Virus record (IMG/VR): IMGVR_UViG_3300007512_001664 | Span: 124,001-188,000 of that record | Source of the DNA: a virus | Strand: one strand, 5' to 3' | DNA: 64,000 nucleotides | Shown here: piece after piece, positions 1 to 64,000 of the stretch | Layout: each line of letters begins with the position of its first letter | Numbering within the stretch: the first letter of the stretch is position 1 | Position numbers and translations under genes: made by a program | Notes under the pieces: generated by a model | Told to the model about the DNA's origin: nothing | What the model saw: only the letters and a program-made list of their open reading frames with translations | The model's database searches: none

Positions 1-209
1 GCTAAATCTAATCCAGTTGAGTGACCGGTACCTGGTCGTATACCTAAATTATCTACATTTAACTCTATAACAGTTCCTGGTAAGTCATGGATTTGTACAA
101 GAAAGAAATTTTGTGCAGCAGGGAAAGTTGCAAACTCCTGTAACAGTTGATAGAACTTTTGTCTTAGATCTGTTACACCAGAACTTTGTAATTGAAGGCT
201 CGTCGCCAT
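1..209 (-). CDS. Partial tail-associated protein, 3' end outside window
   Basis: An open frame of 69 codons starts at ATG 207-209 and runs off the left edge. It lies just downstream of the tail tube gene on the same strand. The visible part has a short helical start (residues 1-30) followed by a strand-like stretch FFLVQIHDLPG, which loosely recalls the first strand of tail-tube-fold proteins such as the one at 6211-6798. A tube/baseplate junction protein is possible, but this is inference from position and one weak motif. In T4 the portal gene 20 follows gene 19; this sequence does not look like a portal start. Confidence 0.6.
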   Translation of the reverse strand, partial: MATSLQLQSSGVTDLRQKFYQLLQEFATFPAAQNFFLVQIHDLPGTVIELNVDNLGIRPGTGHSTGLDL

Positions 210-216
210 ATGTAAA

Positions 217-224
217 TATTTAAG
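217..224 (-). promoter_or_regulatory. Late-promoter-like box CTTAAATA
   Basis: On the minus strand CTTAAATA is followed by 7 bases and the ATG at 209. It resembles the T4 late box TATAAATA read by the gp55 sigma factor, and this phage encodes a gp55. The spacing would put transcription start at or next to the start codon. Confidence 0.4.
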
Positions 225-228
225 GCAA

Positions 229-819
229 TTAACCTACTAAAGCACCGGCTAGTTTACCTATAGTATTTACAGTACCACGTATTGCAGCATCTCTCCTGAA
301 GAATTGATAAGCCATAGCTATGGTAACTGTTGCAATTTCACCGTCACCTGCCATTGAATAACCAATTTCTCCACAATCAACCGGGAAAACACCGTGAAGC
401 TTATATGTACGCATTGGTTCAAATTGAGTATTTAATTGAACTAATGTAATAGTACTATTATTATGAAGTACACCATCACCAGTAGTAGTTTCATCGTTAT
501 AAGTTTCAGTTATCCAATTTTCCATTGCAATACGAGCATTAGTTGTCGCATCACAATAAAAGTCAATTGTATAAGAATCACTATTAGTATACGAAACAGT
601 GCCTGGTACTTTAAACTCAAAACCATTATAAGGGACAGGTTTCGTGGCAATAGTTTTGCCTGGTAATACTGCTGTCGTAGCATATACTAGATCATTTTCA
701 GTAAAAACAGGCACCCCCTTATTAGAAATATCTAATACACGAAATTGAAAGTCACGTGCGAAATCTCTTGTTTGCGCTACCTTATAAAAATCTTGAATTG
801 TTTGTTTAATATCAGCCAT
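229..819 (-). CDS. 19: Tail tube protein, T4 gp19 family
   Basis: The 196-residue product is slightly longer than T4 gp19 (163 residues). It has the family pattern of an N-terminal strand (residues 24-33), then KPVPYNGFEFKVPGT around residues 60-74 and a YTIDFYCD strand, ending in a hydrophobic helix. These subunits stack as hexameric rings to form the inner tube through which DNA passes. It lies directly downstream of the sheath gene, as gene 19 does in T4. No Shine-Dalgarno is evident before ATG 817-819, but a late-type box lies 11 bases upstream. Confidence 0.88.
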   Translation of the reverse strand: MADIKQTIQDFYKVAQTRDFARDFQFRVLDISNKGVPVFTENDLVYATTAVLPGKTIATKPVPYNGFEFKVPGTVSYTNSDSYTIDFYCDATTNARIAMENWITETYNDETTTGDGVLHNNSTITLVQLNTQFEPMRTYKLHGVFPVDCGEIGYSMAGDGEIATVTIAMAYQFFRRDAAIRGTVNTIGKLAGALVG

Positions 820-830
820 GATGTTATAAT

Positions 831-838
831 TATTTAAT
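831..838 (-). promoter_or_regulatory. Late-promoter-like box ATTAAATA before tail tube gene
   Basis: Minus-strand ATTAAATA is followed by 11 bases before the tail tube ATG, inside the 33-base gap between sheath and tube genes. It belongs to a recurrent TAAATAATT-type sequence found just upstream of many genes in this window. Confidence 0.4.
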
Positions 839-852
839 GTTTACTTTAACTT

Positions 853-3699
853 TTATTGTCCAACTATCTCCTGAAAATTAACATCTGTGTTAACAGCGTA
901 GAAGTTAACCAATATAAACTCTGCTGCTCGAACTGGCTTCAAATAGATATCTACTCTTAGCTCATTTTGATCAATAACACTAGCAGGGTTATTCCTGTCA
1001 TCACAAACAATAAGGTAATCATATACACCTTCTGTTTGTTTGCAGTTTTCAAACATAGGTGTTAATGTATTAACGACCTTGTTTCTTGTTAAGAACGTAT
1101 TAGGTTCAAAGATAAAGAATTTCAATGTCTCTCTTGTTCTTTTCTCTAAATCGAGGAACAATCGACGTACATTAATCCTATCAAATGCCGTAGGTGCTCG
1201 TTGTAATGTCTTTTGACCAAATATAACTATCCCTTCACCCGGGAACTGTGTAACAGGGTTAATTGCAATTTTATATAATTGATCTCGTTGACGTTGGGTC
1301 GGGCTTATTGCGATGTCAGATACACCAGTAACAACACCTCTATTAAACCCAGCTGGTGCATACCAAGGAGCAAACGCCGCATCGTTTTGTGCGTAAATCT
1401 TCGCAGCTACACCAGAGAACGGAATCCATACTTGAGCACCAGCTACAGAATCTTCTACTTTCGCCCAGTTGCCGTATGTTGTCGCAAAATTACTATTAGT
1501 AACACTAAATTGATGCCTCAAAGGCCAATATACGTGCTTACTAAAGTTCTTAGTTTTATCATCTAATACTTTTTGACCAGGTCCAGATCCTTGAACAACT
1601 AACGGGCGGAAGGCGTCAGCAATAAAGATATGATCTTTTCTTGTTTCACGTGCAAATGATTCAAATCTATTGAATACAGTTATATAATTATCCCTATAGG
1701 TTATTGCTGTACCGGCAGTGTTGTCTTTCATGTTAGGGTCTGGTGTATAGAATCCTGTACCTGCACTTGCATCACCAATATCTTTAAAAATAGTATCATC
1801 AAATGTTGATCCATTACCTATAGCATGAACTGTTCCTAATCCAGCTTCAATAGTAACGTCCATTTCAAACACATCAACGTTACTACCAATTTCAAACACT
1901 CTATCCAACTTATCTGGAATACTGCCAATATTTTTATTAGTTACATCATTAGTTGTACTACTATAAACACCTAACGGCCATAACCCTTGCTCTTTCGAAA
2001 AGTTAGCATGTGTCCTTAATCTCGTTGATATTGGTGCTGTTGCTATCGCAGGGTTGCCTGCTGAGTTGTTCGCGGCGCTAATTACACCCATAGCGGCTTG
2101 CAAGCAACCAGCATTTGTACTATTAGTATGAAGTGATCGTACGAATTTACTAGGTGCTCCTCCACTCGCTGTCCATGATCCACTCTTTGTACTAATATAC
2201 GGGTTTACTAAAACTTGAATATTAGGAGAACCAGATTCAACATTTTCAATGAAAAACGAGTTTTGTGGTCCACCGTTTTCGTTTTGAACCCTTCTAGAGG
2301 AATCTAATGAACCTGTATATCCTTCCGCTAAAAATTGAGTTAATTCAATTTCAGAATTTGAGAATGGAGTGTTTCTAATTTTAAAAATACCTAAATTAAT
2401 ACAGTCAATAAATTCAGGCCCTAGTTCCCATTTAGAGATATTTTCAAGAGATTTACTCACATTACTCTTTTCATCAGTTGCAGCGCCGGATAATGAAAAG
2501 TCATATCGGGATGTTGGAACAGTCGCAAAAGCAGCTGGAGTTTTATCTCCTGTTGATCCTGTAGTATAAATACGAGCACCAGCTGTATCATAAGGAGTGG
2601 ATGGGTTAGTACTAGAACTATCTGATATCGCAGCATAATAACCTTCAAAATTGTCGTTAGTATACGTAGCGCCTTTATTTAAAACAATAATACCTGCTTT
2701 ACCTAATTCAGTTGTATTACTAGTAAATGTATTATTAGTTCCTGCGGATAAGTTATTTGACCAAGTAATATTACCATCCTTTACTGCATTGAATTCGTCT
2801 TCGGTTAATTCAATTAAAGACGGATTACCAATAACATAATAATTAGACGAACTTAAAGATACTGTTGTACCGTTATCAGCAGCAAATGGCATATTACCAA
2901 AATTATGTGCGTCTTTACAAAACACCTCACCAGCCACTAATGTCGCACCTGTAGCAGTAAGAGCAGCAAATTCAGTAGCTCCCGACCAGGCAGAGGCAAC
3001 TGCAGTTAGGGTGGTAGAGAAAGAATCAGGTCCAGTGTTTGCACCGTTGCCTTTAGCGTCTCCTTTATGTCCAGATAACGCGGCATAAATGTTCGTGGTT
3101 GTAGATATATAATTTAAGTTATCGTTAGCGTCTTTTATGATTAATTCTACACCTAATTCTGAACCGGTGCCGCTGACGCCATATGAAAACCCTTGTGAAT
3201 TGTAGCCCGTTGGCGGCGCGGCCCAACCTGCGGAATCACCTGAAGGCGATCCTACTGTTGTACCATTGTGTTGTGCATTCGTGGAATCCCAGGCGGCGCT
3301 AGCCATACCAAATACAGATTTATTAACAGAGAGAGACCCGGTTGTAGAATTAAAGCCTGTAACTGTAGCTGTATTAAGCGCAGCGACTGGGTAAGCTAGA
3401 GCAGAGTACCTTCTCGCACCAGTACTGGTACCGTATGGTAAACGAGAACAAAAAACATTAGCATCACTGTTGAATACTTGGCGTGCTGAATGATAAAAAT
3501 ATCTCTCCGCGGCATTAGTTGGCTGGCCGTAAATTTCTTGAAATTCTGCGAATGTACCTACATTAAAAATCTCATCTGTTGGTCCCTGATCGGAGAATCC
3601 TGCAATAAATACACTTGTTCCTACTGCGGCAGCAGGTCGTTGTGTTAAATCGATTTCCCTTATTTCTACACCTGGTGATTGGATTGTTCGTCTACTCAT
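853..3699 (-). CDS. 18: Tail sheath protein, T4 gp18 family
   Basis: The protein has 948 residues, against 659 in T4. The N-terminus (SPGVEIREIDLTQRP, then VFIAGFSDQGP) and the C-terminal domain (residues about 780-948, ending in strands with NTFLTRNKVVNTLTPMFE and DVNFQEIVGQ) are typical of contractile sheath subunits. The extra length is a Ser/Thr/Asn/Gly-rich, low-charge middle section, roughly residues 110-420, which would be expected on the outside of the sheath. The ATG at 3697-3699 has a good AAAGG ribosome site 8 bases upstream, unlike most genes here. Confidence 0.93.
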   Translation of the reverse strand: MSRRTIQSPGVEIREIDLTQRPAAAVGTSVFIAGFSDQGPTDEIFNVGTFAEFQEIYGQPTNAAERYFYHSARQVFNSDANVFCSRLPYGTSTGARRYSALAYPVAALNTATVTGFNSTTGSLSVNKSVFGMASAAWDSTNAQHNGTTVGSPSGDSAGWAAPPTGYNSQGFSYGVSGTGSELGVELIIKDANDNLNYISTTTNIYAALSGHKGDAKGNGANTGPDSFSTTLTAVASAWSGATEFAALTATGATLVAGEVFCKDAHNFGNMPFAADNGTTVSLSSSNYYVIGNPSLIELTEDEFNAVKDGNITWSNNLSAGTNNTFTSNTTELGKAGIIVLNKGATYTNDNFEGYYAAISDSSSTNPSTPYDTAGARIYTTGSTGDKTPAAFATVPTSRYDFSLSGAATDEKSNVSKSLENISKWELGPEFIDCINLGIFKIRNTPFSNSEIELTQFLAEGYTGSLDSSRRVQNENGGPQNSFFIENVESGSPNIQVLVNPYISTKSGSWTASGGAPSKFVRSLHTNSTNAGCLQAAMGVISAANNSAGNPAIATAPISTRLRTHANFSKEQGLWPLGVYSSTTNDVTNKNIGSIPDKLDRVFEIGSNVDVFEMDVTIEAGLGTVHAIGNGSTFDDTIFKDIGDASAGTGFYTPDPNMKDNTAGTAITYRDNYITVFNRFESFARETRKDHIFIADAFRPLVVQGSGPGQKVLDDKTKNFSKHVYWPLRHQFSVTNSNFATTYGNWAKVEDSVAGAQVWIPFSGVAAKIYAQNDAAFAPWYAPAGFNRGVVTGVSDIAISPTQRQRDQLYKIAINPVTQFPGEGIVIFGQKTLQRAPTAFDRINVRRLFLDLEKRTRETLKFFIFEPNTFLTRNKVVNTLTPMFENCKQTEGVYDYLIVCDDRNNPASVIDQNELRVDIYLKPVRAAEFILVNFYAVNTDVNFQEIVGQ

Positions 3700-3707
3700 A
3701 GTAAAAA

Positions 3708-3725
3708 CCTTTACAATTATTTATT
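3708..3725 (-). promoter_or_regulatory. Sheath gene leader: late box plus Shine-Dalgarno
   Basis: Reading the minus strand, AATAAATA (3718-3725) is followed by a short leader that contains AAAGG (3708-3712), 8 bases from the sheath ATG. This is the clearest case here of a late-type box with a separate ribosome-binding site, in contrast to the leaderless spacing at other genes. Confidence 0.5.
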
Positions 3726-3747
3726 GTTTCCTGTGAACATATTTTAG

Positions 3748-3774
3748 TTGATTTGGCGAAATAAGCAGTATAAT
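3748..3774 (+). promoter_or_regulatory. Sigma70-like promoter of rmlA, TTGATT-N15-TATAAT
   Basis: TTGATT at 3748-3753 and TATAAT at 3769-3774 are separated by 15 bases. The ATG of rmlA begins 9 bases after the -10 box, so the transcript would start at or next to the start codon. A TATAAATA sequence at 3774-3781 overlaps but is only one base from the ATG, too close for a T4-type late start. Confidence 0.5.
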
Positions 3775-3782
3775 ATAAATAT

Positions 3783-4676
3783 ATGAAGGGCATCATTTTA
3801 GCTGGCGGGACTGGATCGAGAGTATATCCTAGTACAAAAACAGTTTCAAAACAGCTTTTACCTATTTACGATAAGCCTACAATTTATTATCCTCTATCAA
3901 CTTTAATAAAATTAGGTATTAAAGATGTGATGATTATCACTAATGGTATATCATATCCTCATTTATTAAGTATGTTTAATCAAGGAGATGGTAAGAGTAA
4001 ACCATACTTAGGAATTAATTTTACTTTTAAAGTTCAACCATCTCCTAAGGGTATAGCTGAAGCACTTATTATAGGTGAAGAATGGCAAGGCGATGACGAT
4101 GTATGTTTGATTCTTGGAGATAATATTTTTACTGGTATAAGAAAACCGAAACTTGCGCCACTGGTGCATGCTGGACAGCGATTTGGAAATAAGGCATGTA
4201 TTGTGAGCTATAAAGTTTCAAATCCATCGGAATATGGTGTGGTTGATTTAAATTCACATGGCGATGTTATTTCTATACAAGAGAAACCAACCTGCCCTGA
4301 TAGTAATTTAGCAGTAACGGGTATTTATTTTTATGATAATACTGCTGGAAAAAGAGCACGTGCATTAAAGCCATCTAAGAGAGGTGAGTTAGAAATTACA
4401 GATTTAAATAAAAGTTATTTAGAAGATAACGTATTGGGACATAATACATTAAATAGTAATTATGCTTGGTTTGATACCGGTAATCCTGATGAAATGTTCG
4501 CTGCGTCTATGTATGTTAAATCTATACAAGATAGAACTCAAACAATGATTGGATGTATTGAAGGAGAGGCATATAAACAAGGGTTTATTACACGAGATGA
4601 GTTTATAAAAATTAAAGATAAGATGCCGATGTGCTCATATAAGGCTAATATGGTTATGAGTTATTGCTTTGATTAA
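3783..4676 (+). CDS. rmlA: Glucose-1-phosphate thymidylyltransferase (RmlA/RfbA)
   Basis: The 297-residue protein matches RmlA in length and motifs: nucleotide loop LAGGTGSR (residues 6-13), KQLLPIYDKP near residue 23, and LILGDNIF near residue 110. The enzyme joins dTTP and glucose-1-phosphate to give dTDP-glucose, the first step of dTDP-rhamnose and related deoxysugars. RmlB- and RmlD-like genes are found at 14765-16688, but no RmlC epimerase is seen, so the final sugar is uncertain. The start cannot be later, because the LAGG loop begins at residue 6. The gene stands apart from the sugar region and has its own early-type promoter. Confidence 0.92.
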   Translation: MKGIILAGGTGSRVYPSTKTVSKQLLPIYDKPTIYYPLSTLIKLGIKDVMIITNGISYPHLLSMFNQGDGKSKPYLGINFTFKVQPSPKGIAEALIIGEEWQGDDDVCLILGDNIFTGIRKPKLAPLVHAGQRFGNKACIVSYKVSNPSEYGVVDLNSHGDVISIQEKPTCPDSNLAVTGIYFYDNTAGKRARALKPSKRGELEITDLNKSYLEDNVLGHNTLNSNYAWFDTGNPDEMFAASMYVKSIQDRTQTMIGCIEGEAYKQGFITRDEFIKIKDKMPMCSYKANMVMSYCFD

Positions 4677-4684
4677 ATATTTTT

Positions 4685-4861
4685 ATGGACGATAAAAAGC
4701 AAAAAGAATTAGCAGAGACTATTGCTGCGTTTGAAGAGAGCGAAAAAATTGCAGCTTTATCAGGGAAGTTAGAAGCTAAAAAAATTACAGTTGCAATTGC
4801 ACGTGCTAATCGAAGAGATGGAAAGAAAAGGCCTTGTTGCTCTGTTGATCCTATAAAATAA
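4685..4861 (+). CDS. Small charged protein of unknown function
   Basis: A 58-residue frame starts 9 bases after rmlA. It is lysine-, glutamate- and alanine-rich and probably helical (residues 1-45), ending in a basic stretch RRDGKKRPCC. A TAAATA-like sequence about 5 bases upstream of the ATG matches the start-proximal motif of other genes. I recognise no family. It is supported by position between two real genes and by the upstream box. Confidence 0.55.
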   Translation: MDDKKQKELAETIAAFEESEKIAALSGKLEAKKITVAIARANRRDGKKRPCCSVDPIK

Positions 4862-4868
4862 TAAGACG

Positions 4869-4961
4869 ATGATTAGCAAAAAACAAAAATATGTATGGTG
4901 GGTAATTATATTTATTTTTGCCATACTAAACGGTGTAATTATTGGTAAGTATCTATCCTAA
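4869..4961 (+). CDS. 30-residue single-pass membrane peptide
   Basis: A short frame encodes a basic start (MISKKQKY) followed by one hydrophobic segment of about 18 residues (VWWVIIFIFAILNGVIIG) and KYLS. That is a plausible small inner-membrane peptide. Its stop codon TAA forms part of the late-type box of the next gene. It is very short and could be chance, though the charge and membrane pattern is coherent. Confidence 0.4.
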   Translation: MISKKQKYVWWVIIFIFAILNGVIIGKYLS

Positions 4962-4969
4962 ATAATTCT

Positions 4970-6214
4970 ATGAACAGGAGGCAGTTTATAGGAGCATTAG
5001 GAGCGTCGTTTGCTTTACCGGGATTGGAGTGTTTCGGTAATGTTTCTGAAGACATAAAAAGATTAGCTGTAGTTTATGTACCTAATGGTATAAACATGCA
5101 CCATTGGACTCCAAGTGCATATGGAGATATAATTGATATACCAAATACTCTATCTCCACTTGAAGCTCATTTAAATGAAACGCAAGTTATTTCTGGTTTA
5201 ACCCACGATAAAGCACGAGCTAATGGTGACGGGGCTGGCGATCATGCTCGAGCAGCTTCTACATTTTTAACTGGAAAGCAAGCTCATAAACATGAATCAA
5301 AAATTAGATCAGGTAAATCTGTTGATCAATACATAGCCGACAAATATAATGGAGTCACTCGATTCGATAGTTTACAAGTTACTGGCAGTAAGGCTCGTTT
5401 AGTAGGTAAATGTGATTCAGGTTATAGTTGTGCTTATCAATATAACTTGTCATGGAAGAATGCTCAACTGCCTATGGCAGCAATGCATGACCCGCAAGAT
5501 ATTTTTAATAGACTTTTTAATGTAAAGACGTTAGAGCAAAAACAATTAGTACATAAAAAATCTATTCTTGATTTTGTATTGGAGGAAAGTAAGACCTTGT
5601 CAGAAAAACTACCTACATCTGATAGAGTTAAGCTTGATGAATATATGTATGCAGTAAGGGAGGTTGAAAAGGACTTACAGACTAGAGAAAGGTTTAAACT
5701 TGATAAAGATTTTGAGCTCGATTTTGAAGTAAATAAAAAATCAAATAAAATAAGACTTTTATATAAGCTTATGCATCTAGCGTTCCTTAATGACACAACA
5801 CGTGTTATAACCTTTCTGACACAACACGATGGTTATAATGGCCCGCATAGAGAGATAGGAATAGCTGATGGTCACCATAGTCTGTCTCATCATCAAAAAG
5901 ATCCTAAAAAATTACATGACCTAGCAATGATAGATTTGTTTAATGTAAGATTGTTTTCTGAGTTTATTACTAAACTTAAAAAAGATAACTTACTAGAAAA
6001 TACAGATGTAATTTATGGTGCAGGTATATCAGACGGAAATAGACATAATCATGATGAATTACCGGTATTATTAGTGGGTGGAAAAAATAAAGGTAAACAT
6101 TTTAGAGTAGAAAAAGAAAAACCAATGTGTGATTTATTTGTAAGTTTGTTGCATAAGCATGGAATAGATATGCACCATTTTGGAGATTCTACGGGAGAGT
6201 TAAATATCGTTTAA
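4970..6214 (+). CDS. DUF1552-family protein with Tat-type signal
   Basis: The 414-residue protein starts with a twin-arginine-like signal (NRRQFIGALGASFALPGLE, residues 2-20) and continues with family-typical VVYVPNGINMHHWTP (residues 34-48), an ISGLTH motif, and GDHARAASTFLTG near residue 90. Later it has IYGAGISDGNRHNHDELP, resembling the metal-site region of alkaline-phosphatase-like folds. DUF1552 proteins are of unknown function, and I know them mainly from Planctomycetota, Verrucomicrobiota and Myxococcota. A phage copy is unusual and suggests capture from the host. A CCTAAATA box sits 5 bases before the ATG, so late expression is likely. Confidence 0.85.
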   Translation: MNRRQFIGALGASFALPGLECFGNVSEDIKRLAVVYVPNGINMHHWTPSAYGDIIDIPNTLSPLEAHLNETQVISGLTHDKARANGDGAGDHARAASTFLTGKQAHKHESKIRSGKSVDQYIADKYNGVTRFDSLQVTGSKARLVGKCDSGYSCAYQYNLSWKNAQLPMAAMHDPQDIFNRLFNVKTLEQKQLVHKKSILDFVLEESKTLSEKLPTSDRVKLDEYMYAVREVEKDLQTRERFKLDKDFELDFEVNKKSNKIRLLYKLMHLAFLNDTTRVITFLTQHDGYNGPHREIGIADGHHSLSHHQKDPKKLHDLAMIDLFNVRLFSEFITKLKKDNLLENTDVIYGAGISDGNRHNHDELPVLLVGGKNKGKHFRVEKEKPMCDLFVSLLHKHGIDMHHFGDSTGELNIV

Positions 6215-6798
6215 ATTAACTTTGTTTCTAATCGTGTAAATTCAAAAGTAGCAGAAGAGGTAATTTCTTCTCCTGTAGCATAGTTCCATTTAATTTCAGT
6301 TAATCTAGTAGGGAATGCGCCAATATAGTCCCATTGAATTTTTTTATTTTCATATTCATCTAAACCGTATACTGTTAAATTAGAGGAATATATAGGTAGT
6401 TGTTGGGACGGTGCCATTAATTGTTGAGGTGATTTATATTTTATAATATCATCTTCATTAAAATTGCCAGTTTTAACATCGTTAATAATATCAAGCCATT
6501 TATATATTGCCCAATAGTTATTAAATTCATTATCAATTCTAAAATCTAGATTTAAAGATTCATATGCTGGTCGAGCATGAGAACTGACTTTTATAGTTTG
6601 CGCACCGTATGGTAGTGTTTTTTCTGGTATACTAATGGTAGGTGTTACGGTACCAGCGACACTAATTTCTAAACTATTAGCATCGATTCTATTTGTGTTT
6701 CTGGTTATGTTATCTACAATATTTTTTATACCTTCAGGTAAATTTAAAACCAGTATAAATTTATCATGTCTATTTTTATTAAGTGGTGCTTGATTCAT
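6211..6798 (-). CDS. Tail-tube-fold protein, second gp19-like paralogue
   Basis: The 195-residue product has the tail-tube pattern: strand FILVLNLPEG (residues 15-24), then VAGTVTPTISIPEKTLPYG, a SLNLDFRIDN strand, and a closing TSSATFEFTRLE. It differs from the main tube protein at 229-819, so it may be a T4 gp54- or gp48-like tube initiator or another tube-fold adaptor. Its ATG overlaps the terminase stop by 4 bases (ATGA), so the two are co-transcribed. The 3' end overlaps the convergent DUF1552 gene by 4 bases. The fold call is fairly sure; the exact role is not. Confidence 0.65.
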   Translation of the reverse strand: MNQAPLNKNRHDKFILVLNLPEGIKNIVDNITRNTNRIDANSLEISVAGTVTPTISIPEKTLPYGAQTIKVSSHARPAYESLNLDFRIDNEFNNYWAIYKWLDIINDVKTGNFNEDDIIKYKSPQQLMAPSQQLPIYSSNLTVYGLDEYENKKIQWDYIGAFPTRLTEIKWNYATGEEITSSATFEFTRLETKLI

Positions 6799-8513
6799 AC
6801 TTTAATATATCCTTGTGCTTCTAATTCGTCCATATCTGTATTGTAGTTAGGAGCTCCGTCCTCATTAAAAATATTTATATCTGTAAAATGTACTGAAGGC
6901 GGATTCCAGCTGTCATCAATATTTTGCATTTTATAATCTTGCAAGAAGTTACTAAATTTTTGATCAATATATGGACCTAGTTCGATTTTTGCGGGGCGTT
7001 GATTATCGTCGATTTCTATAACATTATAATATTTTTGTATAACGCTATTTTCTAATATTAATAACGCCCATACCATTGCCATTACTCTGTCGTCAAAATC
7101 AAAGCCAGGCTGAGCAGCCCAAGAACCGTTCGGATACCGTACGAAGTTTTTCATTTCTACGACAGATGTTTTTGATTTTATGTCAACACATTTAATATCG
7201 TTAACCCAATATCTCATATTAGTAATACCCTTATATTTGGTATTAGTATGAGCGTATACTCCTAACCTGTCATATTTAATTTGACCTATTTTAGGGGACC
7301 AATTGACGATACTTCTATAATTATATTGGTGATATAAATTATCTACAACTTGACTACCGCAATTATTTCTTTCAATTAACACAGGAGGTGCTCCCCAGTG
7401 ATAACATATATCTCGAACTTTAGTAGTAAATTCAAACGGATTAATTTCGTTAGATGCATACTCTGCAACTTGTTTTATATGTTGTAAGTCAGTTATATCT
7501 AAGACTTGTATAACGCTATAGTTTTGACCGACACCTTCAGCTACATCAACACCAATAGTATATAAATGATCTTTATCTGGTTCTTCCCACACTCTATAAC
7601 ACCCATCGTCAAATACATATGTCGGTTCAGTTGTATTCGATAATAATTTTTCAAAGAAAATTTCATCAATAAACGAATCTCCTGTATCAAGAAACTTACA
7701 ATCAAATTCTTGAGCGAACGCTTCTTCACTACCTATAGACTTAATAGTGTCTTGTTTCCATTTTTCATCTCTACCGGGAACTTCATGCCATAGTATAGTT
7801 TCTGATTTCCAGTTGTTTACTCCTTTTTCTGCTTCTGTATATAACGTATAAAATAAGTTACCACTACCATTAGGGGTAGATGCTACAAATATTTTAGATT
7901 TTGTTGATGAGGAAATAATTGGATATACTGACTTCCAAAATTCTTCAACAAGATTATTTGGGATAAAAGCTAACTCATCTAGAATTAATACATTTACAGA
8001 TTCACCGCGACCAGCGTCCGAGCTAGTAGTGCTAATACCTATACTACTACCGTTTGCTAATTTCATGGATGTTTTACCATATTCTAAAACCCCGGGTTTA
8101 AGATAGTTCGGTAAATTTTCATATGCGAGTCTAACTCTCGAAAAAATACTAATTGCAGTTTGTTCTTTGTTAGCCACGATTAATATTCGCTGATCGTCCT
8201 GAAAGCAGGCAATCCATAAAGCGTAAATCGTCATCATGGTAGTTTTGCCTGTTTGTCTACTAGCTAAGCAAGCTACAAATCTGTTATCTCTCAGACTACG
8301 TAATACTCTTTTCTGACAAGGGTATAAGTTTATTTTTATTTTACCTCGATCAAGGTTAACAATGTGAAAAAAGTTTTCTGCAAAATAGAGAATGTTCTGT
8401 TTAGCTTTTTTAAGCGATTTGACCATGTCTGGAGTCCATTCATACTCCATGTTAGGGTTAGGTAAATTTGTATTACCTAAATAGAATTTATCGTCTTTTT
8501 TTAGCCTGGGCAC
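6795..8513 (-). CDS. 17: Terminase large subunit, T4 gp17 family
   Basis: The 572-residue protein has the ATPase P-loop SRQTGKTT (residues 85-92), Walker B VLILDE (175-180), and a C-terminal RNase-H-like nuclease with GVDVAEG near 322, LIERNNCG, and a distal FDFDDRVMAM acidic motif. It cuts concatemeric DNA and powers packaging through the portal. It starts with GTG (complement of 8511-8513), immediately next to a palindromic late-type box shared with the divergent gene at 8527. No small terminase is apparent in the window. Confidence 0.95.
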   Translation of the reverse strand: MPRLKKDDKFYLGNTNLPNPNMEYEWTPDMVKSLKKAKQNILYFAENFFHIVNLDRGKIKINLYPCQKRVLRSLRDNRFVACLASRQTGKTTMMTIYALWIACFQDDQRILIVANKEQTAISIFSRVRLAYENLPNYLKPGVLEYGKTSMKLANGSSIGISTTSSDAGRGESVNVLILDELAFIPNNLVEEFWKSVYPIISSSTKSKIFVASTPNGSGNLFYTLYTEAEKGVNNWKSETILWHEVPGRDEKWKQDTIKSIGSEEAFAQEFDCKFLDTGDSFIDEIFFEKLLSNTTEPTYVFDDGCYRVWEEPDKDHLYTIGVDVAEGVGQNYSVIQVLDITDLQHIKQVAEYASNEINPFEFTTKVRDICYHWGAPPVLIERNNCGSQVVDNLYHQYNYRSIVNWSPKIGQIKYDRLGVYAHTNTKYKGITNMRYWVNDIKCVDIKSKTSVVEMKNFVRYPNGSWAAQPGFDFDDRVMAMVWALLILENSVIQKYYNVIEIDDNQRPAKIELGPYIDQKFSNFLQDYKMQNIDDSWNPPSVHFTDINIFNEDGAPNYNTDMDELEAQGYIKV

Positions 8514-8521
8514 TATAAATA
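8514..8521 (+). promoter_or_regulatory. Shared divergent late promoter TATAAATA/TTTA
   Basis: An exact T4-type late box TATAAATA lies 5 bases before ATG 8527 on the plus strand. It sits within the near-palindrome TATAAATATTTA, which also reads TAAATATTTATA directly before the GTG of the terminase gene on the minus strand. One 12-base site may therefore serve both genes. The plus-strand spacing predicts a leaderless mRNA. Confidence 0.6.
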
Positions 8522-8526
8522 TTTAC

Positions 8527-9774
8527 ATGAACAGCAAAGATTTAAACTCTATTAATGAAGCCTTTGCAAATGCTACGGCAAAGGTAGTTGCTGAAGACAC
8601 TGCGAAGACGGAAACTATTCTTGAAGAGGATAGTAAGAAAGTTAATGAAGACCTCGGTCCAGATTTTGGTGATGAAGAGGATTTTGGTGATCCTTCTCGT
8701 CATAGTGGTGATTATTTAGATGATGAGCCATTAGATGTCGGGGATCTAGTAGAGGTTGAGGGTGAGGATGATGATTACGTAGTTATTGATGTTGACGGTG
8801 AGTATCTTAATTTAGCTGCCGTTGGCGACGCAATCGAGGTTAAAAGAGACAGTGTTGTAAAGAAAGAATCAGTTAGAGTTGAAAGAAAGCTAGTCACACT
8901 TAAGGAGAAAAAGAAAATTATGAGTTTTACAAATATAATGGAAGAGTATGAAAGTCGGTTATCTTCAGGTTCAAAAGGCTTTTCGTTAAAAGCTAGATTA
9001 AATGAAGAGGACGGTACGTCATATAAGCAGCCTGATGAAAGTAAGTATAATAAGGTTGACGATAAAACACAACGTCCTGCTGAAGAAACCGATTCAACAA
9101 AGGAGTCACCTACATGTAATGTCGAGGATGATTTGCAAGAGCCTAAAGAAGCAGAAGAAAAAGTTGCTGAAAAGGAAGAGAAAGTTGTTGAGGATAGTAT
9201 AAATAATTCTAACAAAGGTAATATTATGTCAGAAGATAAATCTATATTTGATAAGCTCTACGAGCAAGTTATGAATGAAGACGATGAATTCGGTGCTGAG
9301 TTAGGTCTGCCTAGCCCTGATGATCTCGGGTTTGATGACGACGAAACAGGTGATGAAAACGGTGATGTTACTATCACATTAACTGCCGATCAAGCCGCTG
9401 CCATTCAAGCCGTCGCTGATCAATTAGCTCCAGCCGACGACGACACAGCAGAAGATGAATTTGACGCTGCTGAAGAACCGGAAGAGGGAGTTGCACATGA
9501 AAGTGCAGAGAACGCTGAAACAGTGTCTGAGGGAGATGAAACATCTACTGGAAAGCCGACAGGCGCTGGTGCAAAGACAGGTGTTGATCCTTCTGATGGT
9601 GGTGGTAATGCTACAGATCCAGCTGCTGATAGTTTAGGTGGTAAGTCTACAGGTACGGGTGATGCTAAGGTTACGGACGACGATCCGACAACTGGCAAGC
9701 CGACGACTGATGGTAAAAAGACTGGTGATACCAAGTATGGCAAAGGCCCGTTAAAGGCTAATGCAAAGACATAA
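8527..9774 (+). CDS. Highly acidic protein, probable prohead core/internal protein
   Basis: The 415-residue product is extremely Asp/Glu-rich, with a low-complexity Gly/Thr/Lys/Asp tail (residues 340-415). It looks like three joined units. Internal methionines at 8920 (residue 132, with AAGGAG 12 bases upstream) and 9226 (residue 234) each begin a short helix ending in an L-x-E-like or M-x-E site followed by acidic residues (ARLNEEDG, YEQVMNEDDEFG). L/I-x-E is the cleavage signal of the T4 prohead protease gp21, so these may be capsid-targeting pieces. That role is inference. A rho-independent terminator follows. Confidence 0.75.
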   Translation: MNSKDLNSINEAFANATAKVVAEDTAKTETILEEDSKKVNEDLGPDFGDEEDFGDPSRHSGDYLDDEPLDVGDLVEVEGEDDDYVVIDVDGEYLNLAAVGDAIEVKRDSVVKKESVRVERKLVTLKEKKKIMSFTNIMEEYESRLSSGSKGFSLKARLNEEDGTSYKQPDESKYNKVDDKTQRPAEETDSTKESPTCNVEDDLQEPKEAEEKVAEKEEKVVEDSINNSNKGNIMSEDKSIFDKLYEQVMNEDDEFGAELGLPSPDDLGFDDDETGDENGDVTITLTADQAAAIQAVADQLAPADDDTAEDEFDAAEEPEEGVAHESAENAETVSEGDETSTGKPTGAGAKTGVDPSDGGGNATDPAADSLGGKSTGTGDAKVTDDDPTTGKPTTDGKKTGDTKYGKGPLKANAKT

Positions 9775-9797
9775 GATAAATATATAATACCTTTGAT

Positions 9798-9829
9798 AGC
9801 CCTCTACATTAATGTAGGGGGCTTTTTTT
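9798..9829 (+). terminator. Rho-independent terminator after the acidic protein gene
   Basis: AGCCCTCTACAT pairs with ATGTAGGGGGCT around a two-base loop, with one G-T wobble in a 12-base-pair stem, and is followed by a run of seven T residues ending at 9829. It lies 24 bases after the stop codon at 9774 and is the clearest terminator in the window. Confidence 0.88.
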
Positions 9830-9837
9830 ATTAAATA
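9830..9837 (+). promoter_or_regulatory. Late-promoter-like box ATTAAATA before 9844 gene
   Basis: ATTAAATA is followed by six bases (ATTAAA) and the ATG at 9844. It starts directly after the terminator's T run, so a new late transcript covering the 9844 gene and the neck gene is plausible. Confidence 0.45.
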
Positions 9838-9843
9838 ATTAAA

Positions 9844-10155
9844 ATGTTATTCACTCGAAAATTTCTTGAAGCTTTAGGGTGTAAGAATTTATACAAATTA
9901 AGAGGGAGTACAGGTTCTGGTAGAACTCGTCAGAACTTATTACCTGCAAGTCATAGGGCTGCCGCTGCTTCATGTCGTACATTAGATAATTTAAAAAAGA
10001 AAAAAACTGGTATATTTCTTTTAAATGATCGAGATGTTCAAACCATAAAAGATATATATGGAATTACAGATCTTGAAGAGAAAGGTTCTAGAAATCTAGG
10101 TAATACCGGAATAACATTGTATATTGATAATAACCGATATTATATTAAAAAGTAA
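9844..10155 (+). CDS. Small basic protein of unknown function next to neck gene
   Basis: The 103-residue protein has a basic first half (residues 1-55, rich in Arg and Lys) and a C-terminal strand-rich part with LYIDNNRYYIKK. Its stop overlaps the start of the neck gene (TAATG), so the two are translated together and it may belong to head or neck assembly. I do not recognise a family. Confidence 0.7.
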   Translation: MLFTRKFLEALGCKNLYKLRGSTGSGRTRQNLLPASHRAAAASCRTLDNLKKKKTGIFLLNDRDVQTIKDIYGITDLEEKGSRNLGNTGITLYIDNNRYYIKK

Positions 10156-10907
10156 TGGCATCAGCATGGAGTACAGATACAGTTACGGCAGTTAACTATC
10201 ATAGTGACGCTGAGAATATTATTCGGTTTAATAATAAATCGTTAGGCGCTAACGAACGTAATAAGACATATAAAAAATGGTGGAAAGAACAAATACGGTT
10301 ATATGGTACTAACGTTAGTTATTATGTCCGAAAATTTGATTTAGATAAGACTGATAAAGTATATGGCGAAAACCCGCTTCAAGGATACCAGTCTCCTCAG
10401 ACCATGACTATGTTAATGGATTTAACTGACGGTGCAGTAACATATTCTCAATACGGTTTAGTATCTGATGATGAATTAACAGCAGTAATAGATATTGAAA
10501 CTTACCAGCAAACTCTTTCTTCTTATTATCACTCCTCTGGTTATACCGGTACTTTAAGTGCTATGCCTAACGCTGGAGATGTATTTCAATTAACCGAATA
10601 CGGTTCAATTGACCGACCTGGAGGAAAGGACGGAAAGATATTTGAAATCACAGAACGTATGGATCAAATGGTTAATGAGATTAACCAGCTTCAAGGTCAT
10701 TATGTGTTTAGACTTAGAGCTCGGAGAAATGATCATACGTTCTTACCAGGATTACCTGCTGAGGCTAAATCTACTCAAGTTGCCGATCAATCTGGTACTG
10801 GTTCTTTAACGGCTATTGATACAGATTATATTAATGATTTGGATACAGAACAATCAACTTATTTTGATTATGGATCTAACGACGATGTGTACGGTGACTA
10901 TTACTAA
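10155..10907 (+). CDS. 14: Neck protein, T4 gp14 family
   Basis: The 250-residue length is close to T4 gp14 (256). Shared patterns are SYYVRKFDLDKTDKVYGE (residues 55-72, like the T4 segment CYYVPREYV...FGED), the following SYQGL-like and DELT strands, and a PNAGDVFQL...GKIFEITE segment near residues 135-165. gp14 closes the neck between head and tail. The C-terminus is Asp/Tyr-rich. It overlaps the convergent gene at 10876 by about 30 bases. Confidence 0.78.
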   Translation: MASAWSTDTVTAVNYHSDAENIIRFNNKSLGANERNKTYKKWWKEQIRLYGTNVSYYVRKFDLDKTDKVYGENPLQGYQSPQTMTMLMDLTDGAVTYSQYGLVSDDELTAVIDIETYQQTLSSYYHSSGYTGTLSAMPNAGDVFQLTEYGSIDRPGGKDGKIFEITERMDQMVNEINQLQGHYVFRLRARRNDHTFLPGLPAEAKSTQVADQSGTGSLTAIDTDYINDLDTEQSTYFDYGSNDDVYGDYY

Positions 10908-11097
10908 ATTCATATTCAACGTCTTTTAATACTGAAGGGTATCTTTCGTTAATATATTTGTTAATTGGTATTGGCTTTAAGCAATCTTTTCCTCGACCGA
11001 TTTGGTCGGCTTTCTCTGAAATAATATTAACAGCTTCAAATAAGCACAACCATCTTGCTAGTTGTGAGTAGTCTTTCGTGGGTTTTTTATTTATCAT
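10876..11097 (-). CDS. Small protein of unknown function
   Basis: A 73-residue frame on the minus strand overlaps the upstream gene's stop by 11 bases and the end of the neck gene by 32. It has a helical N-terminal half and a basic tail. No family is recognised. It appears to be the last gene of a three-gene minus operon (11840 down to 10876). Confidence 0.5.
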   Translation of the reverse strand: MINKKPTKDYSQLARWLCLFEAVNIISEKADQIGRGKDCLKPIPINKYINERYPSVLKDVEYEFSNSHRTHRR

Positions 11098-11494
11098 AAA
11101 TCATTGTCCCAGTGTCCGGGAAATTCGTCGGTAATATAGTACTGATATCAATTTGTATTTTATTAAGTGTGCTACAATCTTCACAATTAAATTCATTTTC
11201 TTCAGTTAATTTTACATATACGTTATTCATTTTCTTACATGCCTGACACTCAGCTAAAATTCGATTTTGTTCAGCTAATTGAGATAATTGAAGAGCTTCT
11301 TTTTCTAGGTTTAACCGAGCGATATATCTAAGAACATTATTGTAAATAAAAAAGAATAATATTTGTATTCCGGTTGTACCGATCGCAACTTTTATAAATG
11401 TTATAAGAGAAGGGTAAAATAATGTCGCTATACTACTTATTGAAAGTGAAATTAAAGAAACAATTAATATACTTTTAACTATCTGTCTCGTCAT
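11087..11494 (-). CDS. Membrane protein with two TM segments and a CxxC-CxxC knuckle
   Basis: The 135-residue product has two hydrophobic segments (about residues 8-27 and 31-54), a charged helix, then CQACKK (residue 84 on) and CEDC (around 108), a likely zinc knuckle on the cytoplasmic side. No family is recognised. It overlaps both neighbours on the same strand, so it is part of a small operon. A role at the host membrane is plausible but unproven. Confidence 0.6.
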   Translation of the reverse strand: MTRQIVKSILIVSLISLSISSIATLFYPSLITFIKVAIGTTGIQILFFFIYNNVLRYIARLNLEKEALQLSQLAEQNRILAECQACKKMNNVYVKLTEENEFNCEDCSTLNKIQIDISTILPTNFPDTGTMIYDK

Positions 11495-11837
11495 GATCTA
11501 AATCTTCCGACACAGATTTTATAAGATCCTGAATTTTTTGCAACTTTAAATTTGCGGATTTTACAATTTTTTCGTCTAAGTGCACAGAAGGATTTTCAAA
11601 AAGCTGATTTAATAAGTAAGTAGCGTCAGATATGTTTGTGAATGCGCTACCGAGTTGCTCGATTAAATGATCACCAGGAAAAGGAACAAGGTCAGCTGAA
11701 ATTTGATTATACGTCGCAGGACTAGCTTTTGCAATATCATCTAATGTTTTTGTAGTGGGTCGAACATGTCTAGACTTTACGTCTTTCCAGTACTTGTTAG
11801 TGTACTTATATAAATCTTCAAAAAGTATGCCTTTCAT
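11475..11837 (-). CDS. Helical protein of unknown function
   Basis: This protein of about 120 residues has an N-terminal KGILFEDLYKYTNKYW segment and mostly helical remainder with an acidic end. Two ATG codons stand in tandem. I choose the second (11835-11837) because the ATTAAATA box on the minus strand then lies 6 bases upstream, the spacing used by other genes here; the first ATG (11840) would be only 3 bases away. No family is recognised. Confidence 0.55.
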   Translation of the reverse strand: MKGILFEDLYKYTNKYWKDVKSRHVRPTTKTLDDIAKASPATYNQISADLVPFPGDHLIEQLGSAFTNISDATYLLNQLFENPSVHLDEKIVKSANLKLQKIQDLIKSVSEDLDHDETDS

Positions 11838-11848
11838 CATAAGTATTT

Positions 11849-11856
11849 AATAAATA
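11849..11856 (+). promoter_or_regulatory. Late-promoter-like box AATAAATA, divergent
   Basis: AATAAATA on the plus strand is followed by ATTAC and the ATG at 11862. The same short gap (11841-11861) reads TTATTAAATACTT toward the divergent minus gene, so boxes for both directions overlap. Confidence 0.5.
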
Positions 11857-11861
11857 ATTAC

Positions 11862-12272
11862 ATGGGAAAGTTTGAAAATAGGTTTTTATCTTTACTTTCA
11901 GAAGATGAACCAGGTCCGCCAATACCTGCTCCAGCGATTGATGCTGCACCAGAAGATGATAAAGAGTCTTTCGCAAATGCTTTAGATGAACCAGGTCATG
12001 CAGCTGATTTCGAGGACGTAATAGATCAAAACCCCAATGAACAGGAAGAACTTAAAGATCTACAAGAGTGGATTACGAACATTGATGATGTATTACAATA
12101 CCTTAACGGCGGTGTTAATAGTGTATTAGGGAAGTTAAGAAACGATAATAAAGTAGGTACTATTTTCGCTGATGTTTCTGATTCAACAAAAAATGAAATT
12201 TTAGATGTATGTGAAAGATTGGCAGGTTTACATCAAATTTTAAAGAACCTTTATATAGAAAAGCATAAATAA
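11862..12272 (+). CDS. Acidic protein with possible prohead cleavage site
   Basis: The 136-residue protein starts MGKFENRFLSLLSE, a short basic helix ending in L-S-E, then a Pro/Ala/Asp/Glu-rich stretch (residues 15-60) and a C-terminal helical domain. The L-x-E site followed by acidic residues matches the pattern also seen inside the 8527-9774 and 37335-38501 products, so packaging into the prohead is a reasonable guess. No family is recognised. Confidence 0.65.
   Translation: MGKFENRFLSLLSEDEPGPPIPAPAIDAAPEDDKESFANALDEPGHAADFEDVIDQNPNEQEELKDLQEWITNIDDVLQYLNGGVNSVLGKLRNDNKVGTIFADVSDSTKNEILDVCERLAGLHQILKNLYIEKHK
12264..12271 (+). promoter_or_regulatory. Late-promoter-like box CATAAATA
   Basis: CATAAATA overlaps the stop of the upstream gene and lies 9 bases before ATG 12281. 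It shares the ATAAATAATTA core with boxes at 37321 and 11849. Confidence 0.4.
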
Positions 12273-12280
12273 TTAATATT

Positions 12281-12685
12281 ATGGCAACACGAGCAGAATT
12301 ACAAAAAGCAGTAGACGACACAATAGATGCAGCTAAGCTAGCGCGAGCCGAGTGGAAGGCGTTTGATCCAGTCGACCAGGCCAACCCAACCAGCGAAGAG
12401 CAAGATAAATCTGATGCGTTAGAAAGAGTGTATAGAGATGCAAAGAGTGCTAGAAAGAATGCTGATAAAGCATTAGCTGCTTTTGATGCCGAAAATACTG
12501 AAGTTTTCTCTGAACCAGAGCCAAAACCAGAGCCAAAACCAGCGCCAAAGCCAGCTGATAAAGCAGGTTATGCGTCTGAATTAGATAAAAAATGGGCGGT
12601 TTACATAGCTGGTGATAGAGCATTAACTGACAAGGCATGGGCCGATGAAATAGCTGGACCACGGCCTGCAGGTTGGGGTGAATAA
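12281..12685 (+). CDS. Helical protein with Pro-Lys linker, unknown function
   Basis: The 134-residue product has an alanine-rich coiled-coil-like half (residues 1-72), a PEPKPEPKPAPKPADK linker at about 78-93, and a small C-terminal domain with repeated KAW/KKW tryptophans. The base composition of the Ala-rich part is less AT-rich than its neighbours. It is convergent with the primase gene, with no gap between them. No family is recognised; a virion or internal protein is possible given its late-type upstream box. Confidence 0.6.
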   Translation: MATRAELQKAVDDTIDAAKLARAEWKAFDPVDQANPTSEEQDKSDALERVYRDAKSARKNADKALAAFDAENTEVFSEPEPKPEPKPAPKPADKAGYASELDKKWAVYIAGDRALTDKAWADEIAGPRPAGWGE

Positions 12686-13714
12686 TTAAATCTTAGATAA
12701 TAATAATTTACCTTTTAATTCGGTATAACTATTTTTAATTATAAATTGAGGAGTTATTTCGTCTCGGTCTATCTGCACACATAAGTCATTAAAATCTTTA
12801 TAATTTAATAATTCCTCTGGCCATATAAAACATTTTTCTCCTTGACTGAGTAATAGTCGAGTTTTCTCTTTTGCTGTCTCGTCGCAATATTGATTATCAA
12901 GAACCCAAATACGTTTATGGAAGGGTTTTTGATTTATTTGTTGCTGTTGTCGTTTTGTAAAACAAGATCTACCTTTACTAATACCTCCTACTGCAACACC
13001 ATTTTTAACAAAAAAACTATCTATAGGCCCTTCGAAAATAAAAATATAATCTAAATCGTTATCTATTTTATCAATATTAAATATTGTTTTATCGGCTCCT
13101 ATTTTTGAAAGATATTTTGGCTTTGTATCTTTTTTATTTTGTTTTAATTTTCTCGATTGATAAAATATAATTTTATTGTCGTCATAGAAAGGTATTATTA
13201 TTCTATTTTTATGGACGAAATCATTTCTACTAAACCACAACGTTTTAGGTTTATTAATTGCAGTTAGTAATCTCCTTTCTTTGCATGTAATTATAGCATG
13301 ATTTACCATAGGTTCATGATTATAAAAACTACACTGTACTTTATCATATAAATTAACACAATCACCGGGAAGAGACTGTGGCGGTTTCTCCGGAGTTATG
13401 GGAATGTCCTTTTCAATAGGAATATTAAATACATTTACATTCTTACATTCATTAATTATATCAATGTAATTTTTACCTGTTACCTCTTGAACCCACTTTA
13501 CAGGTGAACCACTCCAACCACAATTATGACAGAAAATATGATTTTCTTTTACTATATAGTAAAGTCTTCTTTTTTTATTCCAAGATTTACCTTCTCTACA
13601 GACCGGGCAACCGCCTTCGTATACATTAGTTAATTTTTTATACTTAGGATACCCTGCGTATTGATAAAATTTTTCTACTATATACTCCTGCGGTATAACG
13701 TCACTTAGGCTCAT
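12686..13714 (-). CDS. 61: DNA primase, T4 gp61 family
   Basis: The 342-residue protein has an N-terminal zinc ribbon, CPVCREG (residues 35-41) and CHNC (62-65), followed by a TOPRIM domain with IFEGPIDSFFV (around 225) and WVLDNQ (around 270). It makes short RNA primers with the gp41 helicase for lagging-strand synthesis. It is the last gene of the long minus-strand replication block. Confidence 0.88.
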   Translation of the reverse strand: MSLSDVIPQEYIVEKFYQYAGYPKYKKLTNVYEGGCPVCREGKSWNKKRRLYYIVKENHIFCHNCGWSGSPVKWVQEVTGKNYIDIINECKNVNVFNIPIEKDIPITPEKPPQSLPGDCVNLYDKVQCSFYNHEPMVNHAIITCKERRLLTAINKPKTLWFSRNDFVHKNRIIIPFYDDNKIIFYQSRKLKQNKKDTKPKYLSKIGADKTIFNIDKIDNDLDYIFIFEGPIDSFFVKNGVAVGGISKGRSCFTKRQQQQINQKPFHKRIWVLDNQYCDETAKEKTRLLLSQGEKCFIWPEELLNYKDFNDLCVQIDRDEITPQFIIKNSYTELKGKLLLSKI

Positions 13715-13895
13715 CTTTTACTGGTCGGACATCTACTATTTGTTTTGTAATAAATTGACCAGTATGAGGATCGTTATAATGCGCTTCCGTACGTATTTCA
13801 TTACCCATTCTAACCTCTCTCATCGTAGGTGTAATTGTATTACCTGCTGGGCCCATTATGTTATTTGGATTTTTTTTATATTCAACTTTTCGCAT
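13701..13895 (-). CDS. Small protein of unknown function
   Basis: This 64-residue, Asn/Pro/Thr-containing product overlaps both the nuclease gene upstream and the primase gene downstream by 14 bases, which supports it as a translated member of the operon. No family is recognised. Confidence 0.55.
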   Translation of the reverse strand: MRKVEYKKNPNNIMGPAGNTITPTMREVRMGNEIRTEAHYNDPHTGQFITKQIVDVRPVKDEPK

Positions 13896-14784
13896 TTTTA
13901 ATCGCCTTGTTAATAATATTTATTATATTTTCGTTATTATTAAACGATTCGCGCCATGAAGAATAGTTTCTCACAACAGACCACATGTTCAATTTCTTTG
14001 CTTCTTCTATAAACTTTTTATAATCACTCTTATGTTTCTTGCATTTTTCTAATTGCTCTTCATATACTGGTACTTCGTCAGGATAGTAATCATAACCTGT
14101 AGTTAAGTCCATTAATTTTAAATTCCTCTCGTAAATAACTTGTTGTTCATCTGTTAATCGATTTAAATCTAATTTTTTAAATCGAGCAAGACCATATCTA
14201 GGTATTCCAGGTATATTATCAGACTTATCACCTGTTACTGCTCTGTAATTTAAATATTGCTCTTTAGTTACTCCTGTATACTCTTCGAAGTTTTGTAACG
14301 TAACTATTTTCTTTTTTATAGGGCTATAAATTCTAGTATCAACAGAGATTGTTTGTAGTAAATCTTTATCAGTGGTTACTATAACACTTTTACCGGGTAG
14401 GTGAGATGATAACCAAGACATTAAATCATCAGCCTCCATCCTTAACGGATACATATTATGTACACCTAATAAGGAAATAACATCTTGTATTTTTTCTGAG
14501 TATTCATGAACATCTTTGAACTTATCGTCGTCTCTATTTGCTTTATACTCTACGGTAATAACTTCACTCCTGAAATTAGACGAAGGCCATTCTAACTTCT
14601 TATCCCATGTACAATAAATTTGTTTTGGCTGAAACTTGTCTACATACGATTTTAAAGATCGTAAGAATAAAAATACTTGACCAGGACTATCTTTTTCGTC
14701 TAATTTGAAATTATTAGTCCAAAATATTCGGTATAAGAGGTTATTACCATCAATTATGAGATTGTTAGTTCCACCATTTTTCAT
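13882..14784 (-). CDS. rnh: RNase H / 5'-3' flap exonuclease, T4 Rnh family
   Basis: The 300-residue protein has the PIN/FEN motifs LIIDGNNLLYR (residues 9-19), MEADDLMSWL (around 117), VVTTDKDLLQ (around 136) and VTGDKSDNIPGIPRYG (around 187), the helix-hairpin region. T4 RNase H is 305 residues long. It removes RNA primers and flaps during lagging-strand maturation and lies next to primase. The acidic metal ligands are all present. Confidence 0.88.
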   Translation of the reverse strand: MKNGGTNNLIIDGNNLLYRIFWTNNFKLDEKDSPGQVFLFLRSLKSYVDKFQPKQIYCTWDKKLEWPSSNFRSEVITVEYKANRDDDKFKDVHEYSEKIQDVISLLGVHNMYPLRMEADDLMSWLSSHLPGKSVIVTTDKDLLQTISVDTRIYSPIKKKIVTLQNFEEYTGVTKEQYLNYRAVTGDKSDNIPGIPRYGLARFKKLDLNRLTDEQQVIYERNLKLMDLTTGYDYYPDEVPVYEEQLEKCKKHKSDYKKFIEEAKKLNMWSVVRNYSSWRESFNNNENIINIINKAIKNAKS

Positions 14785-15769
14785 TTTTAATATACCACAT
14801 TATAGTATATTTTAAATCATCGGCAAATGTTTTTTTAGTTTCAGAAAATTCTAATTGATCTCCTGCTTTAATTATCATCGATTTATATATTGAATCACTT
14901 AAGCTATATCTAAGATCATGACCTTTCCTATCCTCAGCAAAACTAATTAATTTTTTAGGTTTATCGAGTATGTCTAATATGAGATTTACAATTTCAATAT
15001 TAGGTATTTCCGATTGATAGTGCGAGTCAGGAGCAAGGTTATATATTGTTCCTGAGGTTCCTAGTTTTAATACGTTATATATTTTTTCGCAATGATCTTT
15101 GACGTATATCCATTGACGTATGTTATCACCTTTACCATATACCGGTATCTGTTCGTCGTTAGTAGCTTTTTGAGCGATAACTGGAATAAGTTTCTCGGGG
15201 TATTGCCTAGGACCAAAATTATTTGTACATCTCGTTACGATAATATCTTTCTTATATGTTTTATGAAAAGATAATGCTAATAAATCAGCGCCTGCTTTTG
15301 TTGCAGAGTATATAGAAGATGGTTCTAATAAGTCATCCTCTTCACTAGGGTTCGAATCAAATTGTAAACTACCATATACTTCATCTGTCCCTACTTGGAG
15401 AAATCTCGTATTGTCAGGTAATTGTTTTAATAATTCATACACACCTACATAATTACTATCAATAAAAACATCCCCGTCGTTAATACTATTATCTACGTGT
15501 GATTCAGCTGCGAAATTTACAATATAATCATATTGTTTATCCAATTTAAAATCCGAGACACTTACATATATTATATCTAATTTATTACTAGACCCATCCG
15601 GGTGCTTATATAAATCCCATAGATAATCTTCAGTGTTCTGTGATACACAATAGGCATAACTATCTATTATTGTTACATTACAGTTTTCACATTCACGGTG
15701 AAGTAGCTCTACGAAATGACTTCCAATGAATCCCAAGCCACCTGTTACTAGGATGTTTTTATCTTTCAT
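14765..15769 (-). CDS. rmlB: dTDP-glucose 4,6-dehydratase (RmlB-like)
   Basis: The 334-residue short-chain dehydrogenase has TGGLGFIGSHFVELL (residues 9-23), GTDEVYGS (around 126) and the catalytic YSATK (around 152), plus NNFGPRQYPEKLIP and DRKGHDLRY, which are typical of RmlB. It would convert RmlA's dTDP-glucose to dTDP-4-keto-6-deoxyglucose. It sits in the replication operon rather than beside rmlA at 3783, overlapping the RmlD-like gene upstream by 11 bases. Confidence 0.88.
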   Translation of the reverse strand: MKDKNILVTGGLGFIGSHFVELLHRECENCNVTIIDSYAYCVSQNTEDYLWDLYKHPDGSSNKLDIIYVSVSDFKLDKQYDYIVNFAAESHVDNSINDGDVFIDSNYVGVYELLKQLPDNTRFLQVGTDEVYGSLQFDSNPSEEDDLLEPSSIYSATKAGADLLALSFHKTYKKDIIVTRCTNNFGPRQYPEKLIPVIAQKATNDEQIPVYGKGDNIRQWIYVKDHCEKIYNVLKLGTSGTIYNLAPDSHYQSEIPNIEIVNLILDILDKPKKLISFAEDRKGHDLRYSLSDSIYKSMIIKAGDQLEFSETKKTFADDLKYTIMWYIKNEKWWN

Positions 15770-16688
15770 CTGCTATTTCTTTAGTAAAATATGTTTCTTT
15801 TTTACCTAATATTCTAAATAGTGATTCTCGTTCCGTTGGCATATCTAACCCACGTGCTTTTAATTTATCTATTGATAAAACGCAATTAGATCTATTAGCA
15901 ACAATATGTTGTTTTAATTCATTGTAAGTAATAAACTTCCAATGAGGATTCCACAAACCATGCTCATCTAAAATGCTACAAACTTCAGATGTTTGAAGAG
16001 GTTCAGGGTTTACGCAATTATAAACACCACCGGGTAAGTCTTCGATGTTAACTATTTTATTAATTACGACTAGTAAATCCTCAATAACAGTTTTAGAGTT
16101 TACATCGTTTAAGACGTTATTGTATTTTAAAATCTTACTTAAGTAGTTTTTTTGTGAATTAAAATCATTACAAATAGGCATTCTTATGCGTAGAGTATAA
16201 ACATTGCCAAAGTTGTTTAAACATAATTCTGCTGCATGTTTTGTCTTACTATACCAACTACTATCAGGGTTAGTTAACCCGAAATTTGGCTCGTCTTCTT
16301 CAGTAAATGATACTGTGTCAAGCACGTCTAATGTATCATATATACACCCGGAACTTACATTAATAAGTTTCGCGTTATGTTGAGTACAGAATTGAGCTAA
16401 CATAGTAGGTAGTGTTACGTTCAAATCCCAGCATGTTTGTTTTTGTTCTTCACATGCGTCTACATTTGGAGAACCAGTAAAACCAACACAATTAATTACC
16501 CATTTGTTTTGTGATCCTCGGAACTCGGTTATTAAATTAGTAAATAATGTTTCTTTTAACTTTTCGGGTGAAGTATATGGATAGTTCGACAAGCGAACTA
16601 CATCGTATATACCTTCTAAGTTCTCTTCAAAATGCTTATAAGCCTTCTTCCCAATATAACCGTTACCTAAGACAATTATTTTATTCAT
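15759..16688 (-). CDS. Sugar-nucleotide reductase/epimerase (RmlD-like SDR)
   Basis: The 309-residue protein has an NAD(P) loop LGNGYIGKKAYK (residues 6-17), INVSSGCIYD (around 108) and YSKTKHAAEL (around 145), the SDR Tyr-x-x-x-Lys. It most resembles dTDP-4-dehydrorhamnose reductase (RmlD) and overlaps the rmlB-like gene. With no RmlC found, it may reduce another 4-keto sugar nucleotide. The family is sure, the substrate is not. Confidence 0.75.
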   Translation of the reverse strand: MNKIIVLGNGYIGKKAYKHFEENLEGIYDVVRLSNYPYTSPEKLKETLFTNLITEFRGSQNKWVINCVGFTGSPNVDACEEQKQTCWDLNVTLPTMLAQFCTQHNAKLINVSSGCIYDTLDVLDTVSFTEEDEPNFGLTNPDSSWYSKTKHAAELCLNNFGNVYTLRIRMPICNDFNSQKNYLSKILKYNNVLNDVNSKTVIEDLLVVINKIVNIEDLPGGVYNCVNPEPLQTSEVCSILDEHGLWNPHWKFITYNELKQHIVANRSNCVLSIDKLKARGLDMPTERESLFRILGKKETYFTKEIADER

Positions 16689-16974
16689 TTGTATTTGTTT
16701 GTTCTTGTATGTCTTTAAAAAAGTCTATGTTACCTACTCGTCGTAATAATGTTTCAATAGCGTCATAATCTTGAGGATTCTTACCTGAAACAATTACTAC
16801 ACTTTCTCCTTTAAGGTCATATCCGAGTAATATAAATGATTTTAGATGCTCAGCAAGATAATCATTAATAAACGACATATCTTGTTCTTCCATAGATTCA
16901 ACAGACTCGGCTGCGTTAATGCTGGATTTTAATAGATTATCAAAATTTTTAGGTTTTGGCATTTGTTTTTTCAT
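16681..16974 (-). CDS. Small acidic protein of unknown function
   Basis: The 97-residue product has a basic start, an acidic helical middle and a C-terminal part with VVIVSGKNPQDYDAIETLLR. It overlaps the next gene by 8 bases, so it is co-translated with the sugar reductase. No family is recognised. Confidence 0.6.
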   Translation of the reverse strand: MKKQMPKPKNFDNLLKSSINAAESVESMEEQDMSFINDYLAEHLKSFILLGYDLKGESVVIVSGKNPQDYDAIETLLRRVGNIDFFKDIQEQTNTNE

Positions 16975-17263
16975 TAGGCGTAATATTTTTTTCGATTAAT
17001 TTAGTCATAATAACCTCCATACTATCTGTTTTTAATTGAAGATTTTTAAATAACACACCATCATGTAATTCGAATTTAAAGTCACCTGTCCAGTCATAAT
17101 TAACATAACACGTTATAAATAAGGCTGCCTTTTCTGGATTAATCATTATTGTCCAGCGTCTCGGGTCTTCAGAAGTATAATCAGAAAAAATTCTATTGAC
17201 CTTATAACCGTTATCTCTTAAGCGCTTGATAAAATAACCACAAGTTGTGACTTTATTTTTCAT
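16949..17263 (-). CDS. Protein of unknown function downstream of sliding clamp
   Basis: The 104-residue, probably alpha/beta product has a strand with RRWTIMINPEKAALFITCYV. It begins at the stop of the clamp gene (one-base overlap). No family is recognised. In T4 the clamp is followed by the clamp-loader genes 44 and 62; this protein is far too small for either. Confidence 0.6.
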   Translation of the reverse strand: MKNKVTTCGYFIKRLRDNGYKVNRIFSDYTSEDPRRWTIMINPEKAALFITCYVNYDWTGDFKFELHDGVLFKNLQLKTDSMEVIMTKLIEKNITPNEKTNAKT

Positions 17264-17994
17264 TAATTTTTATAACTAGTACTGACAAATGTAAGATTAC
17301 TGCCTTCTAATTGAAGTTTAATCATAAGCATTTTATACTCGTTATTTATATATATCGTTGCTTCGGAAAAGCTCAATATGGATATTAGTCTAAATAGCTC
17401 TATATCTAAAATTAATTCATAATCTAATTTATCTCCTTCATACCCTTCGGCGAGTATTGTAGTATAACTGTCAACGTTTTGTAGTTTTTTATCTGACAGT
17501 TCGGCGTACACATTTGTGTTTTCGGTTTTAAGATATAGTTTACTTGATTCGGTAACGAACGGTAGTGCTTTTAATATTGCGCTGTTCTTTTCTTTTGTCA
17601 GTTTAAAGTTAGTACTAAATGTAATGTCATTAATTTTATCAAAATTAAATACACCGTTTTTAGCTATGCTATTATCAAATAAATGATATGTAAATCGATT
17701 AGCACTGCTATTATATTTTATACAATTAGTCTGTATTTCTAGATCAATATTATCTTCATCTAAACATGATAAAATTTTAATTAGTTTTACTGTATCTGGT
17801 AAACATATATTATTTCGATCGGGTTGCTCCACCCAGTTAATCTTATATTCTGCTTTAAGAAAAATATTAGAATTATTATGTACTATAGTAGATATATTGT
17901 CATTTATATCTAGTGTTACAGATGAGTCTAATCGCGAGACTGGATTAAGAAAATTTTGAATAAAATTATCTTTATTCTTTATTGGTAGAATCAT
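17263..17994 (-). CDS. 45: Sliding clamp, T4 gp45 family
   Basis: The 243-residue protein (T4 gp45 has 228) shows the two-domain clamp pattern: an N-terminal LDSSVTLDINDNISTIV strand pair, a LPDTVKLIKIL helix near residue 85, a second domain beginning near residue 125, and a C-terminal EYKMLMIKLQLEG strand. The trimeric ring tethers polymerase and, in T4, activates gp55-dependent late transcription. It lies two genes from gp32 in the replication block. Low sequence conservation makes this a pattern and context call. Confidence 0.72.
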   Translation of the reverse strand: MILPIKNKDNFIQNFLNPVSRLDSSVTLDINDNISTIVHNNSNIFLKAEYKINWVEQPDRNNICLPDTVKLIKILSCLDEDNIDLEIQTNCIKYNSSANRFTYHLFDNSIAKNGVFNFDKINDITFSTNFKLTKEKNSAILKALPFVTESSKLYLKTENTNVYAELSDKKLQNVDSYTTILAEGYEGDKLDYELILDIELFRLISILSFSEATIYINNEYKMLMIKLQLEGSNLTFVSTSYKN

Positions 17995-18376
17995 TATCTT
18001 CGTTCAATTTGATTCGTATATTAATTTCTTTTGCGTTTTTTGCAAGTCTACGTTCAATTAGAGTCAGAAATTTTGTAAGTTGTTTCTCAACGGAAGACAC
18101 CCGCTCTATTAAATTGTTTAACAGAGCGGGATCTCCAGTCACTTGTTGTTGAGGGATGGCTTGTTGCTGTGTAGCTAACTGCTGTTGAATAAGGAATTGT
18201 TGCTGTGTAGCTAACTGTTGTTGTGCGGCTGGATTCTTCTTTTTCTTTTTATATATTCCTTTCTCTACAGGAATATCCTGCATTGTAGCGCTTTTTTGAA
18301 CAATATTCTTGTTCATTTCCTTAGCTTGATCATTCATTTGATGAATGAACATTTTTAGTGCAACGTCGTCTTCCAT
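17972..18376 (-). CDS. Gln-rich coiled-coil protein between gp32 and gp45
   Basis: The 134-residue protein has a basic KKKKKNPAA stretch (about residues 44-52), a glutamine-rich repeat tract (residues 53-80, QQQLATQQQ units), and a C-terminal coiled coil (residues 88-125). The Gln tract is encoded by a direct DNA repeat. It overlaps the clamp gene by 23 bases. It is not recognised; a linker or adaptor at the replication fork is one idea from location only. Confidence 0.6.
   Translation of the reverse strand: MEDDVALKMFIHQMNDQAKEMNKNIVQKSATMQDIPVEKGIYKKKKKNPAAQQQLATQQQFLIQQQLATQQQAIPQQQVTGDPALLNNLIERVSSVEKQLTKFLTLIERRLAKNAKEINIRIKLNEDNDSTNKE
18161..18222. repeat. Direct repeat, two 26-base copies inside Gln-rich gene
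   Basis: TTGTTGCTGTGTAGCTAACT begins at 18161 and again at 18197. The copies extend for 26 bases (18161-18186 and 18197-18222) with one mismatch. They encode the QQQLATQQQ units and look like a recent in-frame duplication. Confidence 0.8.
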
Positions 18377-18377
18377 T

Positions 18378-19244
18378 TTAATCTAAAGTATCAAGTAGTT
18401 CTTTAACTTTATCATCATCAATAGCAGGTGATTTAGAATCGTCTTTTGATGGAGTAGCATCTAAATCATCAAAATTTAAATCATCATCGTCATCATCTGA
18501 AGAGATTGTTGATGGTACTGTAGCAGTCTCTTGACCAGGGTCTTCTGTAACACCATGATAATGCTCATTAAGCATTGTTTGCAGTTCGTCATAACTCTTA
18601 ACCGGAAAAACATTTTCTAAGTCAAATGTCTGTTCGTAGATATCTTTAATAGTATCACCTGTTACTCCTGAGATTTGAGAAGGTGATGCAAAACGAGAAC
18701 TTACATATGTCGGGTACCCACCCTGCTCTTCAACTTTAACTCTAAAGTTACAACCTTCCTTTGATAGGTCAAAGATCTTTTCACCAAATTCCTCAGCATC
18801 TTCTCCCTCCATAGCTTCCATTACAATCTTATGTAATTGACGACCAAACCTAAGAATCTTTACCTTACCTTCATTCTCCGGTTTTTCCGGATCCTTTACT
18901 ACATAGACATTAACAAGCCAGTTCTCTTTACGGTTTAAAGCTTTCGCCTTGTCTTTTTCTTCTTCAGAACCAGTACGGGAGATTCTATATCGTGCTTCTG
19001 CAATAGGATCCCTCTCTCCCCACGTCTGTGGACTAATTGCACTCTGGAATTGCCCGGTCATTTCACTCACCCAGCCGTGTGAGTAATAATGAAAAAACGT
19101 CTTACCAGGGTCTTTTACAAATGGTACAAGACGCAATACATATGTATTACCTGGTTTCAATCGCATAATATTACCAGTAGATGTCTTTTGTGCGTCTTGA
19201 GCCATTGCTCCTCTAATCGATTCAAACATATTTTTCGTTGTCAT
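18378..19244 (-). CDS. 32: Single-stranded DNA-binding protein, T4 gp32 family
   Basis: The 288-residue product has the gp32 order: a basic N-terminal self-association segment, an OB-fold core with YVLRLVPFVKDP (residues 35-46) and NWLVNVYVVKDPEKPENEG (around 107), and a long acidic C-tail (residues 245-288). T4 gp32 binds zinc through one His and three Cys residues; here the corresponding region (around SPQTWGERDPI) has no Cys, and the whole protein has a single Cys. It lies beside the gp59-like gene as in T4. Confidence 0.92.
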   Translation of the reverse strand: MTTKNMFESIRGAMAQDAQKTSTGNIMRLKPGNTYVLRLVPFVKDPGKTFFHYYSHGWVSEMTGQFQSAISPQTWGERDPIAEARYRISRTGSEEEKDKAKALNRKENWLVNVYVVKDPEKPENEGKVKILRFGRQLHKIVMEAMEGEDAEEFGEKIFDLSKEGCNFRVKVEEQGGYPTYVSSRFASPSQISGVTGDTIKDIYEQTFDLENVFPVKSYDELQTMLNEHYHGVTEDPGQETATVPSTISSDDDDDDLNFDDLDATPSKDDSKSPAIDDDKVKELLDTLD

Positions 19245-19882
19245 TTTCTTTTTAATATTTCGTTAATGGTTTTCGTTAATTTTATTCCCAATGGTTTGAT
19301 TTTTTTCGAAAATGTATATTTCGATCTCAAACTACTTAAAGTATTATAGAAACTACTACATACAAATTCAACTATATTTTTTTCTAGCTTAATATTTTTC
19401 TCTGATACGTTAAGCGCTAATAAACTATAATAACTGATGTCTCTGTTTTTTAAATCTAAAATAAAATTTGGATACATACCTGATTCTACCTGTAGATATT
19501 CATTACACGTTGTAAGGTTATTCTTGACACAGGTATCGTAAATAAATTTAAAGCTATCTCTTAATTTAACAATATTAAATTCGTGATCAGGTTCTGTTAA
19601 TTCTAATTCTGTTACGTATTTTTTATATGTAGAAATAGCATTAAATGTACTGTAGAAATCTAAAGGCACGTATTTTTCTGAATATAATTTATATGGTGCA
19701 TTAAAAAATATATCTGGATCTATATTTTTATTTTTTAAAGTACGTGATATTTTTTTTAATAGAACGTATTTTGTATCGTCTAGTTTTTGAAAATCTTTTC
19801 TTGGTGTGAATCCTTTTTTATTTCTAGAAGTCTTCAGATAAAGATTATATATATTTTTTTCAAAAACTGATAATTCGCTCAT
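19241..19882 (-). CDS. 59: Probable helicase loader, T4 gp59 family
   Basis: The 213 residues match the T4 gp59 length (217). The protein is basic and all-helical, and it lies directly upstream of gp32 with a 4-base overlap, the same 59-32 order as in T4. A segment ending YPNFILDLKNRDISYYSLLAL parallels the T4 SSYIFKLLQSNIISFETFILL region. gp59 loads the gp41 helicase on gp32-coated forks. The call combines context with a weak sequence pattern. Confidence 0.6.
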   Translation of the reverse strand: MSELSVFEKNIYNLYLKTSRNKKGFTPRKDFQKLDDTKYVLLKKISRTLKNKNIDPDIFFNAPYKLYSEKYVPLDFYSTFNAISTYKKYVTELELTEPDHEFNIVKLRDSFKFIYDTCVKNNLTTCNEYLQVESGMYPNFILDLKNRDISYYSLLALNVSEKNIKLEKNIVEFVCSSFYNTLSSLRSKYTFSKKIKPLGIKLTKTINEILKRK

Positions 19883-20157
19883 AAATCAATAGAATTTCTT
19901 TTGAGATATTTAGTTATATATTTACTTTTATACAAATAAGGATCATGTTGTAAAAATAATTTAACTAACTCAAAATTACTATCTAATAATAACGACGCTT
20001 TAAATAATTCTCTATACTTTTCTTCTTTAAGAACTAATAAAAATACATTGGCGAGATTAATTTTTCGGTTCTCGGAAATTGAAATAAAACTACATAATGA
20101 CAAGAAAACATGTACAATATCTTTTCGTTCTAAAATTGTATATGGACTGTCTGTCAT
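19879..20157 (-). CDS. Small helical protein upstream of gp59-like gene
   Basis: The 92-residue, mostly helical product overlaps both neighbours by 4 bases. In T4 the late-transcription co-activator gp33 lies immediately upstream of gene 59, so position fits gp33. The T4 clamp-binding tail LDFLL is not present (this ends NSIDL), so I do not assign the name. Confidence 0.55.
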   Translation of the reverse strand: MTDSPYTILERKDIVHVFLSLCSFISISENRKINLANVFLLVLKEEKYRELFKASLLLDSNFELVKLFLQHDPYLYKSKYITKYLKRNSIDL

Positions 20158-21053
20158 TTTGTATCTAGTGGTTCGAATTGCTTGCTCAAAGAGAGCACAT
20201 TATCGTTTAACATACCACCGGCTGCATATTCATGACCACCACCGTCGCATATCTTCTTAGCAAAAGTACTTAAATTAAAATCTATATTTCTATTTCTTCG
20301 GAGATATACTCTTTTGTTTTTTAAATTAATCATCATACATACATCGCAATCATAAGTATCAACAATATATTGACCTAAATCGTTAATATATTCATTTGCA
20401 AATGTACTAATAAAGTTATATTCCTTTCCACCTATAGATAATTTTGCTTTAAATAAATCTATGGTTTCTCTCATTTTTTTAAATTTATAAAAATGATAAC
20501 TAATTATTTTATTTTGTTCGTTTGTGAATCCGAAGAAACCATTTTCAAAATCGTTAATAAAGTTTTGCAGCTTATCACCATTTTTGTACCATAGATAGAA
20601 ATTTAATTTATTACTCTCCGGGTATTTTAATTCATAACAATCATAATCATTTGCAAATGTAATTAATTTTTTCTGTTCCTTAGTAAGATTTACATTTGGA
20701 TATATATGATTTAATATTTGATATAAATGTTTACTGCATGATGGTTGATTTACATTTATATATGTTTTAGCAAAAGAATAATCATCCTCATGAGATTTAT
20801 GATGATCAAAAATAATTACATTTTTTTTGTCTATTAAATCTTTAATTTCTGTAGTATCTAAATCAAAGAAGTATACTCTTTTATAATCCTCAATTTTATT
20901 ATAATTGAGCCATCCTAATAGTTTTTCACGTATGTTAGAAACCTTTAATGTAACAGCTTTTGGTTTAGTCTGTTTAAACCATGTATAAATTAAATAGCTA
21001 CAACAACCGTCGAGATCTAGGTCGGTAAAAATTATTTCATCCTTATTATTCAT
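20154..21053 (-). CDS. DHH-family phosphoesterase
   Basis: The 299-residue protein has DLDLDGCCSYL (residues 12-22), FFDLDTTE (about 64), the signature IIFDHHKSHED (about 80) and, in the DHHA1 domain, CDGGGHEYAAGG (about 272). Such enzymes cleave small oligonucleotides, cyclic dinucleotides or single-stranded DNA (NrnA or RecJ types). Within a replication operon it could recycle nucleotides or, as an alternative, degrade signalling cyclic dinucleotides. The metal ligands all look intact. The substrate cannot be read from the sequence. Confidence 0.85.
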   Translation of the reverse strand: MNNKDEIIFTDLDLDGCCSYLIYTWFKQTKPKAVTLKVSNIREKLLGWLNYNKIEDYKRVYFFDLDTTEIKDLIDKKNVIIFDHHKSHEDDYSFAKTYINVNQPSCSKHLYQILNHIYPNVNLTKEQKKLITFANDYDCYELKYPESNKLNFYLWYKNGDKLQNFINDFENGFFGFTNEQNKIISYHFYKFKKMRETIDLFKAKLSIGGKEYNFISTFANEYINDLGQYIVDTYDCDVCMMINLKNKRVYLRRNRNIDFNLSTFAKKICDGGGHEYAAGGMLNDNVLSLSKQFEPLDTK

Positions 21054-21198
21054 TTAGTTCTTCTTCTGTTAAAATATTACCATAATGAGGCCAACCGTAA
21101 TCTTCTGGATGTTCTCCTAAATATCTCCAACGTATTACATTAGTATCGGGATTGCGTTCGTATATCTTTGGTCTTTTTTTATTGTTATCCTCAGACAT
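21046..21198 (-). CDS. Small charged protein, 50 residues
   Basis: The frame from ATG 21196-21198 ends at TAA 21046-21048, overlapping the DHH gene start by 8 bases. It is Pro-, Arg- and Trp-containing (KIYERNPDTNVIRWRYLG) with an acidic end. It fills the only gap between the helicase and DHH genes. A TAAATATATA stretch precedes the ATG. No family is recognised. Confidence 0.6.
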   Translation of the reverse strand: MSEDNNKKRPKIYERNPDTNVIRWRYLGEHPEDYGWPHYGNILTEEELNE

Positions 21199-21207
21199 TA
21201 TATATAT

Positions 21208-22560
21208 TTACATCACTCTTCCGAATTGTACAGCGTCATCTTCCGCAGCGTTCACATCTTCATTTATATTCAAATCGTTATTTTCTGTAAGAGTAAGAGT
21301 GTTATAGTCTATAGACACTCGAGTACTACCCGTGTTAGAACCAAATCGATTTTTAATAATACCTATATGAAGAGCATCATCTTCTTCATCCTCTTCTGTT
21401 CTCCATATACTAACTATTGCATCAGCAGTAGCTCCTAGACCATAACTTTCACCAATAGCATCTAAACCAGGACCACCAGCGTTATTACCTGTACCGTACC
21501 CTGTTCTGTTTACTTGTGTTGCAGATACAATTGGACATTCAAAGGTATATGACATTGCTCTTACTTGTTCAGATATACTTTTTATTCGTTCATATGAATT
21601 ATTACCATATGTACTTGCCATTAAGTTTAAATAATCAAGTACAATAATATCAGGTTTAAATTTTTTGTTTATTAGTTTTTTTATAAAACCTTCTAATTGT
21701 GGAGGTGTAATTGAACTCGGAGCAAATTCTTTAATTATAATATTTCCTCGAGGGTGTGTTATTTTAAATTTACCTACTCTATCTCTCAATTCTTCGACGT
21801 GATCATCTAAATGATTTATAGGTAATCCAGTAAGCTTAGATGTAATTCGTTTACAATAAATCATTTCTGACATTTCGAGAGAAATAACTAAAACATTTTT
21901 ATCTTCTGCTGCAGCGTTACTTGCTATATTACTCAAGAATATAGATTTTCCAACGTTAGTAGGTCCAGCAAAAATATACATACTACGCCCTTGTTCGAGG
22001 AATCCTCCTCCTAATCTAGTATCAAGCCAATCCCAGCCTGTTTTAATTTTTTCTTCCCGTGTCGTTAGGTCAGTAATATGTTGCTCTACATCTTTAAAAT
22101 AATTATGACCTGTATTTGTCGTAATAGAGATGTTACATGCTTTTGAGAACTTATCATGAATGCTTTTTACATCTCTTTCTTTATTATCAACAATTTCTAA
22201 AAACGTATTAAACACAGCTTGTTCTTGTAAAAACTTCTCTGTGTAAGAAAGTAATAAGTCATTAGATAATTCTACTTCTAAAACATCAATGATTTTTTTA
22301 CTTGCTTCGTAATGCTGTTTAAGTTGTGGTGTGTTTAAATATAATTGTAATTCAGTAATAGTCGGACGTCTATTATTCTTCCGATAAAGTGCTTGAATGA
22401 TTTTAATTATTTGCTGAAAGTCTTTATTCTTAAAAAATTTATAATTAAGATTATCAATAATAGAATTTAGATAAACTTCGTCTTCAAGACAATTCTTAAA
22501 AACTACCTTTTCTAAATATTCTAAATCTATATCTAAGTAATTACTTTCGTTTGTTAGCAT
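21208..22560 (-). CDS. 41: Replicative DNA helicase, T4 gp41 (DnaB-like)
   Basis: The 450-residue protein has an N-terminal helical domain, then a RecA-like core with P-loop GPTNVGKS (residues 199-206), Walker B IIVLDYLNLM (about 304-313) and a C-terminal arginine-finger-type region near SIWRTEE. It unwinds the fork as a hexamer and works with primase (12686) and the gp59-like loader. Confidence 0.93.
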   Translation of the reverse strand: MLTNESNYLDIDLEYLEKVVFKNCLEDEVYLNSIIDNLNYKFFKNKDFQQIIKIIQALYRKNNRRPTITELQLYLNTPQLKQHYEASKKIIDVLEVELSNDLLLSYTEKFLQEQAVFNTFLEIVDNKERDVKSIHDKFSKACNISITTNTGHNYFKDVEQHITDLTTREEKIKTGWDWLDTRLGGGFLEQGRSMYIFAGPTNVGKSIFLSNIASNAAAEDKNVLVISLEMSEMIYCKRITSKLTGLPINHLDDHVEELRDRVGKFKITHPRGNIIIKEFAPSSITPPQLEGFIKKLINKKFKPDIIVLDYLNLMASTYGNNSYERIKSISEQVRAMSYTFECPIVSATQVNRTGYGTGNNAGGPGLDAIGESYGLGATADAIVSIWRTEEDEEDDALHIGIIKNRFGSNTGSTRVSIDYNTLTLTENNDLNINEDVNAAEDDAVQFGRVM

Positions 22561-23242
22561 GTTCTAACAGAGTATTATAGAAGTATTCTTCTGATTTGCT
22601 ATATTCTTCTGTGTGGTTGAGTAGGCCAGGTGATTCATGAATAATGTGAATAGGGGCAGTGGTTAAGCGCAAACCAGCTAAATGACAATCTAAACAAAAT
22701 TTTAGATCATAATAATGGAATCCTTTAAGGTTAGTATCAAATTTTATTTTTTTCTCGGAAATTGATTTTGTCCGAATTGCAAGAAACACTCCGTCTAATA
22801 ATACTACTTCTTTAGGTGTTTGGCCGAAGATTGTAGGGGCATAATCTGTATTATTATGATAATGTGACACTATACCAGACATAGTATCTGGCTTACATAA
22901 TAAATGCCATAAACAAGGTTTTTGAACTTGTAACTTACTTCCTCCAGCGACACCGATAATATCAAATCCTCGCTTAAACGCATTACGAATTTCTACTAAG
23001 AAATTTATGCTATCAATAAATACATCATCATGTACAAAAAGGATACAGTCATATTTTTTAAAATTTTCTGGTATAAGATAATTATTATAAACAGCACACA
23101 ATCCACTAGTATTTTTATATGTAGGCTGTAAGTCGAAAGTAGTTATAGTGTTTTCATCGTGATGAGTTAAGCTTTTAGATAATCTAGTTGTTTTAAAGAT
23201 GGCTTCAGTAGTTTGAGTTGCAACCGCAATTAAAGTTTTCAT
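22541..23242 (-). CDS. Glycosyltransferase, GT2-like
   Basis: The 233-residue protein has a nucleotide-sugar-type core: YDCILFVHDDVFI (residues 64-76, the metal-binding acidic motif), a GVAGG loop, VVLLDGVFLAIRT and a closing HYYDLKFCLDCHLAG segment, as in the small GT2-like transferases of Pfam Glyco_tranf_2_5. It overlaps both the amidotransferase and the helicase genes, so it is expressed with replication genes. That location raises the option of sugar transfer to DNA bases, but this is inference. Confidence 0.75.
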   Translation of the reverse strand: MKTLIAVATQTTEAIFKTTRLSKSLTHHDENTITTFDLQPTYKNTSGLCAVYNNYLIPENFKKYDCILFVHDDVFIDSINFLVEIRNAFKRGFDIIGVAGGSKLQVQKPCLWHLLCKPDTMSGIVSHYHNNTDYAPTIFGQTPKEVVLLDGVFLAIRTKSISEKKIKFDTNLKGFHYYDLKFCLDCHLAGLRLTTAPIHIIHESPGLLNHTEEYSKSEEYFYNTLLEHANKRK

Positions 23243-23877
23243 ATAAAAAATGGAGAATTTAATTTAAATGTATTAGTTTTAGTAAAGTTATTTTTACTAA
23301 AATTAAATTCATATACTGTACCCTCTTCCACCATTTCCCATTCCGAATATGGCGCTGAACTAAATGATTTATTATCAGTAAATAATGTGGAACCGGATCT
23401 AAAAATACGTAACCTACCCATATCTGGTTCATACATCCAGCATCCAAATGTTCCTTCAATTTCCGATAGAGCGTTTTGTATACCAGACATATATATCAAC
23501 GGTAATATTATACTACTATCTACTTTATTTACCTTACTTGATAATGTGTATTTTTCTTTTAATTTATCAAAATTTTGTAGTACGCCGTTATGCGCTAAAT
23601 ATGTATTTTTATATGAAAATGGATGTGATGTATCAATATTAAAAGTTCTAACTTCTGTCGTAGGGGACTGTACATGTCCTAGGTAATATAAACAAAATGG
23701 ATTTTCTTCTATATGTCTATTAAAATCTTGTTCGTATTTCGTCATTACGCGGACATTATTTTTCATTCCGCTAGGAAACATCATTGTTACGCTACGTACA
23801 AAATTACCCCTTTCTGAGTTCTTTGTATATAACTCTCTAAATGTTTTAATATCTGTTGAACCAAAAATACCACACAT
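23239..23877 (-). CDS. Stand-alone class II glutamine amidotransferase
   Basis: The 212-residue protein begins MCGIFGS, leaving Cys2 as the N-terminal nucleophile. It has HPFSYKN and LAHNGVLQNF (around residues 83-100), as in the glutaminase domains of GlmS, PurF and AsnB. The usual GHxR arginine is Gln70 here (GHVQSPT). No synthetase domain follows, so ammonia must be passed to a partner. It lies one gene from queC; in some phages a fused Gat-QueC makes 7-deazaguanine derivatives, so a split version of that system is a good candidate. Confidence 0.82.
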   Translation of the reverse strand: MCGIFGSTDIKTFRELYTKNSERGNFVRSVTMMFPSGMKNNVRVMTKYEQDFNRHIEENPFCLYYLGHVQSPTTEVRTFNIDTSHPFSYKNTYLAHNGVLQNFDKLKEKYTLSSKVNKVDSSIILPLIYMSGIQNALSEIEGTFGCWMYEPDMGRLRIFRSGSTLFTDNKSFSSAPYSEWEMVEEGTVYEFNFSKNNFTKTNTFKLNSPFFI

Positions 23878-23878
23878 A

Positions 23879-24835
23879 TTATTTTAATTGTATGAACTTT
23901 GTATCACTCAGGCAACTTAAATCTTTACACCCGGCGTATGAAATAGAGCTCTTAAGAGCTTTTTCGATTTCTTTTAATCTAATATTATACTCTGGAGCTA
24001 AGTCTATTGCTATCTCTCTCCCTTCAACGAAATTTAATTTATTTCCCTTTTGCATATATGATGTACTTCCATAATATTCCTTATACCCATCAACAATTTT
24101 AGCTGGTGAGTCTACACACCCTGCAAAGAAAGAACCAGCCATTACACAGTCTGCTCCAGCAACTAATGCTTTTGCGACATCTCCAAATTCTCGACAACCA
24201 CCATCGGCCATTATTTTAGCTTTTGTTTTATGTGAGGTAATTTTTAACAATGTTGAAAACATTGGTGTACCAAAGCCTGTTTTATATCTCGTAGTACAAA
24301 TAACTCCAGATCCGATTCCTACTTTAATAACGTCAGCACCGGAGTCTTCTAAAAAATGGAACCCGTCGTATGTTCCAACATTACCAGCGATAACTATTAC
24401 ATCAGGTAAATTCCTTTTAACGTATCTAATCATATTACCGACTTTTTGATGATGTCCGTGCGCAACGTCAATTGTAATAATATCAACTTTATAATTATTA
24501 TCTATAATCGCTTCTAATTCTTGATATGATTTTTCATTTACCCCTATACTGACACTCACACAATTACAATTAAGCTCATTAAGTTGTCGCACTGTTTCAA
24601 ATACATCCTGAAATCGATGCATAATATAAAAATAATTATTATCATCTAATTGCTTACAGAGTTTGAGATCTATTACCGTTTCCATGTTAGATGGAACAAC
24701 TGGTAGATTAAATGTAAACTTACCTAATTTAAAAGATGTGTCGGCGTTGTTTCGAGTATCTAATTGACTATATCCTGGTACTAATAAGATATCAGAATAT
24801 TCTAGCTCTTTACCATGGTATATCTGTTCGCTCAT
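23879..24835 (-). CDS. guaC: GMP reductase / IMP dehydrogenase family protein
   Basis: The 318-residue TIM-barrel protein has VPSNMETV near residue 47, IDVAHGHH (about 122), GNVGT, GIGSGVICTTRYKTGFG (about 168-184, with catalytic Cys), MADGGCREFGDVAKAL and GSFFAG. Lack of a CBS pair and the C-terminal YAGCKDLS segment favour GMP reductase. It would convert GMP to IMP or a related purine change. Position between the amidotransferase and queC suggests a role in 7-deazaguanine nucleotide metabolism or in shifting the guanine pool. Confidence 0.82.
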   Translation of the reverse strand: MSEQIYHGKELEYSDILLVPGYSQLDTRNNADTSFKLGKFTFNLPVVPSNMETVIDLKLCKQLDDNNYFYIMHRFQDVFETVRQLNELNCNCVSVSIGVNEKSYQELEAIIDNNYKVDIITIDVAHGHHQKVGNMIRYVKRNLPDVIVIAGNVGTYDGFHFLEDSGADVIKVGIGSGVICTTRYKTGFGTPMFSTLLKITSHKTKAKIMADGGCREFGDVAKALVAGADCVMAGSFFAGCVDSPAKIVDGYKEYYGSTSYMQKGNKLNFVEGREIAIDLAPEYNIRLKEIEKALKSSISYAGCKDLSCLSDTKFIQLK

Positions 24836-25496
24836 ATTCGATTGGGTCTTTGATTTTATTCTCTAAAAAGCCTTGTATACGTGAACTACAAGCAGTACAA
24901 TAACCGCATGCAACTTCTTTACCTTCATAACAAGTCCAAGTGTCTTCAAAACGCACACCATTATCTAATCCCAGTTTTACGATTTCTCGTTTAGATAACT
25001 CAATTAACGGTGCTTCTATTTTAATTAGATTTTTTCTATTTAAACTTGTAACGTTATTAATTTCAGTTAAAAATTCCTTACTACCATCCCAGTATCCAGC
25101 CTGACTATCTACCAAGGCTGATCCATGATAAACAGTATTAGCTCCGACCGCTTCAGCATATGAACATGCAATAGACAGCATCATCATATTACGAAATGGC
25201 ACATAGTTTACAGTTTGAGCGTCTCCTAGAACATCTCTCGTATGAGCGACTTTAATTTTATTGTTTGTTAAGGAAGAAGTATTAGCAATAGTTTTAAAAA
25301 ATTGTATATCTAATATTTTATGTTGTTCGATACAATCATAATTAATTAATTGAAACCCTGCGAATTGAATTTCTTTACGATGCTTTTGACCGTAATCAAA
25401 AGTTATTGCATATATATCATCATGTCGATCCGCTGCTATGCTTAGTATTACGGAACTATCTAAACCTCCTGAAATAGGTACAACTGCTTTACTCAT
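24810..25496 (-). CDS. queC: 7-cyano-7-deazaguanine synthase QueC
   Basis: The 228-residue protein has the PP-loop VPISGGLDSSVILSIA (residues 6-21), RNMMMLSIACSYAE near 102, GSALVDSQAGYWD, and the zinc motif TCYEGKEVACGYCTAC near the C-terminus (four Cys). QueC turns 7-carboxy-7-deazaguanine into preQ0 using ATP and ammonia. It overlaps the GMP-reductase-like gene by 26 bases and uvsX by 8. The partner genes folE, queD and queE lie at 38.5-41 kb. Confidence 0.95.
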   Translation of the reverse strand: MSKAVVPISGGLDSSVILSIAADRHDDIYAITFDYGQKHRKEIQFAGFQLINYDCIEQHKILDIQFFKTIANTSSLTNNKIKVAHTRDVLGDAQTVNYVPFRNMMMLSIACSYAEAVGANTVYHGSALVDSQAGYWDGSKEFLTEINNVTSLNRKNLIKIEAPLIELSKREIVKLGLDNGVRFEDTWTCYEGKEVACGYCTACSSRIQGFLENKIKDPIEYERTDIPW

Positions 25497-26577
25497 CTTC
25501 TTGTTCTAATATAGCACCCTCGTCTAATGATTTACCATACCGGTATTTTTCATTTATAGAAGATTCTAACTTAGGTAATATAGATTTCCACGTCTCTTCG
25601 TCATTGCGCCAATTCTTATAATAACCTAATTTTTTATCCCCCATACTATATGTAGAACCATTTTGTTGTACAATACCGTGAGATACGGCAATATCTTTTA
25701 ATCCAGAATATTTTTCTAGACCTGTTTTGAAATTTAAATATGCTTCCGCTTGTAAAAATGCTGGAATAAATCTATTTTTTACGGTAAGCATTCTAAGAGT
25801 AACTCCGGAATAGTTTCTACTTTCTGATAGCGCCTCGTCGTTGTCGTTTGAAGCGTCAGTTCTTTCTTTTTTAGCTGCCATTTGGACTAATAAAGAAGCC
25901 ATGTACATAGGGCCCGACCCACCAGCTTGTTGCTTGACTAAGGTAGGATGGAGTGCACCAGGATCAGCATATGTATGATTACTACATATAATAGTTGTAC
26001 CGGTCACCGCGGCCTTATATGTAATAATACGCATCATGGATTTTAGCTGTTTGGCCCGCAGCCCCATGTCCATGGCTCCTTTATTAGACTCAGCATCAAG
26101 AATTTCTTTTGATGATGCTAAATTACCTAATGAATCTATTGATATAATAAATTTTCCGTGAAGTTCTGGTTCATTTTCTACTTCATCTAAAAATGCCATT
26201 ATTTGATTACGACAGTTTTCTACAGTATCTATTGGAACATACTTTACATTAGAAACATCTAGACCTACATTTTCTGCACCTTCTTTTTCAATAGCGACCT
26301 CTGTGTCAAATATTATAGGTATCATTCCTTGCTTTTGAGCTTTAGCGAGAATTTTATTTAAAATAAAAGTCTTACCGCATTGAGACTCTCCAGCGAAAAT
26401 TGTAATTCTACCCTTAGGTACGCCACCATGTAGTGACCCAGATAGGATAGAATTTAATACTAAACAACCTGTATCAATCCACTCTGTTACATTACTCAGA
26501 GTGTTTTTCTCTAAAGTAGTAGCATTGCTGTTAAGCTTTTGGAGCTTAGCAAATGCCTTATCAACCAGTTTTGACAT
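25489..26577 (-). CDS. uvsX: Recombinase UvsX (RecA family)
   Basis: The 362-residue protein has P-loop GESQCGKT (residues 63-70), Walker B IISIDSLGNLAS (about 144) and a DNA-binding loop region around NKGAMDMGLRAKQLK. It catalyses strand exchange for recombination-dependent replication with UvsY (35609) and UvsW (34161). The C-terminus is acidic. Confidence 0.92.
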   Translation of the reverse strand: MSKLVDKAFAKLQKLNSNATTLEKNTLSNVTEWIDTGCLVLNSILSGSLHGGVPKGRITIFAGESQCGKTFILNKILAKAQKQGMIPIIFDTEVAIEKEGAENVGLDVSNVKYVPIDTVENCRNQIMAFLDEVENEPELHGKFIISIDSLGNLASSKEILDAESNKGAMDMGLRAKQLKSMMRIITYKAAVTGTTIICSNHTYADPGALHPTLVKQQAGGSGPMYMASLLVQMAAKKERTDASNDNDEALSESRNYSGVTLRMLTVKNRFIPAFLQAEAYLNFKTGLEKYSGLKDIAVSHGIVQQNGSTYSMGDKKLGYYKNWRNDEETWKSILPKLESSINEKYRYGKSLDEGAILEQEDE

Positions 26578-26578
26578 A

Positions 26579-26935
26579 TTATTCCTCGAATAATGTTACT
26601 TCAGGTATGTTCTCGTCAGATAGCGTGGTCGCGGCAGGTTCAGGGTTTGACTCTTCCTTGACATTAATCTTAGCATTATAATGAACTAATATTTTATCAG
26701 AAATAGTAACCTCGACTTCTGTGTATTGAGTGTTTAGATATTTAAATATTGGCGCTTCACCGCTAGAAAATTCAGTAAAGAATAACGGCATAACATCAAC
26801 TTTCATATTAGCAGCGTCATTGGGCGTTACCATAATCATCGCTGGTGCTTTAACTCTTAAAGATGAATCTGTTTGCTCTACTAGCTCTCCGAAACACGTC
26901 CTACCTATACTATCAATGTATGTAATGATATCCAT
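26579..26935 (-). CDS. Conserved-type small protein upstream of uvsX
   Basis: The 118-residue, strand-rich protein starts MDIITYIDSIGRTCFGELV and has VDVMPLFFTEF near residue 47, with an acidic C-tail. The pattern recalls uncharacterised small beta-barrel proteins of marine T4-like phages, but I cannot name a family. It is the first gene after a likely promoter and directly precedes uvsX with a one-base gap. Confidence 0.7.
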   Translation of the reverse strand: MDIITYIDSIGRTCFGELVEQTDSSLRVKAPAMIMVTPNDAANMKVDVMPLFFTEFSSGEAPIFKYLNTQYTEVEVTISDKILVHYNAKINVKEESNPEPAATTLSDENIPEVTLFEE

Positions 26936-26941
26936 GTAATT

Positions 26942-26969
26942 ATTATATTATCAAAAAATTAATTTGCAA
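26942..26969 (-). promoter_or_regulatory. Sigma70-like promoter TTGCAA-N16-TATAAT
   Basis: On the minus strand TTGCAA (26964-26969) and TATAAT (26942-26947) are 16 bases apart, and the ATG at 26935 follows the -10 box after 6 bases. It lies in the 39-base gap after the polymerase gene and would drive the small protein, uvsX and queC. The predicted mRNA is leaderless. Confidence 0.5.
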
Positions 26970-26974
26970 CGGAT

Positions 26975-29617
26975 TTATTTAAAGAAATCAAATAAATCCG
27001 TATTAACAGCTTCACCGGGTCGAAACGACTTCCAGTTTACGTTGTCATAAAACCTATCAATAACACTATAAACGATTTTATCAAACATTTTTTCATAATC
27101 TATTTTAAAATCTTGTTCAAATTCCGGTGGTATGTCGTACTTAAAACCTAACGAATTCAAACCAAACTTGTTAGGAGAAACTGTATAAAAATATCTTATC
27201 TTATCACCGGAGCTAATATATTCGTGGTTATTAGAGATGTTATAATGATCTAAAAGTTTATTATAATATATAGAAGATTTTACATGAATCGGTGTTCCTT
27301 TTTTAACTGTCCAGTCTTTAGCATATATACTATATTTTTCGTATTCTTTAACACCCATAACAAACGCAATATCTCTTATAGGTAATGATTTAAAAATCTC
27401 ATATGTCTCTTCAAAAATTTCATTTGTAGTGACTTGATTTTCAGTCATAATCATATGTTCAATAATTTTCTTCACATATGGTTTTATTGCATTAGGCATA
27501 GTAGTTCGAACTACTTCTACTCCAGTGTATTTAAATTTATTACAAACAACTCCTTCATCATCTAGTTTGTGTAGGACATATCGCTTCTTTTGTAAAAAAA
27601 TACCTTTATCACAAATAGACTCTCGCTTAAAAACAAATCTAGGATCTTTAGTTAATAGTGTTTCTCTCGCCCATTTTTCAATATGAACATTTAAATCATC
27701 TTCGATGTCTTGTACTAATTTATAAACCCTGTCATCTATTTTATTATTTTCATGCAGCGGAATATTTAAATTCTCAAGGAGCGGAGTTATTGTACAATAC
27801 GAACTATCTGTATCATTATAAATAATAGGATCGTTATTATCTAGTTCTCTATCAGATAATCCTGTTACTCTTTTTATATAATTTCTTAGAATAATATTGC
27901 TCTGTTTAATTACGTCGCGACCAGTTAGCGTAATTGACCGGGCAATATCACCATCAGCCATGGCTGAGTTTTTATTACCGAAATATCCATAAATTCTGTT
28001 AATAAGAATTTTTAGAGTAAATTGCCAGATCCATAATTGATCAATTTTAAATTTAGTATCATTTATCTTTTTTTGTAATTTTTTCTTTGATTCGTTGTTA
28101 GTTTCTTTTTCTAATTTTACCGATAGTTGATGTAATTCTTCACGAGCTTCGTTCCATTCTTGTTTTTTTCCTGATCGTATAGCATAAAAGTGATCTGTAA
28201 TTCTAGGAAAAATTCCTTTGTTCTTTTGTGAAAAAAGCTTCTTAGCTCTTGTTACTGCTATTTCATTTTTAGCGCACCATTTATTAAAATCCCCATAAGA
28301 CATTTCAATATCTTTATTGTTTATTGTCTTTATATATACCTTACCATTATCTGTGCCTACAATACTACCGATCTTTGTTTCTGGACTTAAATTAAGAGTT
28401 ACCATTACACTCGGGTATAGTGAGTTAGCATCAAATGATATAATATTATTTTGAAATCCACGATGAGGTTCACCTACGTAAGCTCCCTCATACTTACCGG
28501 ATCTGTCGTCTCCTTTTATAAAAGTTGGTATAACTCTAGGCGGGTCTGACTTTCTCGCTTCAACGATAGCGCGACCGTTAACTGTACTAATAGTACCTAA
28601 TGCCGCGTTAAATGGAGTTAACCCTATGTAAGACAGCATTCTCGCTAAATCCATATACATGAGCTTAGCATCCAGTTTTACCAGCAATCTTACGTCATGA
28701 ATATTGTAATCAACAAATTTGTCCCAGTCTTCAATAGACAGTGTTGCAAGGTTAGTTTCTCCTATATCTACCTTGTTCTCTCCTAGTTCTATATGAGCTA
28801 TGTTATCTAACTTATAACTGTCTTTCATGCCCATGCTGAAGGTTTTATACACATCTAGATAATCTAGCATTGATACTCCTTCAACTACGTATTTTGATGT
28901 TTGCTGACCGAAATTACCACGGTACACACGTTGGTAAATTGGTTTCATAATTTCATCATGTACGGGTGAAAATAACCGAGTAGCGTCTTCTCCTAATAAG
29001 TTTCTAACTCGATTAATTACATATGGTATATCAAAAGTCTCACTAGCCCAACCAGATAAAATATCAGGTCGATCCTTACAGTAAAAATCTAAAAACTTTT
29101 GCAATAATTCAACCTCAGACTTGCAGTGAATATATTTTACGTCATCGGATTTTGGTTTATATGGATTAATACCCCATGTAAAATACATTTTTTCGACAGT
29201 GTCATAGATTGTAATTACATTAATCATATGACTCGCTTCATCTGGTTTTGGAAATTCGTCAGGGGAATATGTCTCAATATCAAAGAACCATATCTTAAGA
29301 GGGAATTTGCTAAATTCGTCTGTTTCGTTTACTTCCCAAAACCTATCAACTAAAAACTGTTGGTAGGGAGAAATATTTTCATAAATTTTATGATCATTAA
29401 GATCTTCGATTTTTTTTCTTCTATCTAACTCGCTGTTTGCAGTGTGTCTTCGAAGTTTTGTACCGTACAATGAAGTTGCGTCGTATCGATTTGAATTCGT
29501 TTCAGAATAAAAATATGGACGATACGGACAATCAGTTTCAATTCTAACTCCATTCTCATCCCATGTATACAGCCGCATAATGCGCTGATTTGGTATGTAC
29601 GCTAAATTTCTATACAC
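26975..29617 (-). CDS. 43: DNA polymerase, family B, T4 gp43
   Basis: The 880-residue protein has intact 3'-5' exonuclease motifs FFDIET (residues 111-116), FDIPYVINR (about 196) and YNIHDVRLL (about 303), and polymerase motifs SFDANSLYPSVM (about 395), KILINRIYGYFGN (about 535) and IYNDTDSSY (about 600). It is the replicative, proofreading polymerase. The start is GTG (complement of 29615-29617), with AAGGA touching it. An inner ATG at residue 14 would cut into the first strand, so I keep the GTG. Confidence 0.95.
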   Translation of the reverse strand: MYRNLAYIPNQRIMRLYTWDENGVRIETDCPYRPYFYSETNSNRYDATSLYGTKLRRHTANSELDRRKKIEDLNDHKIYENISPYQQFLVDRFWEVNETDEFSKFPLKIWFFDIETYSPDEFPKPDEASHMINVITIYDTVEKMYFTWGINPYKPKSDDVKYIHCKSEVELLQKFLDFYCKDRPDILSGWASETFDIPYVINRVRNLLGEDATRLFSPVHDEIMKPIYQRVYRGNFGQQTSKYVVEGVSMLDYLDVYKTFSMGMKDSYKLDNIAHIELGENKVDIGETNLATLSIEDWDKFVDYNIHDVRLLVKLDAKLMYMDLARMLSYIGLTPFNAALGTISTVNGRAIVEARKSDPPRVIPTFIKGDDRSGKYEGAYVGEPHRGFQNNIISFDANSLYPSVMVTLNLSPETKIGSIVGTDNGKVYIKTINNKDIEMSYGDFNKWCAKNEIAVTRAKKLFSQKNKGIFPRITDHFYAIRSGKKQEWNEAREELHQLSVKLEKETNNESKKKLQKKINDTKFKIDQLWIWQFTLKILINRIYGYFGNKNSAMADGDIARSITLTGRDVIKQSNIILRNYIKRVTGLSDRELDNNDPIIYNDTDSSYCTITPLLENLNIPLHENNKIDDRVYKLVQDIEDDLNVHIEKWARETLLTKDPRFVFKRESICDKGIFLQKKRYVLHKLDDEGVVCNKFKYTGVEVVRTTMPNAIKPYVKKIIEHMIMTENQVTTNEIFEETYEIFKSLPIRDIAFVMGVKEYEKYSIYAKDWTVKKGTPIHVKSSIYYNKLLDHYNISNNHEYISSGDKIRYFYTVSPNKFGLNSLGFKYDIPPEFEQDFKIDYEKMFDKIVYSVIDRFYDNVNWKSFRPGEAVNTDLFDFFK

Positions 29618-29649
29618 TCCTTATAGTATAAAGAATATGAAGCAATAAA

Positions 29650-30870
29650 TCAACTAATTCCGTTTAAGCGATTAAGATTTTTTCTCTTTGGATCACCATA
29701 CGGAAATGAATATAATTCAGTGTAGAAGTTAATATTATCTTCCATCCATCTGGATTTCATATACTCCCGAGCTCGTTTTACCTCTTTTATATATTTTTTA
29801 TAATCACTAGTTAGATATTTTATTTTATCTATTAAGTCGTCTCCGGTAGTAAATTTATGAAATGCAGTATCATATGTGCATAAGTCTTGACAGATAGTTG
29901 GAATCCCTAGCGCACAACCTTCAATAAATTTTAAATCACTTTTAGCTTTATTAAAATTACTATTTTCTAATGGAGCGTAAAAAACTGTAGGGTTCTTACT
30001 GTATATATATGCAGGGTAATCTACTAAATTAGTCCATTCATGATATTCAATTTTTTTCTGTGATATTAAGTCTCTTAATGTTAATGGAAAGCCCCCTATA
30101 AATACCCATTGAAATTTGTCTACTGTTTTTCTTATCACATCGTTAATATGAAAAAAATCATCTTTCTGTTTGATTCTATTTTCAATATCGAAATGAGCAC
30201 CACTACCACAATATACTACTCTTGGTTTGCGTTTAAATTTTTGAAAATTTTCTTTAATTGTTGTAAGATCAAAATATCTATCCATCCAAAATCTAGGAAT
30301 AAAATTAGGCACAACAGTTACCTGTTTATTACCAGTTTTTTCCATATAGTACTCCTGCATAAACTTATTGGTTACAGTAATTTCGTCACATGCAGCCATG
30401 ATTTCCATACTAGTTTGTCTGATTTTTGGATCTTCAAACGCAAATCTAAATTTATTATAATGAGGTATATCTTCTTTGAATATTATATCGTCTATTTCGT
30501 ATATGACGTTAAAATGTAATTCTTTGGATAATTCTTTTAACCATTTTATATAACTTGCTTGAGTTTTAGTTGCTTGTCGTTGAATTCGGACTGTTTTAAC
30601 TCCACTGTAAAAAGCTTTATCTCCAATCATTACCGTACCACCCTGTACGTTTGCTTTGCTATAGCAGTTAAGCAGCAACTCTGGCCAGATCATTCTCCAA
30701 TGACCACAACCTGAATAATCTGCGTAAAAATTTAAACCTCGGGGAAGATCTGGTGCAGCACCATCTGTCTTAGGACGTTCGTTTTTAGGTCGAGGTAGAG
30801 CTAAAGACGGATTACCTGTCGGTATCGGTGCGAATGGTAAGCGAGGCATATGATTAAGATGCGAAATCAT
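29650..30870 (-). CDS. Glycosyltransferase, GT4-like (group 1)
   Basis: The 406-residue protein has an N-terminal Rossmann half, then the C-terminal group-1 half with RPK/RVVYCGSGAHFD (around residue 206) and FIEGCALGIPTICQDL (around 322), the usual E-x7-E donor-sugar region. It lies between polymerase and the gp46 gene, away from the main sugar region. It is the second glycosyltransferase inside the replication block, which hints at a replication-time role such as DNA glucosylation; that is inference. Confidence 0.82.
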   Translation of the reverse strand: MISHLNHMPRLPFAPIPTGNPSLALPRPKNERPKTDGAAPDLPRGLNFYADYSGCGHWRMIWPELLLNCYSKANVQGGTVMIGDKAFYSGVKTVRIQRQATKTQASYIKWLKELSKELHFNVIYEIDDIIFKEDIPHYNKFRFAFEDPKIRQTSMEIMAACDEITVTNKFMQEYYMEKTGNKQVTVVPNFIPRFWMDRYFDLTTIKENFQKFKRKPRVVYCGSGAHFDIENRIKQKDDFFHINDVIRKTVDKFQWVFIGGFPLTLRDLISQKKIEYHEWTNLVDYPAYIYSKNPTVFYAPLENSNFNKAKSDLKFIEGCALGIPTICQDLCTYDTAFHKFTTGDDLIDKIKYLTSDYKKYIKEVKRAREYMKSRWMEDNINFYTELYSFPYGDPKRKNLNRLNGIS

Positions 30871-30885
30871 TATATAAATTTATTA

Positions 30886-32706
30886 CTAATTACTGGATAA
30901 ATCCACCCGGGTTGTAACGCTATTTTTCTTTTCTAGCATAATAACTTCACCGGAAGCCGCTTTAACAGATTCTTTTCTATGAGAGATAACATATATACTT
31001 TCGTGATGTTTGTCAACTCGTTCTTTAATTATATTTAACACTAGTTCTACTCCCTTCTCATCAAGTGAACTATCTAATAATTCATCGAACATTAATAGAT
31101 TATATGCCACGTCACCTTGTAACCTTCTCATATCTATAAATGTGAATAAAATAGCAAGATCTATATTTTTTCTCTCAGCGCCAGAAAAATTAAAATACGA
31201 GCACTGTTCATTTTTTTCGTTTACAATTTCTTCTTCAAAATATTCATTAAACCTACAAATACAATTCGCGTCCATTTTTTGTAGATAATATAATAATCGT
31301 GTGTTTAAAATATCTAAAATCTTTTTTACAATAAATGATTTGACACCTTCTTCTGATAGAATATATTTTACCACCTCTAATATTTCTAAATCAGAATGTA
31401 TATTATTTGACACCTCTTCTAATTCTTCAACTTCTTTTGCTTTTACTTTTAATTTATTGTTTAATTCTTTTATTTCTAAGCTCGTTTCTCTTTTTGTTAG
31501 TTCTTGTAATTCGCTTTCATTTTCACCGCGATCGTTTTTAAGACTATTAATATGTACCGTGGTTAATCTGTTGTTATTATGAACTGTTTTTATAGTAGAA
31601 ATATATTCATTAAGTTGAGATTCGGCGGTGATATTATTTTCCTTTAAATTAAAAATATTTTTTTGTTGTTGTAATAAGCTTTCAATATCTTGCTCACAAT
31701 TATCGATATCTTTTTTAATTTTATTTTTCTCCTGTAAGATATGATCTCTATCTTCACTAGTAATTTGTCGTAAGCAGACAGGACAACTGTCCCCCTCTGT
31801 GCCTATACTGGAGGTTTGTTTTTTATAAAATTTAATCTCGGTTTGATGTTGAGTAATTTTATTTGAAATAGAATCTAATTGATTTTGAATATCTGTTAGT
31901 TTATTTTTTATAAATTTTAGTTTTTCTTTACTTTTGTTATATAAATCTTTATTTATTTTTTTAATTTTTATTTTATTTTGCTCTATTTCTTCATTTATAA
32001 TTTTTATTCTATCATTTATTTTATCTTTCCTCTCAATAATATTAGTTACTATTTTTTCTTTTTGGTCGTTGAGAAGTTTAAAGATATTAGTTGCATGATC
32101 AAAGTCTTTTGTAATGTGCTCATATTTTTTCTGTACGTCATTATATTCAGACCGTGCTCTTAATAACATATCCGAGAAAATTTCTAAATTTAAAATACCT
32201 TCAATGAATTTTCTTTTTTCAACCTTCTTTTGTGCCATAAAAGGCAACGTAGTGTTGAGTGACATTATAACACAGTTTTGAAATACTTCAGGAGAGCAAC
32301 TAAGTATGTTTTTTATTTTTTTACTAGTGTTCGGTATTGTACTTTCTGTTACATCAACGTCGTTAGCATACAGATAACATTTTGTAGGTTTTAATTTACG
32401 TATAATACGATAGTTATTTGTTTTATTATTTTCGTTTATTGAAAAATGTACTTCAACATATGTATTTTTCTTATTTACAGAATTTACAATAAAGTCTTTC
32501 GACACTTCACGTATAGTCTCGCCAAAAATAGCAAAATGTATTGCATCAGCAATTGTTGACTTACCAACTCCGTTTCTTCTATCTTCCTTATCTCTATTAA
32601 CACCGGTAATTATGTTTAAGCCTGTTTTAAAATTAATCGCGATTGGCTCTTTTCCGATTGATAAGAAATTACTAATTTTTATTGAATTAAAATTTATATA
32701 CTTCAT
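30886..32706 (-). CDS. 46: Recombination endonuclease subunit, T4 gp46 (Rad50/SbcC-like)
   Basis: The 606-residue SMC-like ATPase has P-loop NGVGKST (residues 45-51), a long coiled coil (about 170-450) broken by a zinc-hook CPVC (about 305), a signature NFSGAERKNIDLA motif (about 507) and Walker B LLMFDELLDSSLD. With gp47 it resects DNA ends for recombination-dependent replication. It overlaps gp47 by 4 bases. Confidence 0.92.
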   Translation of the reverse strand: MKYINFNSIKISNFLSIGKEPIAINFKTGLNIITGVNRDKEDRRNGVGKSTIADAIHFAIFGETIREVSKDFIVNSVNKKNTYVEVHFSINENNKTNNYRIIRKLKPTKCYLYANDVDVTESTIPNTSKKIKNILSCSPEVFQNCVIMSLNTTLPFMAQKKVEKRKFIEGILNLEIFSDMLLRARSEYNDVQKKYEHITKDFDHATNIFKLLNDQKEKIVTNIIERKDKINDRIKIINEEIEQNKIKIKKINKDLYNKSKEKLKFIKNKLTDIQNQLDSISNKITQHQTEIKFYKKQTSSIGTEGDSCPVCLRQITSEDRDHILQEKNKIKKDIDNCEQDIESLLQQQKNIFNLKENNITAESQLNEYISTIKTVHNNNRLTTVHINSLKNDRGENESELQELTKRETSLEIKELNNKLKVKAKEVEELEEVSNNIHSDLEILEVVKYILSEEGVKSFIVKKILDILNTRLLYYLQKMDANCICRFNEYFEEEIVNEKNEQCSYFNFSGAERKNIDLAILFTFIDMRRLQGDVAYNLLMFDELLDSSLDEKGVELVLNIIKERVDKHHESIYVISHRKESVKAASGEVIMLEKKNSVTTRVDLSSN

Positions 32707-33749
32707 ACAAATTGATTATACAAATGTACGGTTCTTCTTATTACTTCTTCCTTGCTGTCTATGTCTAAGGATTCAATATATTCTATAATACATTGCTTAA
32801 TATTCAAGTCTCCTATCTCATTCGTTATTGCGATATTATCCCCGATACTAAATTTATGTAAATAATCTGTTACTAATGAGAACGGTGCTTCAAAATTTAT
32901 AGCTGCTATTATTTTATCGAGTATGTTTGTCTTTATATCCTTATCAATAACAATTTTTATGGCTAACTTTGACCAACCGACCTCTTTTGCGATTGTTTTT
33001 AGTTTTTCGAGCTCACTTAAGTTTACTTTTACGTGAATAGGTGATATTTTATTTTCAATAAAAGTATATTCTATGCTTTGTCCACTAAGATCAAGAATAT
33101 AAAAGCCTTTCTGGTCTTGTATATCATTAAAATCCATTTCAAACGGATTTCCTGCATAAATTATCTCTCCGTTTGAATATTTTCGACGCTGACGTTTGTG
33201 AAAGTGACCAGATATTATAAGGTTGGATCTTGTTAGTAAGTCACACGATTGAACGCCTGATTCACATACTTTAAAGCTATTAAAATTAAAATTTTCAATT
33301 TCAAAGTGCCCGATTATTAAATCAGAGTCTGAGATCTCACTTACACTGGTTCCCCACGGGCAAAAGCAAATATTAAACCCGAACATATTTTGCACGCTTG
33401 GTTCATTAATAATATGAATATTGTTCCTGTTACTTAAAATAGATAGTGAATGTACGTTAGAGTTATCTTTGTAATATGCGTCATGATTCCCGGGGATCAT
33501 GAATATTTCAAAATCATTAAATAAATCTAGTAAATTATTTGCAAAGTGCAAAGATTTAACGTTTATTTCATCTCTATAGTGAAAAAAATCCCCGCCAAAT
33601 ATTATTTTAGTGATTTTCTCCTTTTTTAACTCCGATGTAAACCATTTCGCCCACTCAAACGCCACATCATGCCATTTTTCACTGTTTTGATGTATACCGA
33701 TATGTAAATCGGAGAAGAAACCGATTTTTTTATTGTTTTCGGTTACCAT
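32703..33749 (-). CDS. 47: Recombination endonuclease subunit, T4 gp47 (Mre11/SbcD-like)
   Basis: The 348-residue calcineurin-like phosphoesterase has FFSDLHIGIH (residues 11-20), GGDFFHYRDE (about 52), PGNHDAYYK (about 85), and IISGHFHKRQ (about 180) followed by YAGNPFEMDF. All metal-binding motifs are present. It forms the nuclease with gp46 and overlaps the sigma factor gene by one base. Confidence 0.92.
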   Translation of the reverse strand: MVTENNKKIGFFSDLHIGIHQNSEKWHDVAFEWAKWFTSELKKEKITKIIFGGDFFHYRDEINVKSLHFANNLLDLFNDFEIFMIPGNHDAYYKDNSNVHSLSILSNRNNIHIINEPSVQNMFGFNICFCPWGTSVSEISDSDLIIGHFEIENFNFNSFKVCESGVQSCDLLTRSNLIISGHFHKRQRRKYSNGEIIYAGNPFEMDFNDIQDQKGFYILDLSGQSIEYTFIENKISPIHVKVNLSELEKLKTIAKEVGWSKLAIKIVIDKDIKTNILDKIIAAINFEAPFSLVTDYLHKFSIGDNIAITNEIGDLNIKQCIIEYIESLDIDSKEEVIRRTVHLYNQFV

Positions 33750-34189
33750 TATGTGTATAATTCTCGATCGTAATCTTTAACTGGTTGTTTATTAAAAATT
33801 TTTTCTTCATTAGCTAAAGATCCATATACTTGCTCTTGATAATCATTAATTGTTTCTCTATATTTTTTTTCCTTCTTTATTCTATTAATAAATGCGTGAT
33901 ATGCAATAGTAGTAAAATATGAAAACGGATTTGACTCAGAATCAAGATTAAATTTTTTATTTTTTACAGCAGCTATCATTTTTACAACAGCATCACCTAT
34001 CATTTCGTCTTTATAACTATAGTTTATAAAGTTCGGAGAATAACTTAAACCGACAGCGATTTTATAAACTGACTCAGCTAGTTCGTCGATTAAATCATCC
34101 GTGCTATAATATTCTGTTAGTTGTTGTAAAAATTGTTTTGGATTAACGTAATATGTTTTTTTATTTGGTTTCTTTGTCTTTGGTTTCAT
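33749..34189 (-). CDS. 55: Late sigma factor, T4 gp55
   Basis: The 146-residue protein (T4 gp55 is 185) has the sigma region-2-like core YSYKDEMIGDAVVKMI (residues 57-72) and PFSYFTTIAYHAFINRIKKEKKYRE (around 89-113), which closely follows T4. gp55 directs host RNA polymerase to TATAAATA-type late promoters. The T4 clamp-binding tail SLDFLYE is not obvious; the end here is KDYDRELYT. Its presence supports the late-type boxes seen in the window. Confidence 0.9.
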   Translation of the reverse strand: MKPKTKKPNKKTYYVNPKQFLQQLTEYYSTDDLIDELAESVYKIAVGLSYSPNFINYSYKDEMIGDAVVKMIAAVKNKKFNLDSESNPFSYFTTIAYHAFINRIKKEKKYRETINDYQEQVYGSLANEEKIFNKQPVKDYDRELYT

Positions 34190-35612
34190 GATACTGGGTA
34201 AATTTATATTTTATATGTTCGCTGTCATACAATGATAACCGTTGCTCTACATGACGTTGACCGTAACGTAGATTATCAGCGATATCAAAGATTATAAGCT
34301 CTTTCTTATCATTATGCAAGCGCAGGCCTCGACCTATACTTTGTATAATTTTTATCTTTGCTTTTCCACCGCTAGCAAACACTAAATAATGTAAATTTTT
34401 AATATTAATACCTGTAGAAAATATTTTTGATATAGCGACGATTATTATATCTTTTTGGCGCTCCATTAATTCTTGTATTTTTTTACGCTCTTTTACTTCC
34501 ACGTCTCCCCTAATAAAATATATTTGTTTATTTTTACAAATATCTGTTAAGGTATTAAGCAATAACTCACCATGTTCTATATAATCGATTAGAATTAATG
34601 CATTATTATCTAATTTATCTGCTAATTTAGCTAATAAATTATTTCTAAAAGAATTCCTTCTTATAAATTCACTCTCTTGTAAATAATACGCATTGGAATT
34701 ATTTCCTTGATAGATTTCAGTCGAGGGAGTGTTGTAAGTTAATTCTAAGACATGTACCTTTGCTGGTACAACATAATTTTCATCTCTTAATTCATGAGCT
34801 TTCTTTTCGAATAATTGCGGTCCTATCTTTCCTAGAATATTCCATTTGTCGAGTAGATCATCTGGTAACGTTCCTGTGAAACCGAAGCGGTGAGGAGTAG
34901 TAATTTTTTTAAGAATATTATTTATTTTATTACCTCTCCTTACTTTATGTACTTCATCTACAATTAAAAAATCAATATGCTCTATCCATGAAATATCTTG
35001 CTTCGAACTTTGTAGTATGCCTAGATTAGCTATAATAATATTGCGAGACAATATTAATTCATCTTTACCTGTATATTTGGTAGTCGAAAAGGATACTCCA
35101 TATTCTTCGAAATCAGAAGTTGTTTGATTTACTAATCCTAAATCAGGTACAATAATTAACCCTTTAAAATTTTTACTGTAATTTTGATAATAAAATTCTA
35201 ATAGCCCTGCCATGGTTAAAGTCTTACCTCCTGCAGTAGCTAATATTATTGTACCACGTCCTTGATTAATACATTTAGTAATTATATCCTGTTGATAATC
35301 TCTAAATTTTAAATTTAAATCATAGTCGATAATATTATCTTTACGTAATGTCGGTATAAGTGAATTTTTTATATCTTTAGAAAAATTAATTTTTATATCT
35401 TTTGTTTTGCAGAGTTTTGCAATTTCAACCAAAAGACCAACATCGGTTTTTCCTTGTTGAGTAATTACATAAGTTCGTGGAGGTACAAACCTTCCAAATC
35501 TTCTTTGAAAATGCGCATTTTCATTTTTTACACTAAAATGCTCTCTAATAATATCTAACTCAGGTCCCTTTAATACAGCTTGAGAGTTTGAATTTAATGT
35601 TATATCAATCAT
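34161..35612 (-). CDS. uvsW: ATP-dependent helicase UvsW
   Basis: The 483-residue superfamily 2 helicase has RDYQQDII (Q-motif-like, residue 104), P-loop ATAGGKT (125-131), DEVHKVRRG (about 218), FGFTGTLP (motif III) and SIGRGLRLH (motif VI). UvsW unwinds R-loops and branched DNA, switching T4 from origin to recombination-driven replication. It overlaps uvsY by 4 bases and gp55 by 29. Confidence 0.92.
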   Translation of the reverse strand: MIDITLNSNSQAVLKGPELDIIREHFSVKNENAHFQRRFGRFVPPRTYVITQQGKTDVGLLVEIAKLCKTKDIKINFSKDIKNSLIPTLRKDNIIDYDLNLKFRDYQQDIITKCINQGRGTIILATAGGKTLTMAGLLEFYYQNYSKNFKGLIIVPDLGLVNQTTSDFEEYGVSFSTTKYTGKDELILSRNIIIANLGILQSSKQDISWIEHIDFLIVDEVHKVRRGNKINNILKKITTPHRFGFTGTLPDDLLDKWNILGKIGPQLFEKKAHELRDENYVVPAKVHVLELTYNTPSTEIYQGNNSNAYYLQESEFIRRNSFRNNLLAKLADKLDNNALILIDYIEHGELLLNTLTDICKNKQIYFIRGDVEVKERKKIQELMERQKDIIIVAISKIFSTGINIKNLHYLVFASGGKAKIKIIQSIGRGLRLHNDKKELIIFDIADNLRYGQRHVEQRLSLYDSEHIKYKFTQYHETKDKETK

Positions 35613-36013
35613 TGAGTTTCGAGTTTCATTAACTCTACTAAATTTTTTATATCATTTGTTGCGAAGCTTATGTTTTTATATATATTTTCTAAAAAACTAA
35701 TAATCAGAATTTCATTTTCAATTTTCCGATCTATACTTTTAATTTCTTTTTTATTCTCAACGGCTTTTTGAGCAATTGATTTATTCACCCGTACGGGTTC
35801 TTTATCTTGATAATCAGTTATATATTTTTCTAGGAGAGTAGATCGCTCAGATTTAAAATTATTTAATTTAATTTTATGATTAATTAATCTAGCCGACCAC
35901 TTATGCTTATTAGCAACTAGCTGTTCTTGCGTAGATGTAACTTCTAATCGATCTAAATTTGTATCTATACTTGCTTCTTTAAGATACTGATTGATAATAT
36001 CACCAATCTCCAT
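35609..36013 (-). CDS. uvsY: Recombination mediator UvsY
   Basis: The 134-residue protein fits T4 UvsY (137) in length and pattern: an N-terminal DTNLDRLEVTSTQEQLVANK segment, KWSARLINHKIKLNNFKSE (like T4 KWLNKHSSIKKEMLRIE) and a C-terminal helix pair. UvsY loads UvsX onto gp32-coated DNA. It is adjacent to uvsW as in T4, and it is the first gene of the long minus-strand block. Confidence 0.78.
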   Translation of the reverse strand: MEIGDIINQYLKEASIDTNLDRLEVTSTQEQLVANKHKWSARLINHKIKLNNFKSERSTLLEKYITDYQDKEPVRVNKSIAQKAVENKKEIKSIDRKIENEILIISFLENIYKNISFATNDIKNLVELMKLETQ

Positions 36014-36019
36014 TTATTT

Positions 36020-36046
36020 ATTATACCGTTTTTTAAAAAAAGTCAA
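36020..36046 (-). promoter_or_regulatory. Sigma70-like promoter of the replication block, TTGACT-N15-TATAAT
   Basis: Minus-strand TTGACT (36041-36046) and TATAAT (36020-36025) are 15 bases apart, and the uvsY ATG starts 7 bases after the -10 box. This is the only intergenic space upstream of the whole minus-strand block, so it is the natural early promoter for it. Confidence 0.55.
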
Positions 36047-36063
36047 CTTATTAACCGTTATGC

Positions 36064-36071
36064 GATAAATA
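36064..36071 (+). promoter_or_regulatory. Late-promoter-like box GATAAATA
   Basis: GATAAATA is followed by six bases (CTTAAT) and ATG 36078. It is divergent from the sigma70-like promoter of uvsY, only 18 bases away. Confidence 0.5.
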
Positions 36072-36077
36072 CTTAAT

Positions 36078-36305
36078 ATGCCTCTTAAGTTATTCGATCA
36101 AGCAGTTACACACTATCTAACTGATAATACCGTTGCGTCTGCTAATATAGGTCCAACAGGAGCGCAAGGCGCAGGAGATTTTACTACTGCGGATTCATAT
36201 GCACCTGGTGATGCAAGAATGCCTAAGATATTAGGTGATACTATTACACGTAAAGGTAAAGCAAAAAAGAAGCGCAAAAAGAAAAAAGTTGCAAGTTCTA
36301 GCTAA
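36078..36305 (+). CDS. Small basic-tailed protein of unknown function
   Basis: The 75-residue product has a low-complexity Gly/Ala middle and a strongly basic tail (KGKAKKKRKKKKVASSS), suggesting nucleic-acid contact. The late-type box upstream suggests a virion or packaging role. No family is recognised. Confidence 0.6.
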   Translation: MPLKLFDQAVTHYLTDNTVASANIGPTGAQGAGDFTTADSYAPGDARMPKILGDTITRKGKAKKKRKKKKVASSS

Positions 36306-36322
36306 AGAATAAGTAACTATAT

Positions 36323-36826
36323 ATGCCTAGCGCAGCCAAACAGAAGGGTAACGCATGGGAGAGAGAAGTTGCTAAGGATTTAAGTGAAGTTTTTAATGAA
36401 AATTTTATTAGAGTTCCAAATTCCGGAGCCTATACTGGAGGCGCTAATTTTCACCGACTTGATCAATTAACCGAAGACCAAAAACGTATGATGGATGGAG
36501 ATATAATGGTACCTCCGTGCATGTCTAAATTTAAATTAGAATGTAAGAATTATAAAACGTTTGAATATCATAGGTTATTTACTGAAAATAAAACATTAGA
36601 TAAATGGATTAAACAAGCAGAGAGTGGTAGATTATGGTTTTTAATAATTAAAGTAACTAGAAAAGGTAGTTATTTATTATTCCATAAAGATATATCTCAT
36701 TATTTCCGTTTTGAAAATTACTTGCGTTATACAAAGAATTATATTATAATTAAGTATGATAATTTTTGGAAGAGTAATGTAGATGCAATTAGAAAACTTA
36801 ACGAAAATCCACCACCAGAGCTATAA
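36323..36826 (+). CDS. Hjc/PD-(D/E)XK-type endonuclease
   Basis: The 167-residue protein has KGNAWEREVAKDL (residues 8-20, acidic helix), GDIMVPP (about 57, metal-binding Asp) and KLECKNYKTFEYH (about 69-81, the ExK pair), the nuclease core of archaeal-Hjc-like resolvases. It could resolve branched DNA before packaging, a job T4 gives to the unrelated gp49. No gp49 homologue is seen in the window. It could also be a different DNA-end nuclease. Confidence 0.72.
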   Translation: MPSAAKQKGNAWEREVAKDLSEVFNENFIRVPNSGAYTGGANFHRLDQLTEDQKRMMDGDIMVPPCMSKFKLECKNYKTFEYHRLFTENKTLDKWIKQAESGRLWFLIIKVTRKGSYLLFHKDISHYFRFENYLRYTKNYIIIKYDNFWKSNVDAIRKLNENPPPEL

Positions 36827-37325
36827 GTTACCTAATTCTTTTTTCAATATTGTTAATTTTACTCCGGTTATAGAATATATTCATAATTCATCGATTGATA
36901 AGATATCTGAATTTGATAGTGAGTTAAAGTTTAATAACAAACAGCATAAAAAATATATATTTCATTATTTTATACATTATACTTGTGAAGTATTAAAAAT
37001 TTGTAATAATAAGAAAAAACCGGTAATATATTTTGACGTCACTAACGCGCTTAATAAAGAGTATATTCCCTTTTTAAACGTTTTTGCGAAGAAATTTCCA
37101 GTTATTATAATACGTGAACCATTATCCTTTAAAGAATTTAAGAAAACACTTAAATGTGATGGTGTTTCAATAGAGTTAATTATATTGTTAATGAGAAAAC
37201 TTAAAAAGATACAAATCGGTAAGTTTTATTTTAGTAAATTACAATACTTTTGTAAGCGTTATGAGTTAACCTTTTTAGATAAAACATATTTCAATGATAT
37301 AAGAAATAAGCTTTCGCTGCTATAA
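36783..37325 (+). CDS. Protein of unknown function
   Basis: The 180-residue, Lys- and Phe-rich product has a central VIYFDVTNALNKEYIPFLNVF segment that suggests an alpha/beta fold. The annotated ATG lies 44 bases inside the endonuclease gene; no nearer start is clearly better. Its stop overlaps the late box of the next gene. No family is recognised. Confidence 0.6.
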   Translation: MQLENLTKIHHQSYKLPNSFFNIVNFTPVIEYIHNSSIDKISEFDSELKFNNKQHKKYIFHYFIHYTCEVLKICNNKKKPVIYFDVTNALNKEYIPFLNVFAKKFPVIIIREPLSFKEFKKTLKCDGVSIELIILLMRKLKKIQIGKFYFSKLQYFCKRYELTFLDKTYFNDIRNKLSLL

Positions 37326-37328
37326 ATA
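37321..37328 (+). promoter_or_regulatory. T4-type late promoter TATAAATA
   Basis: An exact TATAAATA is followed by ATTAAG and ATG 37335, a six-base gap. With the usual T4 late start five to six bases after the box, transcription would begin at or beside the start codon. Confidence 0.6.
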
Positions 37329-37334
37329 ATTAAG

Positions 37335-38501
37335 ATGAGTAAGTTTCTTAAAAAAATCGCTGAATTGACAACAGGTCATGATGATACGCACTCTACTGAG
37401 ACTCAAACCCTTGCTAACCTAAGAAAAAAGCAGAAGGAGACGCCTAATGATCTTACTGATGATGAAAAGCGAGCATTAAAAGATGATGATGAAAGAACTA
37501 AAAAGCTCCAAACCAAGGTTCAACGGGATATACAGGCCTTAAATTCTTCAACAGAAGTAATTAACTCAATGCTCATCGAGGCTCCAGGAGATGAATTTGT
37601 TCCTAGACAAGGACCACCTGTTGGTGGTGAATTTGAACCAGCTATTCCGCCTCCTGGAGTTGGAGCTCCACCGTTACCGGATCCTGTTCAAGAGCCAGCT
37701 GAACCGTTAACGACAGAAGGAGAAACATTTTTAGTAAATCTTGCTCGTAAAGCATTACATATTAACTTAGATGATGTATTACTATCAGACGCTGATAGAG
37801 AACTTATTAATAAAGATGCTGAACCAGAAACTGCTAAAAAGGTAGCTAAAATTGTACACAAGATACTAGTCGATCAAGGATATACTGAAAGTTTTGTTAA
37901 TAAAGCAGACATGGTCCTCGAGGATCTATTAAAAAAAAACGATAAAGTAGTTGTTCTTGTTCCTGGTAGCTTTAAACCACCTCATAAAGGTCATTATGAA
38001 ATGGTCGAACATTATAGCCGAGCCTATCCTGATGGTCATGTACATGTTTTAATTTCTGCACCGTCTGCTAAGAGTGAGAGAAGAACTAAAGACGGTAAAG
38101 TAATTACTCCATCTGCTGCTGCGCAGATTTTTGAACTATACGTTCAACCTCTTAATAATGTAACAGTAAGTATTTCTGAATATCCGTCCCCAGTTACGGC
38201 AGCGTATGAATCTCTTAAGACGTTAGATACTGGAACAACGGTAGTTTTAGGAGCTAGTACAAAAGATAATGATTGGAAGCGCTGGTCATATGCACGTCCA
38301 TGGGCCGAGAAAGAAGGATTAGGTTTAAATATCCTCGACCCGGAACAGACTGCAGTTAATGTTAGTACAAATCCATCAGGCCGTCCTTATAGCGCTAGTA
38401 ATATTAGAGATAATTTTGACGATTTTGAAAAAATAAGGACTGACATACCGGAGCATGTCAATCCTGAGGAGGTTAAGCAAGTTTTTGATTCTCTTCAGTA
38501 A
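37335..38501 (+). CDS. Fusion: acidic virion-type N-terminus + HIGH-superfamily nucleotidyltransferase
   Basis: The 388-residue protein has two parts. The C-terminal half (from about residue 207) is a cytidylyltransferase/NMN-adenylyltransferase-type domain with VVLVPGSFKPPHKGHYEM (the HxGH motif, HKGH), VILGAS-like TTVVLGASTKDNDWKRW and SASNIRDNF. The N-terminal part (1-200) is helical and Pro/Glu-rich with INSMLIEAPGDE (about 75-86), a good L-x-E prohead-protease-type site. An enzyme carried in or delivered by the capsid is possible. The substrate is unknown; NAD or lipid/sugar CDP chemistry are options. Confidence 0.8.
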   Translation: MSKFLKKIAELTTGHDDTHSTETQTLANLRKKQKETPNDLTDDEKRALKDDDERTKKLQTKVQRDIQALNSSTEVINSMLIEAPGDEFVPRQGPPVGGEFEPAIPPPGVGAPPLPDPVQEPAEPLTTEGETFLVNLARKALHINLDDVLLSDADRELINKDAEPETAKKVAKIVHKILVDQGYTESFVNKADMVLEDLLKKNDKVVVLVPGSFKPPHKGHYEMVEHYSRAYPDGHVHVLISAPSAKSERRTKDGKVITPSAAAQIFELYVQPLNNVTVSISEYPSPVTAAYESLKTLDTGTTVVLGASTKDNDWKRWSYARPWAEKEGLGLNILDPEQTAVNVSTNPSGRPYSASNIRDNFDDFEKIRTDIPEHVNPEEVKQVFDSLQ

Positions 38502-39140
38502 TTATTTTAAATCTCTGACAAAATCATAGAACTCTTGACGAGTTAAATCTGTTTTATCTAAAAACGCTCCTGACATTCTAGCAGTTTTCATAATACTATC
38601 ATGCTTTACTCCACGAAGACCAGCACAAGTATGATTAGCTGATACTAAAACAGCAACCCCTTTATTATCTTTACATACTTCATTCATATAATTATGAATT
38701 TGCATAGTTAAGTTTTCTTGTACTTGTGGTCTTCTTGAAAACCATTCAACAATTCGGTTAATTTTACTTAAACCAATCACCTTACCATCTTTACCTGGTA
38801 TATAAGATACATGAGCTTGACCGATAAACGGTAAATGGTGGTGAGAACAAAAAGAATTAACTTTAATATTACCTTGAAATACTAATCCATCATATTTATC
38901 AACATTATCAAATGCTGTGATTTTAGGAGGTTCATTATAACAACCCTCAGCTAATTCATTAACAAACGCTTTTGCTACTCGTCTCGGTGTGTCTGCGCTG
39001 TTTGGATCATTTCTCCAGTCGAAACCTAAGGCATCCATATAACACTCATAAGCAGCAGAGGCCTTTTCAATAATTAATTCTTTTTCTTGTTCAGTTCTGG
39101 GCTTGTTACCATTAGCGTATTGAAGTAAATCCTCATTCAT
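38502..39140 (-). CDS. folE: GTP cyclohydrolase I (FolE)
   Basis: This protein of about 212 residues has NSFCSHHHLPFIGQAHVSY (zinc Cys and catalytic His) and HTCAGLRGVKHDSIMKT near the C-terminus, complete for FolE. It converts GTP to dihydroneopterin triphosphate, the first step to preQ0 (and folate). I start at the ATG 39138-39140 (protein MNEDLLQY) instead of the upstream ATG at 39149, because the latter overlaps the -10 box TATAAT of a good promoter. Confidence 0.93.
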   Translation of the reverse strand: MNEDLLQYANGNKPRTEQEKELIIEKASAAYECYMDALGFDWRNDPNSADTPRRVAKAFVNELAEGCYNEPPKITAFDNVDKYDGLVFQGNIKVNSFCSHHHLPFIGQAHVSYIPGKDGKVIGLSKINRIVEWFSRRPQVQENLTMQIHNYMNEVCKDNKGVAVLVSANHTCAGLRGVKHDSIMKTARMSGAFLDKTDLTRQEFYDFVRDLK

Positions 39141-39147
39141 ATGAATC

Positions 39148-39175
39148 ATTATAGTGTATTCGATTTATAAATCAA
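39148..39175 (-). promoter_or_regulatory. Sigma70-like promoter of folE, TTGATT-N16-TATAAT
   Basis: Minus-strand TTGATT (39170-39175) and TATAAT (39148-39153) are 16 bases apart. The folE start chosen here follows the -10 box after 7 bases. The divergent late-type box for the 39188 gene directly abuts it. Confidence 0.55.
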
Positions 39176-39182
39176 CTAAATA
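39175..39182 (+). promoter_or_regulatory. Late-promoter-like box ACTAAATA
   Basis: ACTAAATA is followed by ATTAC and ATG 39188, the same ATTAC spacer as at 11857-11861. Confidence 0.4.
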
Positions 39183-39187
39183 ATTAC

Positions 39188-39361
39188 ATGAAATCTATTT
39201 TATTATGCGGAGGAAAAGCATGCTGTCCGACGTTATCCTTATATGAAGACAAAAAAACAGTCCAAATTACGGATGATGATAATAATACTATTAAGATGGA
39301 TGTATCTCAAGCTAAATTAATTGATAAAGCCTTAAGGGACCTCTTAAAGGAGGATCAATAA
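39188..39361 (+). CDS. Small Cys-containing protein, 57 residues
   Basis: The frame begins MKSILLCGGKACCPTL, continues with an acidic middle and ends LLKEDQ. Its last codons contain the strong ribosome site AAGGAGG used by the next gene. The CGGKACC cluster could bind metal. No family is recognised. It is too short for firm proof, but it has a late-type box and a translationally coupled neighbour. Confidence 0.6.
   Translation: MKSILLCGGKACCPTLSLYEDKKTVQITDDDNNTIKMDVSQAKLIDKALRDLLKEDQ
39347..39353 (+). promoter_or_regulatory. Perfect Shine-Dalgarno AAGGAGG before a non-ATG start
   Basis: AAGGAGG lies 7 bases before codon ATA at 39361 and 10 before ATT at 39364, in frame with the following membrane protein. 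No ATG, GTG or TTG stands at the right distance, so it suggests a rare ATA or ATT start. Confidence 0.5.
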
Positions 39362-39645
39362 TAATTATTATCGATATATTAGCGTGTATCGGTTTAACGT
39401 TTATTCTTAAATACGGTACTATTCTTAATTTTCCTAGAAAACTTCTTACTAGATTGTCGTTTTTACGAGAGTTGTTTAAATGTAGTTTATGTTTAGGGTT
39501 CTGGTCAGGTGTTATTGTGTATTTTGTAAGTAAAAACGATTATATTTTGTTTCCATTTGTCAGCGCTGGTGTATGTTGGATAGTCGATAATTTTAATAAT
39601 GTTTTACAATCCATAGAATTAAAACTTGATAAAGAAGAGAAATAA
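39361..39645 (+). CDS. Small membrane protein with CSxCLGFW motif (DUF1360-like), non-canonical start
   Basis: The frame reads through from about 39361 to 39645 (about 94 residues) with no ATG. A TTG at 39454 would give only 63 residues and delete the first hydrophobic segment (IIIIDILACIGLTFILKYG). The full form has that segment, then FKCSLCLGFWSGVIVYFV, and a third hydrophobic stretch. The Cys-x-x-Cys-Leu-Gly-Phe-Trp pattern is known to me from small phage membrane proteins related to DUF1360. Start at ATA 39361 or ATT 39364 is inferred from the Shine-Dalgarno. Confidence 0.55.
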   Translation: MIIIDILACIGLTFILKYGTILNFPRKLLTRLSFLRELFKCSLCLGFWSGVIVYFVSKNDYILFPFVSAGVCWIVDNFNNVLQSIELKLDKEEK

Positions 39646-39653
39646 TATATAAT
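39626..39653 (+). promoter_or_regulatory. Sigma70-like promoter of queD, TTGATA-N16-TATAAT
   Basis: TTGATA (39626-39631) and TATAAT (39648-39653) are 16 bases apart, and the queD ATG follows the -10 box after 7 bases. It lies within the 3' end of the membrane protein gene. It would serve queD, the 49-residue gene and queE, predicting a leaderless mRNA. Confidence 0.55.
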
Positions 39654-39660
39654 CTCATTT

Positions 39661-40146
39661 ATGAGTTTTACTAGTACAAAAATTATTGAACTCGGTAGTT
39701 GTGCTTTCCGACAACCAAAAGCAGAATCACATTGCAGATTTATACATGGATATAGATTAACTGCTAAGTTCTGGTTCGGGGCTAATCAATTAGATAAAAA
39801 TAATTGGGTAGTTGATTTCGGTAGTTTAAAGCATCTTAAAAAAGTACTACAAGGTCAATTTGATCACACTCTAGTAATTGCTGCAGATGATCCTGCGATA
39901 AGAGCCTTTAAAATGTTAAATGACGATGACATTGTGGATTTAAGAATTATGGATGGTGTTGGTATTGAGAAATTTGCTGAGTATTGTTTTAATACTGCTA
40001 ATAATTTTATTAAAGAGAGTACAGAGGGTAGGTGCTGGGTAGATAAAGTCGAAGTATTTGAACACGAAAATAATTCTGCTATTTATACAGATAAAATGGT
40101 CACAACTATGAGATTTGTTGACCACACGGATCAAGATAATGGGTAA
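39661..40146 (+). CDS. queD: QueD-like 6-carboxytetrahydropterin synthase
   Basis: The 161-residue protein has the family's CxxxHG core (CRFIHGYRL, residues 25-33), WVVDFGSLKHLKK (about 49-61), QFDHTLV (about 66) and VEVFEHENNSAIY. It would convert dihydroneopterin triphosphate to carboxytetrahydropterin. Two of the three usual zinc histidines appear changed: HGH is HGY (Tyr31) and the AAH region is CAF (14-16). His24 might substitute. Context between FolE and QueE strongly supports the pathway role. Confidence 0.82.
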   Translation: MSFTSTKIIELGSCAFRQPKAESHCRFIHGYRLTAKFWFGANQLDKNNWVVDFGSLKHLKKVLQGQFDHTLVIAADDPAIRAFKMLNDDDIVDLRIMDGVGIEKFAEYCFNTANNFIKESTEGRCWVDKVEVFEHENNSAIYTDKMVTTMRFVDHTDQDNG

Positions 40147-40288
40147 AGGTAGTAAGCGCCGGAAAGAGGATACCAGTAAACTTAATGATAACTGGGATGA
40201 CATAAAGTGGGATAAACCTAAGAAGAAGGAAGTAGAACCGAAGGCTCGAGACATAAAAGACTTATATTTAAATGACAAATCTTTATAA
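40139..40288 (+). CDS. Small basic protein, 49 residues
   Basis: The ATG at 40139 overlaps the queD end and the frame overlaps the queE start by 17 bases. It encodes MGKGSKRRKEDTSKLNDNWDDIKW and a Lys-rich tail. Similar short GKGS...NWD proteins are familiar to me from T4-like marine phages, but no function is known. Overlap with both neighbours supports translation. Confidence 0.62.
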   Translation: MGKGSKRRKEDTSKLNDNWDDIKWDKPKKKEVEPKARDIKDLYLNDKSL

Positions 40289-41033
40289 AGAAGATCTTAG
40301 TGATAAGACAATACTGCTATCTGATGATAAAGTATTTTATACTGTAGAAGGAGAAGGAGAGTTTGTAGGATATCCTTCAGTCTTTATGCGATTATCTATG
40401 TGTAACCTTACATGTCAGGGTTTCGCTTCAGATGACTCTCCGCATGGTTGTGATAGTTATGTATCTTGGAGTGTAAAGAATAGAATTACAAATGCTGACT
40501 TATTACAACACTTAGAACAGGAAGGTTTTGAAAAGCATTTATATAACGGAGCTATATGGAAGATTACAGGCGGTGAGCCTTTAGTACAGCAGCCCGCATT
40601 GCTTAGGTTTTTAGCATATATGGAGGTAGAATGGGGTTGGGTACCTAGAATTGATTTTGAAACCAACGCTACAATTATGCCTGATAAAGAATGGATTAGA
40701 GTTGGTGCTACATTTACTACTTCTCCTAAGCTTAGTAATAACGGTGACCCAGAAAATAGGAGATATAAACCTAATGTATTAGAATGGCATGCAAACCAGG
40801 GATCTGGTTTTAAATTCGTCATAAGTAAAGAATCAGATTTAGATGAAGTAATGAAAAAGTATGTTGATAAGTTTGATATACCTACAGGTCGTGTCTGGTT
40901 AATGCCTTGCGCTGGTAGTAGAAAAGAGCATATTGAAGTTGCTCCTATGGTTGCAGAGTTAGCTAAAAAGCATCACTTTAATTTTAGTCCTAGGCTGCAT
41001 TTACTAGTATGGGATATGGCCTTAAAGGTATAA
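40272..41033 (+). CDS. queE: 7-carboxy-7-deazaguanine synthase QueE (radical SAM)
   Basis: The 253-residue protein has RLSMCNLTCQGF (residues 40-51), a further Cys60 in PHGCDSYVSW, KITGGEPLVQQ (around 99), DFETNAT and an SPKLS motif. The Fe-S cysteines are spaced C-x3-C-x11-C and not the classic C-x3-C-x2-C; longer spacings are known in some QueE proteins. It forms the deazapurine ring. It follows queD and the small gene in one operon. Confidence 0.88.
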   Translation: MTNLYKEDLSDKTILLSDDKVFYTVEGEGEFVGYPSVFMRLSMCNLTCQGFASDDSPHGCDSYVSWSVKNRITNADLLQHLEQEGFEKHLYNGAIWKITGGEPLVQQPALLRFLAYMEVEWGWVPRIDFETNATIMPDKEWIRVGATFTTSPKLSNNGDPENRRYKPNVLEWHANQGSGFKFVISKESDLDEVMKKYVDKFDIPTGRVWLMPCAGSRKEHIEVAPMVAELAKKHHFNFSPRLHLLVWDMALKV

Positions 41034-41053
41034 CTAAATAAATATTAATTAAT

Positions 41054-41812
41054 ATGAGGATTGCAATTAGTGGAACCGCGTGTCAGGGTAAAACTACTTT
41101 AATTAAAGACTTCTTAGAGCAATGGCCGAGTTATACTACCCCTAAAAAGACCTATAGAGACATAATTAAAGAAAATAATCTCGAGCATTCATCAAAAACT
41201 AATAAAAAAACACAAAAGAAAATATTAGATTTTATGATTAAAGAGCAAAAAAAATATCGTAGCTCTGATAATGTAATTTTTGATAGATGTCCACTAGATA
41301 ATCTTGTATATAGCATGTGGGCAACCGAACAACCTGAGGTAGATATAGATGATGATTTTGTACAGGAATGTATTCCTCTCGTTAGAGAGAGTTTTCGTAA
41401 TTTAGATATTATATTTTTTACACCTATAACAAAAGTTGCTCCTGTTGAATTAACAGAAGACGATTTACGAGATACTGACCCTAAAGTTATAGAGGAAGTA
41501 GATAATATTTTTAAAGCTATGCACCGAGAATACATGAATAATGATTCGAGTGTGTTTTTTATTAAAGATGATAAACCTGGTATTATAGAAGTATTTGGTA
41601 ATCAGAGAGAACGTATACAAATACTTAAACTTTATATTGATGCTGAGGGAGATATACATCCGGGCGGCGATCTTATCGATGAAGATATGCTATCTGATAT
41701 GAAAGCATTAAGTGGTGTGTGGGCAGATGTAGATCCTACAGAGCATTCTCATTTACGAAAAGCATTAGAAGAGCAAATTGAGAAAGATAAGGCGGGTCGT
41801 ATGAATAAATAA
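41054..41812 (+). CDS. P-loop kinase/ATPase (AAA_28, NadR-like)
   Basis: The 252-residue protein has ISGTACQGKTTLI (residues 4-16, Walker A), VIFDRCPLDNLVYSMWA (about 75-91, Asp-Arg as in nucleoside kinases), and a C-terminal acidic-basic helix. It resembles NadR-type and thymidylate-kinase-like phage kinases. Directly after queE, it could phosphorylate a deazaguanine nucleoside or nucleotide; it could equally serve NAD metabolism with the nucleotidyltransferase at 37335. The substrate is unproven. Confidence 0.72.
   Translation: MRIAISGTACQGKTTLIKDFLEQWPSYTTPKKTYRDIIKENNLEHSSKTNKKTQKKILDFMIKEQKKYRSSDNVIFDRCPLDNLVYSMWATEQPEVDIDDDFVQECIPLVRESFRNLDIIFFTPITKVAPVELTEDDLRDTDPKVIEEVDNIFKAMHREYMNNDSSVFFIKDDKPGIIEVFGNQRERIQILKLYIDAEGDIHPGGDLIDEDMLSDMKALSGVWADVDPTEHSHLRKALEEQIEKDKAGRMNK
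41804..41811 (+). promoter_or_regulatory. Late-promoter-like box AATAAATA
   Basis: AATAAATA overlaps the stop region of the kinase gene and is followed by ATTAT and ATG 41817, the common five-base gap. Confidence 0.45.
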
Positions 41813-41816
41813 TTAT

Positions 41817-42008
41817 ATGACGGATTATGATAAATTATGTGAACGATATATGACTAGACAGGTGCGTTCATTTTATCCACGTAAATTTGAATTATCACAA
41901 GAATTTATTGATGCATTTAAATTAGAATATTCTCGATTAGCTGAAAGCGGTCAAAACAAAAAAACATTATTAGAAAGAATTCGTAAAGCCTTAAGCTTCC
42001 ATCTTTAA
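41817..42008 (+). CDS. Small helical protein of unknown function
   Basis: The 63-residue product has an Arg-, Lys- and Tyr-rich helical pattern. Its 3' end overlaps the convergent phoH gene by 18 bases. A late-type box stands before it. No family is recognised. Confidence 0.55.
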   Translation: MTDYDKLCERYMTRQVRSFYPRKFELSQEFIDAFKLEYSRLAESGQNKKTLLERIRKALSFHL

Positions 42009-42791
42009 ATCTCTCAATACTTTTACAATATATTTTAAGATTTCAGACCGTACAATATCCAACTCATTAAATTTAAATGTACATATACCGTGCTTATAGG
42101 ACTCCTCCGTATTAAATGCATTTAAAATTGATTTAAAACCAGTCTTACTTCCTATATCACTTTGCTGAGTATCTCCGGTTACTATATATTTTGTATTTTC
42201 ACCGAATCGTGTTAAAATTGTAGTTAATTCCCCGGAGGTTAAATTTTGTGCTTCATCAATTAAAACACAGGCGTTATTAAACGTTAATCCACGTACGTAA
42301 TTTACCGGAACACACTTAATATATTGTTCAGTTATTAGACTAGAAGATAAAGACTTATCTAAAAATTCATTTAATTTTTCAAATAACGGAAAACACCACG
42401 GTAAAAATTTATCATCAACTTCTCCCGGTAATGAGCCCATGCTTTTTGACGCTGACTCTACAATACTTCGTATGTAGATAATTTCTTGTACTTTTTGTGT
42501 ACGTAATAATTGTAATGCGACATATACTGATAAATATGTCTTTGCCGACCCGGCAGGCCCATCGACTAACGCCATTCTACATATATCCTTAAAACATGTT
42601 TCAAGGAATTGTTCGTGAACGGGTGTTATTTCATATTTTTGTTTAACATCAAAATTTAGGAATGTATTCTTCTCTATACTTTCTTTAATTTCCTTATTGT
42701 TAACTAATTTTTTCTTACTAACTCGTCTGCCACTTAATGCAGTCTTTTTAGTTGAGTTAGAAACCGACGCGGAACGTCCTTTTCTAGCCAT
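41991..42791 (-). CDS. phoH: PhoH-like ATPase
   Basis: The 266-residue protein has a basic N-terminal tail (residues 1-50), then P-loop DGPAGSAKT (77-85), the GxVD-like SMGSLPGEVDDKF, Walker B ACVLIDEAQNLTSGEL and YIVTGDTQQSD, all typical of PhoH. Phage PhoH proteins are common in marine T4-like phages; the cellular role is unsettled (RNA-linked ATPase). It is expressed divergently from the sugar region. Confidence 0.92.
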   Translation of the reverse strand: MARKGRSASVSNSTKKTALSGRRVSKKKLVNNKEIKESIEKNTFLNFDVKQKYEITPVHEQFLETCFKDICRMALVDGPAGSAKTYLSVYVALQLLRTQKVQEIIYIRSIVESASKSMGSLPGEVDDKFLPWCFPLFEKLNEFLDKSLSSSLITEQYIKCVPVNYVRGLTFNNACVLIDEAQNLTSGELTTILTRFGENTKYIVTGDTQQSDIGSKTGFKSILNAFNTEESYKHGICTFKFNELDIVRSEILKYIVKVLRDLKMEA

Positions 42792-42800
42792 ATCTTTAAA

Positions 42801-42808
42801 TATTTATT
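42801..42808 (-). promoter_or_regulatory. Late-promoter-like box AATAAATA before phoH
   Basis: Minus-strand AATAAATA is followed by nine bases and the phoH ATG. The surrounding AAATATTT is palindromic, and the plus strand reads TTTAAATA about 40 bases before the first sugar-region gene, so a divergent use is possible. Confidence 0.4.
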
Positions 42809-42845
42809 GCAATTTACCTAGATCGAAATCAATAATTAACAGTTA

Positions 42846-43649
42846 TTGGTGATAAAAATATTTACAGGATGGAGTAATCCCGGTGGTTCTACTACAGCAT
42901 TTATTAATTTATGCAATTTATTTAATAACAACGGTCATGAATGTATAATGTACGGTCCTCATGACTGGCATCTCGATAAATGTAATGGTGCAAAGTTACA
43001 GACTGCAACCACTAAAGAATCAGATAAAGTTATATATCACTTTTTACATGTAAGAAAAACTAGACCTAATGTTGATAAATTTATTTTAAGCTTACATGAA
43101 AAAGAGCTATATCCGTTAAAGCAAACACCTGTTCATATTTTTGATAAAATACATTTTTTAAATAAACAGCAGTTACTATGGCACGAAGCTCATACTATAA
43201 AAAATTTATCTTGGTTTATTTGCGGTAACGTAAATGAAGATTTAAAACCTTTTAACAAACCTAAACAAAAAATTGCTGGTATTATAGGTAGTATTGATAA
43301 AAATAAACAAGTACATGTTTCTATAGAGAGAGCTATAAAAGATGGTCATACTGATATTCGAATATACGGGACAATAAATGATCCTGATTATTACGAAAGT
43401 GACGTAAAACCTGTTATTGAAAAGTATTCTAAACAAGTCAAACTAATTGGTTATGTAGAAGAGAAACAAACAATATATGATACCATAACTGACGTGTATC
43501 ATTCGTCATTATCCGAAAATGCTTCTCTTGTATCAGATGAGTGTAAGTTAACTGATGTAAGCTTTCATGGTAATGAAAATATTATAGAACAAAGTTTGTG
43601 GTCGAATGTTGGTATTTTAAAGATTTGGAGAGATCAATTAGAGTTATGA
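42846..43649 (+). CDS. Glycosyltransferase, GT4-like
   Basis: The 267-residue protein starts (V)IKIFTGWSNPGGSTTAFINL, a group-1 nucleotide-sugar-fold start, with IAGIIGSIDKNKQVHVSIERA (about 141) and a GYVEEKQTIYDTITDVYHSSLSE donor-site region (about 200). It lacks a long N-terminal half, so it is a compact member. The start is TTG 42846 or, as likely, GTG 42849. It opens the plus-strand sugar region. A weak TTGCAA / AATAAT pair upstream is not convincing. Confidence 0.75.
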   Translation: MVIKIFTGWSNPGGSTTAFINLCNLFNNNGHECIMYGPHDWHLDKCNGAKLQTATTKESDKVIYHFLHVRKTRPNVDKFILSLHEKELYPLKQTPVHIFDKIHFLNKQQLLWHEAHTIKNLSWFICGNVNEDLKPFNKPKQKIAGIIGSIDKNKQVHVSIERAIKDGHTDIRIYGTINDPDYYESDVKPVIEKYSKQVKLIGYVEEKQTIYDTITDVYHSSLSENASLVSDECKLTDVSFHGNENIIEQSLWSNVGILKIWRDQLEL

Positions 43650-44371
43650 GCAATATTATTCAAACATTATGGATCGGAGATACACTTTCATGTATGGAGA
43701 TTCTGTCTTTAAATTCGTTTGTTAAAAACGATATGGAAATTCATTTATATTGTTATGAAGACATAAAGAATGTACCAGATGGTGTTATCATAAAAGACGG
43801 TAAGGATATTCTTCCTAAAGAAGATGTTTTTGCTTATCAAGTGGGACCTGGTAAGGGCTCATATTCTGCTTTTTCTAATTATTTTCGGTATAAACTATTG
43901 TACGAAAAGGGAGGCTGGTGGGTTGATACTGATATGGTCTGCTTACAGCCATGGGAATTTGAAGACGAATATGTATTTTGCTCAGAGGAAGACTACGATA
44001 CACATAAACCTATATTAAACACAGGAGCCATTAAATGTCCGAAGGGAGATAAGTTAATGGATTATTGTTATAATGAGTGTTTAAAGAAAGATAAAAAAAC
44101 ATTAGAGTGGGGAATTGTCGGTCCTAGGTTATTGAATGAAGCTGTAAACAAATTTAATTATAATGAGTATATTAAACCTATACATACTTTTTGTTTTATT
44201 GCTCCCTTTAGATCAAATTTGTTCATCACTCCAGGCAAAGTAATGAAACCTAGTAATAGTATATACGGATTACATTTATGGAATGAAGCATGGAGACGTA
44301 TAGGTTTAGATAAGAAGGGTACTTATCCACCGACTTCAATCTATGAGCAATTAAAAGCAAAATATGTATAA
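43646..44371 (+). CDS. Glycosyltransferase, GT32-like (DXD)
   Basis: This protein of about 241 residues begins at ATG 43646, overlapping the previous stop as ATGA; an upstream in-frame ATG (43598) would overlap the preceding gene far more. Motifs are IIQTLWIGD, SNYFRYKLLYEKGGWWVDTDMV (DTD metal-binding motif about 94-97), and INTGAI-like LNTGAIKCPKG, as in capsular and mannosyl-type GT32 enzymes. It transfers a sugar from an NDP-sugar; donor and acceptor are unknown. Confidence 0.83.
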   Translation: MSNIIQTLWIGDTLSCMEILSLNSFVKNDMEIHLYCYEDIKNVPDGVIIKDGKDILPKEDVFAYQVGPGKGSYSAFSNYFRYKLLYEKGGWWVDTDMVCLQPWEFEDEYVFCSEEDYDTHKPILNTGAIKCPKGDKLMDYCYNECLKKDKKTLEWGIVGPRLLNEAVNKFNYNEYIKPIHTFCFIAPFRSNLFITPGKVMKPSNSIYGLHLWNEAWRRIGLDKKGTYPPTSIYEQLKAKYV

Positions 44372-46004
44372 TATAGTATTTTTAGTTAATAAACAATATT
44401 TTGATACTAAAATGTCTCGTGTTAGGTTTCATTCTATACGAGCTTTATTTGATCATGTAGATGTTAACGGTATATATACTGGTCCGGGTTGGGATAATTG
44501 GGATTCTGGTTTATTAGCACAGGAGAATTTAGATAATATCCTTCAAGGAGATGAATGTCATTTAGTTATTGGTTATAAACCTCTTGAGATTTCTGGTTTT
44601 GCGGATATTACTTATACTAAATGTATTCGTTATAATGAAATGTATGATAAACAATGGACCTTAAGAGAAATAACTGAGAGTAAAGCTAATGTTATTGTAT
44701 GTCATCATTATAATGACTATAAAGAATATATAACTATCTTAAAAAATAAAAAACTTAATCATATTAAATCTTTAACATGGGTCCCCCATAGCGCAGAGTC
44801 TAGTATATTTAAACCTAAACCTGAAATAGAAAAAAAATATGATGTAGCATTAGTTGGTGCCACAAATGTTACAACAATGTTAGGCGAGCATTATCCTTTA
44901 AGAGCAAGAATGGCTAGATTACTTAATTTAATGCCATCAAAATATAAATGGGCAGTTATTCCTCATGTCGGTGGATCACATTCTGATGCATATACAGATA
45001 AATATGCACACGATTTTGCAGACAAAATAAATTCTTCGAAGATTATTATTACAGATAGTGGTGCACCTAAATCTAGGTTTGGAAAATATATAGAAGTCCC
45101 TATGTGCGGGGTCGCCTTAGCGGGTGATGTATACGATGATCATCCAAAAGATGTCGATCTGTTAAAATCTTTTTTGATTGATATTAATATGCAAATGTCT
45201 GATCAAGAAATTATTAAAAAACTTATTTATTATTTAGAAAATGACTCTGAAAGAGAAAAAAAAGTAAACTCCGGTATTCAGTATACTAAAGATTTTACTC
45301 AAGAAAGATATGCAGAGAGATTTATTAACATATTAAGCAGTATTCGAAAAAAACCTAGAGTTAATTATTTTGATTTAGGCTTACATACTGGTTTAGAATT
45401 GAAGTATGTTCTTACTCACATATTAACGCCTCATAAAAAGGTAATAGATTTTAAAACTTACGGCTTCGAGGCATCTGAGAAGTTCGCCCTACGTCTCGAG
45501 GAGCAATATCATCCCCAACCAGAGTTAAATACAACAATAATTCATAAGGCTATCTCAAATACAGAAGATAAGATTAAACTCTATCACGTTAACTTGGATA
45601 TACAACCGAACGAAGTTGGTAACTCTATTTTTAGAACTAAAAATAATGTAACAGATGAGTACGAGGAAGTTAAAGGTATTATATTTTCTAAATGGTTAAA
45701 AGAAAACGTACCTGATTATGAAGAGCATTTTAATATTTTAAAGGTTAATATAGAGGGTGCGGAATGGCATTTATTTAACGACATGGTAGATAATGATATG
45801 TTACAATACTTTCCGGTTATTTTAGGAGCGGGTCATGACGTGGATAAAGTCTCTGAACTTGATTCTGACAAATATTGGAAGCTTATTAAAGACAATAATA
45901 TAAACATTCATAGATTTGTAGCTGATTGGCGCCCGGAACTGAATGCGAATATATCTGAGATAATAAGAAAGGAGTTTAAATTATGGAAACAAAATCGGAT
46001 ATAG
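44364..46004 (+). CDS. Fusion: glycosyltransferase (GT4-like) + FkbM methyltransferase
   Basis: The 546-residue protein has an N-terminal glycosyltransferase part (1-325) with VALVGATNVTTMLGEHYPLRARM (about 156) and FGKYIEVPMCGVALAGDVY (about 236). The C-terminal FkbM-like O-methyltransferase (335-546) has YFDLGLHTGLELKYV, TYGFEASEKFA, and LKVNIEGAEWHLFNDMV. It could add and cap one sugar in a single polypeptide. The stop of the preceding gene overlaps its start by 8 bases. Confidence 0.82.
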   Translation: MYNIVFLVNKQYFDTKMSRVRFHSIRALFDHVDVNGIYTGPGWDNWDSGLLAQENLDNILQGDECHLVIGYKPLEISGFADITYTKCIRYNEMYDKQWTLREITESKANVIVCHHYNDYKEYITILKNKKLNHIKSLTWVPHSAESSIFKPKPEIEKKYDVALVGATNVTTMLGEHYPLRARMARLLNLMPSKYKWAVIPHVGGSHSDAYTDKYAHDFADKINSSKIIITDSGAPKSRFGKYIEVPMCGVALAGDVYDDHPKDVDLLKSFLIDINMQMSDQEIIKKLIYYLENDSEREKKVNSGIQYTKDFTQERYAERFINILSSIRKKPRVNYFDLGLHTGLELKYVLTHILTPHKKVIDFKTYGFEASEKFALRLEEQYHPQPELNTTIIHKAISNTEDKIKLYHVNLDIQPNEVGNSIFRTKNNVTDEYEEVKGIIFSKWLKENVPDYEEHFNILKVNIEGAEWHLFNDMVDNDMLQYFPVILGAGHDVDKVSELDSDKYWKLIKDNNINIHRFVADWRPELNANISEIIRKEFKLWKQNRI

Positions 46005-46591
46005 ATTTTATAGTAAAAAAACATCACTTAAACGATACTGGTTTAACGAGACATTATTTAACTTTATACTCTATAGTTTTAGGAATGGAGTCGAAGAATG
46101 TATTTGAATTCGGCGCCGGTTTTTCGACTCAAGCAATGGTTGAGGCGTTAAAATTAACTGGCGGTAAATTAACTAGTGTAGATAAAAGGTCTCTATCTGA
46201 GCGAGAAGATATTCCTGATGATTTTGTAACTGATAGTAAGGATATATGGTCATTTTGCCCAGGAAACTCTTTAGATGTTGTACCTACTTTAGATCATAGT
46301 GAATGTTATGATGTTGTATTACATGACGGTTCTCATACTGATGTAGAAGTTACTAAAGATTTAAATAATATAGCTCCATATGTTAAAAGTGGAGGATTAG
46401 TTTTAGTACACGACACAGCTCATTATGATCTCGGTCCTGAAATGAGACGAGGCCTAGCAAATAGTGATTTAATTAAAAAATATAAACACGACGGAACAAC
46501 ATTACCTTATGGTTACGGTCTGACTATTGTAAAAATATTTGATAACCCTGATAATAATAAAAAAGTTAACATACTATGGAGAAAAGAATAA
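45983..46591 (+). CDS. SAM-dependent methyltransferase (Methyltransf_24-like)
   Basis: The 202-residue class I methyltransferase has NVFEFGAGFSTQAMVEAL (residues 37-54), a KLTSVDKR strand, YDVVLHDGSHTDVEVTKDLNN (about 107) and GGLVLVHDT. The target is probably a sugar hydroxyl, from context. It overlaps both neighbours, so it is coupled with the two adjacent glycosyltransferases. Confidence 0.83.
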   Translation: METKSDIDFIVKKHHLNDTGLTRHYLTLYSIVLGMESKNVFEFGAGFSTQAMVEALKLTGGKLTSVDKRSLSEREDIPDDFVTDSKDIWSFCPGNSLDVVPTLDHSECYDVVLHDGSHTDVEVTKDLNNIAPYVKSGGLVLVHDTAHYDLGPEMRRGLANSDLIKKYKHDGTTLPYGYGLTIVKIFDNPDNNKKVNILWRKE

Positions 46592-47541
46592 CATTTCTTA
46601 CAACTCATCGTGACTTCAACACAGGCTCTTACAGGATCTGGATTCATGATCTTAATAATTATTTTCAACAATTAAATATACCCTCTCAGATTGCTCATGA
46701 TATTGGAGATGAAGAGATTGTTATTGTTGTAAAGGGTGAACTTGAATTAGCTCACAATATAAAAATAGCTCACCCAGAAAAAAAGGTAGGATTAATAAAT
46801 CCCGCGATAGGTAAATATGATTATTGTGATTTTCTTATTGTAGGTTCGATAGAAGAACAAGCAAGTTTATCAATGAACAAAAATGTATTTTTGTATCCGT
46901 TAATTGAAGAATTATATCAAAATATAGATATAAAAGAACATACTGATACAGATGTATTACGTTTTTGCTTTCATGGTCATTACCCTCATTTAGCTAAGTT
47001 TGATCCACATGTCAAACTCGCATTGGAAGAATTTTCTAAAGAGAGGGAAATTGAGCTGCTTATTATTCATGGCCATCCAGAGTTTGATTGGCAAATTGGT
47101 CGACCGGATATAAAAATAAAATATAAGCCATGGCATGCAGGTACAATAGCTCAGAATATTCTATCAGCTGATATAGGATTATGCCCTAATGTTACATATA
47201 TAGATGATTATAAGCGAGATCAGGTTATTGATACTGGAGCATATGACACGGATTATGTAGTTAGGTTTAAAAATAAATCTAACGCTGGTAGAGCGTTTGT
47301 TTTTCATCAATTAGGGTTACCTGTTGTAACAGATCTTACTCCCAGCAACTTACATATTCTAGGAAACCCTGAACATGGTTTAATTGCCGCAGATAAAGAC
47401 GGGTGGCTAAAGGCATTTAGACAGCTATCATCTTCTAATAACAGAAACGAAATGGCATTAAAGGCGAAACAAGAATTTGACAGGCTTTATGATCCGTTAG
47501 TATGGGCGAAGAGAATATATACACAGCTAAATGAGTTATAA
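46576..47541 (+). CDS. Glycosyltransferase, GT4-like
   Basis: The 321-residue protein has THRDFNTGSYRIWIHDLNNYF (residues 9-29), GHYPHLAKFDPHVKLALEEF (about 136) and NKSNAGRAFVFHQLGLPVV (about 232), the nucleotide-sugar side. The order matches small group-1 transferases. It overlaps its neighbours by 10-16 bases. Confidence 0.78.
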   Translation: MEKRITFLTTHRDFNTGSYRIWIHDLNNYFQQLNIPSQIAHDIGDEEIVIVVKGELELAHNIKIAHPEKKVGLINPAIGKYDYCDFLIVGSIEEQASLSMNKNVFLYPLIEELYQNIDIKEHTDTDVLRFCFHGHYPHLAKFDPHVKLALEEFSKEREIELLIIHGHPEFDWQIGRPDIKIKYKPWHAGTIAQNILSADIGLCPNVTYIDDYKRDQVIDTGAYDTDYVVRFKNKSNAGRAFVFHQLGLPVVTDLTPSNLHILGNPEHGLIAADKDGWLKAFRQLSSSNNRNEMALKAKQEFDRLYDPLVWAKRIYTQLNEL

Positions 47542-48163
47542 AGAATTAGTTTCAAAATATGGCCGTGGTTTAATGAGTCATGTTCAGTATACTGAAATAG
47601 CTAAAGAGTTAGAGCCACACTGTCCTTGTAATTTACTAGTTTTCGGTTTAGGAGACGACTCTCATTTGTGGCAAAACTTAAACATTAAGGGTGTAACAGT
47701 TTTTTTAGAAGATGATCAATCTTGGATAGATAAAATTTCAAATAAAAGCACAGAAGATTGTTCATATTTTGAGAATACTAATGAATTAACGGTACATCAT
47801 ATAAATTATAAAACAAAGATACAAGATTATCATCAAATAAATCTCGGTGTTAGAGATGATTCATTTTTTGATGAGGAAGAAATTAAAATCGATTTACCTT
47901 CTGAAGTAACGGATATTTTATGGGATTTTATAATTGTAGATGGCCCGTTAGGTCATCAACCACCACGGCCATATAATGGACCAGGTCGGATGAGTAGTAT
48001 TTTTTCCGCTTATTCATTGATAAAAGAAGATGGCATTATTGTTATAGATGATTATAATAGAGGTATTGAAAAAACATATTCAGATCATTATTTTGGGAAA
48101 GAAAATTTATTTAAAATGGTAGAAGGAAAGGTAGGTTTTTTTAAAAATGCAAAAAAGAGATAA
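47531..48163 (+). CDS. Methyltransferase-like, similar to DUF579 polysaccharide O-methyltransferases
   Basis: The 210-residue protein has LLVFGLGDDSHLWQNLN (residues 34-50), FLEDDQSWID (about 59), LWDFIIVDGPLGH (about 133) and PGRMSSIFSAYSLI (about 149), then IVIDDYNR. This layout resembles the DUF579 (Polysacc_synt_4) glucuronoxylan 4-O-methyltransferase family of plants. It may methylate a glucuronic or other sugar acid. The similarity is by motif memory, so the family name is moderately supported. Confidence 0.62.
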   Translation: MSYKELVSKYGRGLMSHVQYTEIAKELEPHCPCNLLVFGLGDDSHLWQNLNIKGVTVFLEDDQSWIDKISNKSTEDCSYFENTNELTVHHINYKTKIQDYHQINLGVRDDSFFDEEEIKIDLPSEVTDILWDFIIVDGPLGHQPPRPYNGPGRMSSIFSAYSLIKEDGIIVIDDYNRGIEKTYSDHYFGKENLFKMVEGKVGFFKNAKKR

Positions 48164-48890
48164 AGGTATAATTTATACAGTTTATAATGCACTGGGTAAT
48201 ATGGAATTTTTTAGAGAATTAAGTATCTCTGTAGAGTCTTTTAGAAAATTTCATCCTGATCTTCATATTACTTGCTTTTCTGATATGAAGCCAGATGAGT
48301 TATTAAAGTTAGTACCAGGTATTGATGAATGCATACAAATTAATTGCCAGATATTAAGAGCAAAGGTCGATGTACTTAAGCATTCTCCATATGAAAAGAC
48401 ATTGTTCCTTGATACAGACACAGTTTTTAACTATAATGTTTACGACATATTTGATATGTTAGATGAATATGAGCTAGTTATTACTCATTGTTTGGCTAGA
48501 AAGAGAGAAAAATATTCAAAATGTATACCTGAATATAAAAACATTCCATATGCTTTTTCAGAAGTTAATACTGGTGTTTTAGGATTTAAAAAGTGTGATA
48601 ATATAGATAACTTATTTGATCTTTGGCCGAAATATTATCGTAAGTATTACAATGTTTGTCCATATGATCAACCTACATTTAGAGTTTCTTTATGGGAATC
48701 AAAAGCTAGATTATATATTTTACCTCCAGAGTATAATGCTAGGAGTAAACAGAACAGAGAAAAACAAAGAACGTTTCATCATGAATTTGGTCATGAGCAT
48801 CTTAGAGAGAGAATTCTTCATATGCATCATAAACAAAAAAATCTCGATTCAGCATTACAATATTGCTTAGAGAATTATCTTGAATATTAA
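48147..48890 (+). CDS. Glycosyltransferase with DXD (GT8-like)
   Basis: The 247-residue protein has YTVYNALGNMEFFRELSISV, a LRAKVDVLKHSPYEKTLFLDTDTVF segment (DTD at about 89-91), SEVNTGVLGFKKC (about 136) and DQPTFRVSLWES. It resembles nucleotide-diphospho-sugar transferases of the GT-A fold. A C-terminal HMHHK motif could be the second metal-binding His site, as in GT8. Its stop overlaps the next start (TAATG). Confidence 0.78.
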   Translation: MQKRDKGIIYTVYNALGNMEFFRELSISVESFRKFHPDLHITCFSDMKPDELLKLVPGIDECIQINCQILRAKVDVLKHSPYEKTLFLDTDTVFNYNVYDIFDMLDEYELVITHCLARKREKYSKCIPEYKNIPYAFSEVNTGVLGFKKCDNIDNLFDLWPKYYRKYYNVCPYDQPTFRVSLWESKARLYILPPEYNARSKQNREKQRTFHHEFGHEHLRERILHMHHKQKNLDSALQYCLENYLEY

Positions 48891-50488
48891 TGATTTGGAC
48901 CAATACATCTCTTTTTGATTCTCTTTTACCAAAAGAGCTAGTAACAACTACTCCAAGTAAAGCTACGTCAATTATATTAGGTGCTCCGCCTATAGATATA
49001 AAATTATTCCCTAATGTTAAATTTGTTTTTCGTGCAGGAGTTGGTACAGATAATGTAAATTTTTCTTCTGACATACAAGTAGAGTTTCCTTCAGTAAAAA
49101 CTAAGAATTACATCTATGAAGAAACTGCAAATTTTACTTGTAGTTTAATATTTAAAATGTTATATGATGGTATAGGAGACTTAACATCATGGAGTAGTAC
49201 TCAAAGACACGTTCTTACAAATAAGACTCTTCTTATTATCGGTCTAGGTAATATAGGACAAAGAGTTAAACATAAAATGGCTCCGTTTATTAAAAATATA
49301 TTAACTTATGATATTTTAAATGATGATAGACCTCCTGATTACAGTAAAGCTGATATAGTTACTCTTCATATACCTTATACTCCTCAAAATAAGAATTTTA
49401 TTAATAAAGAAAATCTTAAGAGATTTAAATCTGATGCTATTTTAATTAATACGGCTCGCGGTCCTTTAGTTAATGAAGATGATCTTTACCATCACTTAAA
49501 AATTACTAACATGCGTGCCGCGTTTGATGCTTTTTGGGAAGAGCCGTATACAGGTAAGCTTACTGAATTTAAAAGTGATAAGTTTTTCATGACACCTCAT
49601 ATAGCTAGTTCTAGTATAGAGTTTATTGAAGGTTGTTACGAAGATTTTAAATCACATCATGTACAAATTGCCGGTGCCGCTCGTCATCTGACGGATAAAA
49701 CCCCGGAACTAGATAAAGCCATAGAGTATACGGCGGGGTCGTATACTAACTTCTTAAAAGGTAAGAAAGTTATTATTATTGGCCCAGCACAGTATGTTAC
49801 TACTAAACCGTTCTATGGTTTTGGTGAAAAAATAGATAAAGAATTTGACGTTGTAGTAAGATTGAACAGAGGGTTAGATGTCATAGATAAGTACAAACCA
49901 TATATCGGCTCTAAAACAGATGTATTTTATAATTGTCTTATAGAGCATAAAGATAATGGAGGTATAATAGATATTAATAGACTTAAAGATCATAACATAC
50001 AGTGGGTATGTACAATACCACATTCTGATATTAAAGGTAATTGCCATAATAACAGGTTAAGTCCGATGGTCAATTTACAAACCGTATCTAAGATAGCAAA
50101 CAATTTTAATTTTCACGTAATGGATTATAGATTGTATGGAGAATTAAACAAAGGAGTAGCTTGTAGAGCTAATACTGGTTTTGCAGCGATATTTGATCTG
50201 TTAAATCGCGATGTTGAGTCTCTTTACGTTACTGGCTTTAGTTTTTATTTAGATAATTTTACACCAGGTTATAAAGAAGGTTGTACGAGAGATGAAGAGG
50301 AATTTGCTAAGCAATGTTTTGCATCTAAACGACATAATCAAGTAAATCAATGGGAGTATTCTCGTAAACATTTAAAAGATAACCCTAAAGTTATTTTAGA
50401 CGACGTATTAACTAAAATTTTAAATTTAAAAACTCTTAGTAGAGAAGAATTTAATGAAAAAACTCAAGATTTATATAGTAACGTATAA
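48890..50488 (+). CDS. Fusion: D-2-hydroxyacid dehydrogenase + sialyltransferase-like domain (GT29-like)
   Basis: The 532-residue protein has an N-terminal D-isomer dehydrogenase (1-270) with LLIIGLGNIGQRVKHKM (about 113), INTARGPLVNEDDL and TPHIASSS. The C-terminal part (295-532) has VIIIGPAQYVTTKPFYGFG, DVVVRLNRG, and CRANTGFAAIFDLLNRDVESLYVTGF, which resembles the sialylmotifs L and S of GT29 sialyltransferases. A dehydrogenase joined to such a transferase is unusual; it may make and use a keto-acid sugar. The second domain is a motif-based call. Confidence 0.75.
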   Translation: MIWTNTSLFDSLLPKELVTTTPSKATSIILGAPPIDIKLFPNVKFVFRAGVGTDNVNFSSDIQVEFPSVKTKNYIYEETANFTCSLIFKMLYDGIGDLTSWSSTQRHVLTNKTLLIIGLGNIGQRVKHKMAPFIKNILTYDILNDDRPPDYSKADIVTLHIPYTPQNKNFINKENLKRFKSDAILINTARGPLVNEDDLYHHLKITNMRAAFDAFWEEPYTGKLTEFKSDKFFMTPHIASSSIEFIEGCYEDFKSHHVQIAGAARHLTDKTPELDKAIEYTAGSYTNFLKGKKVIIIGPAQYVTTKPFYGFGEKIDKEFDVVVRLNRGLDVIDKYKPYIGSKTDVFYNCLIEHKDNGGIIDINRLKDHNIQWVCTIPHSDIKGNCHNNRLSPMVNLQTVSKIANNFNFHVMDYRLYGELNKGVACRANTGFAAIFDLLNRDVESLYVTGFSFYLDNFTPGYKEGCTRDEEEFAKQCFASKRHNQVNQWEYSRKHLKDNPKVILDDVLTKILNLKTLSREEFNEKTQDLYSNV

Positions 50489-51347
50489 GAGATCAGATGT
50501 TTTAAATGATACATTAGAAAAATTATTTAAATCTGATTTCTCTCAAATACCAAATACAGAAGTTAATATAATTAACAATCATACTGACTTTAAACTTAAT
50601 TCGCAATTTAAAGACAAGGTTAATGTATTACATAACGTCCTTAGACCAGATTGGTCTAACGGTAATTTAGCTGAAAATTGGAACCAAGCTTTAATTAATG
50701 GGTTTAAAGATCTCAATAAACCAGATTGTGAGTATCTAGTTACAATGCAAAATGATACAAGTGTTCATCCTAACTGGTGTAGTAATCTTTTAAAAATGCA
50801 TAAGAAGTATAATTTTATCGTAGGTAAGTTTGGCGATAATTTAGTAAGCTATACACCAGCAGCTGTTAAGAAGATTGGCATTTGGGATGAAAATTTCTTT
50901 GGAGTACAGTATAAAGAAGCAGATTATTGGTTACGAGCTTTAATTTTTAATAAAGAAAAATCGTGTATTAATGACATCCTACATGGTATTGAATTGAATA
51001 ACACTGATGCTCTTGAATTAGACACAGTAGCTGATCGAGTATTTGTTAAAGAACAAGGTTTTAGAGGAGATGAAACGTTAAAGCGAAGAGCAGATGACTC
51101 CGAGCATCAAGAAATTTGGAAAACTAGATCTGGTATATATAAAGAATATGCTTGGATGTATTTTTTTAATAAATGGAACGGTACATGGATTAAAAAACCG
51201 GAAAAATCTCAGTGGGTCAAGGCATGGCCAGCGGAACTTATTAATAACCCACCTGATATAACAAAATCTAAAATTAAATCTATCATAAAGTATTTGTATT
51301 TCGAAAAAGATATAGAAAACTTGAAAGGTAAAAATTATTTGTTATAG
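50454..51347 (+). CDS. Glycosyltransferase, GT2-like
   Basis: The 297-residue GT-A protein starts KLKIYIVTYKRSDVLNDTLEKL, with EYLVTMQNDTSVHPNWC (about 97) and NENFFGVQYKEADYWLRAL-like GIWDENFFGVQYKEADYWL (about 142). That is the GT2 order of nucleotide site and acceptor-side acidic residues. It overlaps the fusion gene upstream by 35 bases. Confidence 0.83.
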   Translation: MKKLKIYIVTYKRSDVLNDTLEKLFKSDFSQIPNTEVNIINNHTDFKLNSQFKDKVNVLHNVLRPDWSNGNLAENWNQALINGFKDLNKPDCEYLVTMQNDTSVHPNWCSNLLKMHKKYNFIVGKFGDNLVSYTPAAVKKIGIWDENFFGVQYKEADYWLRALIFNKEKSCINDILHGIELNNTDALELDTVADRVFVKEQGFRGDETLKRRADDSEHQEIWKTRSGIYKEYAWMYFFNKWNGTWIKKPEKSQWVKAWPAELINNPPDITKSKIKSIIKYLYFEKDIENLKGKNYLL

Positions 51348-51352
51348 ACTAT

Positions 51353-51380
51353 TTGACAAACTATTGTAATTATATATATA
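51353..51380 (+). promoter_or_regulatory. Candidate internal promoter TTGACA...TATATA
   Basis: A perfect TTGACA at 51353-51358 is followed after 16 bases by TATATA (51375-51380) and AAGG-ATG. It lies in the only noticeable gap (36 bases) of the first half of the sugar region. The -10 is only three bases from the ATG, so either a closer TATATA (51373) is used or the signal is a coincidence. Confidence 0.35.
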
Positions 51381-51383
51381 AGG

Positions 51384-52085
51384 ATGAAGATTTTTATACC
51401 AATTAAACATGAATCTCAGAGAGTACCTGGTAAGAATTTTCGGCAATTAAGCGGTCTACCTCTTTACAAACATACACTTTACAAATTAAAAGATTATAAG
51501 GTTTTTGTTGATACGGATAGTGATGAAATAATTCATAATATACGTAATGATGTTAATTTAAGGAATGTTGTTACTCTTAAGAGACCTCATTATTTATGTG
51601 GTAACGATGTATCAGTAAATAAACTTATTGATAATCTTTTAAATGGGCATTGGCGCGGCGGAGCAGAGACATCTACAGTTATAGAGCCTAGCGATGTCGT
51701 ATGTCAAATTCATGTAACTAGTCCTTTCCTTAAATTAGAAACTTTAGAGAAGGCGTATAAGTTTTTTGAAAATGATAAGTGTGATTCCGTTGTTAGTTGT
51801 AATTTAATAAATTCTCGTTTATGGAGAAAGGAAGAATATGGTTATTGTCCCGTAAATCACAACCCTCTAAAACTAGAACAAACTCAATCACTTCCAACGT
51901 TGTATGAAGAGAATTCTGCTTTTTATATGTTTAAAAAAAGTGTATTTACTACTATTAAAAATAGGGTAGGTAAAAACCCAGCTTTCTTTAAAGTCGATCA
52001 TCCTGAGAATTTTGATATTGACACAGAAGATAATTGGCGGGAGTGTTTAAAAATTAATGAGACTCTTATGGCAACAACTTCCTAG
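51384..52085 (+). CDS. CMP-sugar synthetase-like cytidylyltransferase (NeuA type)
   Basis: The 233-residue protein starts IPIKHESQRVPGKNFRQLSG (residues 4-23; the cytidylyltransferase family signature with Arg-x-Pro-x-Lys-Asn), has YKVFVDTDSDEI, VCQIHVTSPFLKLET (about 110) and DIDTEDNW at the end. It would activate a sugar acid or related sugar with CTP. AAGG lies directly before the ATG. A second, distinct member lies at 54512. Confidence 0.85.
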   Translation: MKIFIPIKHESQRVPGKNFRQLSGLPLYKHTLYKLKDYKVFVDTDSDEIIHNIRNDVNLRNVVTLKRPHYLCGNDVSVNKLIDNLLNGHWRGGAETSTVIEPSDVVCQIHVTSPFLKLETLEKAYKFFENDKCDSVVSCNLINSRLWRKEEYGYCPVNHNPLKLEQTQSLPTLYEENSAFYMFKKSVFTTIKNRVGKNPAFFKVDHPENFDIDTEDNWRECLKINETLMATTS

Positions 52086-52737
52086 TCCAACAATTACAGA
52101 GATATTATGTAATTCTACATTTGACGGAGTAGTCTTCGATCTCGAACATGGATGCTTTAATAATGAGACATTGTATACCTGTATACAGGTATGTTTACTT
52201 AAAAACAAATTATGTTTTATTAGAGTTACTTGGCTAGATAAGACTGTTATTAGAATGAGTTTAGATGCTGGTGTGTCAGGAGTTATATTTTCAACAGTAC
52301 AGAATTATTTTAAAGCTAAGGAGTATTATAATTACTGTTTTTACCCACCTAAAGGTAGTAGAGGACAAGGTTTAGTCAGAGAAAATGAGTGGGGTAATAA
52401 AGATTTTAAAAAACGTGACCCTATAGTTGTAGCTCAAATAGAAACACGAACAGGTTTAGATAATATAAGCATTATCGCAGAAGTAGATTTTGATTATTTT
52501 ATGGTTGGGCCATATGATTTATCCGCAAGCTTAGGATGTGTTGGTAATTTTGATTCCCCTGTATATAAAACAGCTATAGAAAAATTAAAATCGAAAGTCG
52601 GAAATAAACTTGGTTATCACATAGTTAAAAATATTGAAGATCAATTAGATATTTACAGAGATTCAGAGTTTTTAGCTTTATCAATGGATACACTTTTTCT
52701 TATTGACGGAATAAAGAGGATCGAGGACGTAAAGTGA
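52057..52737 (+). CDS. HpcH/HpaI-family aldolase
   Basis: The 226-residue TIM-barrel protein has FDGVVFDLEHGCFNN (residues 23-37), FIRVTWLD, MSLDAGVSGVIFSTV (about 69), KGSRGQG, VVAQIETRTGLDNI and FDYFMVGPYDLSASLG (about 147), all typical of metal-dependent 2-keto-3-deoxy-acid aldolases. In this region it may make or break a 2-keto-3-deoxy sugar acid used by the cytidylyltransferases. It overlaps the gene before by 29 bases. Confidence 0.87.
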   Translation: MRLLWQQLPSPTITEILCNSTFDGVVFDLEHGCFNNETLYTCIQVCLLKNKLCFIRVTWLDKTVIRMSLDAGVSGVIFSTVQNYFKAKEYYNYCFYPPKGSRGQGLVRENEWGNKDFKKRDPIVVAQIETRTGLDNISIIAEVDFDYFMVGPYDLSASLGCVGNFDSPVYKTAIEKLKSKVGNKLGYHIVKNIEDQLDIYRDSEFLALSMDTLFLIDGIKRIEDVK

Positions 52738-53171
52738 TTTTAATCTCTCATAGAGGTAATTTAACTGGTAAAAATTCTAAATTAGAGAATAAACCTCTCC
52801 AAATTCAAACGGTATTAGACTTAGGGTTTCATTGTGAGATAGATGTTTGGTTTATAAACGGCGAATATTTATTAGGACATGATGAACCGAAAATTCGTAT
52901 TAAGGAGTATGCACTTGAACATCCTCATCTATGGTGTCATGCTAAAAATTTAGAAGCATTACAGATGATGTTAAAGAATCGTAACATACATTGCTTTTGG
53001 CATGAAACAGATCAATATACTATTACTTCGGAGCAATTTATTTGGACGTATCCAGGTAAATACGCTTCAGAAAATTGCATTATTGTAGATAATTCGAAAA
53101 ACCCTCCTAATTATAATTGTAAGGGTATTTGCTCCGACTATGTACAATCATATAAAACACGTTATTTTTGA
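52734..53171 (+). CDS. Short GDPD-like protein
   Basis: The 145-residue product starts with GTG at 52734, overlapping the aldolase stop. It has LISHRGNLTG (residues 3-12), FHCEIDVWFINGEYLLGHDEP (about 32-52) and LWCHAKNLEAL (about 66), the first half of the glycerophosphodiester phosphodiesterase barrel with catalytic His and Glu-x-Asp. It is much shorter than full GDPD enzymes (about 250). It may act on a phosphate-linked glycan. Confidence 0.72.
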   Translation: MILISHRGNLTGKNSKLENKPLQIQTVLDLGFHCEIDVWFINGEYLLGHDEPKIRIKEYALEHPHLWCHAKNLEALQMMLKNRNIHCFWHETDQYTITSEQFIWTYPGKYASENCIIVDNSKNPPNYNCKGICSDYVQSYKTRYF

Positions 53172-54540
53172 TCTCGACGGTGTTTTACTAGATAGTAGAG
53201 ATTTACATTATTACGCATTTAATGACGCCTTACGTTCAATTAATGAGTCCTATGTTATTTCTCGAGAAGAGCATCTATCTTCATATGACGGTCATACAAC
53301 TACCACAAAACTTAAATTGTTAACTAAGGCCAAGCAGCTTCCAGAGAGCAAGTATGACGAAATTTGGAATCTAAAACAACAATTTACAACCGACCGCCTT
53401 CAATCCTTACAAGAGAATTTAGACTTACAACGGTTATTTAAATTTTTAAAAGATAAAGGATTAAAAATATCTATTGCATCTAATGCAATACGTCAAACAG
53501 TGTGGACATGCCTTGATAAAATAGGAGTACTTAGGTATTGTGATCATGTATTAACTAATGAAGATGTGTTTCTTTGTAAACCTAATGCAGAAATGTATAT
53601 GAGATGTATGATACACACAAAGACTAATCCAGATGAAACTGTAATTGTTGAAGATTCTCATACTGGAAGAAAAGGAGCTATTAGAAGTGGTTCTCATCTG
53701 TGTCCTGTAACAGGGCCAGAAGAGGTAACATTTAATTATATAACTAATTTTATTCAAAATAAAGATAAGACTATGGAAGAAATAAAACCTAAATGGCTAG
53801 GTGGTGATATGAATGTATTAATTCCCATGGCTGGTGCTGGTACGCGGTTTGAAAAAGCTGGTTACACCTTTCCAAAGCCGTTAGTTGATGTAAATGGTAA
53901 ACCGATGATACAGACGGTGGTCGATAATTTAAATATTGAAGCCAATTATATTTTTATTGTCCAAAAATCTCATTATGAGAAATATCATTTACAAACAGTA
54001 CTAGAAAACATAGTACCGAAATGCACAATTGTACAAGTTGAAGGTATAACAGAGGGTGCGGCATGTACTACTCTATTAGCTAAAGAGTTTATTAATAATG
54101 ATAAACCGTTAATTATGGCTAATTCTGATCAATATGTAGATTGGGATAGTAATGAATTTATGTATTCTATGGTCGGAGATAACGTGGATGGTGGTATTTT
54201 AACTTTTAAATCTACACATCCTAAATGGAGTTATGCAAGATTAGGAGATAACGGGTTTGTTACAGAGGTCGCTGAAAAGAAACCTATATCTAATATTGCT
54301 ACAGTTGGTATTTATTATTGGTCTAAAGGGTCCGATTATGTAAAATATGCTGAGCAAATGATAGATAAAAATATTAGGACAAATAATGAATTTTATGTTT
54401 GTCCTGTGTTTAACGAAGCTATAGAAGATGGAAAAAATATTAAAATTTTTGATGTACCGAAAATGTGGGGTCTAGGTACCCCGGAGGATTTGAATAATTT
54501 TATATCTAATTATGAAAGTATGCGCGACAATTCCAATTAA
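53140..54540 (+). CDS. Fusion: HAD phosphatase + sugar nucleotidyltransferase
   Basis: The 466-residue protein begins with a HAD domain (1-205): HVIFDLDGVLLDSRDLHYYA (residues 7-26, nucleophile Asp11), SNAIRQTV, CKPNAEMY and VIVEDSHTGRKGA. From residue 224 a nucleotidyltransferase follows: MNVLIPMAGAGTRFEKAGY, FPKPLVDVNGKPMIQ, MANSDQYVDWD. ATG 53809 within it, with AGGTGG upstream, might allow separate translation. The pairing resembles the phosphatase and nucleotidyl steps of heptose or similar NDP-sugar synthesis. Confidence 0.85.
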   Translation: MYNHIKHVIFDLDGVLLDSRDLHYYAFNDALRSINESYVISREEHLSSYDGHTTTTKLKLLTKAKQLPESKYDEIWNLKQQFTTDRLQSLQENLDLQRLFKFLKDKGLKISIASNAIRQTVWTCLDKIGVLRYCDHVLTNEDVFLCKPNAEMYMRCMIHTKTNPDETVIVEDSHTGRKGAIRSGSHLCPVTGPEEVTFNYITNFIQNKDKTMEEIKPKWLGGDMNVLIPMAGAGTRFEKAGYTFPKPLVDVNGKPMIQTVVDNLNIEANYIFIVQKSHYEKYHLQTVLENIVPKCTIVQVEGITEGAACTTLLAKEFINNDKPLIMANSDQYVDWDSNEFMYSMVGDNVDGGILTFKSTHPKWSYARLGDNGFVTEVAEKKPISNIATVGIYYWSKGSDYVKYAEQMIDKNIRTNNEFYVCPVFNEAIEDGKNIKIFDVPKMWGLGTPEDLNNFISNYESMRDNSN

Positions 54541-55156
54541 AAGTAATTCTACTAGAGTAAAGGATAAGAATTTTAAAGATTTAGGAGGTAAGCCTTTATA
54601 TCAGTATATTATTGATCATTGCATACAAGCAGAATGTTTTGATGATATATATGTAGATACTGATAGTCCTGAGATTAATAGTTATTGTGTAAAAAATCAG
54701 GTAATATGCATTAAACGTAAACCTGAACTCACATTAGACACTGCAAATGGTAATGATGTCTTTCACTATGATATAGATTTTATAGGGCATTACGATTTTT
54801 ACTTTCAATTATATGCTACAGCACCATTTTTAAAGCCAGAAACTATTAGAGAGTGTGTAGATAAGTTAACTCATAGTTCAAAGCATGATTCTATACTTAC
54901 AGCTACAGAAGAATTTGGGTGGTTTTGGCATAAAGATCAACCTGTAAATTATCAGCCTAATATCTTACCTAGATCTCAAGATGCTACACCTGTTATAAAG
55001 GAGACAACCGGTTTATATGGTATATCGAAAAGCGCATATGATAGGTTTAGATGTCGTGTAGGTGCTACTCCGTATTTCTATATAATTAATGATAGAGCAG
55101 AGTGTATTGATTTAGATACAAATGAAGATTTTAGTTTAGCAGAGAACATGTTATAA
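54512..55156 (+). CDS. Second CMP-sugar synthetase-like cytidylyltransferase
   Basis: The 214-residue protein starts ATIPIKSNSTRVKDKNFKDL, then LGGKPLYQYIID, DIYVDTDSPEIN, LYATAPFLKPETI (about 108) and CIDLDTNEDF near the end. Same fold as the 51384 gene but clearly divergent, so two different sugars or an acid and its precursor may be activated. It overlaps the HAD fusion by 29 bases. Confidence 0.85.
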   Translation: MKVCATIPIKSNSTRVKDKNFKDLGGKPLYQYIIDHCIQAECFDDIYVDTDSPEINSYCVKNQVICIKRKPELTLDTANGNDVFHYDIDFIGHYDFYFQLYATAPFLKPETIRECVDKLTHSSKHDSILTATEEFGWFWHKDQPVNYQPNILPRSQDATPVIKETTGLYGISKSAYDRFRCRVGATPYFYIINDRAECIDLDTNEDFSLAENML

Positions 55157-55162
55157 GAATAT

Positions 55163-55759
55163 ATGGAAATTATTAATAATACAGATCCGAATATAGTAAG
55201 AAAAACATATGAGTGGTTCGATCAGCACACACGCTATGGTTCATCTTTTCACGGTGAGTCATTATTGCCGATTGTAAAATCATTAAAAAATGTTAATTCT
55301 GTTTTAGATATCGGAACTGGTCGCGGAGACTTTTGTAATTGGGCTATTGAAAATTTATGTCAAGACGTTACAGGCTTGGATTTTGCTATTACCCCGAATC
55401 CAAATTATTTAAATAAAAATATTAAATTTATTAAAAATACATCACACGAAATACCATTGCTAGATAACTCTGTTGATCTTGTGGTTTCGTTTGATGTATT
55501 AGAACATATAAGACCAGAAGATATAACAGAAACAATAAAAGAGTTTTCTAGAGTAACAAAAAAATACATGCTACATAAAATATCTTCAACCGCCGCATCA
55601 GCAGAATATGGAAAAAATAATCCGCATATACAAGAAATCGGTAACTTGCATCTTATACAGCAATCCCGTGGTTGGTGGTTTAATAAATTTAAAGAGTATA
55701 TTCCTAATTCATCTATATACAGATTGGATCGTTGTTTATTTGTAGTTAAAGATGTATAA
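55163..55759 (+). CDS. SAM-dependent methyltransferase (Methyltransf_11-like)
   Basis: The 198-residue protein has SVLDIGTGRGDFCNWAI (residues 46-62, motif I), VTGLDFAI, and VDLVVSFDVLEHIRPEDI (about 109), typical of class I enzymes. The substrate is unknown; a sugar or lipid-linked glycan is likely from context. It overlaps the next gene by 8 bases. Confidence 0.85.
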   Translation: MEIINNTDPNIVRKTYEWFDQHTRYGSSFHGESLLPIVKSLKNVNSVLDIGTGRGDFCNWAIENLCQDVTGLDFAITPNPNYLNKNIKFIKNTSHEIPLLDNSVDLVVSFDVLEHIRPEDITETIKEFSRVTKKYMLHKISSTAASAEYGKNNPHIQEIGNLHLIQQSRGWWFNKFKEYIPNSSIYRLDRCLFVVKDV

Positions 55760-56429
55760 AGCGTGTTGTATTACTAGTATTACGGGTGATAGGTCTAAAT
55801 TAGTTGATCCGCTATTTGTTCATCCTAATATCGATTATTTTGCGTTCGTCGATAAAACATATAATAATATAAAAGTATGGAACCAAAAAAAGATTTATGA
55901 TTTTAGCACTATAGATAATTATTCAAATAGGAGAAATGCAAAGATATATAAAATTTTACCTCACCTATTTTTACCTGGGTATGATTATTATATATGGTGT
56001 GACGCAAACTGTATTTTTAAGGAAGACCCGGTTAAATTAATTGAACAGTACTCTGTTGACGCTATATTTTTTTATCATTATAGATATAATACTATTTTTA
56101 ATGATATAGAAAAAATAATTAAGCGCAAGAAAGATCATTTAATTAATATAGATAATTATATAGAATTTTTATCTAATTCTAATTACATAGACGATATGCT
56201 CTTACAATTTTCTATGTTTATTACTACTAATAGTCATGAAAGTATGTTAATGAGATTAATTTGGTGGGAATTAATATGTAAATTTTCTTCTCGTGATCAA
56301 ATCTCAGGACCGTATGCTATAAAAAAATCAAAAATTAGTTATCACATAATTAAACAGTCTTTAGGGCATGTAACACCATTAAGTAGTAATAATATAGGTA
56401 TAAAATTTAACCCAAGCAAGCATGATTAA
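55752..56429 (+). CDS. DUF616-like glycosyltransferase
   Basis: The 225-residue protein has SNRRNAKIYKILPHLFLPGYDYYIWCDANCIFKEDP (about residues 58-93), the signature region of DUF616 (TOD1/MUCI70 type) proteins, which are thought to be GT-A glycosyltransferases. The DAN site stands for the usual DXD. It is compact compared with eukaryotic relatives. Confidence 0.7.
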   Translation: MYKACCITSITGDRSKLVDPLFVHPNIDYFAFVDKTYNNIKVWNQKKIYDFSTIDNYSNRRNAKIYKILPHLFLPGYDYYIWCDANCIFKEDPVKLIEQYSVDAIFFYHYRYNTIFNDIEKIIKRKKDHLINIDNYIEFLSNSNYIDDMLLQFSMFITTNSHESMLMRLIWWELICKFSSRDQISGPYAIKKSKISYHIIKQSLGHVTPLSSNNIGIKFNPSKHD

Positions 56430-57267
56430 AATATGTCATATACGTGGTACACCGGAATATTGGAAGCATGAAAATCTTCCTAGAATTTCAGGTTGTCCTT
56501 CAGAAGAAAATAGAGACTTAATGTATAAATGTTGGAAAGAATATTTTAACATACCGTATCAAGAATTTAAATTACGCATAAGAGAAGCGACTATAAACTA
56601 TATTAAAGAATTAAATCAATTTGATGTTATTTTATATAACAATGAACTGTATCGTGATTTTTTAAAAAATAATAAAATTGATAATATAATGCTATATAGT
56701 CAAGACGATGATGATATATTATACTTTATACCGGACCATATATCTCCCGGTATGAACATTTATAATTATAGTTATATTGATATAACAAATACTAAAAGAC
56801 TTGACTATGAATTGGATGATAATTTTTGTACGTTTCTTCCTAAAAAATTACAATCAAATCATGCAATATATTTTGTGTTAAATGAGCCAGATTTTATTCA
56901 AAACATAAAATCATATGGTTATATTCGCGCTCATACTATTTATGATTCATACAAAGAGTGTTTAATAGAAAAAAATGTACATATTTCTTATCATGACTAT
57001 TTTTTTACAACCCAATTTTATCATTTAACTAGCTTATCTTTATGGAAAAATATTGCTGGTACTAGTAAAACATCTAGGCATATTAGAGAGTATTTTTTTG
57101 AGAAAAAGCAGTTCGATAGAGATTGTATTTTTAAAATATTTGATTGTTATATAGATTTTATAAAAAAATTTAATATACCAAGACAATTGAACGACGTAAA
57201 ATATAAAAAAGGAGCGGAGTTAATTAATACATTTAAAAATCTATACATTGATGTAAGTACTTTATAA
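56422..57267 (+). CDS. Unrecognised protein of the sugar region
   Basis: The 281-residue protein is Tyr/Asn/Ile-rich with an alpha/beta start (IKICHIRGTPEYW), a cluster LYSQDDDDILYFIPDHI (about 93-109) that could be a metal-binding acidic site, and a helical C-terminal third. Position, length and the acidic site suggest a glycosyltransferase, but I recognise no family. It overlaps both neighbours. Confidence 0.6.
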   Translation: MIKICHIRGTPEYWKHENLPRISGCPSEENRDLMYKCWKEYFNIPYQEFKLRIREATINYIKELNQFDVILYNNELYRDFLKNNKIDNIMLYSQDDDDILYFIPDHISPGMNIYNYSYIDITNTKRLDYELDDNFCTFLPKKLQSNHAIYFVLNEPDFIQNIKSYGYIRAHTIYDSYKECLIEKNVHISYHDYFFTTQFYHLTSLSLWKNIAGTSKTSRHIREYFFEKKQFDRDCIFKIFDCYIDFIKKFNIPRQLNDVKYKKGAELINTFKNLYIDVSTL

Positions 57268-58394
57268 TGAAAATAGCTATTTTATGTTTTGGTCAGCCTA
57301 GATTTTTAGATCTAACACATGAATATATTAAGCAGGAATTTAATATGCCCGGTCATGATGTCGATTACTTCTTCCATCTATGGAGAGGTGTAGGTTATAA
57401 CCCAGAAGATTCAATTAATAGTACATATGACACAGTACCAGATCTTGATAAGCTAGTTCAGAGCTTTAATCCAAAAATGTGGATTCTCGAGGATTATAAA
57501 TCTACCGGTTGTCAGATTATGTTTGAAAAACATAGGAAGTGGCGCTGGAAAGATCAACATTCATTGGTAGATCTGTGTAATGCTTGGAGTGTTATGAATG
57601 ATTTTGTTAGTTATAATAGAGATACTCCTATACCTAATTCCAAACGATTGGAGTATTTCTTCGGACAACATTACAGTATACAAAAATGTTTTAATTTAAT
57701 TGAACAGTACGAAGAGTTAAATGGTTTTAAATATGACATTGTAATAAAAATTAGAACAGATATAGTCTATAGAACGCCTAATTTATATAAATCTCCAGAG
57801 GTGTATGATTTGCATAAAGTAGAACATTATACAGATTTTCCTACGGATTATCCTTGTATTAATGTTAAAGGATTACGTATTAATAGATTACAGATAAAAG
57901 AGAATACATGGAAAGGTCAAGATATATCATGTTTTTATAAAGGAAAGTATAGTTTACCGGATGAAGATTATGCTAAGAAGAAAAAATCTATTAAATTTGA
58001 TTTAAATACACGGTTATGTTTTAACGACTGGACTATTATCGCTAATCGAGCGGCAGCTCATTATTATTTTGGTAGATGGTTTGAGACATATTTAATAACT
58101 TATGGAGAAGATTTATTGTATCGTAAAGACAGATATTGGTATAAAAGTCAATCTGATCATACCCTTCAAGGTCATATAGCTTTATATAATGACATTAAAG
58201 TTAACAGAGTCAATAGACGAGATATGAAACTGGTCAGAGAAGATAAACTTGAAGGAGAAAAATCTAAAGATAGTTTATCTAATAAAGCCGTAGTACCGTC
58301 GAATAATGAAATAGATCTCGATAGTTGGATATGGGATAGATGGAAACCAAAAACAAAAACAAAATCAGATTGGACAGTTCAGCAAAAAAAATAA
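57267..58394 (+). CDS. GQPRF-family putative glycosyltransferase, paralogue 1
   Basis: The 375-residue protein starts MKIAILCFGQPRFLDLTHEYI and shares DYFFHLWRGVGYNP, YFFGQHYSIQKCFNLIEQYEELNGFKYDIVIK-type segments (around residues 129-161) and an R-x-D motif (KIRTDIVY) with three downstream paralogues. The R-x-D and VIK pattern suggests a GT-A-like nucleotide-sugar site. It has a charged 60-residue C-terminal extension that the others lack. Confidence 0.68.
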   Translation: MKIAILCFGQPRFLDLTHEYIKQEFNMPGHDVDYFFHLWRGVGYNPEDSINSTYDTVPDLDKLVQSFNPKMWILEDYKSTGCQIMFEKHRKWRWKDQHSLVDLCNAWSVMNDFVSYNRDTPIPNSKRLEYFFGQHYSIQKCFNLIEQYEELNGFKYDIVIKIRTDIVYRTPNLYKSPEVYDLHKVEHYTDFPTDYPCINVKGLRINRLQIKENTWKGQDISCFYKGKYSLPDEDYAKKKKSIKFDLNTRLCFNDWTIIANRAAAHYYFGRWFETYLITYGEDLLYRKDRYWYKSQSDHTLQGHIALYNDIKVNRVNRRDMKLVREDKLEGEKSKDSLSNKAVVPSNNEIDLDSWIWDRWKPKTKTKSDWTVQQKK

Positions 58395-59395
58395 AAATTG
58401 CTATTTTACTATATGGTCAGCCTCGCTTTTTTGAGCATACATATAAAAACATACAAGAGGCGTATACTATAGACGGGTGTGAAACCGATTTTTTTGCTCA
58501 TTTCTGGGAAGATGTTGGGTTTTATCCTGGTGACGACTATACAGATACATATATAAGGACTAAAGAGAGAGTAGAGAAGTGCCTTATAGATTTACAGGTT
58601 AAAGATTATATACAAGAAGATTATACTGAGTTAGATCTCCTTGGTGATTCGCAAAAGATAATATATGATTTTTTAACTCAGTCGCGCCGTGACATTTCTC
58701 GAATCCGTCCAGTTACTAATACACGAGGCCGGTATCATTATGGACAACACTTGAGTTTACATAAATGTTTTTGCTTAATGGAGAAATTTGAACGTCGAAA
58801 GAACTTTAAGTATGATGTCGTTATAAAGGTTCGTAGTGATTGGATCTATTCACCTAGTGACTCCATTACAAAATATAAAGCATATATTGAAAAATTAGTT
58901 GAACCTAATTTCATGAAGTTCGAATGCAAACGACTTACGACTCTTAGTCTCAAAAAATATGACTTACGTACGAAAACAGAATATCATTTATAAAAAGCGG
59001 ATTGTAAAAAGGCTGATCTACACAATTGTGTGATATCTATATCTGATATTTTTATTAATTGTAGTCGAGGCGCCGCGAAGTATATTTTTAAAGATTGGTT
59101 ATTTTATTATAATTATCTTCAATGCATATACACCCATAATTATGGTTCTTTAAAAAATATACTCGAAGAAAAAGAAAAATCATATAATAAAATTAATCGT
59201 ATTTTAGGCGATATTTGTATGATAAATGGTATCGGAGCTTTTAAGTGTTCAAAATCAAGTATAAAAATTCATCGACTTATGTTAAAGGATAAATGTAAGA
59301 AAAAATGGGTGAACTCTAGGCGTCGTATAGTCTTACCGGATTTGAATTGTAATATACCACAATATATCGAACAAGCTTTACATGAAAACAAATGA
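58391..59395 (+). pseudogene. GQPRF-family paralogue 2, interrupted by one in-frame stop
   Basis: A reading frame matching the paralogues is broken only by TAA at 58991-58993. After it the same frame stays open (KADCKKADLHNC...) and continues into the typical C-terminal half, ending at 59395. Where paralogues start MKIA, this one has ATA (58391-58393, IKIA) overlapping the upstream stop as ATAA; the next upstream ATG is 58340. Two changes from a good gene suggest decay, or alternatively readthrough or split subunits (58340-58993 and from GTG 59030). A base-call error is also possible. Confidence 0.72.
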
Positions 59396-59984
59396 CATAA
59401 TAATAGTCCCTAAAGTTCCTAAATGGGAGTCTCATAAAACAGAAGGAGAAGTCATTGGTCCATGTAAAACTCGAAAAGATATAGGAGCATTATGTCAAAA
59501 ACTAGGTTGTAACAAGCGTGGTGTTGAATTAGGTGTGGCAAAAGGTAATTTCACATTTCAAGTACATAAGTATTTTGATCAGTTTTGGAGCATTGATAGT
59601 TGGTGTGATGTGCGACATGATACTAAACAATATGAGCGATTTAAACGCAAGATATCACGCAAAAAAATTACAAATATTAATGTAGTTCGCTCTGATTTTA
59701 ACACAGTAGTTAAATCGTTTGACGATTATTTTTTTGATTTTATTTATATTGACGGTTATGCTAAAGCCCATCATCAATTACGACTTAATTTAAAAAATTG
59801 GTTTATTAAACTAACTCCAGGAGGTATTTTCTCAGGTCATGACTGGCAATATCCACACGTACAGGAGATTATTAATGAGTTCGCAATTGATAAAAAATTA
59901 AATTTAAATGTTACCGGTGAACAGCATTATGGTTTGTCTGGTAGAATAAACACAAAAGGTCCTACATGGTGGTTTAAAACATGA
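59382..59984 (+). CDS. SAM-dependent methyltransferase (Methyltransf_24-like)
   Basis: The 200-residue protein has KRGVELGVAKGNFTFQVHKYF (residues 45-65, motif I), SIDSWCDVRHDT, VVRSDFNTVV, FDFIYIDGYAKAHHQLRLNL (about 120) and GGIFSGHDW. It is inserted between members of the GQPRF family, as though methylation is matched to those sugars. Overlaps: 14 bases upstream and 4 downstream. Confidence 0.85.
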   Translation: MKTNDIIIVPKVPKWESHKTEGEVIGPCKTRKDIGALCQKLGCNKRGVELGVAKGNFTFQVHKYFDQFWSIDSWCDVRHDTKQYERFKRKISRKKITNINVVRSDFNTVVKSFDDYFFDFIYIDGYAKAHHQLRLNLKNWFIKLTPGGIFSGHDWQYPHVQEIINEFAIDKKLNLNVTGEQHYGLSGRINTKGPTWWFKT

Positions 59985-60910
59985 AAATTGCTATTTTACT
60001 ACACGGTCAGCCTCGTTTTTTTAAATATACTTATAAGAGAATAAAAGAAGAGTTTAATTTACCTGGTGTAGAGTTTAATTTTTTCGCTCATTTTTGGGAT
60101 AAAGTAGGGTATACTCCCGCGAGCACTGAGACTAATATTATAGATTTAATTCCTTTATTGGAGCAGTTAAATATAAAAAAATATTTAATTACTAATTACG
60201 ACAAATTAAATACTATTACTTCTTCAAATGAAGTCGTTAGATCTCTTGCTAAAGGTAATATATCAATAAAACCATTTAATCCCGATAATAGGTATCACTA
60301 CGGTCAATATGTTAGTTTATTAGAGGTTTTTAATCTAATGGAGCAATACGAACGTGATAATGATATAAAATATGATATCGTTATAAAAGTTCGTAGCGAC
60401 TGGGTATATAAAGATAAGAGTTGTTATACATCAGAGTTAGACTATCTTACGGCAAAGAAAGAAAATTATCTTTTCTCTGATGTGAGCAGAAAAATGATAA
60501 GAACAACATATGTAAATAAGAAAATTTATAATAATAAAGAATATGTAAGGAGCTTTGACCCGTATATTATAGCAACACGCCCAGCAGCGCCTTGTTTTTT
60601 TAAATATTGGTTTTTAGCTAATCTTAATGCCTTAATTAAAGATGTTTTGGTTCCTATAGATATTAAATTACATGTAAAGCACGATTTTATGATTGGAGAA
60701 ATTGCTAATTTATTCGACATACAAGTCGAAGAGATTACTTTAAATTATGGAATTGGTAGATGTCATAGAGTAGTTAATTTTGAAGATTGTAAGAAATTTT
60801 GGATTACAGATGATAAGAATATATCTATTATATTACCTACTTTGCAGTGTAATGTTAAAGAAGAAATACAAAAACAATTATTAACAATAAACCAAAGGAA
60901 ATCAAAATGA
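59981..60910 (+). CDS. GQPRF-family putative glycosyltransferase, paralogue 3
   Basis: The 309-residue protein starts MKIAILLHGQPRFFKYTYKRI, with FNFFAHFWDKVGYTP (residues 33-47), YHYGQYVSLLEVFNLMEQYE (about 107) and IKYDIVIKVRSDWVYK (about 130). The C-terminal domain includes RPAAPCFFKYWFLAN. It overlaps the next paralogue by 4 bases (ATGA). The family is unnamed to me; glycosyltransfer is inferred from the fold pattern and neighbours. Confidence 0.68.
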   Translation: MKIAILLHGQPRFFKYTYKRIKEEFNLPGVEFNFFAHFWDKVGYTPASTETNIIDLIPLLEQLNIKKYLITNYDKLNTITSSNEVVRSLAKGNISIKPFNPDNRYHYGQYVSLLEVFNLMEQYERDNDIKYDIVIKVRSDWVYKDKSCYTSELDYLTAKKENYLFSDVSRKMIRTTYVNKKIYNNKEYVRSFDPYIIATRPAAPCFFKYWFLANLNALIKDVLVPIDIKLHVKHDFMIGEIANLFDIQVEEITLNYGIGRCHRVVNFEDCKKFWITDDKNISIILPTLQCNVKEEIQKQLLTINQRKSK

Positions 60911-61941
60911 GAATAGCAGTTTTATTATATGGACAGCCTCGCTTTTTTGAGCAAACATGGCAATATTTAAAAGAAGAGTTTAATCTACCCGGTGTAGAAT
61001 TTGATTTTTTCGCTCATTTTTGGAAAGGTGTTGGTTTTTCACCGAAAGACGATAAACAATTACGGTATATTGATAATTGTAGTTTAGTTAAAGATCGATT
61101 AACTAAATTAAATGTAAAAAAACAGTTGATCGAAGACTATAAACGTTTAGACGTCTTGTGTAAAACGTTTAACACTGTTCATAACTTTCTATTAAAGGGA
61201 AGCTTTAAAGAAGTATCTAATCCACTAGGGTATCGATATTATCTAGGTCAATATGTCAGTGTGTATAATGCACATTGCCTAATGGAGGAATATGAGGTTG
61301 AAAACAAGTTTAAATATGACGTTGTAGTTAAGGCTCGGTCTGATTTTATTTATAAAGATCGACGGTTTTATAAATCTGACGAAGAATATTTAGCTGCGAA
61401 GCGAGAAAATTATGTAGATAATTTTGAAGAAAATAAACATAAAAGATTTGCTAAGACTATTGATATAATTTATAAAAAATGGCTTCCATTTAACGACCCT
61501 CCGCAGTGGACAACATATAAAAAGATTGATTATTTTAAAAAAGATTGTATGGTACAAAACCGAGATAGACATAATATCTTAAGAATGGGAGATGTAAATA
61601 TAGCGACTAACAGATTAGCATCGGATTGCTTTTTTAAGTATTTTTTCACTACCACTTTTTGTACATTAGCTAATGATATACATAATCATAATACAGATCA
61701 ATTATTAATATACAAAAGACATGATGCTATGTTTGGCGATATTGCTATATTGTTTGACATAGAAGTTAAAAGAATTAAGAGATGTAGATATTTTAGGGTG
61801 GCGTATTTAAATAGTTGTAAGGAAACTTGGCTAAGAAATAAACACGGCACTATAGTTATAGATGATTTAAATTCAGACATATATGACGAAATAGAAGTGC
61901 AATTAAACCGTAACAAATGGATTCTTAAATATGGGATGTAA
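60907..61941 (+). CDS. GQPRF-family putative glycosyltransferase, paralogue 4
   Basis: The 344-residue protein starts MRIAVLLYGQPRFFEQTWQYL and follows paralogue 3 closely at FDFFAHFWKGVGFSP, YYLGQYVSVYNAHCLMEEYE and FKYDVVVKARSDFIYK. It is longer by about 35 residues in the middle (around residues 165-210). Tandem position shows duplication. Confidence 0.68.
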   Translation: MRIAVLLYGQPRFFEQTWQYLKEEFNLPGVEFDFFAHFWKGVGFSPKDDKQLRYIDNCSLVKDRLTKLNVKKQLIEDYKRLDVLCKTFNTVHNFLLKGSFKEVSNPLGYRYYLGQYVSVYNAHCLMEEYEVENKFKYDVVVKARSDFIYKDRRFYKSDEEYLAAKRENYVDNFEENKHKRFAKTIDIIYKKWLPFNDPPQWTTYKKIDYFKKDCMVQNRDRHNILRMGDVNIATNRLASDCFFKYFFTTTFCTLANDIHNHNTDQLLIYKRHDAMFGDIAILFDIEVKRIKRCRYFRVAYLNSCKETWLRNKHGTIVIDDLNSDIYDEIEVQLNRNKWILKYGM

Positions 61942-63340
61942 GATATTTTATAAGGATGAAGTAATAAATCCTAAAAAGGAAATTGTACCGATATACGATG
62001 ATAATTTAGATATACAGGTTGAAAAACGATATTATAGTAGTAAAAATCAATTAGGTGTAGCTGGTCCCGAGCAATACTTATTCGAAAAAAAGTGCTTAAC
62101 TTTATTGGAACAAAATTATGAAGATTTGTATAATGTAAATTTTTATCCTTTCCCTAGAATTATAAAAGATGATCCTACAGAGCCTAAACTATGGTTAAAT
62201 TTTTGTGGTAATACAATTAAAAACGTGTATCATTGTACATTGCTACAACAATCTCACAGTGAGTATAATAATGTATTAGATAATATTAACGATCAAATAA
62301 AAAATATTATTTATAATTTAAAAAAGAATAATATTTATCATTTAGACGTAAAACAATCAAATGTTTGCGTGAATAAGGCAGGATATATTTCTCTTATAGA
62401 CTTCGGTATTGGTTTTATTGATTCCGCTGAGTCAGTTGAATACGTTTATCTAAATCAAAAACGAAAACGAGATAGACAGCATTGGTTTGATACTAAATTA
62501 GTTAACGATTTTAATGTTATTGTTAGTCATCTTAAAAGACCAGTTATTACTGCCGTGATGCCATGTTATAACCGTCCAAATGGAGCTAAAAGACAAATTT
62601 TAAATATTTGTAAGCAAAATATTAATAGTTGGGAAGCTTTTATAGTAGGAGATTGTTGCGAACAGTTTGAAAAAGAAGTTATACCGAATGTTGAGGTTAA
62701 TAAAAACTTAAACAGAGCCAGAAGACGTGGTAATATAATACATTCAAGTAAGCAATGGGGAGAAAGTGTGCTCCCGGTACCTCATTTTTTTAACAGATCG
62801 AAAGGATCTGGGCCATATGGTTATAAAAAATATCCTATATTAGGAAGCCCCGGCAAGTGGGGCACCGGTATTATAAATTTTGCACGTAAATATGCTATAG
62901 GAGAATATTTTATATGGCTCAGTGATGATGATATTATAACTAAAAATCATTTTGAAAATTATCTTTCTTATATTAAAGATACTGATTACGATATGATTAT
63001 TCTCGATGATTATGCCGGTGAGTCGCGAACACGCCGAGGAGCTCGAAAAAGTAAAACGTATATTCGGTCTAAAGGTAAGAAAAAAAATGAGAATGATGGT
63101 ATTGTAAGAGGGAGTGTAGGTCATAGTAATGTGATTGTTAGGACTGATTTTTTAAGAACGATTCCAGAAACTTCTAGAGAGCGTCGCACTCATGATTTTG
63201 TTATGATATCTGATATAATAAATGCAGGAGGTAAATATAAAATCGTACATGACAATCAGTGTACATATTGGACCAAATACACTGATAGATTTGATAATTG
63301 GGATGGTCAACGCGAGGGGGTGTATCTCGGTAACCGGTAA
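61931..63340 (+). CDS. Fusion: kinase-like domain + GT2 glycosyltransferase
   Basis: The 469-residue protein has a kinase-like N-terminal part (1-195) with NIYHLDVKQSNVCVN (His137-x-Asp139, Asn144) and LIDFG (Asp157), the catalytic and metal loops of protein/sugar kinases; a glycine-rich P-loop is not evident, so it is a reduced kinase. The C-terminal GT2 domain (200-469) has VITAVMPCYNRPNGAKRQI and EYFIWLSDDDIITKNHFENYL (DDD). It may phosphorylate and extend the same glycan. Confidence 0.78.
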   Translation: MGCKIFYKDEVINPKKEIVPIYDDNLDIQVEKRYYSSKNQLGVAGPEQYLFEKKCLTLLEQNYEDLYNVNFYPFPRIIKDDPTEPKLWLNFCGNTIKNVYHCTLLQQSHSEYNNVLDNINDQIKNIIYNLKKNNIYHLDVKQSNVCVNKAGYISLIDFGIGFIDSAESVEYVYLNQKRKRDRQHWFDTKLVNDFNVIVSHLKRPVITAVMPCYNRPNGAKRQILNICKQNINSWEAFIVGDCCEQFEKEVIPNVEVNKNLNRARRRGNIIHSSKQWGESVLPVPHFFNRSKGSGPYGYKKYPILGSPGKWGTGIINFARKYAIGEYFIWLSDDDIITKNHFENYLSYIKDTDYDMIILDDYAGESRTRRGARKSKTYIRSKGKKKNENDGIVRGSVGHSNVIVRTDFLRTIPETSRERRTHDFVMISDIINAGGKYKIVHDNQCTYWTKYTDRFDNWDGQREGVYLGNR

Positions 63341-63342
63341 AA

Positions 63343-64000
63343 ATGTCTAAAGTTATATATACTATTTGTAGTTATGAAGATGAACATTCTGATATAGTAA
63401 ATGGCTGTATTAATAGCTCTCTTGTAACTATAAAAAGATATGCCGATTTTCATGGTGCTGATTTAAAAATTATAAAGGATATACCCGACGACATTACTAA
63501 CTTACTCAACGATATATCTATTGTTTATAATAAAAAAATAAAGCATGAATATAAAGCATGGAATACAAAATTTTTCTTAATACGTGAATTTTATAAAAGT
63601 AATTATGATAAGATGATTTATATTGATTGTGATCATTTTATTAAAAATTATAATATTGATGTATTTAAATATGACGAGTGTTTTAATATAAAAAGAAAAA
63701 TTCAGAAACCCGGTAGAATAGTTCATGATCCTATTAAATTATGTAGACAATTTTTAGATAAAGATATTAATACATATTTTAATGCTAGTTTTTTTTATTT
63801 AACAAAAAACTATAAATATAATTTAGCTGAGATATTTAATTTTAATGATATATATAATTTATGGAAATTAGATATTGGGTTTTTGAGAGAAGAGTGTAGT
63901 TTGGCACACTTAATGCATACGCATAATATACAAAAACATATAGATTTTGAATTAGCGGATAATTTATATATTTACAGTAAAAATAATAAGAAGAATATTG
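63343..64000 (+). CDS. Partial glycosyltransferase with DXD, 3' end outside window
   Basis: An open frame of 219 codons starts at ATG 63343, two bases after the previous stop, and runs off the right edge. It has VIYTICSYEDEHSD near the start and DKMIYIDCDHFIKNYNIDVF (about residue 87-106), with DCD as the metal-binding motif, and FNASFFYLTKNY (about 145). That fits a GT-A nucleotide-sugar transferase; the rest is needed for a family. Confidence 0.7.
   Translation, partial: MSKVIYTICSYEDEHSDIVNGCINSSLVTIKRYADFHGADLKIIKDIPDDITNLLNDISIVYNKKIKHEYKAWNTKFFLIREFYKSNYDKMIYIDCDHFIKNYNIDVFKYDECFNIKRKIQKPGRIVHDPIKLCRQFLDKDINTYFNASFFYLTKNYKYNLAEIFNFNDIYNLWKLDIGFLREECSLAHLMHTHNIQKHIDFELADNLYIYSKNNKKNI

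Follow-up and report, generated by a model that had tools for sequence, protein, structure and literature searches.

A probable pair of nested late genes in one reading frame, with an internal late promoter motif, next to the terminase gene of a T4-like phage

The window analysed here is the whole stretch of 64,000 nucleotides covering positions 124001-188000 within a virus record of 200,819 bases. By its gene content, the phage is T4-like, as it encodes gp17, sheath, portal, gp21, gp23 and a gp55 late sigma factor. The gp55-type sigma factor, which would read the late promoter core TATAAATA, is encoded at 33749-34189 on the minus strand (phrog_234, E 1.6e-28). The gene of the large terminase gp17 (6795-8513, minus strand), from which the tree described below was derived, encodes a protein with at most 39% identity to gp17 of the cultured phages compared. 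Divergent from it lies a long ORF (8527-9774, plus strand) for an acidic protein of 415 aa (pI 4.1; 110 D+E vs 45 K+R), composed of a leader, a variable module, a linker and a C-terminal constant domain. The frame is open in all relatives examined, and 3′ of the ORF there is a terminator-like intrinsic hairpin with a T run (9798-9823, plus strand; one found vs 0.8 expected in shuffles). Furthermore, a DUF1552 protein (E 4.5e-78) is encoded at window positions 4970-6214 and two proteins with prepilin methylation motifs at G000:63416-65385. Proteins of both kinds are frequent in Planctomycetota and Verrucomicrobiota, which hints at a possible host from one of these groups.

An earlier note, made from the letters of this DNA, had described 8527-9774 as one open, acidic and composite frame with internal starts. 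This description could be confirmed, as the ORF contains the in-frame internal methionines Met132 (ATG 8920) and Met234 (ATG 9226). The strongest features were missed there, namely the sequence TATAAATA in front of both ATG 8527 and ATG 9226, and the third of the three stretches distinguished there, which corresponds to a putative nested gene with its own late promoter motif, was overlooked as such.

For the comparison with relatives, a close set of 33 distinct loci was used; in none of them is the frame interrupted before the nested part, within the limits of the sequence available. With a profile built on the nested part, a second, distant set of 42 loci with upstream sequence was obtained. 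The resulting 75 loci are related to each other, so that the counts given below are not independent.

In T4, the consensus of the late promoter core is TATAAATA, at positions -13 to -6. Exact matches to this T4-type consensus could be identified at two places of the locus. The first, P1 (8514-8521, plus strand), lies in the 13-bp gap between gp17 and the ORF, 5 nt before ATG 8527, and is conserved in relatives. If the T4 geometry applies, in which an 8-bp box precedes the transcription start by roughly one helical turn (PMC2988020), the predicted +1 is the A of ATG 8527 and the mRNA of the long form would be nearly leaderless. Among the distant relatives, TAAATA is found 5 or 6 nt upstream of the long start in 34 of 42 loci.

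The second match, the internal P2 (9198-9205, plus strand), precedes the in-frame ATG 9226 by 20 nt and has a predicted +1 at about 9211, with a Shine-Dalgarno-like AAAGG (9214-9218, plus strand) between promoter and start codon. The nested ORF that would be read from there (9226-9774, plus strand) encodes 182 aa with a pI of 4.05, begins with MSEDKSIFDKLYE|Q and is constant in all relatives. In a codon-by-codon comparison of the 33 close relatives, the P2 stretch shows the lowest synonymous difference of the ORF (0.015-0.03), compared with 0.3-0.45 in most regions; a second dip (0.06-0.10) is located at the N-terminus of the ORF. At three P2 codons of close relatives amino-acid changes are tolerated (N227T, S228C and N232T), and together with the synonymous minimum this points to a constraint on the DNA or RNA more than on the protein. 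At all 42 distant loci the internal ATG follows TAAATA at a distance of exactly 5 nt, and in all of them the upstream part is fused in frame and open over at least 98 codons. The residues encoded around P2 vary there (SLNNF, RLNNF, AINKF, TINTF), while TAAATA-N5-ATG remains constant. A stand-alone nested domain was found at none of the close and distant loci with upstream sequence.

As a control, 855 in-frame internal ATGs of the predicted genes of this genome were considered, and TAAATA stands 4-10 nt before only 4 of them; one of the four probably reflects a mis-set start and another belongs to a second nested case. In the latter gene (L007:1994-2380, G000:58994-59383), TATAAATA-N5-ATG occurs twice, first at the gene start and then, in the same frame, at codon 40, an arrangement that is kept in two relatives. 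At the locus studied, the two ORFs have a common C-terminus, and the internal start is conserved and accompanied by its own signal, as in a nested in-frame pair. At the level of sequence, these patterns give good support to a nested arrangement that includes an internal late promoter motif, and one frame most likely encodes both a long protein of 415 aa and a nested short protein of 182 aa.

In the genome as a whole, TAAATA was found 5-9 nt before the start in 54 matches over 256 predicted ORFs, with about 3.5 expected. Many late mRNAs would therefore be nearly leaderless, provided that +1 sits as in T4. The spacing between TAAATA and the start codon is mostly 20-28 in T4 and P-SSM7 and equals 5 in nine genes of HTVC008M; in one pelagimyophage study the prediction of late promoters is reported to have failed (PMC7029224). 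Longer leaders with AAAGG are present at P2, at gp18 (18 nt) and at gp23 (TATAAATG, 16 nt). Since the P2 leader is of the same kind as those of the sheath and capsid genes in the clade, the short form would be expected to be more abundant than the long form.

The leader of the long form (8527-8628, plus strand, aa 1-34) resembles capsid targeting sequences and contains the candidate gp21 sites INE|A (8551-8559, aa 9-11) and ILE/E (8617-8628). In its sequence, MNSKDLNSINE|A is similar to T4 leaders and to other leaders of the same genome. In the aligned relatives, the glutamate of INE|A is found in 26 of 27 sequences and the alanine in all 27. The relative L032 has IND|A instead; an Asp in the corresponding place of T4 IPIII prevents processing and leaves targeting intact (PMC9026906). 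The ILE/E site is replaced by VVTE in many relatives and marks the boundary before the swapped modules. The segment behind it (8629-9192, plus strand, aa 35-222) comprises the variable module and the linker, and relatives carry other acidic, basic or CxxC-rich modules at this place; for aa 1-233 a pI of 4.32 was calculated. The nested protein has a candidate cleavage site of its own, LYE|Q (9256-9264, plus strand, aa 244-246), which is conserved in 33 of 33 close relatives.

All three x-x-E sites that the earlier note had placed at the ends of its three stretches exist, but only INE and LYE are conserved, whereas the middle site IME|E (aa 137-139) has the glutamate in only 4 of 28 relatives. 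Likewise, the middle start proposed there (8902-8922, plus strand) does consist of AAGGAG (8902-8907) and ATG 8920, but the two are 12 nt apart, and the site is weak and not conserved. ATG 8920 was rejected as a conserved internal start, its module being absent or replaced in other relatives. In the ORF, [LI]xE occurs 9 times, while shuffled sequences would have 4.2 (p 0.016); any one such motif therefore counts for little in a sequence this rich in Glu, and the motif followed by A, G or S is not enriched in the ORF (1 vs 1.0 expected). In the distant relatives, sites such as LVSE|G, ILRE|S and IINE|G close the leader, and some [LIV]xE lies within the first 45 residues in 41 of 42, a count that says little by itself in Glu-rich sequence. 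In the close clade, candidates for the leader cut are the glutamates of INE11, VAE23 and ILE33.

The conserved sites could also belong to a polyprotein, in which one long product is cut into three by gp21 and the conservation of a peptide accounts for the internal promoter motif. The conserved Glu of the leader site and of LYE would fit, and in T4 the core proteins gp22, gp67 and gp68 are fragmented by gp21 (PMC5694885). However, the middle site is not conserved, and the P2 stretch is kept as DNA more than as protein, the distant loci changing its residues around an invariant TAAATA-N5-ATG; this explanation is therefore considered improbable.

The identification of the prohead protease and of its capsid site elsewhere in the genome had been proposed as a check in the earlier note, and candidates for both could be found. 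The genome encodes a gp21-type protease (Peptidase_S77, PF03420, E 6.5e-31; PHROG head maturation protease phrog_207, E 8e-56), and in gp23 of the studied phage CLRE|G takes the position that LTE|A has in T4. At this gp23 site, [LIVM]xE is kept in 66 of 76 sequences, 58 of which have A, G or S next. Within residues 4-24, [LI]xE is enriched in late-promoter genes (23 of 65, 10-12 expected) and slightly so in the remaining genes (45 of 191, 33-35 expected). Three unrelated genes (84275, 84591 and 85354) have the leader MKDKDAQLMME|A or MRDKDAHLMME|A in common, and further leaders like capsid targeting sequences were detected in unrelated proteins (MKYDTEAQLIWE|A, MIPFKQYIAE|A and MKSFIDFINE|A). 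The leader of T4 IPIII, MKTYQEFIAE|A, is much like these leaders of unrelated late proteins, and in T4 a leader of 10 residues is enough for targeting (PMC9026906). A cluster of unrelated proteins whose N-termini resemble capsid targeting sequences, with a final Glu followed by Ala or Gly, is located at G000:80384-86052 (L008) and is, on these N-termini, a candidate head cargo island. In addition, a protein with LysM and lysozyme-like parts (L005:13591-14451, G000:32591-33451) has a leader, VFLRE|G, that resembles the CLRE|G of gp23.

Two further sites of the same type had been noticed before. The late protein encoded at 11862-12272 (plus strand) has the leader MGKFENRFLSLLSE|D with the LLSE site at its N-terminus, kept as LLKE in the relatives L147 and L149. 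The late gene at 37335-38501 (plus strand), preceded by TATAAATA-N6 and with a weak cytidylyltransferase-like match, does contain MLIE|A (LIE|A), which lies near residue 83. The idea of a shared signal that sends proteins into the prohead for cleavage by a gp21-type protease is partly supported: the gp21 gene, the gp23 site, the conserved INE and LYE and the shared leaders favour it, and the middle site and the middle start, being not conserved, speak against it.

The similarity searches gave no match that would support a role in the head. No cultured-phage homologues were found by tblastn with six queries (the low-complexity filter, which was on, may hide some), and neither P0001 nor the nested domain significantly matched any profile of Pfam, PHROGs, NCBIfam or PDB. 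P0003 did match PHROG profiles (E 4e-5 to 5e-4), but largely through its charged variable module, and these matches were discarded. Neither the similarity to T4 gp67 and gp68 (family HMM, best E 0.87) nor homology to genes of HTVC008M, P-SSM7 or RM378 was significant. In the gp17 tree, the nested loci that could be placed form one clade (99/98) apart from T4, P-SSM7, HTVC008M and RM378; the studied phage groups with L221 (99/98) and RM378 is outside on a long branch. This T4-like clade is a likely candidate for Far-T4, and a word search of the Far-T4 paper (Roux et al., 2015, PMC4360716) gave no mention of promoters or internal proteins.

It is also conceivable that the products are not head proteins at all but acidic late regulators or DNA mimics, with the x-x-E motifs arising by chance in Glu-rich sequence. 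The high Glu content does make single motifs likely, and no head family was matched in the profile searches. Against this, INE|A and LYE are conserved and suitably positioned, the leaders resemble those of unrelated late genes, and the sites match the capsid site of the same clade, which leaves this explanation a small chance.

The pooled dN/dS amounts to 0.67 for the leader (aa 1-34), 0.25-0.27 for aa 35-222 and 0.12-0.17 for the nested part, and by this measure aa 35-222, upstream of the nested start, are under purifying selection. That only the short protein works, made from P2 and the nested ORF, with the long frame as an accidental or vestigial in-frame extension, would suit the nested domain as the most conserved part and a P2 that has in this clade a T4-like leader and a Shine-Dalgarno-like site where P1 is leaderless, but it is unlikely in view of the upstream dN/dS, of an upstream frame that is open at varied lengths in every relative examined, and of the TAAATA of P1 kept at 5-6 nt in most distant loci.

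Taken together, the motifs and conservation patterns make it probable, though by no means certain, that two late genes are nested here in a single frame and that both of their products are head-targeted and cleaved by gp21. From P1, in the 13-bp gap next to gp17, an mRNA starting at or beside ATG 8527 would be made and translated into the long protein with its capsid-targeting-like leader, swappable module and constant acidic C-terminal domain. From P2, within the coding sequence, a second mRNA would yield the constant domain alone from ATG 9226. Both products would enter the prohead core, presumably with the short form in greater amount, and the gp21 protease may cut after a leader Glu and after LYE, releasing the module. 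A more tentative extension, which we consider possible but rather doubtful, is a two-isoform loading device, in which the short form builds the prohead core, the constant domain of the long form carries the exchangeable module in, and gp21 frees it. If so, the clade could exchange its cargo through changes in a single segment, the promoters on either side of it staying fixed.

A nested pair of this kind would be a case of a late promoter inside a coding sequence that, at fixed spacing across an uncultivated T4-like clade, sets two forms of one head-related protein. For phages for which no cultured member was found, the analysis provides start sites and cut sites that can be tested, and it lists candidates for packaged proteins. 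A second product of this kind would escape gene callers that give each frame a single start.

Several known systems share part of this arrangement. The T4 internal proteins IPI-IPIII and Alt with their capsid targeting sequence of 10-20 residues are comparable in the short leader ending in (L/I)xE with unrelated or variable parts behind it (PMC9026906, PMC3012670), whereas here these parts continue in frame into a constant acidic domain. IP-like proteins are described as basic (PMC9026906), in contrast to the pI of 4.1 found here, although some relatives carry basic modules. T4 gp67 and gp68 are likewise acidic head-core proteins, gp67 with the site FLIE|GEEPEDEDED, but the gene described here adjoins gp17 and is not located between gp20 and gp21. 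T4 gene 17 (17'A, 17'B and 17'') and gene 21 (21') also have in-frame internal starts in a packaging or head gene, with annotated internal transcription and in-frame translation; here, other proteins are concerned, the internal promoter motif has a fixed spacing across the clade, and what is nested is a constant domain of acidic character. In the C/Nu3 pair of phage lambda, a nested in-frame start gives rise to a short scaffold that is the C-terminal part of a longer head protein, by internal translation initiation without a separate late promoter. The nested in-frame arrangement is common to lambda and the locus described here, while the latter differs in having an internal late promoter motif of its own.

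Follow-up and report, generated by a model that had tools for sequence, protein, structure and literature searches.

The window analyzed here is a stretch of 64,000 nucleotides, positions 124001–188000 of a viral record of 200,819 bases. A DNA polymerase gene at 26975–29617 on the minus strand matches those of T4-superfamily phages, cyanophages and Pelagibacter phage HTVC008M among them, at about 30% identity, and a tail-sheath match at 853–3699 agrees with this assignment; together the two matches identify the virus as a marine T4-like myovirus. Four paralogous ORFs, named here GQPRF after their first shared motif, lie within 57267–61941, inside a glycan-synthesis cluster of about 20 kb. The relevant features of the window are as follows.

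43598–44371, plus strand: DXD-type glycosyltransferase (Gly_transf_sug; PF04488, E 1.1e-6), near the start of the glycan cluster
51384–52085, plus strand: CMP-sugar cytidylyltransferase-like gene (CTP_transf_3; PF02348, E 1.7e-13)
53140–54540, plus strand: HAD phosphatase fused to a sugar nucleotidyltransferase (PF13419, E 1.2e-27; PF00483, E 2.3e-12)
54512–55156, plus strand: second CMP-sugar cytidylyltransferase-like gene (CTP_transf_3; PF02348, E 1e-20)
55752–56429, plus strand: TOD1/MUCI70 glycosyltransferase-like protein, the upstream neighbor of the array (PF04765, E 6.8e-12)
57267–58394, plus strand: GQPRF copy 1, 375 aa, predicted GT-A-like glycosyltransferase (phrog_13607, E 7.7e-20)
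58340–59395, plus strand: GQPRF copy 2, split by an in-frame stop; both pieces match the GQPRF family in the same frame
58991–58993, plus strand: the in-frame TAA that interrupts copy 2 (base-level comparison with contig L052)
59382–59984, plus strand: SAM-dependent methyltransferase at the boundary of copies 2 and 3 (Methyltransf_24, PF13578; Pfam E 1.2e-8, above the curated cut-off)
59981–60910, plus strand: GQPRF copy 3, 309 aa (phrog_13607, E 1.5e-11)
60907–61941, plus strand: GQPRF copy 4, 344 aa, modeled, with a predicted GT-A-like fold (AlphaFold2 and Foldseek against PDB)
61931–63340, plus strand: fusion of a kinase-like domain and a GT2-type glycosyltransferase, which overlaps copy 4 at its end (PF00535, E 5.5e-10; PF00069, E 7.1e-6, under the cut-off)

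Methyltransferases, a GT2-like protein and an HpcH/HpaI aldolase are also encoded upstream in the cluster.

The four ORFs and the motifs described in the sequence-only reading were recovered. All copies carry GQPRF, [FY]FxHxWxxVGxxP, GQxxSxxxxxxLxxxxE and YDxVxKxR[ST]D, and pairwise BLASTP comparisons yield E = 1e-28 to 3e-61 (1e-28 to 1e-35 for copy 1 against copies 2–4), a resemblance far beyond chance. The methyltransferase reported to interrupt the array does separate copies 2 and 3. The array genes overlap or abut on a single strand, as in an operon.

The phage record contains eight members of the family. The four outside the window, at record positions 28253 (plus strand), 94601 (plus), 188107 (plus) and 190901–192148 (minus), are more divergent than the array copies, two of which share only 32–43% identity in any pairing, with saturated dS (> 1.3). 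In a tree that includes the genome copies at 188107 and 190901, every array copy has a separate orthologue in the sister contig L053 as its partner. Within the array, the only sister relationship is that of copies 3 and 4 (SH-aLRT 93), and the two outside copies fall into separate clades common to other phages. Saturation of dS and the tree topology reject a recent lineage-specific expansion; the copies are old, and the initial impression of a family expanding in this phage is not supported. We calculated dN/dS ratios against L053, obtaining 0.15, 0.16, 0.19 and 0.07 for copies 1 to 4, respectively, and 0.12 for the interleaved methyltransferase. All four copies are under purifying selection, so the function of each has been maintained.

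Copy 2 requires separate treatment. Its N-terminal domain is encoded by the ORF 58340–58993 (217 aa), and the frame reopens at 59030–59395, a stretch that can be aligned to copies 3 and 4 over their C-terminal domain. In contig L052, 99.77% identical to the window over 9 kb, one substitution replaces the TAA with a sense codon, so an intact allele of copy 2 exists. As the frame is open both in L052 (351 aa) and in L053 (333 aa; 90% DNA identity to the window), the stop either arose recently or is an assembly consensus error. Recoding of the stop codon was considered and rejected, since TAA is an ordinary stop terminating the adjoining genes. Whether copy 2 is a true pseudogene in this phage concerns that copy only and is compatible with any reading of the family. 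The in-frame TAA lies within the domain and is a genuine stop in this genome, making a pseudogene quite conceivable, but a single substitution separates it from the open frame of a nearly identical contig, a consensus error is possible in a metagenome, and the whole-gene dN/dS against the sister contig given above implies that any loss must be very recent.

Iterative HMM searches of loci from viral contigs retrieved 123 and then 133 ORFs (redundant), which fall into a GQPRF branch and an SG[EQ]PR branch. The two branches are joined by profile–profile matches, A3 to A5 (probability 99.8, E 2.5e-30, over the N-terminal ~155 columns) and A3 to A6 (E 1.5e-28). Copy number varies among contigs, with six members in one locus and five back to back in another. 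The named phages with relatives are cyanophages, accompanied by one marine single-cell virus record. The relative in cyanophage S-SM2, SSM2_209, belongs to the same superfamily by iterative HMM (138 bits) and sits among heptose/LPS-type genes, although it and the other cyanophage relatives share only about 26% identity with copy 3 over 46% of its length, and their annotations go no further than "capsular polysaccharide biosynthesis protein" or "hypothetical protein". No relative was found when bacterial and archaeal species genomes were scanned with short peptide patterns from the GQPRF alignment, and the same scan with the SGEPR-type subfamily found one, a 652-aa protein of Neoroseomonas alba; the profile of the shortest and most diverged members has no stretch conserved enough for such a scan. 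At the sensitivity of short peptide patterns, and only at that sensitivity, the family appears to be rare in prokaryote genomes.

All four array copies match the profile of PHROG 13607 (E 9e-11 to 8e-20), a group annotated as unknown function with no functional assignment. The profile covers the first ~170 residues of the four copies and of the genome paralogues; it has 239 positions, whereas the GQPRF proteins have 309–375 aa and possess an additional C-terminal half. Of 62 family members, 19 have weak matches to Pfam PF25072 (DUF7796) at E <= 0.01, the best of them at 4.8e-5. Relative L078 scores 21.1 bits, with positions 2–131 collinear with 5–141 in the N-terminal half, and copies 1 and 2 score 15.9 and 18.5 bits, all under the curated Pfam cut-off of 27 bits; copies 3 and 4 have no match. 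We found no paper naming DUF7796 in the literature. Beyond these weak DUF7796 hits, sequence searches of Pfam, NCBIfam and PDB identified no glycosyltransferase family and no solved structure, and they likewise yielded no non-glycosyltransferase family, a match to which would speak against the glycosyltransferase assignment of the sequence-only reading. That reading had also called the family undescribed, which is partly right: by sequence the proteins belong to no named glycosyltransferase family, but as judged from profile matches they are already represented in databases, as PHROG 13607, as apparent distant kin of DUF7796 and as the cyanophage relative with the capsular polysaccharide annotation.

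The confident AlphaFold2 model of copy 4, built with 58 family members (pLDDT 87.3, pTM 0.89), has the strand–helix order expected of GT-A proteins in an alpha/beta/alpha Rossmann-like domain, so that the fold, initially taken to be unknown, is predicted to be GT-A-like. Foldseek found 53 matches for this model in PDB at E <= 1e-3; the best 50 of the 53 are all glycosyltransferases or sugar nucleotidyltransferases, predominantly with the known GT-A fold, and those listed include GT6 BoGT6a, blood-group GTA/GTB, alpha-1,3-GalT, B3GNT2/B3GalT, beta-1,4-GalT, SpsA and GMPPA/B. The TM-scores to solved structures are low (about 0.3–0.46), implying a distant kinship at the fold level only, and the acceptor half of the model has no clear counterpart in the PDB matches. 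Viral structure matches of copy 4 are mostly unnamed phage and giant-virus proteins, among them a Cafeteria roenbergensis virus "Glycosyltransferase" and a Sylvanvirus DUF7796 protein. A second model, of a shorter distant member, has low confidence (pLDDT 67), and its first PDB match, BoGT6a, is weak (E 1.2e-3), all its PDB matches being above E 1e-3; for both reasons it can serve only as supporting evidence.

The top single Foldseek match of copy 4, GMPPA/GMPPB (E 4.1e-5), is a nucleotidyltransferase, a Vibrio pyrophosphorylase is also listed, and enzymes of this kind are encoded in the glycan cluster. The GQPRF proteins could thus be imagined as GT-A-fold sugar nucleotidyltransferases, similar to NDP-sugar pyrophosphorylases, whose role would be to activate sugars and not to transfer them. 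The signature loop of nucleotidyltransferases is of the GxGTR...PK type. It is missing here, the first loop of the GQPRF proteins being GQPR; moreover, transferases make up most of the Foldseek matches, NTP_transferase and CTP_transf_3 are already encoded by genes of their own in this genome, and the presence of many divergent paralogues per genome is easier to reconcile with successive linkages than with successive activation steps. We consider nucleotidyltransferase activity very improbable.

The most conserved residues of the family, when placed on the model of copy 4, appear to sit at the ends of those strands which, in GT-A enzymes, border the nucleotide site. G9-Q-P-R12 follows strand 2–9, H37-x-W39 ends strand 31–39, and R144-x-D146 comes directly after strand 139–144, at the position of the GT-A DXD motif. 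D146 is present in all 58 aligned members, position 144 is R in 51 and K in the other 7, W39 is found in 57 and H37 in 56. The DXD motif after strand 4 is typical of GT-A proteins, but it is not universal. In none of the 58 aligned members is the canonical DXD present, R/K-x-D standing in its place. GT-A enzymes lacking DXD are known, namely bacterial GT6, which has NXN, and GT14, both metal-independent (PMC3961637, PMC7185993); therefore, the absence of the motif lowers confidence in the subclass rather than in the fold. For the xED catalytic base, the G-loop glycine and the C-terminal His of GT-A enzymes, the alignment of 58 members offers as candidates the partially conserved D229 (41/58) and G277 (37/58), and no His in the C-terminal half reaches 60% conservation.

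Replacement of the first Asp by Arg or Lys might also mean that these proteins are catalytically dead GT-A-like subunits with a lectin-like, sugar-binding or scaffold role. This seems improbable, since the second Asp, GxxR, HxW and QxxS are near-invariant across very divergent members, as expected for an active site, and the metal-independent enzymes cited above dispense with DXD. GT6 is the best-represented group of solved structures for the two separate models, and BoGT6a is likewise a DXD-less, metal-independent enzyme (PMC3961637), an analogy that allows metal independence of the GQPRF family as a hypothesis. The GQPRF proteins differ from GT6 in having about 10% identity, the low TM-scores given above and R-[ST]-D where GT6 has DXD or NXN; searches for GT6 sequence homology gave no PDB match for profile A2 and one unrelated match (E 0.24) for A3.

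The genomic context is of the same kind in this phage and elsewhere. Among 146 neighbors of family members, located mostly on other contigs, the Pfam families seen most often are GT2, GT25, GDP-mannose dehydratase and epimerases, along with methyltransferases, GT1, radical SAM, carbamoyltransferase and cytidylyltransferases, and the cluster in the window resembles these neighborhoods. Pelagimyophages and cyanomyophages have hypervariable regions rich in glycosyltransferases, many of the LPS type, for which alteration of the host O-chain has been proposed (PMC7029224). Those regions, too, belong to marine T4-like phages; GT8 was named as their commonest family, whereas GQPRF matches no named glycosyltransferase family here.

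Fold, motif position and gene neighborhood together suggest that the GQPRF proteins are likely a divergent GT-A glycosyltransferase family involved in glycan assembly; the glycosyltransferase prediction of the sequence-only reading is thus well supported. Under this model the proteins would be Leloir-type (nucleotide-sugar-dependent) enzymes. Their N-terminal ~160 residues would form the nucleotide-sugar-binding half, in which strand 1 is predicted to end with G-Q-P-R, strand 2 with H-x-W and strand 4 with R-[ST]-D at the DXD position, and acceptor binding would fall to the variable C-terminal half. Surrounding genes may produce the activated sugars, including probable CMP-linked ones. The paralogues probably work on one glycan, each contributing its own sugar or linkage, and capping or decoration of that glycan is the probable role of the interleaved methyltransferase. 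The target is most likely a host surface polysaccharide or a virion glycan. We infer the enzymatic activity, donor, acceptor and biological role from the predicted fold, the motif position and the neighborhood. Counting against the glycosyltransferase reading are the low TM-scores, the lack of a canonical DXD and of a sequence-level glycosyltransferase family, and the GT-A-fold nucleotidyltransferases among the structural matches of copy 4.

More tentatively, these proteins may represent an uncatalogued glycosyltransferase family in which R-[ST]-D replaces DXD, possibly metal-independent and distributed in marine phages, giant viruses and, via DUF7796, possibly eukaryotes, which would serve large marine phages as a multi-copy toolkit with one linkage per paralogue. 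The assignment would offer a likely function for a recurrent PHROG of marine T4-like phages annotated as unknown. It would also give a starting point for work on DUF7796 and on several giant-virus proteins that lack annotation but share the predicted fold. It also raises the question of whether a GT-A enzyme is workable with Arg replacing the first Asp of DXD, and it provides a tractable set of paralogues for studying how phages diversify glycan linkages.

A small protein with the pattern ISHRGN...EIDVW...LGHDEP occurs in the window and at two loci with relatives of the GQPRF family of predicted GT-A-like glycosyltransferases:
window 52734-53171, small ISHRGN-type protein
L078, upstream of 8001, ISHRGN-type protein directly adjoining a minimal GQPR protein
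L079 7572-8639, single ORF in which the ISHRGN-type and GQPR proteins are fused
The adjacency in L078 and the fusion in L079 suggest that the two proteins are functionally linked. The ISHRGN-type protein has no match in Pfam; by eye, it resembles a glycerophosphodiesterase-like domain.

Domain fusion may also involve methyltransferases. One member, some 480 aa long (L057 5690-7165; also L015 2741-4165 and L016 2690-4165), appears to carry a fused Methyltransf_11-type domain, given its length and that just one of the scanned members matches a methyltransferase. This arrangement echoes the window array, where the methyltransferase stands as a separate gene. The only cellular relative found by a short-peptide-pattern scan of bacterial and archaeal species genomes was a 652-aa Neoroseomonas alba protein (L051 6984-8939), which combines a weak TPR match with a family-related region.

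The second window copy contains an in-frame TAA (58991-58993), where a 99.77%-identical contig has a sense codon; this may represent a strain polymorphism, a recent nonsense mutation or a consensus error.

Other window proteins are:
47531-48163, IRX15/IRX15L/GXM-type protein (PF21729, E 2e-32), of a glucuronoxylan methyltransferase family known best in plants but encoded here within a phage glycan cluster
48890-50488, D-2-hydroxyacid dehydrogenase (PF02826, E 2.6e-32) with a C-terminal half (~250 aa), unmatched in Pfam and sialyltransferase-like by eye
61931-63340, GT2-type glycosyltransferase fused to a protein-kinase-like N-terminal half
853-3699, protein of 948 aa with matches to T4-type tail sheath (33%) over its C-terminal third, the long N-terminal part lying outside them
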